DNA of 37,033 nucleotides, taken from positions 12,969-50,001 of the forward strand of contig JAACQG010000016.1 in the NCBI GenBank assembly GCA_009995045.1, in the 5' to 3' direction. The position numbers and the translations under genes were made by a program. Within the stretch, counting starts at the first letter, position 1. The number at the start of each line of letters is the position of its first letter. A model generated the notes under the pieces. The model worked only from the letters and a program-made list of their open reading frames with translations, did not search any database and was not told where the DNA came from. Below are positions 1 to 37,033 of the stretch, in pieces. The DNA comes from Alphaproteobacteria bacterium (GTDB taxonomy: Bacteria > Pseudomonadota > Alphaproteobacteria > Micavibrionales > Micavibrionaceae).

Positions 1-1235
1 GGCAGCAGAGCCCCCTTATCAGGATTTGCCGCGAGAAATTTCTTACGACTTGTCACCGCAATTTCATGTCCATCTACGGTTCCGGTTAAGCCTTGCCCCG
101 GCTTTTCGGATACAGCATCCGCGTCCATCAGAGACAACTTTGCCTTTTCTGCCGCCGCCAATATCGCACTGGCTAGCGGATGTTTTGAATAACGCTCAAG
201 GCTGGCGGCGCGGCGCAAGACCTCATCGCCATTTACGCCATCTGCCGCGAGCACCTCTGTCACCTCCGGCTTGCCGTAGGTCAGTGTACCTGTCTTGTCG
301 AAAATCGCTGTGCGGCAGGTGGGCAGACGTTCCAATACAGTGGGATCTTTGATAATAATCCCGCGCTTGGCGGCCATGGAAATCGCACTGATCAAAGTGA
401 TCGGAATGGCAATGAGCAGCGGACAAGGGGTTGCCACCACAAGCACTGCTAAAAAGCGCATGGAATCCCCCGTAAAATACCAAGCCGCGATTGCAACAAT
501 CAGAGCCAGCGGCGCAAACACCGCGCCGATTTGATCCCCGATACGGCGCATGGTCGGGCGTTTTTGCTCCGCGTCCTGCATGACGCTCATGATCTGCGCA
601 TAGCGGGAATCAATCGCCAGCTTTTCTGCACGGATGATTAACACGGCTTCCCCATTAATCGCGCCAGACAAAATAGCTGCGCCAGGGGCTTTTGTAATCG
701 TGTAAGGCTCACCTGTCAGGTAAGACTCATCCATCGTACCATGCCCTTCTATAACGATCCCATCGACGGGCGCCGTTTCATGCGGATATATGACGATCTC
801 ATCGCCAATCCTGATAAGATCCAGTGCGATATCTTCTATGCCCTCGCCATTTTTGCGGTGTGCAATAGACGGCATACGATCGGCCAGCGCACGCAAGACT
901 GATGATGCCTTGCGCATGGCGTAAAATTCAAGCGCCTGCCCACCTGCAAGCATAATGATGATTAGAACACCCGCCAGATATTCGCCTAAAATAGCAGCCG
1001 TGATCAGAGCAATAATCGCCATTAGGTCTGCGCCGAAATCACCTTTCAGAAGCTTTGCCGCGATTTGGGCCAATAATGGTAACCCGCCGATTATAATCAT
1101 TCCCTGTAAGGGGATATCGCTGTAAGCCGTGTTTATAATGGCAAAGTGAAGTGCTATTGCAGCGAGGGATGCCAGAGAAACCCATATTTCCCACTTGTTT
1201 AGGTCTTGAGGAATCAGGCGTTTCTTATCGCTCAT
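1..1235 (-). CDS. Heavy-metal-type P-type ATPase, C-terminal part beyond window
   Basis: Membrane cation pump driven by ATP through an aspartyl-phosphate intermediate. About 411 residues are visible; the rest lies left of position 1. Several hydrophobic helices come first (about 15-110), with no N-terminal metal-binding domain. Then come an actuator-domain TGEP motif, the intramembrane motif TPCPL (about residue 268) in place of the commoner CPC/CPH, and the phosphorylation site DKTGTLT (about residue 312). The start at 1235 follows a clear GAGGAAAAA ribosome site and overlaps the preceding gene by 11 bases, so it is the last visible gene of the phaC operon. P1B-type membership is supported by the transmembrane Cys-Pro; the metal cannot be read from what is visible. 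Control by the FNR box at 4488-4501 is inferred. Confidence 0.9.
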   Translation of the reverse strand, partial: MSDKKRLIPQDLNKWEIWVSLASLAAIALHFAIINTAYSDIPLQGMIIIGGLPLLAQIAAKLLKGDFGADLMAIIALITAAILGEYLAGVLIIIMLAGGQALEFYAMRKASSVLRALADRMPSIAHRKNGEGIEDIALDLIRIGDEIVIYPHETAPVDGIVIEGHGTMDESYLTGEPYTITKAPGAAILSGAINGEAVLIIRAEKLAIDSRYAQIMSVMQDAEQKRPTMRRIGDQIGAVFAPLALIVAIAAWYFTGDSMRFLAVLVVATPCPLLIAIPITLISAISMAAKRGIIIKDPTVLERLPTCRTAIFDKTGTLTYGKPEVTEVLAADGVNGDEVLRRAASLERYSKHPLASAILAAAEKAKLSLMDADAVSEKPGQGLTGTVDGHEIAVTSRKKFLAANPDKGALL

Positions 1236-1824
1236 TTTTTCCTCGCCGGAAAACACAATCAATATAGCGGGCATAGGATTTTAATAAATGCGGTGAGTGA
1301 TCGGTGACCGGACCAAAAACATCAATACCTTTAACCTTCATGCCGCAGAGTTTGAAAATTGTCCGCAGCGCCTTACTTGTTGGCTGCCCCGAAAACCAGT
1401 GATAAATAAAGGCTGGCGCGCCGCATGTGATGATTACTCGGATCGTTTTTCCCTTTAGGGCGGGAAGAGCAACCGGATATTGGCCATCATAATCGAACGC
1501 AAAACCGCGCGTGAGCGTGCGCTCCATAAACCCTTTCACCAGAGCCGGCGGTAAACTTAACCAGATGGGGAACACCAACACCCAATGATCTGCCTTTATC
1601 ATCTCCTCGCGTAAAGATTTCAGATCTGGTTCCAAGGGTTGATCTTTTGCGTAGCCTTCATGCAATATCGGATCAAAGGTTAGATCGGCGAGATTGACTT
1701 GACGCACGCTATGCCCTGCTTCTTTTGCCCCTTCCGCATAAGCATGGGCGAGAGAGCTTGAGAGTGTAATCCGTTCACGGGCTGGATTGCCGTTTATAAC
1801 AAGAATATTTTTTGCAGATCTCAT
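1225..1824 (-). CDS. NAD(P)H-dependent oxidoreductase, flavodoxin-like fold (NQO1/KefF type)
   Basis: Predicted cytoplasmic FMN- or FAD-binding quinone or nitro reductase of 199 residues, a normal length for this family. The N-terminus has the flavodoxin-2 pattern ILVINGNPARERITLSSSLA, where the phosphate of the flavin binds, and a central VFPIWLSLPPALVKGFMERT segment that matches the conserved 'P-x-W' flavin loop of NQO1, MdaB and KefF. It starts 12 bases after the upstream YflT-like gene and overlaps the ATPase start by 11 bases, so the genes are cotranscribed and probably translationally coupled. KefF-like proteins are partners of cation transport systems, so placement next to a P-type ATPase is suggestive but not proof of a partnership. 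Substrate unknown. Confidence 0.85.
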   Translation of the reverse strand: MRSAKNILVINGNPARERITLSSSLAHAYAEGAKEAGHSVRQVNLADLTFDPILHEGYAKDQPLEPDLKSLREEMIKADHWVLVFPIWLSLPPALVKGFMERTLTRGFAFDYDGQYPVALPALKGKTIRVIITCGAPAFIYHWFSGQPTSKALRTIFKLCGMKVKGIDVFGPVTDHSPHLLKSYARYIDCVFRRGKNER

Positions 1825-1836
1825 TAAATCAAGGCC

Positions 1837-2403
1837 TCACCCATACAATGGAATTTCGTGTAAATGGACATCATGGGCGCCATGTTTGCTAAGAATTTCT
1901 TTGGCGGTTTTTTCCAGATCAGATGAGCGCAGATGCACCCATAATAGCAACCCGCCCTTATCGATCTGGTCTTGAATATAATCAGCATGATGTTCTGCAA
2001 TGATATTGGCAAAAATACCCCCGATGGCTGCTCCGGCGGCGCCCGCTGCAGTGGCGGCAATGATGGCGCTTAAAATGGTCCCGCCGGAAGCAACAACAAT
2101 TCCCGTTGCTGTAACGGCTGCAATATAAAGAGGTAGACCTATAGCGGCACCCTCTGCCTCGCCCATTGTCTCATTGGGGACAAAAATTGTTCGCGGCGCT
2201 GCGGCGTCATCCTCCGCATCTTCAACGCGGCTATAGATATGACCGAGTTTTTCTTTTACAGCCTTATCACCCGCTAATATACTTAATTCATGCCGCATAA
2301 ACCCGTGTGTCTGCAAGTCATCCAATGCGGCTTGTAAACTTTCCGCGTCATTAAAAACGCCAACGGCTTCGTGAACTCTTTCAATTTTACTTGCTTGTTT
2401 CAT
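1837..2403 (-). CDS. YflT-like general stress protein with glycine-rich membrane-like segment
   Basis: A 188-residue protein. The N-terminal 60 residues (VGVFNDAESLQAALDDL, then a helix and strand) resemble the heat-induced stress protein YflT / GSP17M domain. A central glycine- and alanine-rich hydrophobic stretch (about 90-130, with GAAGAAIGGIF) resembles a glycine zipper and could insert in a membrane. The C-terminal third (GGLLLWVHLRSSDLEKTAKEIL) looks like a small ferredoxin-like alpha/beta fold. The start follows a GAGGT ribosome site, and the gap to phaC is only 3 bases. Biochemical role unknown; the context suggests a stress or low-oxygen response. Confidence 0.7.
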   Translation of the reverse strand: MKQASKIERVHEAVGVFNDAESLQAALDDLQTHGFMRHELSILAGDKAVKEKLGHIYSRVEDAEDDAAAPRTIFVPNETMGEAEGAAIGLPLYIAAVTATGIVVASGGTILSAIIAATAAGAAGAAIGGIFANIIAEHHADYIQDQIDKGGLLLWVHLRSSDLEKTAKEILSKHGAHDVHLHEIPLYG

Positions 2404-2406
2404 AAT

Positions 2407-4239
2407 TTACCTCATCAATACATATTTACCGGGAGCGTCCCTGATTGGTGCATAGTCTTTATCACCTCCCATAGAAGGTGGCTTTATCTTCTCGCCTGAG
2501 TGACCCATAAGCCATTCCTGCCAGGCATCCCACCATGAGCCTTCTTTAACAGACGTCTTTTTTTGCCATTGGCCCGGCGGCATGTAACTTGCTGTATTGG
2601 GAATAGTGGCAATCTGAAATGTGCGCCCTTTATGCCCCGGCTCGCTGACGATCCCGGCATTATGCCCGCCGCTGGTGAGTACAAAGGTAACCTCGCTTGC
2701 TGTGAGGAGTAGAATTTTATAAGCCGATTTCCACGGAGCAATATGGTCATGCTGCGTGCCGACGGAAAAAAGCGGTGTGCGAATATCCTGCAAGGCAACG
2801 GGCATCTCGTCCACCATAAACCGCCCTTCGGCAAGATCGTTCTGCAGGAAAAGCTGGCGTAGATATTCGCTGTGCATCCGGTAAGGCATGCGGGTAGCAT
2901 CGGCGTTCCATGCCAGCATGTCGTAGACAGGCTTGCGCTGGCCTTCCATATATTCGGTTATCATGCGCGACCAGATCAGATCATTCGAACGCAACATTTC
3001 AAACGCACCGGCCATCTGGTGCTTATCGAGATAGCCTTGGTTCCACATAACGTCCTCAAGGAATGCAACCTGGCTTTCATCAACGAACAGCATAATTTCA
3101 CCGGCTTCCTCAAAATCAACCTGGCTTGCCAGTAAAGAAAGTGTCTTGAAGGAGTTATCGCCATCTCTCGCATGCGCTGCCGCCATGATAGAAAGCAATG
3201 TTCCACCCAGACAATAGCCGACGCCGTGAATTTGGGGCGCTTTTGTTATGGTTTTAACAGCCTTCAGCGCCTCGCCGATACCAAGATGAAGATAATCTTC
3301 AAGCCCTATATCGCGGTCACATGCATCAGGGTTTTTCCATGAAACCATAAATACTGTATGACCTTTATCGACAAGATACTTTACCAGTGAGTTGTGCGGA
3401 GAAAGATCTAGAATATAATATTTCATGATCCAGGCGGGCGTGATCAGGATAGGCTCTGCATAAACCTCAGCGATGGTCGGCTCATATTGGATAAGCTCTA
3501 TCAATTTATTGCGATAGACCACTTTTCCCTTTGTAGCAGCAATGTTCTTGCCGACTTCAAAGGCTTCAGTGCCCGCTGGCAATTTATCATCTTTGGCGAT
3601 GGTATTATCATCCAGAAAGTTCAGCATACCTTGGACAAAATTCTTGCCGCTTTGCTCTTTCGTAGTTTGCAAAATATCGGGATTGCTGAGCGGGCTGTTA
3701 GATGGGGATGTGATATCTAATATTTGGCGCGCTGTATAGGATACAACATTCAAATGATGTTTAGACACACCGCGTACGCCGGATGTGGCTTCATCCCACC
3801 ATTCCTGGCGTAGCAAAAACGTTTGCTCTAGCACATTAAACGGCCAGCTTTTCCAGTGTTCAGTTGTAAAACGTTGATCTGCTGGCTGCGGATTTATGAC
3901 AGGCTCAACATCCATGCCGAAAGCGGCCTTTAACGCATATTCCCCTATAAGGGATTTTTTATTCCAATAACTCTGAAATAGGGCTTTTTGTTTGGCAGGT
4001 GAAAACATCAAATGCGCCCACCAGTCAAACCCTGCAAGTCCCAGTGCTATCGGTGATATCCCACCGGTAAGTTTTGCAATTTCCCCGTGCCATATATGAT
4101 CCAGATGATAGTCATCCGATGGCTGTTTATAGGCTGGGCATTCATATGCGGAGCGCAGGCGCTCGGGAAGCGCAGCAGAAGTTTTCTTGCCTACAAATCC
4201 AGATGACGGTTTTAGAGTGACGATTTTCGTCATGTTCAT
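2407..4239 (-). CDS. phaC: Class I poly(3-hydroxyalkanoate) synthase
   Basis: Polymerises (R)-3-hydroxyacyl-CoA to PHA/PHB at the granule surface. It has 610 residues, typical of class I synthases. An N-terminal PhaC_N region is followed by an alpha/beta-hydrolase core. The lipase-like box GVGYCLGGT carries the catalytic Cys343. An Asp in QHDHIAPWKSAY (about 498) and a His in SGGHNAGIV (about 526) complete the triad, and the family signature VFMVSWKNPD is at 296-305. It begins one base after the stop of the 62-residue upstream gene and has little ribosome site of its own, so translation is probably coupled. No phaA, phaB or phasin gene is in the window. Low-oxygen control through the upstream FNR box is inferred. 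Confidence 0.96.
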   Translation of the reverse strand: MNMTKIVTLKPSSGFVGKKTSAALPERLRSAYECPAYKQPSDDYHLDHIWHGEIAKLTGGISPIALGLAGFDWWAHLMFSPAKQKALFQSYWNKKSLIGEYALKAAFGMDVEPVINPQPADQRFTTEHWKSWPFNVLEQTFLLRQEWWDEATSGVRGVSKHHLNVVSYTARQILDITSPSNSPLSNPDILQTTKEQSGKNFVQGMLNFLDDNTIAKDDKLPAGTEAFEVGKNIAATKGKVVYRNKLIELIQYEPTIAEVYAEPILITPAWIMKYYILDLSPHNSLVKYLVDKGHTVFMVSWKNPDACDRDIGLEDYLHLGIGEALKAVKTITKAPQIHGVGYCLGGTLLSIMAAAHARDGDNSFKTLSLLASQVDFEEAGEIMLFVDESQVAFLEDVMWNQGYLDKHQMAGAFEMLRSNDLIWSRMITEYMEGQRKPVYDMLAWNADATRMPYRMHSEYLRQLFLQNDLAEGRFMVDEMPVALQDIRTPLFSVGTQHDHIAPWKSAYKILLLTASEVTFVLTSGGHNAGIVSEPGHKGRTFQIATIPNTASYMPPGQWQKKTSVKEGSWWDAWQEWLMGHSGEKIKPPSMGGDKDYAPIRDAPGKYVLMR

Positions 4240-4240
4240 A

Positions 4241-4429
4241 TCAATCTGTTGCCATACAGCAACCTAATTGTTCGCCAGTCGTTAGCTTGCACTTAGGATT
4301 TGAGGTGGGTTTCTGTGCTTCCGAACGCTGTGAGTTTAGGTGGAGCGGACCTGACGTAAGCGGCCTCTTCGGATTATACTTTCCCTCGATTGAATTTATT
4401 TCAAAGGCATGTGCTGTATTTGTTTGCAT
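4241..4429 (-). CDS. Small hypothetical protein, first gene of the phaC operon
   Basis: A 62-residue protein not assigned to a family. The frame is open back to 4501, but the ATG at 4429 follows a strong GAGGAAAT ribosome site and lies downstream of the predicted promoter, so it is the likely start. The longer reading would begin inside the FNR box region. The protein is polar, with three cysteines near the C-terminus (one before the TTGEQ segment and the CC pair of LGCCMATD). No signal peptide or membrane helix is evident. It ends one base before the phaC start, so its translation may feed phaC. Confidence 0.55.
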   Translation of the reverse strand: MQTNTAHAFEINSIEGKYNPKRPLTSGPLHLNSQRSEAQKPTSNPKCKLTTGEQLGCCMATD

Positions 4430-4459
4430 GGCTATTTCCTCTTCAAATGATGAGAGCGA

Positions 4460-4465
4460 ACCATA
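4460..4465 (-). promoter_or_regulatory. Candidate -10 element of the phaC operon
   Basis: On the minus strand the hexamer reads TATGGT. It would place transcription start near 4453, which puts the centre of the FNR box (about 4494.5) close to -41.5. That is the usual position for activation by FNR-type proteins without a good -35 element, and none is visible. The start site is predicted only. Confidence 0.45.
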
Positions 4466-4487
4466 GGCGCATCTTTTCTGAAAGGGT

Positions 4488-4501
4488 TTGATTGCAGTCA
4501 A
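4488..4501. promoter_or_regulatory. FNR/Anr/FixK-type binding site between divergent promoters
   Basis: The sequence TTGAT-TGCA-GTCAA matches the FNR-family consensus TTGAT-N4-ATCAA at 9 of 10 fixed positions. It lies between the phaC operon (minus) and the Crp/Fnr gene (plus). The regulator's predicted recognition helix contains E-x-x-S-R (ETFSRAL), the pattern that reads this half-site in FNR, so the neighbouring protein is the natural ligand. Confidence 0.8.
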
Positions 4502-4542
4502 ATTGGGGGCATTATTAGCAAGCTAATCGCGTTGTTGTCGTG

Positions 4543-4548
4543 TATAAT
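4543..4548 (+). promoter_or_regulatory. Candidate -10 element (TATAAT) of the Crp/Fnr regulator gene
   Basis: A perfect TATAAT on the plus strand predicts a start near 4555. The FNR box would then be centred at about -60, close to the class I activation position. The hexamer overlaps the possible GTG start at 4540, which argues that translation begins at 4576 instead. Confidence 0.55.
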
Positions 4549-4575
4549 TCGACAATACGAAAATTGGAAACGATT

Positions 4576-5316
4576 ATGACCATAAAATCCGAGGCATTGC
4601 GGACACTCCCGCTATTTTCAGGCCTGAAAAAAGATGAGAATACGCTTCTTATTGAGAATAGTCGTATGCAAAATTGTGAGCGCGGCACATTCTTATTCAT
4701 GCATGGGGACATGATTACAAATTTTTATGTGGTTTGCAGGGGCACAGTACAAATTTTCAGGGAAACACCAGATGGACATGAAGTGACAAGTGATCTGTTG
4801 ATTGCAGGAGATTCCCTCAACGCTGATGAAATCATGACAAAACAAACCACGCATAACAAGAATGCGCGGGCGGTTGACGATGCTGTATTGCTTGTAATCC
4901 CTGTAAAATGGATGCAAGAAAATTTAAGTAATTTTGACCACATGGCCGCACATTTAATGGCCAACCTGACAGACAGGCTTCACAGCGCGCAAATTGAGGC
5001 AGAGCATCAATCAACCATGTCTGCGACGCAGATCGTTGCCTGTTACCTGCAACGGCTGTGTATGCTTTACGGCTTCGATCCAGAAGGGTTTGATCTGCCT
5101 TACAGCAAAACGCTGATTGCCTCGCGCCTGCGGATTGAGCTGGAAACATTTTCGCGCGCATTAAAAAACCTGAGGGGCGAAGGTATTGATGTCGATGGTG
5201 TGCATGTGTCTTTTACGGATACGAAAAAAACCGGCCAGTTTGTCTGCGACCAATGCTCCCTCTGCGAAGATTGCCCAGCGCATCTGTTCTTGCACAAAAA
5301 AGCTGCACAAGGATAA
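4576..5316 (+). CDS. Crp/Fnr-family transcriptional regulator with C-terminal CxxCxxCxxC cluster
   Basis: Cytoplasmic DNA-binding regulator, 246 residues from this start. An N-terminal cyclic-nucleotide-binding-like beta-roll is followed by a dimerisation helix (about 125-160) and a winged helix whose recognition helix contains ETFSRAL, the E-x-x-S-R pattern of FNR. The tail carries CDQCSLCEDCP, four cysteines in perfect C-x2-C-x2-C-x2-C spacing, like a ferredoxin Fe-S ligand set. FNR instead carries its cluster cysteines near the N-terminus. The ATG at 4576 follows GGAAA and is preferred over the GTG at 4540, which overlaps the -10 element. It is divergent from the phaC operon and shares the FNR box, so autoregulation is likely. 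Whether it senses oxygen, NO or another redox signal is not shown. Confidence 0.88.
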   Translation: MTIKSEALRTLPLFSGLKKDENTLLIENSRMQNCERGTFLFMHGDMITNFYVVCRGTVQIFRETPDGHEVTSDLLIAGDSLNADEIMTKQTTHNKNARAVDDAVLLVIPVKWMQENLSNFDHMAAHLMANLTDRLHSAQIEAEHQSTMSATQIVACYLQRLCMLYGFDPEGFDLPYSKTLIASRLRIELETFSRALKNLRGEGIDVDGVHVSFTDTKKTGQFVCDQCSLCEDCPAHLFLHKKAAQG

Positions 5317-5423
5317 GGCGTTGTTAGAAATGAGCTATCCGGAAATCCCGGACAACTCAAAATATTCTTGATATCTCAACTTCTTAACTTGTCGTGCAGG
5401 CAGAATTTCGCTATTTTTTGGAT

Positions 5424-5993
5424 ATGAACAAACGCATCATAAGCATCCCAAAGATGACTGCGGAATATGCTTGCTTAATTGGATTGGCACGCAGATATCT
5501 CTCCGCCGTTATGGATCCGGCAGTCACTTTGTTAGAGCTGCAGAAGCTCATGTATTTTATGCAAGAGGCTGGTGAGCCATTACAATTAAAGTATCAAAAA
5601 GCTCCTTATGGGCCATATGCACAAAATCTTGGTCATGTCCTGAAAATGATCGAAGGCCATTTCGTATTGGGTTACAAAGATGGTGACGATGATCCGAAAA
5701 AGCCCCTTGAGCTTATTAAAGAAGCCATAGATCAAGCGGAAGATTTTTTGAAATCACACGAGGGGACGAGAAATCATTTCGAACAAGTCACCGATTTAAT
5801 TCAGGGCTTTGAAACCCCTTACGGCATGGAATTGCTCGCAAGTGTGCACTGGGCTTTAAAACACGAAGGCGCTGGACACAACTCGGTGGTTGATGTCATT
5901 CACAACTGGAATGACCGCAAGAAGATGTTCCCCGCTGAGCATATTCATGCGGCAGTCGATGTCCTGCAGGAAAAAGGTTGGGTTAGCGCTTAA
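5424..5993 (+). CDS. Stand-alone DarG C-terminal domain (antitoxin-like, no macrodomain)
   Basis: About 189 residues. The segment VTLLELQKLMYFMQEAGEPLQLKYQ and the following APYGPYAQNLGHVLKMIEGHFVLGY strongly resemble the C-terminal half of DarG, the antitoxin of the DNA ADP-ribosyltransferase DarT. In full DarG this half follows a DNA-ADP-ribosyl-hydrolysing macrodomain; here nothing like a macrodomain lies upstream, and the frame begins where the linker would be. No DarT gene is nearby. No start has a good ribosome site; GTG 5394, ATG 5424 and ATG 5454 are all possible. It is convergent with hsdR and overlaps its end by 4 bases. It may be a remnant, or a free domain that blocks a DarT-type toxin by direct binding, as the C-terminal half of DarG is known to do. 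Confidence 0.75.
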   Translation: MNKRIISIPKMTAEYACLIGLARRYLSAVMDPAVTLLELQKLMYFMQEAGEPLQLKYQKAPYGPYAQNLGHVLKMIEGHFVLGYKDGDDDPKKPLELIKEAIDQAEDFLKSHEGTRNHFEQVTDLIQGFETPYGMELLASVHWALKHEGAGHNSVVDVIHNWNDRKKMFPAEHIHAAVDVLQEKGWVSA

Positions 5994-8900
5994 GCGGCAG
6001 CCCTTTTGCTAACTTCTTCCAGAATGTTAATCAAATGCGTGACTTGATCCGGCTGAAAAACACCTTCAACACCCATATCATCAATGTCTGTAAACGGGCT
6101 CTCATAAAGCAGGCTTGGCTCCATGACGCCCTTTTCGGTCAAATAATTGATAATCAAATCTAAAAACTCAAGCTGATCAGCAGAAAAAGGCTTATCACTC
6201 TGAAACTCTGCAAATGCCTTTTTTGCCGCTTCGCGATCTAGGCCAACAAGAGATCGAATGAACAGCCCAAGTTTAATATTCTCTTGCAACTTTACTAAAT
6301 CTTCCTGCGTTGCAATTCCGGCGTCAATAAACAGACGTTCAATTTCTCTTATGTCTTGAGGCGTCAGTGGTTCATTCAATCTGATTTTTTGGATCGCAAT
6401 ATGGTTTAAATTCTGCTGCAAGAAATGCAGAGCCTTAGACTTAAAGCGTTGCATGTCCGTACCGACAGACATAGCAGGTAAATCTACTTCCTCATGCTCG
6501 CCAATCTCATCCTCAAAATTTGTGAAGACACGCGGGCGGGCAGTCTTTTCAATCAAATTGATAAGGCTGCGCAAACGCTTCCTAACCATATCGAGCATTG
6601 GCAACGTAATATCTGTCCAAAATTCATCTTGCTGCACATCAAGAATAAGCTCCATTTCACGCGCCACCATAGGCACGTTTTGAAGCTCTTCCAGCGCCGA
6701 TGCTGTTTTTATGACTTTCTTTTTATACCCTAGAAAACTCTTATCCCCATTCAACAGCGCAAGCTGCGACCGCAATATCAGAAGATCAAATTGTTTTGCC
6801 GCTGTATCATCGTCAACTACACTGCTGGGTAGACCTGATAAATACTCAATGAGTTCTGTTTTTTCATCGAGCCCTATCTTGCTCCAGATCTCTTTATCTT
6901 GGTATTTTTCAACATATCGTCTTTGAGGACGGACAACGAAATTATCCAAATGCATTCCCATCACTTCATCTTGAAGATGCTTTGAAATTTCATTTCTCAA
7001 AGATTTCTCTGCATCGCCGACAGATTGGGAAGCGCCATCGATATTCCCGATTAACTCGACCCGCGCCTCAAATAGCCTCTGACTGAGTGATTCAGAACCT
7101 GCCCCATCGGATAAATCAGGGTTTTGATTGAAAAACTCAAAATTATGACAGATGTCAAATATCTGGAAATTTTGTTTATGCTGACCCGGACCAAACAAAT
7201 CTAGACGCAATCGTGTCCCCCGGCCAATCATCTGCCAAAACTTTGTTTTAGAACGTACCACCTTGAAAAAGACCAGATTTACTACTTCAGGCACATCAAT
7301 GCCGGTATCAAGCATGTCCACGGATACAGCAATATGCGGCATTTTTTCAGGCTCGGAGAAATCATCGATAAGCGACTGCGCATATTCCGTTTTATAATCA
7401 ATAACACGGGTATATTTACCCTTTAGATGCGGATAATTGGCATCAAACCGATCAGCAATAAAGTGCGCATGATCTGAGTTCTTGGCAAAAATGATGGTTT
7501 TTCCTAAGGTTTCACCATCATCAACATATGTACCGTGGGTCATAAGGTGCTTCAGGACTTTATCAACAGTATCCTGGTTAAACAGCCATTTGTTAACGGC
7601 TGCCGGATCAACATAATCTGGTTTATCACCGTCTTCATCCCATTCGATGGCGTCCCATTGTTCTTTTTCCTCATCGCTGAGATCATTATAATTTATGCCC
7701 AGCGTTGGAAATTTCAAGGGAACGGATATTGCCTTTGGCGGTACAAGGAAGCCATCTTTAATGGCATCCTCCAGATCATAAGCATCGGTTGGAACACCGC
7801 GCTCCAGATCAAATAATTCATATGTATCGCGATCAACTTCATCCTTCGGCGTGGCCGTCAAGCCAACCAGCATGGAGTCAAAATAATCAAAAATCGCGCG
7901 ATATTTCCGGTAAACGGAGCGGTGCGCTTCATCAATAATAATCAGATCAAAGTGGCCAGGACCGAACTGGCGAACACCACCATTCTTGGTTTCGTTGATA
8001 AGACCCATCATCGTCGGATAGGTGGAAACATACACGCGGCCTTGTGTATTTTTGTCTGTGACCAGATTAACCGGCGCAGTGTTGGGCAAATGCTTTTTAA
8101 AGGCGTTAGTGGCCTGGTTAACCAAAGCTACACGGTCGGCCAAAAATAGGATGCGCTTTGCCCAGTTGGCACGCATGAGAAGATCCGAGAGTGCAATAAC
8201 CGTCCGCGTCTTACCCGATCCTGTCGCCATAACCAGCAAAGCCTTGCGCGTATTATCCTTCTCGAAGGTTTCAGAGATACGACGGATGGCGCGCGTTTGA
8301 TAGTATCGCCCGGCAATCTCCTGATCGATTTTCTGCTGCGCCAGCGGCTTTAATGTAGAACGGCGCTGTATCGCCAATTCCAATTCATCGCGCTTGTAAA
8401 AGCCCTGCACCTGACGCGGGGGATAGCGCTTATCATCCCACATCCAATGCTCATAACCGTTGGTGTAGAATATGATCGGGCGTTGGTCATATTGCTTTTC
8501 AAGACAATCGGCATAAAGCTCTGCCTGCCTTTGCCCTTCACGCGGATCGCGCTTTGTCCGCTTGGCCTCTACCACGGCCAGCGGCTTGCCGTCTTTGCCC
8601 CACAGAACGTAATCGACAAAACCCTCGCCTTTATTATTAGGCATGCCGGTTACCGGGAATTCACGATCTTCCGGCTTATCCAGCGCCCAGCCTGCCTCGT
8701 TCAAAAGCAAATCAATAAAAGCATCGCGGGTCTGCGCTTCATTATAATCATGCTGATCCGGAATAGCCGCATTGACCTTCTTGACGGAGGCAATCTCATC
8801 CTGCAGGCGTTTAATCTCGGCCTCAAGCGCTTCCCGGCCTTCTTCGCTTTTCTTGCGCTCCAGCTCCGCCTGCTGCTGCGCCTTTAAGCTTTCCTGAAAT

Positions 8901-9385
8901 TTCTTTTCAATGTCTTGCAGGCGACCAAGCGTTTTGGCTTCGACCTGTTTTGTCTGTGGCAAAGTATCGGCGGAAAAGGAAATACTGGCATCAGGCTTGT
9001 TCCCCTTGGCATAGGTGCGCACCAGCCAGTAGGAGAAATGAAACAACTCCCGCAAGGCCGTAACGGCGCGTTCCTGACCGATGGCCTTGGTTTCATGAAC
9101 GGCCATATTGCCGAGGTCTTTGATAATCTTGGCTTTGGTCACCAAGGGCGGGCCGACAAGATCCCGGAAACTCGGCTCATGGATTAGGGCGGATAAAGTC
9201 GGCTCATACGGCGAGCGCAGAGATTTATCACTCCGGTACATCCATTTAATTGCCGTTTCCAGCGAAAGCCGCGCATGGAAGCACGCACTGCGCGGATCAG
9301 ACAGCGCCAATTCCTCCGCCCGGCGGGCATGCGTGTACACCTCGATAAATTCATTCTGTAGAAAGTAAAATTGTGATGCTGCCAT
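5990..9385 (-). CDS. hsdR: Type I restriction enzyme, R (endonuclease/translocase) subunit
   Basis: Restriction and DNA-translocation subunit, 1131 residues. In order: a DUF4145/HEPN-like N-terminal helical domain (about 10-130), a charged coiled coil (about 150-205), and an HsdR_N nuclease with D258 in GFVDYV and E273-x-K275 in VVEAKRT (PD-(D/E)XK). The superfamily 2 helicase core follows: ATGSGKT (387-393), DEAH (485-488), GLTATP (508-513) and GRGTRL. The C-terminal region fits the EcoEI-type R subunit. It is the last gene of the WYL-hsdM-hsdS-HEPN-hsdR operon and starts 8 bases after the preceding gene. It looks intact. Confidence 0.96.
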   Translation of the reverse strand: MAASQFYFLQNEFIEVYTHARRAEELALSDPRSACFHARLSLETAIKWMYRSDKSLRSPYEPTLSALIHEPSFRDLVGPPLVTKAKIIKDLGNMAVHETKAIGQERAVTALRELFHFSYWLVRTYAKGNKPDASISFSADTLPQTKQVEAKTLGRLQDIEKKFQESLKAQQQAELERKKSEEGREALEAEIKRLQDEIASVKKVNAAIPDQHDYNEAQTRDAFIDLLLNEAGWALDKPEDREFPVTGMPNNKGEGFVDYVLWGKDGKPLAVVEAKRTKRDPREGQRQAELYADCLEKQYDQRPIIFYTNGYEHWMWDDKRYPPRQVQGFYKRDELELAIQRRSTLKPLAQQKIDQEIAGRYYQTRAIRRISETFEKDNTRKALLVMATGSGKTRTVIALSDLLMRANWAKRILFLADRVALVNQATNAFKKHLPNTAPVNLVTDKNTQGRVYVSTYPTMMGLINETKNGGVRQFGPGHFDLIIIDEAHRSVYRKYRAIFDYFDSMLVGLTATPKDEVDRDTYELFDLERGVPTDAYDLEDAIKDGFLVPPKAISVPLKFPTLGINYNDLSDEEKEQWDAIEWDEDGDKPDYVDPAAVNKWLFNQDTVDKVLKHLMTHGTYVDDGETLGKTIIFAKNSDHAHFIADRFDANYPHLKGKYTRVIDYKTEYAQSLIDDFSEPEKMPHIAVSVDMLDTGIDVPEVVNLVFFKVVRSKTKFWQMIGRGTRLRLDLFGPGQHKQNFQIFDICHNFEFFNQNPDLSDGAGSESLSQRLFEARVELIGNIDGASQSVGDAEKSLRNEISKHLQDEVMGMHLDNFVVRPQRRYVEKYQDKEIWSKIGLDEKTELIEYLSGLPSSVVDDDTAAKQFDLLILRSQLALLNGDKSFLGYKKKVIKTASALEELQNVPMVAREMELILDVQQDEFWTDITLPMLDMVRKRLRSLINLIEKTARPRVFTNFEDEIGEHEEVDLPAMSVGTDMQRFKSKALHFLQQNLNHIAIQKIRLNEPLTPQDIREIERLFIDAGIATQEDLVKLQENIKLGLFIRSLVGLDREAAKKAFAEFQSDKPFSADQLEFLDLIINYLTEKGVMEPSLLYESPFTDIDDMGVEGVFQPDQVTHLINILEEVSKRAAA

Positions 9386-9393
9386 GCCTTATG

Positions 9394-10191
9394 TTATCCC
9401 AAACCTGTTTTCACAGCATCATCTAACTTACGATGAAGTAAAGAAATTAAGGACAAATAATCTGCCGCATCATCTTCGCCCTTCCATAAAATTTTCGGTT
9501 CATGTGCTAACGGATTACGAACTGCACCAAAACATCCCTTCAGCAAAAGCGCAAAGCCCTTATGCTCAGATCTTTCAGTTTCAGATTGTAGCGTATTTAA
9601 CGCCAGTATCGGACGCTCAATGCTGAATACTTTATCAACAAGCGCAGCACCATCCAATGTTTCGCCTGACATATCCCGAATACGCTGGGCCAAACCTTTC
9701 GTGGCCTCAAGAACAGCGTGAAAGTAATTATCCTGCAAAAGTTCTGCCTTACAATATTTACTCACCTCAGCATGGATGCGCCGCCCCTTAAATTTTGCAG
9801 CGATGGTGTTGACCCGCTTGTGAGCCTCATCAATGGTTTCAGCAGCTGTAATGCTATAGAATTTTCCATCTGTACGGTACTCGATCCCGGCAAAGGCAAG
9901 ATGTGCATTGATAGCATGACGAGCCTCTTCAAATGTATCTTGACGGTTCACATAACGAGATGGTTCAAGCAGTCGACGCACAAACTCCATTAACTTTGAC
10001 GGTGTTTTGTCTGCGATTTGATATTTTCTGAATGTAGAGCATAAACGCCGCCATTTCGTACTCTCCCCTGATGTATCCTCGATGCTCATATCAGAGAAAT
10101 GGCGCGAAATGTCGCTACCGCTCAAGTATTCTCCCAAAATTTTTGAGACTTCTTCAATCTGCATATCGGTAAGTTTGGGAGCCGTCGGCAT
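9394..10191 (-). CDS. TIGR02391 (Ymh) family protein with HEPN-like RNPLAH motif
   Basis: A 265-residue protein inserted between hsdS and hsdR. The C-terminal half resembles the TIGR02391/Hypoth_Ymh family, which is often found beside restriction systems. FGAVRNPLAHEPK contains R225-N-x3-H230, an R-x4-H pattern typical of HEPN ribonucleases and set in a helical context. The N-terminal half (to about 100) is a separate helical region of unknown function. It starts 2 bases after hsdS and ends 8 bases before hsdR, so it is an integral operon member. It may be an accessory RNase-type effector that fires when restriction fails, or a structural partner; this is inference from the motif and position. 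Confidence 0.75.
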   Translation of the reverse strand: MPTAPKLTDMQIEEVSKILGEYLSGSDISRHFSDMSIEDTSGESTKWRRLCSTFRKYQIADKTPSKLMEFVRRLLEPSRYVNRQDTFEEARHAINAHLAFAGIEYRTDGKFYSITAAETIDEAHKRVNTIAAKFKGRRIHAEVSKYCKAELLQDNYFHAVLEATKGLAQRIRDMSGETLDGAALVDKVFSIERPILALNTLQSETERSEHKGFALLLKGCFGAVRNPLAHEPKILWKGEDDAADYLSLISLLHRKLDDAVKTGLG

Positions 10192-10193
10192 GA

Positions 10194-11354
10194 TTACAAT
10201 TCCCCCCGAAATGCCCGTTGTTGGAGAGAAAGAAATAGCCGCTCAAATTTTTCAAGACTTTCTTGCATATAAGATTTTTTAGCTTGTAATGAATTAATTT
10301 TTTGAAAATATTCCTTTTGCTTAGCCCGATCTACTTTTGGAACAAAAACTCTGTTTAATGATTTTGAATTGAGATTAAGCATTGTTACTCCGGACGCAAC
10401 AGCCTCAATTTCTTTAATAACTTTCTTTGACCGAATAAGATCAGCAGCAAAATATGGATCAACTTTTGATTTATCAGGTCTTAGGATCATAGATCCAGTT
10501 CCACAAAGAAAGCCCTCCATCTTTCCATCAACTACTGCGCAGCGCCCCATATCACCCCGCCTGCCTAAAATTATATCTCCTTCTTTTAGCAAATATTTAT
10601 GAAGCTCTTTCGCCTTTGCAGGTGAAATGGAAAAAGATGGGTCTGGTATAATCTCGCCATCAATTATATGCGTGGGGTTAATCAATGGAATGCCATTTTC
10701 TATGTAATCCGCTTTATGCAGCAAGGATCCAAAGGGCCCCATCTTAATTTCACTGAAATAATCCGAAAGTTGAATTTCATTATCAGCATCATCAGCACCA
10801 GGATGGAACATCTCATAAAAAATGGATTGGGAGAGGTCGTTGAGGCGGGTGATGGCGAGGCGGCGGGACTGGCGCAGCGCATCTGCCTGATCCAATATCG
10901 CCGCAATACGCTTTTGCTCCTTCATAGAAATAACAGGAACCTGCAATGCTCTTAAAACATCAAGCTTAATGCCTTTCACAGTTGCTCCCGAAGCCTGCCT
11001 TTCTAGAACTTCTGAATTTGCCAAAAGGCAATGAAACAAAAAGCGTGTATCTATTCCTGCTGAAGGAAAAAGAGCCTTTAAGTCTTGGTTAATGGCCATA
11101 TCAATTTTATTGATTGCAGCTTTTCCTACTGCCATCCGCGTTGGAACAATAATTGACCCAGCTGGGATGATATTGGTAGCAGAGTTTTTGACACCATCTT
11201 CTGTAATCATATCAATAGTATTTTCAATGACCGTGGATTTAAAATCCTTCACAGAGGCCCAAGGGATTGAGCCACCCCAATAATTAGGGTTTGATTTATC
11301 AGGGGTTCCGCCACCCTTGATTTCAACCACCTTTCCTAGTTCTACAAAATTCAT
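10194..11354 (-). CDS. hsdS: Type I restriction-modification specificity subunit
   Basis: Determines the DNA sequence recognised by the HsdM and HsdR complexes. It has 386 residues with two target-recognition domains. The first begins at the N-terminus (FVELGKVVEIKGGGTPDKSNPNYWGGSIPW, a classical Methylase_S opening). The second lies at about 195-350 (LSDYFSEIKMGPFGSLLHK). A conserved helical spacer separates them (EQKRIAAILDQADALRQSRR), and a second helix closes the protein. It overlaps hsdM by 4 bases (ATGA). The target sequence cannot be predicted from this reading. The gene is A+T-richer than hsdM, as is common for exchanged specificity genes. Confidence 0.94.
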   Translation of the reverse strand: MNFVELGKVVEIKGGGTPDKSNPNYWGGSIPWASVKDFKSTVIENTIDMITEDGVKNSATNIIPAGSIIVPTRMAVGKAAINKIDMAINQDLKALFPSAGIDTRFLFHCLLANSEVLERQASGATVKGIKLDVLRALQVPVISMKEQKRIAAILDQADALRQSRRLAITRLNDLSQSIFYEMFHPGADDADNEIQLSDYFSEIKMGPFGSLLHKADYIENGIPLINPTHIIDGEIIPDPSFSISPAKAKELHKYLLKEGDIILGRRGDMGRCAVVDGKMEGFLCGTGSMILRPDKSKVDPYFAADLIRSKKVIKEIEAVASGVTMLNLNSKSLNRVFVPKVDRAKQKEYFQKINSLQAKKSYMQESLEKFERLFLSLQQRAFRGEL

Positions 11355-12889
11355 CCCAGCATCTCCTCAAGCTCTTTCATGCCTTTGGCGATGTCTTTTT
11401 CGATCTCGCGCAATTCTTTGAGAATATCTTTGGGCGTGTCGTATTTGATCTCTGCATGCTCAACTTCTTTATAGCGGTTGAGGGAGAGGTCATATCCGGC
11501 CTCGGCAATTTCCGCGCGCGGCACGCAGAAGCTTTGCGCGGTGCGTTTACGCTCTAACTCCGCCCCCTCACGTTCCGCCCAGCGCGCGAGCACATCGGGC
11601 AGGTTGTTTTTAGCGTGATCCTCAGCGTTTAACGCTTCTTTCGGGCGCGGACCCTGTTTTTCTTTCGGCACCAAATCGCCGCGTTTATCATCCAGCGATA
11701 GGCCATCGGCCTGCACATCATAAAACCAGACATGATCCGTTCCGCCCACACCCGTCTTTGTAAAAAACAGAATTGCGGTTGATACGCCCGCATAGGGCTT
11801 GAACACGCCAGAGGGCAGTTTAATCACAGCCTCCAGCTTATGCTCTTCCACCAGCTTTTCCCGCAAGGATTTATGCGCTGTGGAGGAGCCAAACAGAACG
11901 CCATCCGGCACAACAACGGCGGCGCGGCCACCCGTTTTCATCAGGCGCAGGAAGAGTGCGAGGAACAACAGCTCCGTCTTTTTTGTCTTCACAATTTTTT
12001 GTAAATCCTTGGCGCAGCTCTCATAATCCAGCGACCCTGCAAAGGGCGGGTTGGCAAGAACAAGGCTGTATTTTCCGGCATCCTCATTATGCTCCTCAGC
12101 CAAGCTATCGCGATAATCCACCGCCGGATCTTCGATACCGTGCAGCGTCATGTTCATCGCGCCAATCCGCAACATGGTCGGATCAAAATCAAAGCCGTGG
12201 AACATATTGGTGTGGAAATGTTTGCGCGTATCGGCATCGCGCAGCATTTCGGGGTTATGCTCCCGCAGATATTCCGCAGCAGCCACTAAAAAACCGCATG
12301 TGCCGGAAGCCGGATCACAAATCACATCCTTCGGTGTGGGTTTTGTCATCTCCACCATCAGCTGGATGATATGGCGCGGTGTACGGAACTGTCCGTTTTT
12401 ACCAGCGCTCGCGATCATGCCCAGCATATATTCGTAGACATCGCCCTTGGTATCGCGGTCATCCATCGGGATTTGATCAAGTTTTTGCACGACTTTATCA
12501 AGCAAAGCGGGATTGGAAAAACCAAGGCGTGCATCCTTCATATGCTTGCCGTAGCTGGAGCCTTCCGCGCCGAGATTACGCAGGAACGGAAACACATGCT
12601 CATCCACCACGGTCATCATTTCGCCGGGATCAAAATTCTTGAAGCGTGACCAGCGCATATCTTCATAAGAACGGCCTTTGTCATCATTGCCTTCGGGGAA
12701 GATGCGCCGTTCCATCGGCTTTTTTAAGCGCTCGCTCTTGAGCTCTTCTAATGTATGAAGATCATCCAGCCGCTTGATAAAGAGCAGATACGTCATTTGC
12801 TCCATCACCGTCAGCGGGTTTGCTACGCCGCCAGACCAGAAGTCATTCCATATGCTGTCAATTCTGCTTTTGATTTCGCCGGTCATCAT
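11351..12889 (-). CDS. hsdM: Type I restriction-modification N6-adenine methyltransferase subunit
   Basis: Methylates adenine in the target bipartite site using S-adenosylmethionine. It has 512 residues. The N-terminal HsdM_N helical domain (about 1-150) is followed by the Rossmann methyltransferase core, with the SAM motif DPASGTCGF (192-200) and the catalytic motif NPPF (280-283). The C-terminal helices would contact HsdS. The start overlaps the WYL regulator stop by one base (TAATG), so translation is coupled to it. All key motifs are intact. Confidence 0.96.
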   Translation of the reverse strand: MMTGEIKSRIDSIWNDFWSGGVANPLTVMEQMTYLLFIKRLDDLHTLEELKSERLKKPMERRIFPEGNDDKGRSYEDMRWSRFKNFDPGEMMTVVDEHVFPFLRNLGAEGSSYGKHMKDARLGFSNPALLDKVVQKLDQIPMDDRDTKGDVYEYMLGMIASAGKNGQFRTPRHIIQLMVEMTKPTPKDVICDPASGTCGFLVAAAEYLREHNPEMLRDADTRKHFHTNMFHGFDFDPTMLRIGAMNMTLHGIEDPAVDYRDSLAEEHNEDAGKYSLVLANPPFAGSLDYESCAKDLQKIVKTKKTELLFLALFLRLMKTGGRAAVVVPDGVLFGSSTAHKSLREKLVEEHKLEAVIKLPSGVFKPYAGVSTAILFFTKTGVGGTDHVWFYDVQADGLSLDDKRGDLVPKEKQGPRPKEALNAEDHAKNNLPDVLARWAEREGAELERKRTAQSFCVPRAEIAEAGYDLSLNRYKEVEHAEIKYDTPKDILKELREIEKDIAKGMKELEEMLG

Positions 12890-13788
12890 TATGCTGCTTC
12901 TTTCTTTTTAATTGTCTGCGCCTTTGCCAGCGCTTTTTTGGTTGCCGCTTTATTCGCCACTACAACATGTTGCTCATTCGCAGGCATTTCCGAGCCATCA
13001 CAGCTTGGGTAAAGCCCAAAGCGGCGAAGGTAATAATAAAGGAGCGCTAAGCGGATTTTCAGATCCAAGCGTCCCTCTGTCATATCGTAATCGAGAGCCA
13101 CGGCCTTTGCCTGGCTTTTTGCAAGATCCGGGTGGGTTGTTAAGGTCAATGTAAAATATGTGTTCCATTTTTCATCAGGCTGCACTGGCCACTGATCATT
13201 TATAAAATCCCCGGTTTCCTGAATGCGGGATAAAAGGAAATCTTTATAATCCTCATCCTTGTGGCAGAAAGCCCGCGTGTGCCAGCGCATACCATCGAAC
13301 GCGAAGGCATGGGGCGATATTTCGCGCCATACGGGTTCTTCTCCGTTCATCGATTGGTACAGGACTTTTAAGGTTTTCTGTTCCTTTATGCTTTCGGACA
13401 CAACACGCAATATATCTGGGTCAATATTACGCTTCGGCATTTGAACAATGTCATATTCCGGCTCGTATGACAGCCAGGGAGCGGGGTTAGATTTCAAAGC
13501 CAGCATGTCATCGCGCAGTTGCCGAAAATAACTGTCGGCGTCGGGCGTGATAAAGGCGGGTTTGAACGAATCGGTGGAGAAATATTTCTTCACTTTGAAG
13601 TCATAGTGAAGGTTTTTTGGTGCTGCCTCCTGATATTTTGATAGGTCATTCGAAGCTTGAGGCACGGAAACGTCAAATTGATTCATGATGTCGGAGCGGT
13701 TGATCTGCCTCTCCCAAAACAGCCGGAAATCAATGAATTCCAGTCGTTTCTCGACACTCCATCGTTGCTCTTTTTTCTTTTGCGGCAT
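12889..13788 (-). CDS. WYL-domain transcriptional regulator (BrxR/CapW-like)
   Basis: Predicted autoregulatory repressor of the restriction operon, 299 residues. The N-terminal winged helix (about 8-75, WSVEKRLEFIDFRLFWERQINRSDIM) is followed by a linker, a WYL domain (about 135-210, TLKVLYQSMNGEEPVWREISPHAFAFDGMRWHTRAF) and a C-terminal dimerisation region. This order matches BrxR and CapW, which control phage-defence operons. A TAAGGGAT ribosome site precedes the ATG. Directly upstream lie two palindromes (13807-13823 and 13848-13864), very probably its operators. It is coupled to hsdM by a one-base overlap. The ligand of the WYL domain is unknown. The tail is rich in Lys and Ala. Confidence 0.85.
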   Translation of the reverse strand: MPQKKKEQRWSVEKRLEFIDFRLFWERQINRSDIMNQFDVSVPQASNDLSKYQEAAPKNLHYDFKVKKYFSTDSFKPAFITPDADSYFRQLRDDMLALKSNPAPWLSYEPEYDIVQMPKRNIDPDILRVVSESIKEQKTLKVLYQSMNGEEPVWREISPHAFAFDGMRWHTRAFCHKDEDYKDFLLSRIQETGDFINDQWPVQPDEKWNTYFTLTLTTHPDLAKSQAKAVALDYDMTEGRLDLKIRLALLYYYLRRFGLYPSCDGSEMPANEQHVVVANKAATKKALAKAQTIKKKEAA

Positions 13789-13806
13789 TATTTATCCCTT
13801 AGGGTT

Positions 13807-13823
13807 CGTATAGTAAATATACG
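13807..13823. promoter_or_regulatory. Operator-like palindrome 1 upstream of the WYL regulator
   Basis: Perfect inverted repeat CGTATA-GTAAA-TATACG with a 5-base spacer, 19 bases upstream of the regulator's start codon. It shares the 11-base stretch GTTCGTATAGT with the second palindrome. Likely bound by the WYL protein. Confidence 0.75.
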
Positions 13824-13847
13824 GACGCTTGACTCTCGCTTCCAGTT

Positions 13848-13864
13848 CGTATAGTTTTTATACT
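13848..13864. promoter_or_regulatory. Operator-like palindrome 2, between the restriction operon and the MBL cassette
   Basis: CGTATA-GTTTT-TATACT, centred 41 bases (about four helical turns) from palindrome 1 with the same half-sites and spacer length. It lies in the divergent control region and could act on both the restriction operon and the plus-strand DUF2188/MBL operon. Confidence 0.72.
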
Positions 13865-13945
13865 AATCGTGAGAATCAGTCAATGACTTCCTGCATATAG
13901 CAGCAGAAAGAGTTGGCTCAACAAAGGCAAAACACGGAGGTTATT

Positions 13946-14176
13946 ATGCCAGATAAAAGCAATTTTTGGACACAACAACGCGAAGATGGAAAATGGGAAA
14001 GCAAGCGCGAAGGTGCGGACAGGGCATCAAAGGTTACGGACACGCAGGCTGAAGCTTGGAAATATTCCAAAGACCACGCCCGCGAAGAAAAAGGCGAGGC
14101 CTTTCTTAAAGGGCGCGACAACAAAATCCGCGAGCGCAACACCTACGGTGACGATCCAAATCCACCAAAAGGTTAA
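13946..14176 (+). CDS. DUF2188-family small protein
   Basis: A 76-residue soluble protein. The pattern WTQQREDGKWESKREGADRASKVTDTQAEA...GRDNKIRERNTYGDDPNPPKG matches DUF2188, whose members typically end in a GRDGKIRERNTYG-like strand. The ATG at 13946 follows a strong GGAGG site; the in-frame upstream ATG (13913) has none. Function unknown. It is the first gene of a four-gene plus-strand cassette, 14 bases before the next gene. Confidence 0.75.
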   Translation: MPDKSNFWTQQREDGKWESKREGADRASKVTDTQAEAWKYSKDHAREEKGEAFLKGRDNKIRERNTYGDDPNPPKG

Positions 14177-14190
14177 ACAGGAGCAGTAGC

Positions 14191-14508
14191 ATGAAGATTA
14201 CAGGATTAGACAATCTGCAAAAACGATTACAGAAGCTTGCAAATGACGCTCAGGCACTGGACGGATCCCACGCAGTGCCGCTGGAAGAGCTTCTAAATGA
14301 ATCATTTGTACGCAAGCATACGCAATATTCCTCTTTATCAGAGATGATTGAAAAGAGCGGCTTTGATGTAAAATCGCCCGAAGATTTTAAAGCCATTCCT
14401 GATGATGAATGGGATAAATATATAAGATCTATCACTAGCTTCGCTGACTGGACGGCCATGCTGGGCAAGGCTACAGAAATATGGACCACCAAAAAGCTGG
14501 GATTATAA
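14191..14508 (+). CDS. Hypothetical 105-residue helical protein in the MBL cassette
   Basis: Not assigned to a family. The opening KITGLDNLQKRLQKLANDAQALDG resembles the N-terminus of small proteins found in prophages and defence loci. The rest is mainly helical and acidic (SPEDFKAIPDDEWDKYI). No cysteines, signal peptide or membrane helix are seen. It has a GGAG ribosome site and is 15 bases upstream of the MBL gene. Cotranscription with it is very likely; an adaptor or regulatory role would be a guess. Confidence 0.6.
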   Translation: MKITGLDNLQKRLQKLANDAQALDGSHAVPLEELLNESFVRKHTQYSSLSEMIEKSGFDVKSPEDFKAIPDDEWDKYIRSITSFADWTAMLGKATEIWTTKKLGL

Positions 14509-14523
14509 TAACAGGAGAGTTCT

Positions 14524-15621
14524 ATGAGTGATGTAAAAATTGAAATTGATTTTCTGCCCGTCGGTGACGGCGCAAAAAGCGGTGATGCGATTGCCATCAG
14601 GTATGGTGATGACAACGAGCTATTCATACATGTGGTTGATGGTGGTACACAAGAGTCCGGGGAGACTTTGGTAAACCACATAAACAAATATTACGATAAT
14701 CCCGCTTGGATAGATAACTTAGTGTGCACACACGGTGATGATGATCACTCTTCAGGACTACGAACTGTCATAGAAAACTTTAATGTTGGTAAAATATGGA
14801 TGAATAGACCGTGGCTTTATGCGTCAGAACTTACCCATAAATTCAAAGGGGCGTGGACAGCAGAAGGCCTAAGAAGAAACATCAGAGACGCTTTTCCTAT
14901 TTTAGCAGAAATTGAAGATATGGCTAATGAGCGAGGAATTATTATTGAGGAGGCTTTTCAGGGAAAACGAATAGGGCCATTTATTATAGCCTCCCCATCT
15001 AGGCATTTTTATCTGTCTTTAATTCCGCATTTTAGCCGTACGCCCGAACCTGTTGAGCAAGCTAAAGAGGGTTTCAGTTTCTTGAGGTTTCTTGGTGAAG
15101 CTGGAAGATCTGTAGCTTACGCTGCCTCAAATCTTGTACCAGATTCATGGGATTTTGAATATTTGCCCGGAGGTGAAACTGCTGCTTCCAATGAAAGTAG
15201 CATTGTACAATATATGCACTTTGGCGATATCCGGGTTATGTTGACAGGCGATGCTGGTCTGGAAGCACTTAATCATGCAACAGACTTTTTACATCATAAT
15301 GGGTACGAAACAAAATGTATGGACATTATTCAAATTCCACATCATGGCAGCCGAAGAAACATTTCGACTGAATTGTTAAACAGACTTATAGGCTCATCAA
15401 TCTGTAAGAATGGATCATCTGGCGTTGCTTATGCCTCTGCGTCTGCTGGAAACTCAGATCATCCTAGAAAAAGAGTTTTGAACGCATTTACAAGGAGAGG
15501 CTACCGAACGCACAGTACGGAGGGAACTACTAAGGGCTATAATCACAATATTCCAATGAAACCAGGTTGGAGTTCAGCAGTACCGCACCCATTTTATGAC
15601 CATGTAGAAGAAAGTTCATGA
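14524..15621 (+). CDS. ComEC-like metallo-beta-lactamase-fold hydrolase
   Basis: Soluble 365-residue MBL-fold protein resembling the hydrolase domain of ComEC/Rec2. The first metal motif is THGDDDH (69-75), the H-x-D-x-D-H form used by ComEC-type and some nuclease or phosphodiesterase members. MLTGDAG (about 239) supplies the bridging Asp, and IQIPHHGS (about 270-276) carries the HH pair. Near the N-terminus FLPVGDGAKSGDAIAIRYG and VVDGGTQ are also family-like. Unlike ComEC it has no membrane channel domain; the next gene encodes a separate four-helix membrane protein 1 base away. GGAGA ribosome site. Nuclease or nucleotide-hydrolase activity is expected from the family; the actual substrate is unknown. 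Confidence 0.85.
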   Translation: MSDVKIEIDFLPVGDGAKSGDAIAIRYGDDNELFIHVVDGGTQESGETLVNHINKYYDNPAWIDNLVCTHGDDDHSSGLRTVIENFNVGKIWMNRPWLYASELTHKFKGAWTAEGLRRNIRDAFPILAEIEDMANERGIIIEEAFQGKRIGPFIIASPSRHFYLSLIPHFSRTPEPVEQAKEGFSFLRFLGEAGRSVAYAASNLVPDSWDFEYLPGGETAASNESSIVQYMHFGDIRVMLTGDAGLEALNHATDFLHHNGYETKCMDIIQIPHHGSRRNISTELLNRLIGSSICKNGSSGVAYASASAGNSDHPRKRVLNAFTRRGYRTHSTEGTTKGYNHNIPMKPGWSSAVPHPFYDHVEESS

Positions 15622-15622
15622 G

Positions 15623-16342
15623 ATGGAAAGCTTCTTTGATCTATATAGCTTAAGAGCAAGAACCGCTCCAGCAGCAATATTTTTCATACCGCCATTGCTG
15701 TTGTTTCTAGCTTGGTGGCCTTTTGAATACAACGAACATGTTTTTCTCGTGCTGACTACAGTTAGTATTCTGGTGCTAATTTTGTTTTCTCAAGTCGTAA
15801 GATCTTCAGGTCAAAGAGCGCAAACTAATCTGTATAAGAATTGGGGAGGAAAGCCCAGTGTACTAGCGTTGCGCCATAATAATCCACTAATCGATAGCTC
15901 TATCAAACAAAGATATCATCACATCCTCGCGAACAAAATTCCTGATGTTGTAATGCCTTCAAAAAAATCAGAGGCCGAGAATACAGCTTTTGCAGATACC
16001 CAGTATAATGTTGCTTCTGAATGGCTTTTATCAAACACACGCGATAAATCAAAATACCCGCTGATCTTTGCAGAAAATGTTAATTATGGCTTTAGACGAA
16101 ATATGTATGGGCTGAAAAAACATGCAATAATTTTGTACCAGCCTATATTGATGCTCAATATCGTTTTTCTATTTGAGAAATGGATTACACCTACCAAAAA
16201 TATTGGTTCTTTGGATATTTTGTCAGGTATTTCATGCCCTCTCTTACTGGCTGCATGGGTTTTTATAATAAAACCAAGCTGGGTTAAAGAAACCGCAGAT
16301 GACTTCGCACGACAGCTTTATAAAGCATGCGATAGTATATAG
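15623..16342 (+). CDS. Four-TM membrane protein, S-4TM-like putative effector
   Basis: A 239-residue protein with two hydrophobic helices near the N-terminus (about 17-34 and 38-60), a polar middle (about 62-160) and two more helices near the C-terminus (about 166-184 and 195-214). This 2+2 layout with a soluble insert matches S-4TM pore-forming effectors of nucleotide-signalling conflict systems, though this protein is shorter and I see no single diagnostic motif. Its start is 1 base after the MBL stop, so the two are coupled. It is convergent with hipA 1, with 13 bases between them. It could be a pore-forming suicide effector or a membrane anchor for the MBL enzyme. Confidence 0.7.
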   Translation: MESFFDLYSLRARTAPAAIFFIPPLLLFLAWWPFEYNEHVFLVLTTVSILVLILFSQVVRSSGQRAQTNLYKNWGGKPSVLALRHNNPLIDSSIKQRYHHILANKIPDVVMPSKKSEAENTAFADTQYNVASEWLLSNTRDKSKYPLIFAENVNYGFRRNMYGLKKHAIILYQPILMLNIVFLFEKWITPTKNIGSLDILSGISCPLLLAAWVFIIKPSWVKETADDFARQLYKACDSI

Positions 16343-16355
16343 GGTTAAGCGATAC

Positions 16356-17591
16356 TTACCCAATCACATCGCCAATCCGCTTGATGTTGGCCTTTGATAC
16401 GCCGCAGGATTTGGCCAGTTCTTTCCACTGCAGCAGTGCCGTCACGGTTTCATCGATGACGCGCTGGGCGTCTGCCCTTGATAGATCCGCCGCCTCGGCC
16501 AGGTTCAGTAGATGCTCTACACCCGGGTTTTTGCCTTCGCCCATCACCATGGTGCTTTGCTCTCCGCCCGGGCCGCTGGAGAAGGTGAGATCATAGGCGG
16601 GTGCCATGCGCCAAGTACCGCTCTCATCCATAAGGAAAGAGAAGTTTTTGGCGTGATCATCACGGTTATGGCTGAGCACGTTAAACACAGCCAGACGGTA
16701 GATTTTCTGCGCCTCACGAATATCGCGCGTCAAGATCATCGTCGCCTTGATCAGATCATGATAATCGAGCGACGGCACACGGAAATCCGAATGCAGCAAC
16801 CCGCACGCCGTATGCATATGAAGCCGCCCACCATTCTCCATCCGGTCAAAACGTCTGGTTGCGAAATACCCGGCACCCTTTTTCGCGGAGAACAAATGCG
16901 CCTCCATCATCTCCAACCCGGCCTCCTGCGCCATAAGGCTGTAAACATATTCAATCGCTCCGGCATCCTGCCCGTCTGCTGTATTCGCAAATTTAACAAG
17001 CCAGGGCTCATAGCCAGAAGGCAGTTTCTCCACGCCTTGAATGACTTTGGATTTATCACGGCTCACTCCAATCATCGCCTTAGGACGCGCGCCTTGCGAC
17101 CCTCCGCCCAGCGCCAGAAGCTCTTCAAATACTTCCTCGCTATTGCCTTCTAAAATCGCCTGTGACTGATCGGCCAGCGCATCGAGGTTAACGGCCTTGT
17201 CGCGCACATCCTCGCTGTAATCCGGCGCATAAACCAGAGCACCCATACCCGATGCGCCCACATGCGCGAGCCGGTCCAGCGGTGAGAAACTATCCGGGGC
17301 AATCCCTTTACGCCGTAAAGCACGATCCAGCAGAAACCGCCCCCAGCCATCAGGAAGGCTGTCATTAAACAGGCCGGGCAATCCTTCAAACAGGCCCAGC
17401 TCAAAAACCTGTAGCCCCGGCGTAAGGGGCAGTTTAAAGGGTGAGAGCTCAAGCTTTTTGGTCATAAAGCCTGCATCATATTCAAAGAAGATTTTGCCGT
17501 CACGGCGCGCAAGTCGTCCCACAGGAACAGGCGCATCTCCAAAATCCAGCATGACATTCAGCGCGCTCACAGGCGCAAAAGTCTTAGTCAT
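16356..17591 (-). CDS. hipA: HipA-family serine/threonine kinase toxin (module 1)
   Basis: Toxin kinase of a HipBA pair, 411 residues. The N-terminal HipA domain (about 10-110) is followed by the kinase core, with GGGSQGARPKAMIG (about 162-175) as the Gly-rich phosphate loop, HNRDDHAKNFSF (about 302-313) as the catalytic loop and APAYDLTFSSG as the metal-binding loop. All are intact. It overlaps hipB by 8 bases. HipA of E. coli phosphorylates glutamyl-tRNA synthetase; the target of this divergent relative is unknown. G+C content is higher than in the adjacent MBL cassette. Confidence 0.93.
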   Translation of the reverse strand: MTKTFAPVSALNVMLDFGDAPVPVGRLARRDGKIFFEYDAGFMTKKLELSPFKLPLTPGLQVFELGLFEGLPGLFNDSLPDGWGRFLLDRALRRKGIAPDSFSPLDRLAHVGASGMGALVYAPDYSEDVRDKAVNLDALADQSQAILEGNSEEVFEELLALGGGSQGARPKAMIGVSRDKSKVIQGVEKLPSGYEPWLVKFANTADGQDAGAIEYVYSLMAQEAGLEMMEAHLFSAKKGAGYFATRRFDRMENGGRLHMHTACGLLHSDFRVPSLDYHDLIKATMILTRDIREAQKIYRLAVFNVLSHNRDDHAKNFSFLMDESGTWRMAPAYDLTFSSGPGGEQSTMVMGEGKNPGVEHLLNLAEAADLSRADAQRVIDETVTALLQWKELAKSCGVSKANIKRIGDVIG

Positions 17592-17931
17592 GAGGCACCT
17601 TCTTCTTTCTGGCCTTGTTTCTGAAACGCGGCGCGGTTTTTAAGGCGGACTTATCGGCCTCACTCGCTTTCAACAATTCATCCATACTGGCAAACTGCGT
17701 TTGCGGCTGCAGGGCTTTTATCAGCCTTTCATTCAGCCCCAAAACAAATGTAAGCTTGATAAAGGATTCGAGCGATATTTTGCCCGTCTGCTCAAATTTC
17801 CGGAGCACAGCAACGCTCACGCCGGAACGATCCGCCAGCTCGGCCTGTGTCATGTTCCTGGCAATCCGATGCTCGCGCAGGAGCCGGGAAAGCTCCAGAA
17901 AAGTATCTTTAGGGGTCAATATAGCTATCAT
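17584..17931 (-). CDS. hipB: HipB-like antitoxin/repressor (module 1)
   Basis: A 115-residue XRE-type helix-turn-helix protein (about 12-70, RIARNMTQAELADRSGVSVAVLRKFEQTGKISLESFIKL) with a basic C-terminal tail. It precedes and overlaps hipA 1. No ribosome site is visible, and a TATAAT element lies just upstream, so a leaderless transcript is plausible. It should neutralise HipA 1 and repress the operon through the repeats at 17924-17981. Confidence 0.88.
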   Translation of the reverse strand: MIAILTPKDTFLELSRLLREHRIARNMTQAELADRSGVSVAVLRKFEQTGKISLESFIKLTFVLGLNERLIKALQPQTQFASMDELLKASEADKSALKTAPRFRNKARKKKVPHD

Positions 17932-17981
17932 AATGTTAATTATACCATAATAATCACTTTAATTGCTATGGTAATGTTAAT
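17924..17981. promoter_or_regulatory. hipB 1 promoter and operator repeats
   Basis: Two direct copies of GCTAT-N3-AATGTTAAT occur at 17924-17940 and 17965-17981, 41 bases apart (15 of 17 identical). Between and within them is the inverted repeat TACCATA (17943-17949) / TATGGTA (17967-17973). A minus-strand TATAAT at 17939-17944 predicts a start at about 17932, almost at the ATG. The likely role is HipB autoregulation. Confidence 0.65.
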
Positions 17982-18020
17982 AATCAGGATATTTCTCATT
18001 TAACAGAAAAAGTAAACCAA

Positions 18021-18181
18021 GGGGTAAACTGGGGCAGTTTACCGGTCAACTAAACTATTCAACGAAATCAAACACTTGCCATGTCAAGTAAGTTGACAGT
18101 TTACCCCGTTACTTGACGCTTTTATTTAAAGAAAACAAAGGCTTGTGAGAAATCTGTCAAGTAAGCGAGTCAACTAAGTTG
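18021..18181. repeat. Repeat-rich control region (GTCAA-N5-TTGAC and GTAAACT palindromes)
   Basis: The gene-free stretch 17932-18304 holds five copies of GTCAA(C/G)TAA: plus strand at 18045, 18083, 18156 and 18169, and minus strand at 18109-18117. Two of them extend to GTCAA-N5-TTGA(C/A). There is also a palindrome GGTAAACT-GGGGC-AGTTTACC (18023-18043), and its half CAGTTTACCCC recurs at 18097-18107. The remainder, about 18190-18300, is G+C-rich with no recognised feature. The repeats could be operators or replication iterons. Confidence 0.65.
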
Positions 18182-18304
18182 AAAGTCCTGACGCTAAAAA
18201 AGTCCCGCACGTTCCCCGCCCCTATAGGAAATGCCCCCACAGGACCCGCGCGAATTCCTGCGAGAATGCCAGACCGCCCTGCGTAGGCTTGCGTGCATCA
18301 CTGA

Positions 18305-18646
18305 ATGATGTGCGAAACTCTGTATATTCCACTGGCTATTGCAGAAGAAGGAAGCATTCATGTTTGCATGGATGAGATACCGACCATCACGATTTACTCA
18401 CGCGGCCATGCCGGAGAGATAGAAATCCTGCAGCAGCATGGATTGAGCCGATCCGATGTTGAGAATGCCCTGGCGCGATACGGTGCATTGCAAGAGGCTG
18501 AACCCTGCATCTTTTTGGGCGTGTCCGATTTCGCTGTTGTTTTTACATTCGCCGACACATGGGATCCCGATAGAAAGACTGATCCTGCTGACATTCATTT
18601 TCTTTCTTGGGAGATGATCAAATCACTGATCGGCGTCGAACCCTGA
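18305..18646 (+). CDS. Hypothetical 113-residue protein
   Basis: Not recognised. The frame encodes a soluble alpha/beta-looking protein (ITIYSRGHAGEIEILQQHGLSRSDVENALARYGAL, then CIFLGVSDFAVVFTFADTWDP). No clear ribosome site precedes ATG 18305. ATG 18368 is an alternative with an AAGGAAG motif about 13 bases upstream. It stands alone on the plus strand between the repeat region and the convergent primase gene, and a G+C-rich hairpin (18685-18702) follows it. Expression is plausible but unproven. Confidence 0.45.
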   Translation: MMCETLYIPLAIAEEGSIHVCMDEIPTITIYSRGHAGEIEILQQHGLSRSDVENALARYGALQEAEPCIFLGVSDFAVVFTFADTWDPDRKTDPADIHFLSWEMIKSLIGVEP

Positions 18647-18684
18647 CCGACCGGAATGGGGGGTGTGGATCTGTATCCCACGCC

Positions 18685-18702
18685 CCCTCCCTTTAGGGAG
18701 GG
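18685..18702. terminator. Strong hairpin between convergent genes
   Basis: CCCTCCC-TTTA-GGGAGGG is a perfect 7-bp stem with a 4-base loop, lying between the plus-strand 113-residue gene and the end of the minus-strand primase gene. There is no clean T-run on either side, so this is a possible bidirectional terminator rather than a textbook one. The remaining bases to 18867 are A+T-rich with several AGTTTAC-like words. Confidence 0.4.
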
Positions 18703-18867
18703 TCAATATATTCCACACTTCGACAATGTCTGTAATCCGCATAAAATATGGGCTTCAGGGAAGTTTACAAAGTTTTCAGAGAAGTTTTTATTTGTACACT
18801 TCTTCCCAACTTAACTCCTTCAAAAATAACAAAAGTGCCGTTCAAAAAGTTTTTAGTGTTTAGAAGT

Positions 18868-20997
18868 TTACAGCTCACACACGTCCCCACCATCGGTATA
18901 AACCCACACATCCGGATCCTCGACCGGCAAAAGCGCGCCAGTCTGTTTGTCTTTGAAATGCGTTGGCTTGATCGGGGTGAACTCTTCCTGCAGCTCTCCC
19001 GTTTCCTCATCCAGAATTTCTCTGATGGGCCCCAGACGCATGTCCGGCACACATAAATACCCCCGGTCAGATCCTTGCGCGCTTTGCTGCGTAACCGGAT
19101 GCGGCTCATTGAAAAACTTGATATCGCCCTTGGTGGCCAGCACATTGACGCGGTTGTAAATGCTGGAGCAGCTGCCAAGACCGCCCTTGCTTTCAAAATT
19201 GCGGGCGAACTGACGCGTCGTGAACAAAAATCCCTTTTCCGCCTGATCATATAATATTTGCAAAATAACGTCCTTGCGCCGTCTGCGCTCGCTCTCCAGC
19301 TTTCGGCTGTAATCCTGCCGTACGAGGGTAACACTGCTCGGATCGACCTCAACCCATTGCCCATATTCCTTGGCGACATGCATGTTCGCAATGCCGGGGC
19401 CGTTGCGCAGCTCAAAATGCAGCGAGCGGACATCCTCCGCCTCATCAGGCCGGAAGATCAGCATGCCGCTGGTGTAATAACTGCGCAGCGAACTGGCACC
19501 GCTCAAGGCCTGAAACGGATCATCCTTGAACATGGCCTTGCTGATTTTCTTGGTGTGGTGGACGAGGATAATCCCGGCGCGCGGATTGATCATATCGCGC
19601 AGCATTTCGACGCGCTGCTGCAAGAAAAACAGCATGGCGTTATTATCATTCTCGCCGAGATTGCCAAAGTCCGGCCCGCCGTCAAACACATTGCGGATGG
19701 GATCGATGACAATAATATCCGGCGGGGCATCTGGAAATTTCTCATGGATCAGGTCTTTGATAATCTCCAGCCCGTCATCATTCAGCAGGAGTTTAAGCTG
19801 CGGCGTGATATGGATGTTTTGCCCGGCTTTGAGGATGGCCTCCTCAGACAGCCCCATTTTCTGCAGACGCTCACGCAGATAATCATATTGGATTTCCGCC
19901 TGCAGCACGAACACCCGCAGCGGCCTGGGCGGTGTGAACTTCAGGAACGGCTGCCCGGCAGCCATATGGGTGAGGAGAGAAAGCGTAAAATCACTCTTGC
20001 CCGATTTGGGCGCGCCACCAATCACCAGCATGCCAGCGGGCGTGAGCAAGCGCGGGGTGATCAGATCGTCCGGCATCGGGCTTTTATCGGCGATCAGCTC
20101 GGCCAGAGAAAAGGCTTCGTATCGTTGCAGATGGATTTTTGATTGTGGTACAGAATTCAAAAAGGCCGGAATATTAAGGCCATCCTGCACCGCATCGGCG
20201 GCATCCCACTTCTCCGGCTTATCGGCGGGCGGGATGATAACCCGCAGGCTTCTGGGCTTTACGGATTGTAATCCAGCTTTCAAGCGCTCGACATATCCTT
20301 GTCCCGCTTTGTCATTGTCCGGCCAGATCATAATGTCCTTGCCAGCCAGCGGGGAGAAATCCGTTTTTGCCGGATCAAAATTCGCACCGCCCATAACGGT
20401 TGTGGCCGGAATGCCGAGATCGATGAGAACCTGAGCGCACTTCTCGCCTTCGGTGATGATAATCGTGTCTGCGATGGTGATGCCGGGCAGATTATACAGC
20501 GGCCTGACCTCCGGCATTGCATGCTTTCCGGTAATATGATCATGGGGTAGAAAGGCCTTTTTGCCATCTGCACTGTCTGTGCGTTTGACGGTGACCAGCG
20601 GTTTGCCGGATACATCCGCATATATCCATTCCCTGCGCTCCAATGATACTGGCGGCACAACCGCCGACAGTCCAAGCCAGTCCGCGCAGGAGCGCAGCAC
20701 AGCCGGAAAATCGCGCTGCGTATCCAACCCATGCACCGCCGCCCACAGGTCGAAAATATCGCCGCCGTGGCCGCTCTCAAAATCTTGCCACAGCCCGGCT
20801 TTATCGCCTTGCATCGATATGCGCAGGCTCTGGCCTTTTTCACCCTGCAGACTGCCGATCTTAAATTCCCGCTTCAACTGCCTGCCATTCGGAAACAGGT
20901 ACCGTAACACTTCCGGCAACCGCGCCAGCATCGCAGCCTTCACCTCATCCCGCGACGGTAAATCAGGATCGTTGTAATCCAGTGTCTTTAATCCCAT
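18868..20997 (-). CDS. TOPRIM primase / RepA-like AAA helicase of a mobile element
   Basis: Replication protein of 709 residues. The N-terminal region (about 20-110) resembles a primase DNA-binding part. A TOPRIM fold follows (about 175-250), with acidic residues in TEGEK (E183, E185) and PDNDKAG (D227, D229). A RecA/RepA-like ATPase (about 310-500) has Walker A GGAPKSGKSD (327-336) and a Walker B-like DIIVIDPIRNVF. A winged-helix-like C-terminal part completes it. This layout is typical of prophages, satellites and integrative elements. Its start overlaps the previous gene by 10 bases in a tight operon with two excisionase-like genes. High G+C compared with the neighbouring cargo. Confidence 0.88.
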   Translation of the reverse strand: MGLKTLDYNDPDLPSRDEVKAAMLARLPEVLRYLFPNGRQLKREFKIGSLQGEKGQSLRISMQGDKAGLWQDFESGHGGDIFDLWAAVHGLDTQRDFPAVLRSCADWLGLSAVVPPVSLERREWIYADVSGKPLVTVKRTDSADGKKAFLPHDHITGKHAMPEVRPLYNLPGITIADTIIITEGEKCAQVLIDLGIPATTVMGGANFDPAKTDFSPLAGKDIMIWPDNDKAGQGYVERLKAGLQSVKPRSLRVIIPPADKPEKWDAADAVQDGLNIPAFLNSVPQSKIHLQRYEAFSLAELIADKSPMPDDLITPRLLTPAGMLVIGGAPKSGKSDFTLSLLTHMAAGQPFLKFTPPRPLRVFVLQAEIQYDYLRERLQKMGLSEEAILKAGQNIHITPQLKLLLNDDGLEIIKDLIHEKFPDAPPDIIVIDPIRNVFDGGPDFGNLGENDNNAMLFFLQQRVEMLRDMINPRAGIILVHHTKKISKAMFKDDPFQALSGASSLRSYYTSGMLIFRPDEAEDVRSLHFELRNGPGIANMHVAKEYGQWVEVDPSSVTLVRQDYSRKLESERRRRKDVILQILYDQAEKGFLFTTRQFARNFESKGGLGSCSSIYNRVNVLATKGDIKFFNEPHPVTQQSAQGSDRGYLCVPDMRLGPIREILDEETGELQEEFTPIKPTHFKDKQTGALLPVEDPDVWVYTDGGDVCEL

Positions 20998-21446
20998 AGC
21001 GCGTCTATTTCCCTTTGCCAGTCATCAGGAAAGAACACCCGCATGAGATCCTGGCTGTGCCCACCCAGGACAGACACAACGCGCCGCTCAAGAGAGAAAT
21101 GTTCGGCGTAGGAACTGGCATCAAACGGATCATTATATTTGGTGAGAATGAACGCCCATTTCTGCCCGGCATGAACGGGGATACAGATATCACGGAGATC
21201 ATCAGTGTCTTCATACACCCAGACAGGCTTTTGATGATGGCGGTGAAATAACGCCGCCAGATCCCAATGGCATGTCATCAGAAAGAAATCCGGATCCGTT
21301 GGGGCGAGATAGGTTTTCTTGTAGGGAACGGCGCTGATAATGCTCTGATCAATGACGGCGATATAACCGCTATAGTGATCGGCAACCGTTGTATCAACCT
21401 TTAATCCATAGCGTTGTGCGGCCTTCCGCATACTGACCTTGTTCAT
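20988..21446 (-). CDS. Hypothetical 152-residue protein in the replication operon
   Basis: Not recognised. The N-terminus MNKVSMRKAAQRYGLKVDTTVADHYSGYIAVIDQ could be a short helix-turn-helix followed by strands. The middle has HWDLAALFHRHHQKPVWVYEDTDD, and no membrane helix is evident. It overlaps the upstream HTH gene by 4 bases and the primase gene by 10, so its product is made together with the primase. A role in element replication or copy control is inferred from position only. Confidence 0.65.
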   Translation of the reverse strand: MNKVSMRKAAQRYGLKVDTTVADHYSGYIAVIDQSIISAVPYKKTYLAPTDPDFFLMTCHWDLAALFHRHHQKPVWVYEDTDDLRDICIPVHAGQKWAFILTKYNDPFDASSYAEHFSLERRVVSVLGGHSQDLMRVFFPDDWQREIDALWD

Positions 21447-21655
21447 ACGCGGCTCCCATGCTGTTCATCCATGGTGGAGGTAAAGCTGCGGCCATTCTCA
21501 AATTCTTCAATGTCCGAGAGCCTGTAAACGACCCGCCCGCCGATTTTATGATAGCGCGGCCCGTTGCCTAACCAGCGCCAGCGCTCCAGCGTGCGTGGTG
21601 AAATCTTCCAGCGTCTGGATAATTCAGTCTGATTTAAGAAAAGTTGCGCGCTCAT
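21443..21655 (-). CDS. AlpA/excisionase-like helix-turn-helix protein
   Basis: A 70-residue MerR/HTH_17-type DNA-binding protein: LFLNQTELSRRWKISPRTLERWRWLGNGPRYHKIGGRVVYRLSDIEEFE is the classic winged HTH of AlpA and excisionase proteins. It overlaps both neighbours by 4 bases (ATGA). Such proteins bend att DNA for excision or activate the integrase gene. Which of the two HTH proteins here acts as excisionase is not decidable. Confidence 0.8.
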   Translation of the reverse strand: MSAQLFLNQTELSRRWKISPRTLERWRWLGNGPRYHKIGGRVVYRLSDIEEFENGRSFTSTMDEQHGSRV

Positions 21656-21879
21656 TTTTGGCCTCCATTCTGCTCATCGAGCCATTGGAAGAAGGCCTGC
21701 TCGTCGATCAGTACACGCCGTCCGGCGCGGCGAATGACTTTATCAAAACCGTTCTGATCGGCATAAAAAACCAGGTGGCGCAAACCGCCGACAGGTGGCC
21801 AGCTGTGATGTTTAGGCCATTCGGTGAGGGGAATAAATCGCCGCTGCAGGGGCGGTGATATTTCAAGTGTTTCGGACAT
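21652..21879 (-). CDS. Excisionase-like small DNA-binding protein
   Basis: A 75-residue protein with an atypical HTH_17-like core (LTEWPKHHSWPPVGGLRHLVFYADQNGFDKVIRRAGRRVLIDEQAFFQWLDEQ), as in many small proteins just upstream of mobile-element primases. A strong AAGGAG ribosome site precedes the ATG. It is the first gene of the four-gene operon leading to the primase, downstream of the palindrome at 21970-21993. Confidence 0.68.
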   Translation of the reverse strand: MSETLEISPPLQRRFIPLTEWPKHHSWPPVGGLRHLVFYADQNGFDKVIRRAGRRVLIDEQAFFQWLDEQNGGQK

Positions 21880-21969
21880 TTTTCTTTCTCCTTATTGGTG
21901 AGTGCCGCGCTGAATTGCACGACATGGAGAAAGCCTGAACGATTTTTTGCGAATGTAAAATTCGTCTAA

Positions 21970-21993
21970 TTTAACCCGACATGCCGGATTAAA
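21970..21993. promoter_or_regulatory. 24-bp imperfect palindrome upstream of the excisionase/primase operon
   Basis: The site has arms TTTAA and TTAAA around CCG-ACATG-CCGG; 10 of 12 base pairs are symmetric. It lies about 90 bases upstream of the first gene of the operon and downstream of the integrase pair, a natural place for an element repressor. No convincing -35/-10 pair could be fixed nearby. Confidence 0.55.
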
Positions 21994-22034
21994 AATAACT
22001 GGTCACAATAAATATGACTGATTGATTTCGCGGA

Positions 22035-22595
22035 TCACTTCTTTGCGCTCTTCGATATCTGCAAATTATCCGTTTCGCGTATCATATAAAGAATATGGTC
22101 GATATGAGCCGCCTCCGCCTGATGATGCGCCTTGAGAAAAGCCTTGTATGCCTTCTCATAGCGCTCAGGAAAAGGCCGGTCATTCTCGATCATCATAATG
22201 TAAGGTATAAATTCAGCCTTTTTCATGAATGCCAAACATTGCAAATTGCCCTCATTTTTTGGCAAATCATATTCTTTGTTCACAGCATAGTAAGCGTTCT
22301 TGATTTTCGTATCGCCAAGATCCAGCCACTCGCCCAGCGCCTGCATGGTCTGGTTGAAGCTGCTGCCGTAACCAACCAAAAGCGCAGCCATAAGACCAAT
22401 TCTCTTATCCTGAACATAGGTTTTCGTTTTGGCCTTCAAATGATGAAGCGCACCTTCATAAAGCCAGTCAATGTCTGCTCCATGCTTCTTTTTCATGGCA
22501 TAGGCAACAATCTTGAGAGAGCGGATAAAAACCCCAAGATCATGATCGCTGCCCTCGTAACTTTTTTTAAGTTCATCGAATATCCGCTCCATCAT
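22035..22595 (-). CDS. Hypothetical 186-residue helical protein coupled to the integrase
   Basis: Not recognised. The sequence is almost entirely helical and charged (FDELKKSYEGSDHDLGVFIRSLKIVAYAMKKKHG; RIGLMAALLVGYGSSFNQTMQALGEWLDLG; FPERYEKAYKAFLKAHHQAEAAHIDHI). No membrane segment or catalytic signature is seen. It starts inside the integrase stop codon region (4-base ATGA overlap), so it is co-translated with the integrase. Confidence 0.65.
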   Translation of the reverse strand: MMERIFDELKKSYEGSDHDLGVFIRSLKIVAYAMKKKHGADIDWLYEGALHHLKAKTKTYVQDKRIGLMAALLVGYGSSFNQTMQALGEWLDLGDTKIKNAYYAVNKEYDLPKNEGNLQCLAFMKKAEFIPYIMMIENDRPFPERYEKAYKAFLKAHHQAEAAHIDHILYMIRETDNLQISKSAKK

Positions 22596-23659
22596 CTCGC
22601 CTCCCCGAAAATCTTTTCATTCATACTGGCGACAACTTTATGCGTGTGCGCCTCGGACAAATGGGCATAGCGTTTGACCATCTGCAGGGTTTTATGCCCT
22701 AGAACCTCGGCGATCTCCGCTAGCGTCGCGCCGTTCATCGCCAGATAAGAGGCTGCGCTATGGCGCAGATCATGAAAGCGGAAATCATCAATCCCGGCTT
22801 TGGTCAGCGCATTTTCCCATGCGGTGCGGATATCAATCGGCTGGCATTTTGCCTTGGACGGGAAAACGTAATCGCATTTCTTGTCGCGCTTTTCATGCTG
22901 TGCCTGCATTAAAGAACGGGCATAACCTGTAATGGGGATCACCCGGCGCTCACCGTTTTTGGTTTCATGTAAAATGATGGTTCCGCGCTCCAGATCAATG
23001 TCTTTCCACTTCAGGCCGACAACCTCCATCTTGCGCGCACCGGTGCTGAGCGCCAGCACGACAATATTATACAGATGCGGATTATCCGTATCCTTGCAGG
23101 CCTCCAGAAGCCGTTCCCGCTCATCATCAGAGAGAAACCGCACCCGCCCGCGCGGCTGTTTCAGTTTTGAGATCTTGCGCACCGGATGAATTTCCAGCCA
23201 TTCCCAGTCATTAATAGCAACCGTGAAAACATGGCTGAGTGCAGAAACATAACGGTTTGCCGTCGTCGGACTTCGCTCCCGCCCGAACTTGCCCTTGCTC
23301 CCCAGCAGTTTGTTACGCGCCGATACGATCAGGGCGGGTGTAATATCGGCCATGGCATAAGCGCCCAGCTCTTTCTCCCAATAGGCCAGGTAATTTGCCA
23401 GATTTTTATTGCTGGCCTTTTCATAGATGAGGATCTCGGTGCGGTAACGCTCCAGCGCATCAGAGAATGTAAATTTGCGAGCCTGGCTGGTTTTGAAATA
23501 CCGCCCCTCGCGAATGGCGGCCTCTGTCTGCTGCACCCAGCGCTTGGCATCGGTCAGGCGTTCAAAGGTCGCAATCTGCTGCGGATGCCCTTTGATCCGT
23601 ACTCTGGCGCGGTAGGATGCCACCCCGCCGCTTAACTCTCTTTTCTCAATCGTCGCCAT
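22592..23659 (-). CDS. Tyrosine site-specific integrase
   Basis: Integrase of 355 residues. An arm-binding AP2-like N-terminus (about 1-55) is followed by a core-binding SAM-like domain (about 60-155) and the catalytic domain (about 170-340). The catalytic set is R209 (STGARKME), K234, H296 and R299 (HDLRH), H322 (GHKT) and Y331 (RYAHLS), all present. It is 268 bases from an att core derived from the 3' end of an initiator tRNA gene, so integration into that tRNA is very likely. The spacer holds GGGACA repeats that look like arm sites. Intact and presumably functional. Confidence 0.95.
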   Translation of the reverse strand: MATIEKRELSGGVASYRARVRIKGHPQQIATFERLTDAKRWVQQTEAAIREGRYFKTSQARKFTFSDALERYRTEILIYEKASNKNLANYLAYWEKELGAYAMADITPALIVSARNKLLGSKGKFGRERSPTTANRYVSALSHVFTVAINDWEWLEIHPVRKISKLKQPRGRVRFLSDDERERLLEACKDTDNPHLYNIVVLALSTGARKMEVVGLKWKDIDLERGTIILHETKNGERRVIPITGYARSLMQAQHEKRDKKCDYVFPSKAKCQPIDIRTAWENALTKAGIDDFRFHDLRHSAASYLAMNGATLAEIAEVLGHKTLQMVKRYAHLSEAHTHKVVASMNEKIFGEAR

Positions 23660-23784
23660 AATAATTCAAAATAGAACAAAACAAGTACGGACATCAAGCC
23701 ATCAATCGCAAAAGATTGCAACTCTTAAGGGTTTATCACAAAAAAGGACGGCGAAACAAAGAGTTGCGCGTGCCATGCACTCGT

Positions 23785-23862
23785 ATGGGACAGTGAAAGG
23801 GACAATTTATCGTAAGTTATTGTTGTTATTTGTTTCTTACTGTCCCATGAGTGTCCCATGAG
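23785..23862. repeat. Candidate integrase arm sites (GGGACA repeats)
   Basis: ATGGGACAGT (23785-23794) is exactly inverted at 23839-23848 (ACTGTCCCAT). A further GGGACA lies at 23799-23804. TGTCCCATGAG is repeated in tandem at 23841-23851 and 23852-23862. That gives two motif copies in each orientation between the integrase start and the att core, as expected for arm-type binding sites. Confidence 0.6.
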
Positions 23863-23890
23863 GCCAAAAAACGAAAAACGCCTTTCGGCG
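23863..23890 (-). terminator. Rho-independent terminator downstream of the tRNA 3' core
   Basis: On the minus strand CGCC-GAAA-GGCG (23879-23890) is followed by TTTTTCGTTTTTT. It lies 37 bases past the CCA end of the initiator-tRNA fragment, so after integration it would terminate transcription of the reconstituted tRNA before the integrase region. Confidence 0.65.
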
Positions 23891-23927
23891 CCATCGACTT
23901 AAGTCTTTGAAATATAAAGGAAAAAAT

Positions 23928-23973
23928 TGGTTGCGGGAGTAGGATTTGAACCTACGACCTTCAGGTTATGAGC
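23928..23973 (-). other. 3' fragment of initiator tRNA (fMet, CAT): att core
   Basis: On the minus strand the 46 bases run from GCTCATAACCTGAAGGTCG through a perfect T-arm (GTAGG-TTCAAAT-CCTAC) to TCCCGCAACCA. This is the anticodon loop to CCA end of an initiator tRNA of alphaproteobacterial type. The 5' half is absent: upstream bases read TCTGC where TCAGG should pair, and no D-arm or acceptor 5' strand is present. The fragment is therefore not a functional tRNA but the identity segment used by the adjacent integrase. Confidence 0.85.
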
Positions 23974-24055
23974 GCAGACCTATTTTCTTTAACACATTGT
24001 TTTTACTATAAATTTTCTTACATTTTTAGTATATGTGCAAGTAAGTGTGTAAGTC

Positions 24056-24093
24056 AAGCCCATCAGGTTCACAGCCTGAGGGTCGTAGACGGC
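24056..24093. repeat. Copy A of a tRNA-anticodon-arm-like repeat
   Basis: AAGCCCATCAGG is followed by a 7-base loop TTCACAG, CCTGA and GGGTCGTAGACGGC. TCAGG/CCTGA form a stem. Twenty-two of 26 bases from TCAGG to GTAG match the inferred initiator-tRNA anticodon arm and variable region (the 5' stem of that tRNA is inferred from its 3' partner). It is in opposite orientation to the tRNA fragment at 23928. It lies beyond the end of the Fic gene. Confidence 0.6.
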
Positions 24094-24211
24094 TTTGAGC
24101 TAATGCACATTTAGTCGTGTTCCTAATGTACAAATTTACGGATTTTAAAAAGTTTCGGCCAATCTAAAATCAGACTTTAGATTAGCCGATTAATGAAAGG
24201 AAAAATCCCTT

Positions 24212-25261
24212 TTATACGAGCGAATACCAAACGCCTCGGCCATGACCATGCATAACAAGATGCCCCTTTTCGACAAGGGCGCGGAAATGTTCTTTGAGTG
24301 TATTTCGGCTTATGCCTGTGAGTTTAATCATATCGCCAATCGTCACGCGGCCATGTTCGCGAGCTTGTTCGAGAATTTGAACGGAAAGCTCAGGCAATGC
24401 GGCAAGAATAATTTTCTCTCGCTCCACTTTCTTTGAAAGTGCTTGTACTTGGCTATGTAATGACCGTAAGAAAAACAAAATCCACGGCTGCCAGTTCGGC
24501 TCATCCGTTCTGATTGTTCCTTGTGTCTGCCTTAATGCGAGATAATAGCTTTCTTTGCTTTTCTCTATAATGCTTTCTAATGATGAATATGGCACATAAG
24601 CATAACCAGCGCGCAAAAGAAGAAGTGTTGTAAGAACGCGGCTAAGCCTTCCGTTCCCGTCTTGGAAAGGATGAATCTCTAAGAAAACAACAATAAATAT
24701 TGCTATCACGAGCAAAGGATGCAGGGTTTTATCTTCAAAGGCTTCACGCGTCCACTCAACCAATTCTTCCATCAGCTTCGGCGTATCGAAGGGCGTGGCT
24801 GTTTCAAAAACAATCCCGACCTGCTTTCCTGTTTCATCGAAAGCAGCAACAGAATTTGAATTGGTTTTATAATTTCCCCGATGCCGTTCATCTTTTTGGC
24901 TATGCGCGAGTAAATCACGATGAAGCTGTTTTATATGGTTTTCTGTAATGGGTATCTCTGCCCAAGACTGAAAAACCGTTTCCATGACATCAGCATAACC
25001 AGCAACTTCTTGCTCATCTCTTGTTTCAAATGATTTAATCTCTAAATTAGCGAGAAGTTTTTCAACATCGCGGTCAGAGAGCTTGCTTCCTTCAATACGT
25101 GTTGATGAGCCGATGCTTTCAATGGTTGCCACGCGCCTTAGCGCAGAGAGTCTTTCTGGCGCAAGAGTACCTAAAGCACGCCACGCACCTTTGAATTCAT
25201 CTATTGTTGAAATCAAAGTGAGTATATCGGTAGTGATGTTTAAATTGCTTGTTTTAATCAT
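24212..25261 (-). CDS. Fic-domain protein (AMPylase-type) with C-terminal winged helix
   Basis: Nucleotidyl-transferase of the Fic family, 349 residues from this start. Counting from the alternative ATG at 25282, an N-terminal inhibitory helix has S-T-R-I-E-G (60-65), the S/T-x3-E-G/N motif that blocks ATP binding. The complete Fic motif HPFQDGNGRLSR lies at 204-215. A winged helix at the C-terminus (GRVTIGDMIKLTGISRNTLKEHFRALVEKG) probably binds DNA. So the enzyme is catalytically complete but self-inhibited. Start 25261 is preferred because the first seven codons of the longer form are made of an upstream repeat unit. The repeats (25269-25328) may be operator sites for its own winged helix. 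Confidence 0.9.
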   Translation of the reverse strand: MIKTSNLNITTDILTLISTIDEFKGAWRALGTLAPERLSALRRVATIESIGSSTRIEGSKLSDRDVEKLLANLEIKSFETRDEQEVAGYADVMETVFQSWAEIPITENHIKQLHRDLLAHSQKDERHRGNYKTNSNSVAAFDETGKQVGIVFETATPFDTPKLMEELVEWTREAFEDKTLHPLLVIAIFIVVFLEIHPFQDGNGRLSRVLTTLLLLRAGYAYVPYSSLESIIEKSKESYYLALRQTQGTIRTDEPNWQPWILFFLRSLHSQVQALSKKVEREKIILAALPELSVQILEQAREHGRVTIGDMIKLTGISRNTLKEHFRALVEKGHLVMHGHGRGVWYSLV

Positions 25262-25268
25262 GATACCC

Positions 25269-25328
25269 AATAATACACCCAATTACACCCATTTAACAAG
25301 CCAATAATACACCCAATTACACCCATTT
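25269..25328. repeat. Two 26-bp direct repeats upstream of fic, period 34
   Basis: Identical 26-base units at 25269-25294 and 25303-25328, each containing ACACCCAATTACACCC (minus strand: GGGTGTAATTGGGTGT, itself two GGGTGTAWT-like words). Part of a unit recurs at about 27104-27122. They occupy the fic promoter region and may be operator sites. Confidence 0.7.
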
Positions 25329-25348
25329 TTTAGAGCGCTCTTTTGGCG

Positions 25349-25390
25349 AAGCCCATCAGGGTTTGAGGCCTGAGGCTCGTACACAGCCCA
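25349..25390. repeat. Copy B of the anticodon-arm-like repeat
   Basis: It shares AAGCCCATCAGG and CCTGAGG-TCGTA-AC-GC with copy A (24056) in the same orientation, and keeps the TCAGG/CCTGA stem around a different loop (GTTTGAGG). Copies A and B bracket the fic gene. Copy B also sits just upstream of the hipB 2 promoter. Confidence 0.55.
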
Positions 25391-25397
25391 AAACGAT

Positions 25398-25444
25398 ATA
25401 TGCAATAACATATTTGATTAAATATAAAATATGTAATAACATAT
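25398..25444. promoter_or_regulatory. Paired HipB 2 operators and promoter
   Basis: ATATG-CAATAA-CATAT (25398-25413) and ATATG-TAATAA-CATAT (25429-25444) are near-identical palindromes 31 bases apart. Between and over them lie TTGATT (25414-25419) and TAACAT (25437-25442) at 17-base spacing, predicting a start at or next to the hipB ATG (25449). No ribosome site is visible. Confidence 0.7.
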
Positions 25445-25448
25445 ATTA

Positions 25449-25727
25449 ATGAGTCGCATACTTGAAGAATTGAAAATAGCACGGCAAGCAAAGGGATTAA
25501 ACCAGTCATCCCTTGGGGAGAAGCTTGGCTTGCCGCAAAGTCATGTATCAAAAATAGAACAGGGCGGCACAGACCCACGCCTCTCAACAGTAACAGAAAT
25601 GGCGCGTTTACTCGATCACGAACTCATACTCATTCCACGCCAGCTTGTCCCCGCCATACGCGCTATCATTTCCGGTCAAGATACCGAAAGCTCAGCTTGG
25701 AAACCCGATGAGGGGCTGGACTCATGA
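25449..25727 (+). CDS. hipB: HipB-like antitoxin/repressor (module 2)
   Basis: A 92-residue XRE helix-turn-helix protein (about 6-62, LKIARQAKGLNQSSLGEKLGLPQSHVSKIEQGGTDPRLSTVTEMARLL) with a short acidic tail. It overlaps hipA 2 by 4 bases (ATGA). It should neutralise HipA 2 and bind the paired palindromes just upstream. It may be translated from a leaderless mRNA. Confidence 0.9.
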   Translation: MSRILEELKIARQAKGLNQSSLGEKLGLPQSHVSKIEQGGTDPRLSTVTEMARLLDHELILIPRQLVPAIRAIISGQDTESSAWKPDEGLDS

Positions 25728-26938
25728 GCAATGTTCTTGATGTTTTCTTATACGATCAAAAAATCGGTACAATTACACTGCTGCCCAATGATAGCACCAT
25801 GTTTGTCTTCGAGGATTCCTACATTTCAAACGCGCAGCGCCCCGCGCTAAGCCAATCCTTCATAAAACCAACGGGCGAACTTATCACCGAAACGCGGCCA
25901 TACAGAACAAAACTCCCGCCGTTTTTCTCGAACCTGCTTCCCGAAGGCTCGATGAGAAATTATTTAGCAGAACGCGGCGGCGTAGAACCGGAAAGAGAAT
26001 TCCACCTACTGCGGTTACTAGGCGATGATTTATCAGGCGCAATTACAATCAAAGATTCCGCAGCAAACCCCGCAACAAATCCAAACCTTGATGCGGTGGA
26101 TCATCACCCCAAGGAGCCTGATATATATCACTTTTCGCTCGCAGGGGTGCAGCTTAAATTCTCAGCGCTCATGCGCAAAGGCGGTCTTACTATTCCTACG
26201 CATGGCGTAGGTGGAGATTGGATCGTCAAGCTTCCGTCCGCACAATTTTCTCATGTTCCTGAAAATGAACATGCCATGATGCGCTTGGCCGAAAAAGTCG
26301 GCATTCCCGTCCCTGAAACAAAGCTTGTGCCTATCGAAAATATTACAGGCCTACCCGATCTCGGCGTGCTACAAGGCAAGCAAGCCATAGCCGTCAAGCG
26401 TTTTGACCGTACAGAAAAAGGGGGGAAAATTCATATCGAAGATTTTGCGCAAGTCTATACGGTCTTCCCAGATGATAAATATGAGAAGGTAAGTTATCGC
26501 AACATCGCACAAATGATCTGGACGCTGACAGGCGAAGAAGGCCTGAGCGATTTCATTCGCCGCCTGACATTTATCATTCTGACAGGTAATGGGGACATGC
26601 ATCTTAAAAATTGGTCGTTTATATATAATGACCCGCGAAAGCCGGAGCTAAGCCCCGCTTATGATCTTGTGTCGACCATTCCCTATCTGCCAAAAGATGG
26701 GTTGGCGCTTCAATTTGTCGATACAAAAGACATGCAAAAAATAGGCATCTCCGATTTCCAGCGCCTTGTGCGCAAGGCCGAACTGCCCGAATATCCGGTA
26801 ATGAACACCTTAAAAGAAACCGTTGAAAAAACGCTGACGCTCTGGAATGAAGAAAAGGCGCACTATGATCTTCCAAGCGATATTCAAGATCGCATTTATG
26901 ATCATATGACTAAAACAACTTTGGCAAAATCGGAATAA
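25724..26938 (+). CDS. hipA: HipA-family serine/threonine kinase toxin (module 2)
   Basis: A 404-residue HipA. The N-terminal subdomain (about 1-105, with LPPFFSNLLPEGSMRNYLA) is followed by the kinase fold: SLAGVQLKFSALM as the phosphate loop (about 145-157), AVKRFDR, the catalytic loop TGNGDMHLKNWSF (about 287-299) and SPAYDLVST as the metal-binding loop. Complete in length and motifs. It is only distantly similar to modules 1 and 3, so the three pairs are not recent duplicates. Its end is followed by a duplicated scrap of the fic 5' region. Confidence 0.92.
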   Translation: MSNVLDVFLYDQKIGTITLLPNDSTMFVFEDSYISNAQRPALSQSFIKPTGELITETRPYRTKLPPFFSNLLPEGSMRNYLAERGGVEPEREFHLLRLLGDDLSGAITIKDSAANPATNPNLDAVDHHPKEPDIYHFSLAGVQLKFSALMRKGGLTIPTHGVGGDWIVKLPSAQFSHVPENEHAMMRLAEKVGIPVPETKLVPIENITGLPDLGVLQGKQAIAVKRFDRTEKGGKIHIEDFAQVYTVFPDDKYEKVSYRNIAQMIWTLTGEEGLSDFIRRLTFIILTGNGDMHLKNWSFIYNDPRKPELSPAYDLVSTIPYLPKDGLALQFVDTKDMQKIGISDFQRLVRKAELPEYPVMNTLKETVEKTLTLWNEEKAHYDLPSDIQDRIYDHMTKTTLAKSE

Positions 26939-27006
26939 CATTTAGGGCTGGCGGGGTACAAGCCAATCACAATGCTTTTTAAACGCCTTTTAATTATCCA
27001 TGTAAA

Positions 27007-27025
27007 TTTAACACTGAATGTTAAA
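27007..27025. repeat. Inverted repeat after hipA 2
   Basis: TTTAACA-CTGAA-TGTTAAA is a perfect 7-base inverted repeat in the gene-free stretch 26939-27215. It has no T-run, so it is more like a protein site than a terminator. Confidence 0.35.
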
Positions 27026-27045
27026 ATTGCATGGTTATTTTAGGC

Positions 27046-27124
27046 ATATCGGTGGTGCTGTTTAAATTTTAAATTGCCTGTTTTAATCATACCAACCAAC
27101 AAAACACCCAATTACACCCATTTA
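27046..27124. repeat. Duplicated fragment of the fic 5' end and promoter
   Basis: This segment aligns with 25222-25296 in the same orientation: shared ATATCGGT-GTG-TGTTTAAA, TTG-CTGTTTTAATCAT and ACACCCAATTACACCC. Read on the minus strand it encodes MIKTGNLKFK before running out, versus MIKTSNLNIT in the real fic gene. It is a truncated fic remnant on the far side of hipBA 2. Confidence 0.7.
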
Positions 27125-27215
27125 TAAACGGGATGGTTTTTTACTCAAGCCTTCTAATGTACAAATTCAGCTTCCCGATACTGGTTATAACGCGTTGTGG
27201 AAAGGTGCGCGCTCT

Positions 27216-27773
27216 TCACGCGCACCTGTAAATATAATTTGCACCGTTCAGGCGGATTTCAGTGTAGTCCATGCCTAGGTCGCGGGCGATAGCGTTATAA
27301 TCCAGATAAAAGCGGATGTTTTCTGGGATTTCTCCAAACAGACCTTCATCTATAAATTGCTCCGCAAGGTCACGCAGGGTGTCCAGCTCATAAAGATCAA
27401 TGTCAAAATCATCGGGATCATCTTTTTCAGGATTAAAATCATAACCTGCTTCGCCTACAGCGATGATGACTTTAATTTTCTGGTCTTCGTCCCAATCTTC
27501 GCAGGCAGTAAAATAGTGATGTAAATTTCCCTGATGGATACTTAGGGCTTTGAAAAGGTCGCAATCAAGATCATCCCCGTCAATGAACTGGATTTCGTAT
27601 TCCCCCACAAAATCACCGTATTGATTAAAATGATTTTTGGATTTCTGCTCATATTCCTCAAGGCTTCGGAAGTAAAACCCGTTTGCGGAAATGTCGTAGG
27701 GTTGTGCGTGTAGCAATGTTTCAGAGGGTTGTGCTTCAAATAAGCTGTCTTGAATGTGGTTTAAGTTTTCCAT
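27216..27773 (-). CDS. ardA: ArdA-type antirestriction protein
   Basis: A DNA-mimic protein that blocks type I restriction enzymes. It has 185 residues, acidic (many Asp and Glu), a normal length. The C-terminal part LAEQFIDEGLFGEIPENIRFYLDYNAIARDLGMDYTEI followed by NGANYIYRC matches the conserved ArdA domain. A GGAG ribosome site lies 7 bases before the ATG. Typical cargo of conjugative and integrative elements, expressed early on entry to a new host. Its presence beside a complete type I system suggests it acts in trans in recipients or spares this element. It is divergent from the SIR2-HerA operon. Confidence 0.93.
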   Translation of the reverse strand: MENLNHIQDSLFEAQPSETLLHAQPYDISANGFYFRSLEEYEQKSKNHFNQYGDFVGEYEIQFIDGDDLDCDLFKALSIHQGNLHHYFTACEDWDEDQKIKVIIAVGEAGYDFNPEKDDPDDFDIDLYELDTLRDLAEQFIDEGLFGEIPENIRFYLDYNAIARDLGMDYTEIRLNGANYIYRCA

Positions 27774-28140
27774 GATGTACTCCGTTTCTCATGCGTTATT
27801 ATCGAACGCCTAAAAGAAGGCCGTGGAATCAGGGCGGCGGTGCATGGTCAACACGGGAGCGAAGCGAATGGAGCGGGCAGCGCCATTGCAAACTCTCTTT
27901 GAGAGTGTCTGGCGGCGCACACGGCCATAAAGGCGGTCTATTAACGGTAATAAGGCCTAAGAACGGCAAGAACACATAGGAATACTTATCCGATTGTATG
28001 CCAGCCTTAAGAAAAAACATACGAAATTAACGATTCCACCCCACCAGATACTTTTGCAGTAAAAAGATTGGCTTACTGCTTGTTATTTACGCAGTACTCC
28101 TCTATTTTCTCATAAGCTCATAAAACGGTTAAGGTTGAGA
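27774..28140. other. Structured non-coding region between ardA and the SIR2-HerA operon
   Basis: No convincing gene lies in this stretch. A nested hairpin is present: ACTCTC-TTT-GAGAGT (27892-27906) inside CGCCA (27881-27885) / TGGCG (27910-27914). Direct GGAGCG words precede it. It could be part of an origin of transfer, an ardA single-strand promoter or a small RNA; I cannot choose. Closer to the operon is the inverted repeat at 28056-28079. Confidence 0.35.
28056..28079. promoter_or_regulatory. Operator-like inverted repeat upstream of the SIR2-HerA operon
   Basis: GCAGTAA and TTACTGC form a perfect 7-base inverted repeat with a 10-base spacer. A third half-site GCAGTAC lies at 28091-28097. 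The HTH gene starts at 28141, so these are likely sites for that protein or another repressor. Confidence 0.55.
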
Positions 28141-28332
28141 ATGAATAATCCAGAATCAGAAATGATGACGCTTCGTGAACTTGCTGCCTATCTGAGGATG
28201 CCGGAAAAAACCCTTTACCGTCTCACTGCAGAAAGTAAAGTCCCTGGCTTTAAGGTTGGAGCCTCATGGCGTTTCCGCAAAGGTGAGATTGATAGATGGA
28301 TAGAGAGACAAGAAACAAGAGAAGCAGATTAA
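28141..28332 (+). CDS. HTH_17/excisionase-type DNA-binding protein, first gene of the SIR2-HerA operon
   Basis: A 63-residue winged helix-turn-helix protein: MTLRELAAYLRMPEKTLYRLTAESKVPGFKVGASWRFRKGEIDRWIE is the standard HTH_17 pattern. The ATG at 28141 follows AAGGTTGAG; a TTG two codons upstream is less likely. Its stop is 2 bases before the SIR2 start. Most plausibly an operon regulator rather than an excisionase, since no integrase is adjacent. Confidence 0.8.
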   Translation: MNNPESEMMTLRELAAYLRMPEKTLYRLTAESKVPGFKVGASWRFRKGEIDRWIERQETREAD

Positions 28333-28334
28333 AA

Positions 28335-29564
28335 ATGGAAACCAAGCAAGGCCATGATGTTTTTAGACAAGTTGGATATATACAACAGGCTCTTTCACAG
28401 AATAAAAAGCCAATAGGTTTTTTCATAGGGGCTGGTTGTCCATTATCTGTAAGAGTTAACCATAGGCATGAAGATGGAAAAGATATTTCTGATCCGCTGA
28501 TTCCCGATGTAGCAGGCTTAACTAAGGCAATAGCCGATAAATTAAAAGGCCAGAAAGATAAGCAAAGTTCTTGGGATAGAATAATTCAGCTTATGCTCGA
28601 AGATGAAGAAGCACATCCAAATATTGAAGACATTTTAACTCGGGTGCGAGCGCTTAGAAGCGTAGCTGGAAAAGGAAATGTGCGTGGCTTTAATGCAGAT
28701 GAGTTAGACATTTTAGACAAGGAAATTTGCAAAATAATTTGTGATGAAGTGAACAAATCTCTTCCGGATAAATCTTCTCCGTATCATGACCTAGCCATAT
28801 GGACGCGAAGCCTCAAACGGGATCTTCCTGTTCATATTTTTACAACTAATTATGATCTTTTGATAGAACAGGCATTCGAGGAATCTTCTGCGCCGTATTT
28901 TGAAGGCTTTGTTGGAGCAAGAAAGGCTTTCTTTGATCTTGGAGCGGTAGAAGATGAAAAATCCTTACCCCCACGATGGTCGCGACTTTGGAAGATACAT
29001 GGTTCGATTAATTGGCGGCTTGATAACCAGAAGAACGTTATACGAAGTGAAAGTATGGAAGAGGGATATAGATATCTAATTTATCCATCACATCTAAAAT
29101 ACGATCAAAGCAGAAAAATGCCATACTTAGCTATGTTAGATAGACTAAAAGACTTCTTGTTCAAACAGTCATCTGTGCTTTTTATTTCGGGCTACTCGTT
29201 TGCCGATGAGCACATTAATGACATGCTGTGTAGAAGTCTTGAAAGTAACCCTGCAAGCACAGCGTATGCATTTATCTTTGGAAAGCTGGATGATGAAAAA
29301 TATAAAAAGGCTAGAGAATGCGCTTTGAACACACCCAATTTAAGTTTAATTGCTTTTGATGGAGCAATTATAGGAAGAAACCCAGCTGGCTGGTCATTCA
29401 ATGAAGATACACGGGCTAATATTCCCAATGATATAATTATCCCTCCAAGCAACAAATCTGATGAAGGTAATGAAACATCTTGTGAATTAAGATTAGGTGA
29501 CTTTTTGCAATTTTGTAGTCTTTTAAAAGGTCTCAGCGGAGGCGTTGAGGACGATGAAGAATAA
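28335..29564 (+). CDS. SIR2-domain protein (NADase-type defence effector) paired with HerA
   Basis: A 409-residue SIR2-like protein. Motifs, counted from this start: FFIGAGCPL (about 29-37), the GAG NAD-binding turn; TTNYDLLIEQAF (about 170-181), with the conserved Asn and Asp; KIHGSINW (about 220-227), with the catalytic His; and FISGYSFADEHINDML (about 283-298). SIR2 domains in phage defence usually hydrolyse NAD+ on infection, and SIR2-HerA pairs (reported as Nezha) are an established defence type. The next gene is HerA, overlapping by 11 bases. It starts 2 bases after the HTH gene with little ribosome site, so it is translationally coupled. Confidence 0.9.
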   Translation: METKQGHDVFRQVGYIQQALSQNKKPIGFFIGAGCPLSVRVNHRHEDGKDISDPLIPDVAGLTKAIADKLKGQKDKQSSWDRIIQLMLEDEEAHPNIEDILTRVRALRSVAGKGNVRGFNADELDILDKEICKIICDEVNKSLPDKSSPYHDLAIWTRSLKRDLPVHIFTTNYDLLIEQAFEESSAPYFEGFVGARKAFFDLGAVEDEKSLPPRWSRLWKIHGSINWRLDNQKNVIRSESMEEGYRYLIYPSHLKYDQSRKMPYLAMLDRLKDFLFKQSSVLFISGYSFADEHINDMLCRSLESNPASTAYAFIFGKLDDEKYKKARECALNTPNLSLIAFDGAIIGRNPAGWSFNEDTRANIPNDIIIPPSNKSDEGNETSCELRLGDFLQFCSLLKGLSGGVEDDEE

Positions 29565-31692
29565 ACCCTCCCAGAACGCAACTGTTCTTGGAACAGTGCA
29601 AGATGTAAGTGGCACATCAGTACGCGTTAAATTATCCGGCAATCATCTGTCTGGCCTAACTTTTGTAAACGGCCAAGGGTACAGAATTGGCCAGTTGGGA
29701 AGTTTTGTAAAGATACCTGTGGGCTACATAGACCTTTTTGGAATTGTTACGCAAGTCGGCGCAAGCGCAGTTCCTGAAAACCTTTCTGCTCAGGAACCGG
29801 ATGGATATAGGTGGTTAACAATCCAATTGATAGGCGAAGGATATAATAGCGGCAAATTCCAACGGGGGATTTCTCAATACCCAACAATAGATGATGATGT
29901 TCATCTAGTTTCGGAAAAAGATTTGGGAAGGATATATGGCAGAAAAGGTGAGCAAAATCATTTGGTAAAAGTTGGGCACATAGCAGGTGCGGAATCTATA
30001 GAGGCCTTAGTTGATATTAATAAACTTGTCACTCGACACTCAGCCATCGTTGGGACAACAGGCTCTGGAAAATCCACAACAGTAGCCGGGCTTTTATCAG
30101 CTTTATCTGAAAAAAGTCGCTTCCCCTCAGCAAGAATTGTCGTACTAGATATACATGGTGAATACGGAAAGGCTTTGAGTGAGAGAGCTCACGTTTATAA
30201 AATAAACCCTGATTCAAGAAATGTGAATGAAGAACAACTTTCCCTTCCATTCTGGGCAATGAGCTTTGATGAATTGATGAAGGTATCTTTCGGGAGCTTT
30301 AATTCCGAAAGCAAGGTTCCAAGTATTCTAATGGAGAAAATTCTAGAATATAAAAAAGAATCTCTGAAACTATACCCAAAATCCGGCATAACATCCGAAA
30401 ATTTAAGTGTTGATAGCCCCGTTCCATTTAGCTTAAATGCATTGTGGTATGAGTTATATTGCAATGAATTTGGTACTTATTACTCTGACAATAATAAACT
30501 GCCTATAGAAGAAAACTGGGCATTTGAGAAGGATGCTGATGGCAACGAACTAAAGGGCAACCCAGCTCTTGGTATTCCACCAAAATTTCGAAAAATAAAA
30601 ACTCAAAAAAAGGAAGAAGATCCCGAAAAAATCAATTACCTTCCAGATGGCCTGAATATTCGGCCTCAATTAGAAAGCCTTGGCGCAAAACTTAGAACCC
30701 CAAGACATGATTTTTTGTTTAAACCAGGCGAATGGCTTCCTGATACTGATGGTCACACTAAAAAAGATCTTCCAGAGCTTATGAAGGGGTGGATTGGCAC
30801 TGAAAAACCCATCACTATTCTTGACTTATCGGGAGTGCCGCCGACCATCATAAATGACGTGATTGGTATTTTACTACGCGTACTATACGATGCGCTTTTT
30901 TGGGCAAGAAATCTCTCCCAAGGAGGAAGAGAAAGACCCCTTTTAATTGTTATGGAAGAGGCACATTCGTATTTGAACGACAATTTTCAGGGGCTGGCAT
31001 CTTCAATCGTCCAGAAAATTGTAAAAGAAGGACGAAAATACGGCATTGGCGCAATGATTGTAAGCCAACGCCCTTCGGAAATAAACTCAACAATCCTTTC
31101 GCAATGTGGCACATTTTTTGCGCTGAGGCTTAGTAATAGTACTGATCGCTCTCATATTACAGGAGCGGTTACTGATAATTTAGAAGGGCTAACAAATATG
31201 TTGCCCATTCTTAGAACTGGCGAATCTATTATCCTAGGCGAAGCCGTAGGACTTCCAATGAGAACTATCATCCAAGCCCCACCAAAAGATAAGCGCCCAG
31301 ATAGCCATGACCCTATTGTTTGCGATGAACGTCCGCCAGAAGAATCTCCATCAGGAGGATGGGGTAATTTAACGGAATACACACAGGATGATATTGCTAA
31401 AACTTGGGAAGACTTTAGTCTCGTTTGGAGGCAACAAAACCCTAACATTACCACAACCCAAAAAGGAGAAATAAACATGGCATGGCAATCTTTTAATTTT
31501 ACTTCATCAAATTTAGCTTCAGCTCGTTATGACGACGTAACTATGACGCTTGAAGTTAGCTTTAATAGTGGCGGTGTATATCAATATTTTGATGTTCCTG
31601 CTCAAGTTTGGGAAGGGTTTAAGGCCGCTGGGTCTCAGGGAAAATATTTGGCCTCTGATATCAAAGGTCGTTACAGATATAGCAAGGTTTAA
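29554..31692 (+). CDS. HerA-type hexameric DNA translocase fused to a C-terminal KTSC domain
   Basis: FtsK/HerA-superfamily ATPase of 712 residues from this ATG (AGCGGAGG site 11 bases upstream; an in-frame TTG at 29545 is too close to it). A HAS-barrel-like N-terminus (about 10-120) is followed by Walker A GTTGSGKST (about 167-175), DIHGEYG, a Walker B region with VMEEAHSYL (about 465-475) and GRKYGIGAMIVSQRPSEI (about 500-517). SNSTDRSHI is a candidate arginine-finger region. Residues 642-712 form a KTSC domain (FTSSNLASARYDD through GSQGKYLASDIKGRYRY). The gene overlaps SIR2. HerA partners of SIR2 form large ring complexes; the KTSC tail is unusual. The gene is A+T-rich. Confidence 0.9.
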   Translation: MKNKPSQNATVLGTVQDVSGTSVRVKLSGNHLSGLTFVNGQGYRIGQLGSFVKIPVGYIDLFGIVTQVGASAVPENLSAQEPDGYRWLTIQLIGEGYNSGKFQRGISQYPTIDDDVHLVSEKDLGRIYGRKGEQNHLVKVGHIAGAESIEALVDINKLVTRHSAIVGTTGSGKSTTVAGLLSALSEKSRFPSARIVVLDIHGEYGKALSERAHVYKINPDSRNVNEEQLSLPFWAMSFDELMKVSFGSFNSESKVPSILMEKILEYKKESLKLYPKSGITSENLSVDSPVPFSLNALWYELYCNEFGTYYSDNNKLPIEENWAFEKDADGNELKGNPALGIPPKFRKIKTQKKEEDPEKINYLPDGLNIRPQLESLGAKLRTPRHDFLFKPGEWLPDTDGHTKKDLPELMKGWIGTEKPITILDLSGVPPTIINDVIGILLRVLYDALFWARNLSQGGRERPLLIVMEEAHSYLNDNFQGLASSIVQKIVKEGRKYGIGAMIVSQRPSEINSTILSQCGTFFALRLSNSTDRSHITGAVTDNLEGLTNMLPILRTGESIILGEAVGLPMRTIIQAPPKDKRPDSHDPIVCDERPPEESPSGGWGNLTEYTQDDIAKTWEDFSLVWRQQNPNITTTQKGEINMAWQSFNFTSSNLASARYDDVTMTLEVSFNSGGVYQYFDVPAQVWEGFKAAGSQGKYLASDIKGRYRYSKV
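31463..31692 (+). CDS. Possible free KTSC protein from an internal start within herA
   Basis: A strong ribosome site (AAGGAG at 31463-31468) stands 8 bases before an in-frame ATG at 31477, exactly where the KTSC domain begins (MAWQSFNFTSSNLASARYDD). Initiation there would release a 71-residue KTSC protein with the same C-terminus as HerA. The ribosome site is better than that of herA itself. The KTSC family is often found as stand-alone proteins of about this size. Dual production is inference. Confidence 0.6.
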
Positions 31693-31694
31693 AT

Positions 31695-32726
31695 ATGCCA
31701 ATTTTGTCTCTTAATCAGAAAAACAAGCGGGTTCAAATCGAGGGGTTTGAAGTTGAAAATCAAATTGTATTTAATTTTTTTGATAAGCTTCCTGCCTCAG
31801 AGCGAGATGAAAAATTACTTAAAGCTATTAATATTGGTGTTCTTGCATTAATGGAAGATCGTTTGTCTTCGTTCCTTTCAAAAACCTCAAATCAATTAGG
31901 CACTGAGCTTGAGAGCCTTAAGATGATTTTTGACATGAAGCAGGAACTGTTCTTTAAATCTGCTGTCAAAGGGATGATCGCTGAAGATGAGATAGCAAAT
32001 TTCTTGAATCAATTTTTCTCTGAACAACGTTTGTTAGACAAAGCTACATTATCAGGGAATACGGTCGGTAAAATTCCCAAAAATAAAACAGGAGATATAA
32101 TTTGCTTTGTAAACGGAAAAGATGATCTGAAAATTGTTATTGAATGCAAATTTGATAAAAGTTTGCGCTTAGGAAACATAGAATCGAAAGATGTTTTCAC
32201 TCGAAAAACAGATACGGCGTGGAGCCAGCTTATCGAAGCACAAGCCAACCGTGATGGCAAAGTAAGTATAATCGTTTTAGACATTTCAGTGGTTGATGCG
32301 CACATTCTCAATACTATTCAAAATGTGCGTTACATTCCAGCAATTGGCTTAATATCTATAATTGACTCTCAAAAAGGTGACTTTAGCAACTTGGCGATTG
32401 CCTATATGCTGGCTCGAGATCTTGCTTTAAATGCACATACAGTAGATTTAGATAAAGATTTACTTGCAGTGCTTATCAACAGAATAATTAAAGATATTAG
32501 TGATGTGATAAGCATCAAAAATTTAGTGCTTGGTAATATAGAGAACAATAAAAAGATATTGTCGCAACTCGAAAGAAGTCTTCTCTCTATGGATTTTAAT
32601 CAGAAATATTTACAAAAATTTTTGAACGATGGCCAAATGTCAAAACAAGACTTGCTAGATTTTTACTCAGGCGAAGAAATAAAAGAACAATATAAAATAA
32701 TCGAAAAAGAACTGAAAGAAATCTAA
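31695..32726 (+). CDS. PD-(D/E)XK-like nuclease protein, third component of the SIR2-HerA operon
   Basis: A 343-residue protein with no family name I can give. A nuclease-like core at about 95-200 has an acidic residue in AEDEI (about 97-99), GD at 133-134 in NKTGDIICFV, and E150-C-K152 in KIVIECKFDKS. A Gln (about 178) in WSQLIEAQANRDGKVSIIVLD follows. This order fits PD-(D/E)XK nucleases. The N-terminal region (30-95) and C-terminal region (235-343) are long helical, probably coiled-coil, segments. It starts 2 bases after the HerA stop and is the last gene of the operon. As a component of SIR2-HerA loci it is not a partner I know. Confidence 0.72.
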   Translation: MPILSLNQKNKRVQIEGFEVENQIVFNFFDKLPASERDEKLLKAINIGVLALMEDRLSSFLSKTSNQLGTELESLKMIFDMKQELFFKSAVKGMIAEDEIANFLNQFFSEQRLLDKATLSGNTVGKIPKNKTGDIICFVNGKDDLKIVIECKFDKSLRLGNIESKDVFTRKTDTAWSQLIEAQANRDGKVSIIVLDISVVDAHILNTIQNVRYIPAIGLISIIDSQKGDFSNLAIAYMLARDLALNAHTVDLDKDLLAVLINRIIKDISDVISIKNLVLGNIENNKKILSQLERSLLSMDFNQKYLQKFLNDGQMSKQDLLDFYSGEEIKEQYKIIEKELKEI

Positions 32727-32778
32727 ACTTCCGATGTAATTCCTTTTATAATGCATATACCCATCGGGAATATCTTCA

Positions 32779-34101
32779 TCAAATACCATTCAAGCGGGAT
32801 TTCATTGCACCTATAACAGATGCGTGTATCTCTTCTGGGAAATCTGAAGGAAGGATTTCTTCAAGCGCTTGCACGGCCTTTTCTACCATCCCGGATATTT
32901 CCTCAAGCGCTTCTTTCGCGATATATTCCGGCAGACCTGCCTTTTGAACAGTTTGCACAAAATGCCGCCCCTGTATGTCGGCCATTTTGTAATGATTGTT
33001 ACTGCCTACGGACATAGCCATTTTCATCTCTTTTTTCTGTAATTGATGCGCGTCAAAAAATGGCTGTGCGGTCAAAACATCATAGAACGGTGTGAGAATA
33101 AAACGCCCGCCTTGCCCTAGATAAATACTGAAGTTTTTTCCATGCCCATCTGTTGCACCAATTAACCAGAAAATGATTTGCGCCTTTAAAAATGCTTTTT
33201 GGTTTTCTGCGGGTTGATCGCTTCCTTTTAGCAAATTCAAAATTTCAACCATGCTAGGCTGTTTTTCATTTGCAGGGCGATTGTCACTTTGATATTTCCG
33301 GCTCGGCGGAATAGATAAAGCCTGACAGCAATCCTCTTGAGGAATACGCAGCAAAATTCCGTCTTTCGTCCATGCACGATCAAAGCGCTCAATAACGAGT
33401 GATTTTGTTTTACCAAAGGTTTTAATTTCGGCCTTGTTTACAGAAAGCCCGAAAGCCTCCATGACCGCCAAGCCGTAAAATTCATTCTCAACACTATTTG
33501 AAAGATCAACGCCATTTGGTAATTCACCAATCTGGGTTTTAAAAATATGCGTTGTCGGGGTTGTCCCTGACGGACGAAACCATTTCCCCTTATGAAATAA
33601 AAGCGCTGTCTTTTCCTGCGCTCCTGCAACAGAAATCCTAAAATCATGTTCTCTGTCTAACCCCAAGGGAACACGCGCCAGATTATTCAAAAGGCTTTCA
33701 ATCTCTTCATCATTGATGGCTTCGCCTTGGATAGAATGCAAATCTGAAAAATCTATGTCCGCATCTTCAGGAAAGAACTGTAATGCTCCTACGCAATCAC
33801 GGCCTATTTGAGCCAAAAGGCTGTAGGCATCTATTCCATCTGCTCCCACTTTTTCCGCTACGCGTGATCTTAAGCTTTCAGAGTCCGGCAATAGGTTTTC
33901 AAATACTGCAACAACGGGCGCACCTTTAAATGCGTCTTCTCGTAATGGCAAAGATAAAGATACGGGATAGGCACGCTCATTCGATAGCCATTCATCGGCA
34001 TACACAAATTCAACCGCACCGCTCGGCTGCTTGGATAAATAGCCAACGATCTCATCATTTTGATACACGCTCAGGCGTGAATGTGTTTTAGACCTCGCCA
34101 T
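32779..34101 (-). CDS. hipA: HipA-family serine/threonine kinase toxin (module 3)
   Basis: A 440-residue HipA closest in layout to the classical E. coli protein. The N-terminal HipA domain (about 8-110, with FENLLPDSESLRSRVAEKVG) is followed by ISVAGAQEKTALL, the Gly-rich phosphate loop (about 152-164), SLVIERFDR, the catalytic loop IGATDGHGKNFSIYL (about 313-327) and TPFYDVLTA as the metal-binding loop. All motifs are intact. Its ATG overlaps the hipB stop by 1 base (TAATG). Classical HipA targets glutamyl-tRNA synthetase; that target is likely but not shown here. Confidence 0.95.
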   Translation of the reverse strand: MARSKTHSRLSVYQNDEIVGYLSKQPSGAVEFVYADEWLSNERAYPVSLSLPLREDAFKGAPVVAVFENLLPDSESLRSRVAEKVGADGIDAYSLLAQIGRDCVGALQFFPEDADIDFSDLHSIQGEAINDEEIESLLNNLARVPLGLDREHDFRISVAGAQEKTALLFHKGKWFRPSGTTPTTHIFKTQIGELPNGVDLSNSVENEFYGLAVMEAFGLSVNKAEIKTFGKTKSLVIERFDRAWTKDGILLRIPQEDCCQALSIPPSRKYQSDNRPANEKQPSMVEILNLLKGSDQPAENQKAFLKAQIIFWLIGATDGHGKNFSIYLGQGGRFILTPFYDVLTAQPFFDAHQLQKKEMKMAMSVGSNNHYKMADIQGRHFVQTVQKAGLPEYIAKEALEEISGMVEKAVQALEEILPSDFPEEIHASVIGAMKSRLNGI

Positions 34102-34349
34102 TATTCCATCATCTCTTCAAGTAAACTTTTTGCTGAGCGTTCGCTGATTTGAAATTCCAAGCCAAGCACTGATAGTATCGCCAAAATCGTTTCCAATTTC
34201 GCTGCTGGGTTTCCATTTTCGATGAGAGATATGGTTTCTTGTCGCAGCCCCGCTCTTTCGCCCAATTCGGATTGGCTCATGCCGCGCTTTTTACGGGCGC
34301 GGCGAATAGTGTTTCCAAGTTGTTCAGGGCTACGTGCTAATTCAGACAT
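34101..34349 (-). CDS. hipB: HipB-like antitoxin/repressor (module 3)
   Basis: An 82-residue XRE helix-turn-helix protein (about 9-66, LGNTIRRARKKRGMSQSELGERAGLRQETISLIENGNPAAKLETILAIL). The ATG at 34349 has an AAGGAG ribosome site 6 bases away, so it is preferred over upstream in-frame ATGs. A good sigma70-type promoter lies just upstream. It is expected to neutralise HipA 3 and repress at the TATG/CATA sites in its promoter. Confidence 0.9.
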   Translation of the reverse strand: MSELARSPEQLGNTIRRARKKRGMSQSELGERAGLRQETISLIENGNPAAKLETILAILSVLGLEFQISERSAKSLLEEMME

Positions 34350-34368
34350 AATCGACTCCTTCGACATC

Positions 34369-34397
34369 ATTATGCGCCAAATCACATAAAACGTCAA
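34369..34397 (-). promoter_or_regulatory. Sigma70-type promoter of hipBA module 3
   Basis: On the minus strand TTGACG (34392-34397), 17 bases, then CATAAT (34369-34374), predicting a start near 34362. The inverted repeat TATG-N10-CATA (34371-34388) covers the spacer and -10, an obvious operator position for HipB. Confidence 0.7.
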
Positions 34398-34495
34398 TAT
34401 CGGAATTAGCACATAAAACATGATTATTAGCTAAATAGCATAAATATGAATTATCGGAATTAACGCATACCCGATAATATCCGATAATACCCGAT
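34384..34495. repeat. Short direct repeats upstream of hipB 3
   Basis: CACATAAAAC occurs near 34384 and again near 34411. TATCGGAATTA occurs near 34399 and near 34452. A 10-base unit CCGATAATAY is repeated in tandem at 34471-34490 and followed by CCGAT. These fill the gap between hipB 3 and the relaxase end and may be multiple HipB sites. Confidence 0.5.
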
Positions 34496-34516
34496 TTATG
34501 TAAGCCTACTTTTAGT

Positions 34517-36952
34517 TTAAATCTCTGCTTCCGGTGCTTCATCTTGCCTTGGTTCAGGCTTGCTCTGGCCAGCCTCATTAAAACCTGATTTCATATTGAA
34601 GCTATCGCTCATACGAGGAGTTGAGGCTTTCGGTGCGTTTTCTGCTGCTGAGGCGTTATTGAATGTGCTTTGGGTTTGAGTCTTGGGTTCTTCCGCTACT
34701 CTGTGTTCCGGCTTTGGTGTTTCAGATTTTGCCTCATAAGGTTCGGCACGGTATTGCGGCGGGACATTTGCGCGTTTAGTTTCAGCTTCAGCCCGTGTCT
34801 TTTCCCTGACTTCGCTATAGGTCGTTGTTCTTTGCGGGCGCTCCTGCGCCTTTGAAAATTTCTCTTGCGTCTGGGTGGTCGAACGCTCTAGCGATGGCTG
34901 GGCGGCTCTTTGTTGCCTGATAGCCCGATCAATCGCATCCGTCATAGGCTTAGTTTTTGCGGTCGCTGGGGTAAACCAGCTTTTGCGGTCTTCTGGTTTT
35001 GGCGCTTCTACTTTAACGGCTTGCCGCTCTGCAATGGCTTTTTCAAGCGCCTTGATCTTCACGGGCATTGGTTGTTTATATTCGGCCTGAGCCTTTAGCG
35101 TGGGCTGGGTTTCTGCCCTGCTTGCAAAAGCAGATTTAATTGGCGGCGCTTCAGCCTTTGTTGGCTGCAATTTAATTGGGGCTTCTCTATTTACCTGTCG
35201 CTGTGCTCTGGCCTGTTCCAGCGCTTTAATCCTGACAGGCATAGGCTGCTTATATTCTGCCTGCGCCTTGGGCGTGGGCAACACATCGGCCTTACGTGTA
35301 AATGCCGCTGTAATCGGCGGTGCTTGGGTTTTAGCGGGCTGTAATGTAATTTTAGACTCTAGCCGCGCTTCCGGCTGTGAAGATGGTTTTAGCTCTGGCT
35401 TAGCCTCTGGTGTTTTGACAACGGCTTTATCGATCCTGATAGGCTCGCCCTTGGTTTGCAGAATTTTATTGATGGCCGTTGAGCTGGTCAGCGTTTTGCG
35501 CTCGCCCTTCATGGGCGAAGCGGGCTTGAATTCAGCGGGAATTTGGGCACGGATCATCTCGGCTCTTAAGTGAAGCTTGAGATTGACCTCCTTAGGAGGA
35601 GCTTTTTCTTTAAAAGGGGCTGTAATTGAGCGGTCGTGTTTTTTTACTTCCATGTCGATTTTATCGACAAAGCTTTTGTAGTTTTTAAAATCCTTTTGCT
35701 TCTGCTCCAATATGGCGATGTTCTGTTTCATCTCCTTGATCTGGCTATGCAGCCCTTCGCGGTAATCGCGGCCATAGCGGGTGAGCTTGCGCTCGGTGCG
35801 GTGCTGCTTTTCCTCGGCGGTAAATTTCAAGGCGGCTTTGGTTTCCCTGCGGTTTGTGATGAGGCCGGCGGCCAGTTTTACCGCGCTGGCGATAGATTGC
35901 TTGATTACGGATTTCAGGCTGGTCTTGGTTTTGAGCGCTTGCAGCTTTTCCATGCGTTTATCCAGCCGCTCCATGAGCCTGTCCAACTGGGCGATTTGCT
36001 CCGTCAGGGGCTTATCGCCAAACGCCGCGCGTTTCTCGTTCAAGGCTTTAATCTCGGCATTAAAGGTGGTGCGTGTGCGCTCTTTGTCGATTGCCACGTA
36101 ATCGATGGAGCGGCCTTTATCATCCTCGCGTTCCTTGCTGGTGAGCGCGCCGGACTTGCTGCCGCCTCCCGATGATGAGCTAGAAGAAGAGCTTTTTTCA
36201 CCTGAGCTTTCTTCTTCACCGGCCTCATCATCGTCTTCGCCTTTATCAGCCCTTTGGAAGTCCTTGGCCAAAAAGCTCTGATAAATGGCGGCATTCTTGG
36301 ATGCCTTGCCCTCATGGGTTTGGGGGATGCGGTCAACGCCTTGATCTTCTAGCGTCCGGCGGTCGATCTTGGCCTCCGCAAACCCCGCGCGCTCCAGCGC
36401 ATCATTCGCGAGCGTTTCCCACACTTCGCGGATGATCTCGATTTCTTGAGGGCCGCTCACCTTATCATCGAGAATGCGGGTTTTTGCACCAAGCCCGTCT
36501 TTTGTGATCTCGCGGGTCGTGAACAAAAGATGGGCATGGTGATTGCGAGGGTCATGACCATCACCCTCGCAAGGGGCGTGAATGGCAACATCCACAGCAA
36601 CGCGGTAGCGTTCCAGCAGATAAAGCCCCATATCGCGGCTGAGTTCAGCGCGGGCTTTATCACTTAACTCATGCGGCAGAGCCAAGATAACCTCCCGCGC
36701 CACGCGGGAATTTTTACGGGTTTCGCTGGCCTCTGCTGCATTCCATAGCACGGCACGGGTTAAAAGATTTTTCGGGGCAAAGGGCGGCGCGAGAATAAAC
36801 GTATCGGCTACGCCGCTGCGGTTTTGATAGCGATGAGTTTTGCCCGCGCGTTCGTCCCGAAGGATCGAACCGGAGCGATAGGCGGCGGCTGCCACAGCCG
36901 AGTGGCCTTCGCTCCGCGAAAAGACTTTTAACGAGCAATGATAAATTGCCAT
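34517..36952 (-). CDS. MobA/MobL (MobQ) family relaxase
   Basis: DNA-nicking protein for conjugative transfer, 811 residues. The N-terminal relaxase domain (1-220) opens with AIYHCSLKVFSRSEGHSAVAAAAYRSG, whose Y25 is the candidate catalytic Tyr, and has the metal-binding motif DPRNHHAHLLF (H138, H139, H141). A Ser-rich linker (about 249-266) and long coiled coils (about 290-440) follow. The tail has two tandem 58-residue repeats (537-594 and 595-652, sharing KAQAEYKQPMPV) and a polar, Gln/Glu/Pro-rich end. A GGGGGGAT ribosome site precedes the ATG. The frame is open upstream to the window edge, so a longer N-terminus cannot be fully excluded. No coupling protein is visible, so mobilisation in trans is likely. 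Confidence 0.92.
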   Translation of the reverse strand: MAIYHCSLKVFSRSEGHSAVAAAAYRSGSILRDERAGKTHRYQNRSGVADTFILAPPFAPKNLLTRAVLWNAAEASETRKNSRVAREVILALPHELSDKARAELSRDMGLYLLERYRVAVDVAIHAPCEGDGHDPRNHHAHLLFTTREITKDGLGAKTRILDDKVSGPQEIEIIREVWETLANDALERAGFAEAKIDRRTLEDQGVDRIPQTHEGKASKNAAIYQSFLAKDFQRADKGEDDDEAGEEESSGEKSSSSSSSSGGGSKSGALTSKEREDDKGRSIDYVAIDKERTRTTFNAEIKALNEKRAAFGDKPLTEQIAQLDRLMERLDKRMEKLQALKTKTSLKSVIKQSIASAVKLAAGLITNRRETKAALKFTAEEKQHRTERKLTRYGRDYREGLHSQIKEMKQNIAILEQKQKDFKNYKSFVDKIDMEVKKHDRSITAPFKEKAPPKEVNLKLHLRAEMIRAQIPAEFKPASPMKGERKTLTSSTAINKILQTKGEPIRIDKAVVKTPEAKPELKPSSQPEARLESKITLQPAKTQAPPITAAFTRKADVLPTPKAQAEYKQPMPVRIKALEQARAQRQVNREAPIKLQPTKAEAPPIKSAFASRAETQPTLKAQAEYKQPMPVKIKALEKAIAERQAVKVEAPKPEDRKSWFTPATAKTKPMTDAIDRAIRQQRAAQPSLERSTTQTQEKFSKAQERPQRTTTYSEVREKTRAEAETKRANVPPQYRAEPYEAKSETPKPEHRVAEEPKTQTQSTFNNASAAENAPKASTPRMSDSFNMKSGFNEAGQSKPEPRQDEAPEAEI
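34997..35344 (-). repeat. Tandem 174-bp coding repeat in the relaxase tail
   Basis: Two consecutive 174-base units (35171-35344 and 34997-35170) encode the two 58-residue repeats. The protein repeats share LQP-K, APPI, AF, KAQAEYKQPMPV and IKALE, with many differences elsewhere, so the duplication is not recent. Confidence 0.75.
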
Positions 36953-37018
36953 TACGCAGTAATCCCCCCGTGCCGCTCCGCCATAATCCGCAAGGATGAC
37001 GGCGGCCTTTTTAGCGCT

Positions 37019-37033
37019 GCAAACGAAGTTTGC
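37019..37033. other. Inverted repeat at window edge upstream of the relaxase
   Basis: GCAAAC-GAA-GTTTGC is a perfect 6-base inverted repeat 67 bases before the relaxase ATG. Origins of transfer for MobQ relaxases often lie here and contain such a repeat, but the window ends before a nic region could be read. Confidence 0.35.

Follow-up and report, generated by a model that had tools for sequence, protein, structure and literature searches.

Architecture and surroundings of the operon

The window analysed here is a 37,033-nucleotide stretch of contig JAACQG010000016.1 from an alphaproteobacterium of the Micavibrionaceae. It carries an operon of four genes, all on the forward strand: a short gene for an HTH_17/excisionase-type regulator (28141–28332, 63 amino acids counted from the ATG), a gene for a SIR2-family protein that by sequence would be an NADase-type effector (28335–29564, 409 amino acids), a gene for a HerA ATPase with a KTSC domain at its C-terminus (29554–31692, 712 amino acids), and a gene for a portable protein of the PD-(D/E)XK type, here termed gene 3 (31695–32726, 343 amino acids). 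Two bases separate the HTH and SIR2 genes, SIR2 and HerA overlap by 11 bases, and two bases lie between HerA and gene 3, in agreement with the gene order and spacing proposed in a sequence-only reading of the same DNA. The classification of the locus in that reading as a SIR2-HerA defence operon is likewise borne out by Pfam, PADLOC and relatives in the PDB.

The operon is surrounded by type I restriction genes, an integrase, three HipA-type genes, an ArdA-like gene and a MobA/MobL relaxase. Gene 3 occurs in none of 57 other genomes among the host's relatives, so the operon was probably gained by acquisition. Its DNA has no near match among E. coli genomes, and Rfam at gathering scores gave no matches in the window. 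The HipA-type genes lie at 16356–17591, 25724–26938 and 32779–34101; the second and third, each with an HTH partner, stand on either side of the SIR2-HerA operon. A HipBA pair (25449–26938) is flanked by a direct repeat (25224–25295 and 27046–27124) of about 70–80 bases, 88–91% alike in two pieces, which perhaps marks the boundary of an inserted unit, and the 5′ end of a HipB-like gene contains two adjacent 52-base repeats (34364–34469, 73% alike). Between the R and S genes of the type I restriction system (5990–12889) lies one additional gene, a Hypoth_Ymh family member (9394–10191).

The HTH gene matches Pfam HTH_17 (E = 1.2e-14). Its role as a regulator belonging to the system, as originally suggested, is not supported: tblastn (E<1e-3) found no relative in 63 gene 3 loci, some of which reach only a short way upstream, and we regard it as a local gene. 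The HTH protein scores 67.7 bits against NCBIfam MAD1, under the cut-off of 80, and gene 3 has no PADLOC match at E ≤ 0.1; the operon is thus not assigned to the MADS systems (MAD1–MAD8).

A known SIR2-HerA-KTSC core

The SIR2 protein matches Pfam SIR2_2 (E = 6e-24), the PADLOC SIR2 profile (1.7e-131) and PDB entry 8w9l (E = 6.5e-96), and it possesses N172 and H222, the catalytic-type residues of SIR2 in SIR2-HerA (Nezha) systems. The NYD and HG[SCTA] motifs are present in all 28 full-length SIR2 relatives. The adjoining ATPase matches Pfam DUF87/HerA (E = 6.5e-35) and contains Walker A from residue 167, Walker B from residue 466 and GRKYG at 493. Its match to the PADLOC HerA profile (2.3e-157), together with its position next to SIR2, identifies it as the HerA of a Nezha system; among the MADS profiles it matches mad8 weakly (1.2e-20) and mad3 at 1.8e-4. 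It aligns with PDB entry 8wiv over residues 3–712, KTSC part included (E = 1e-214), and entries 8wld, 8woc, 8wod and 8wof each contain both an 8w9l-type SIR2 and an 8wiv-type HerA. Homologues of the pair are described in PMC11559045 as hydrolysing NAD+ and forming a 12:6 SIR2-HerA assembly.

The KTSC domain (PF13619, E = 9.9e-22, 76.9 bits against a cut-off of 25) spans HerA residues 650–707, i.e., positions 31501–31674. It lies in a segment (31477–31692) with its own ATG at 31477, preceded by AAAAAGGAGAAATAAAC, a strong ribosome-binding site. In most loci KTSC is a separate ORF of about 69–91 amino acids, and it is joined to HerA in the window and in locus L031; in the closest relative, L002 from Pseudomonadota, HerA ends just ahead of KTSC. 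Given this stop and the separate start signals, the apparent fusion may yield KTSC both as a HerA tail and as a free protein.

KTSC had been interpreted as an extension of the defence operon. The domain is there, at the C-terminus of HerA as proposed, yet it adds nothing to the known type. All eight plasmid loci opened, from 21 records with a HerA match and including one from E. coli, have the order SIR2, HerA, KTSC with KTSC separate. Among 398 genomes of the window's phylum, HerA (E ≤ 1e-60) occurs in eight, each with SIR2 and KTSC. Since the solved HerA 8wiv also aligns through KTSC, we rejected the fusion as a novelty; a KTSC-tailed HerA with SIR2 is an ordinary, already solved type. Gene 3 is present in one of the eight plasmids (from Paracoccus) and in three of the eight HerA genomes, the window's own among them, and a gene 3 search of all 398 genomes returned the same three and no others. 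Because KTSC lies beside HerA in every one of these loci and gene 3 accompanies a minority, KTSC is part of the core and gene 3 is optional. The window thus shares with Nezha the Asn/His SIR2, the HerA ATPase spanning KTSC and the gene overlap, but differs from it by the added gene 3, which is missing in seven of the eight plasmids and five of the eight HerA genomes.

KTSC is also C-terminal in a 615-residue AlbA_2-HATPase-KTSC protein (L003:773–2620 and L016:1143–2990; Pfam was run on the L003 copy), and a 323-residue PIN_8-KTSC protein (L015:938–1909) sits between KTSC and gene 3. Defence proteins may thus use KTSC quite generally as an adaptor. The KTSC passage of PMC7824862 describes an RNA-binding domain of the lysyl-tRNA synthetase type.

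Gene 3 encodes a predicted PD-(D/E)XK nuclease

From the letters alone, gene 3 had been described as nuclease-like, with GD134...E150-x-K152 and long helical flanks. Both features are seen, and comparative data strengthen the proposal. Gene 3 is 46–81% identical to 56 aligned homologues (mean column identity 77% in the 57-row alignment), a degree of conservation that argues against a chance motif. Residues E97, D134, E150, K152 and Q178 do not vary in any of the 57 aligned sequences and reproduce the E...D...E-x-K(...Q) pattern of the PD-(D/E)XK superfamily, whose core would cover residues 75–248 (31917–32438). The AlphaFold2 model (pLDDT 74.7, pTM 0.48) has a restriction-endonuclease-like fold according to the top rows of VIA-align. 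The sole Pfam match, over residues 89–195, is PDDEXK_15 (PF24608; E = 4.7e-4, 20.5 bits, under the gathering score of 27), and 13 of the 57 family members match it at E ≤ 0.01 (best 3.4e-7). The likeness to this family of putative phage endonucleases is weak, and the long helical flanks of gene 3 lie outside the match. A profile search of the PDB and a comparison with PHROGs gave no matches to gene 3, and none was found in phage records. One viral-collection contig (L065) carries SIR2-HerA-KTSC-gene 3 beside a 432-residue ORF resembling a phage-type integrase.

Ratios of dN/dS between 0.027 and 0.082 in 12 pairs indicate strong purifying selection on gene 3. Together with the invariant residues and the modelled fold, they are consistent with a PD-(D/E)XK-type protein whose active site is intact and which we predict to be a nuclease. 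Selection of this strength would also suit a safety device that restrains or resets the core, for instance by clearing activating DNA intermediates, as would the terminal position of gene 3 after several cores that could be toxic. Many SIR2-HerA-KTSC loci lack gene 3, so the core is tolerated unrestrained, and we consider such a role very improbable.

Gene 3 follows several ATPase cores

For the distribution of gene 3 we used 63 loci chosen by exact peptide patterns, a sample biased towards close relatives, mostly Bacteroidota and with many MAGs. Core labels rest on Pfam and PADLOC for one representative per core cluster and on BLAST clustering for the other members; those of L019 and L033 depend on a 256- and a 238-amino-acid member only. 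A HerA-KTSC core is present in 30 of the 63 loci, with SIR2 seen in 28 and the other two contigs starting within HerA. Another P-loop ATPase forms the core in 24: an OLD-like AAA_15 plus Toprim protein in ten, an AAA_13 protein (PADLOC PDC-S06, PrrC-like) in eight, a weakly LmuB-like ATPase with a second protein in four (cluster c16; E = 4.7e-5, no Pfam match), and an SMC/LmuB-like ATPase in two (cluster c37; E = 4.9e-16). The last two may be one broad kind. A single locus has an AlbA_2-HATPase-KTSC protein plus KTSC, three are cut by a contig end, and four (L047, L053, L057 and L059) show gene 3 without such a core in the stretch read. In L059 gene 3 lies outside the ORF calls and the view covers ORFs from about base 1,900 onward; analyses of labelled loci therefore comprise the other 62 and the window's own copy. 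In the remaining locus, L064, the start of HerA (query residues 6–68) runs in-frame into gene 3 (L064:6815–7816), likely a deletion remnant of the operon.

The non-HerA cores form separate BLAST clusters, all ABC/SMC-type ATPase-like, and may be mutually distant kin. One representative each of the AAA_13, c16 and c37 proteins contains a CxxC pair, which would correspond to a zinc hook; an AlphaFold2 model of the LmuB-like core, from four rows, reached a pLDDT of 55. Of the 24 non-HerA ATPase loci, 17 have a small gene of the KTSC or WYL type upstream, and four of the seven loci without it have less than 2 kb of upstream sequence. By hhalign one of these small families (c10) resembles KTSC (probability 86) and another (c3) the WYL protein c41 (probability 91), with no match between c3 and c10.

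These counts speak against a nuclease dedicated to the HerA ring, as the sequence-only reading had it: homologues of gene 3 unlinked to SIR2-HerA lie behind another ATPase core in 24 of the 63 loci, besides the four with none in view, and we rejected the idea of a subunit specific to SIR2-HerA. They leave room for an independent second effector, in which gene 3 would cleave DNA in parallel to the core, combining restriction with abortive NAD depletion and involving no signalling between the two. Its invariant active site, the existence of the core without gene 3 and the copies without a core in view all suit this account, which is the main rival to the reading we prefer. Against it, the gaps between core and gene 3 are tight (medians of 2 bases behind SIR2-HerA, 2 behind AAA_13 and 5.5 behind OLD), suggesting more than co-location, and the operon encodes no modification partner, leaving the discrimination of self from non-self unexplained. 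On balance we think it unlikely.

Cores are exchanged upstream of gene 3

Gene 3 proteins 95–97% identical are found behind different cores; with rows labelled other or truncated set aside, in 33 different-core pairs the gene 3 proteins reach at least 90% identity, with a maximum of 97.3%. Within 28 of the 30 SIR2-HerA loci (the two incomplete cores and the window left out), the identities of HerA and SIR2 correlate at 0.84, in contrast to 0.20 for gene 3 and HerA and 0.25 for gene 3 and SIR2. Both results bear on the proposal that gene 3 docks on the HerA ring, in one complex that would join DNA sensing to NAD depletion and DNA cleavage. Coupling in the operon favours it, as does DUF4297-HerA, a known HerA-nuclease complex: as presented in PMC11291478, that system also encodes a HerA-type ATPase with a PD-(D/E)XK nuclease, but there the nuclease is the sole partner, whereas relatives of gene 3 also serve non-HerA cores. 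Gene 3 has no match to Pfam DUF4297 at E ≤ 0.1, although the superfamily fold could still be common to both. With near-identical proteins behind cores that lack HerA, and with divergence nearly uncoupled between gene 3 and HerA, an interface tailored to HerA is improbable, and we hold the single complex to be distinctly unlikely.

On a gene 3 tree of 60 rows, the window and 59 loci (L062, L063 and L064, partial or fused, were left out, and L057 was cut to its last 343 residues), the eight core labels need 21 changes. Well-supported branches alone require at least four changes for SIR2-HerA and at least five for AAA_13, with a bootstrap that is not fully settled. The labels are nonetheless more clustered than in shuffles, which average 27.2 changes and in none of 200 cases get down to 21, and six of the OLD loci group in one clade; in this phylogeny both observations count against free exchange.

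Alignments between individual loci localize the exchange. L014 has an AAA_13 core and L010, L011 and L004 have SIR2-HerA cores, despite having in common an upstream gene pair (which Pfam identifies in L014 as Eco57I-type methylases), gene 3 and a downstream piece. L023 and L027 agree with L026 in both flanks and in gene 3, and their SIR2-HerA lineage differs (HerA 46% alike); in the pairs L020/L061 and L031/L054 the upstream flank and gene 3 are common and the cores different. In different-core alignments the homology breaks off beyond the upstream gene or within the spacer and picks up again no more than about 20 bases from the start codon of gene 3. Two named strains, F. aquatile with an OLD core and F. 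cucumis with an LmuB-like core, are 81% identical in DNA from the beginning of gene 3 into the gene that follows it, and just 33 bases of their cores are alike. Since the swap is seen between named strains, binning errors do not explain it, and an assembly artefact behind core swapping is unlikely.

L023 and L027 are about 86% identical in the upstream flank. Identity is 97–100% from a point near 3.9 kb to the end of the core and over the first 190 or so bases of gene 3, then 89–99% in the rest of gene 3 and 81–89% downstream, where one 150-base window falls to 50%. We read this pattern as the trace of a transfer tract of recent date that ends, on one side, within gene 3. Separately, a HerA stretch at about L010:5600–6190 is 61–74% alike between L010 and L011, the rest of the core being 89–100% alike, which points to replacement within the HerA gene.

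An exchange point beside gene 3, with a tract that ends inside it, is what a homing or recombination-promoting nuclease would leave if its own cuts drove core exchange and defence were a by-product. The same pattern would result, though, from ordinary homologous recombination within a conserved gene at the 3′ end, for which a special nuclease is unnecessary, and gene 3 is closely coupled to its core, so we give this explanation very little credence. The comparisons are best read as describing a locus of core exchange whose fixed 3′ end is an accessory nuclease, optional and portable.

A possible common trigger

Our preferred reading, to which we assign a probability of about 0.45, is that gene 3 is a portable nuclease, constant at the 3′ end, whose DNA products trigger a variable upstream ATPase core, here HerA and through it SIR2. 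In the window this core is a complete SIR2-HerA-KTSC set that, by homology, would deplete NAD+ on triggering; elsewhere it is an OLD-like ATPase-Toprim, AAA_13/PrrC-like or LmuB/SMC-like core, in many cases accompanied by a small protein of the KTSC or WYL type. Because near-identical gene 3 proteins follow different cores, an interface tailored to each is unlikely, and the common ground would be DNA, a shared substrate that could link gene 3 to its partners. We accordingly favour DNA as the target of gene 3, with ends that these ATPases would sense. Gene 3 would nick or cut invader DNA, the DNA-sensing ATPase encoded alongside would load onto the resulting ends or damaged DNA and be triggered, and a triggered HerA would switch on the SIR2 NADase. 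A wider proposal, which we hold only tentatively and rate as rather doubtful, makes gene 3 common trigger nuclease and recombination anchor at once: one signal would serve several cores, and whole cores (NADase, Toprim nuclease, PrrC-like or LmuB-like) would be swapped while the trigger is kept.

The operon had also been thought to be of an undescribed composition. It is in part already in print: PMC9503650 mentions variants of HerA with KTSC and an endoDNase as the authors' unpublished observations and, like the window, they bring HerA, KTSC and a DNase together. There, however, the DNase stands in lieu of the sirtuin, whereas the window has a sirtuin and a DNase-like gene at once, and gene 3 may belong to another DNase family. 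The DNA ADP-ribosylation model of that text builds on the proposal that sirtuin and DNase exclude each other in HerA systems, and the window bears on this proposal. ADP-ribosylglycohydrolase genes near SIR2-HerA-KTSC on Natrinema and Paracoccus plasmids (L072:6859–7836 and L066:1–368) are of interest in light of the same idea. The defence hotspots of P2-like phages and P4-like satellites (PMC9122126) also hold variable defence genes at a fixed place, but in the present loci the constant neighbour is a conserved nuclease-like gene of the same operon. Among the matches listed, open-licence titles and abstract openings contain no description of a nuclease common to these cores. The new part is gene 3, common to SIR2-HerA and other ATPase cores; the SIR2-HerA-KTSC core is of a known type.

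Defence systems are mostly catalogued as fixed sets of genes, and gene 3 marks a locus at which cores are exchanged across ATPase families. If it acts as a common trigger, this would explain how different ATPase systems are plugged into one sensing step, and gene 3 would offer a handle for finding further cores.
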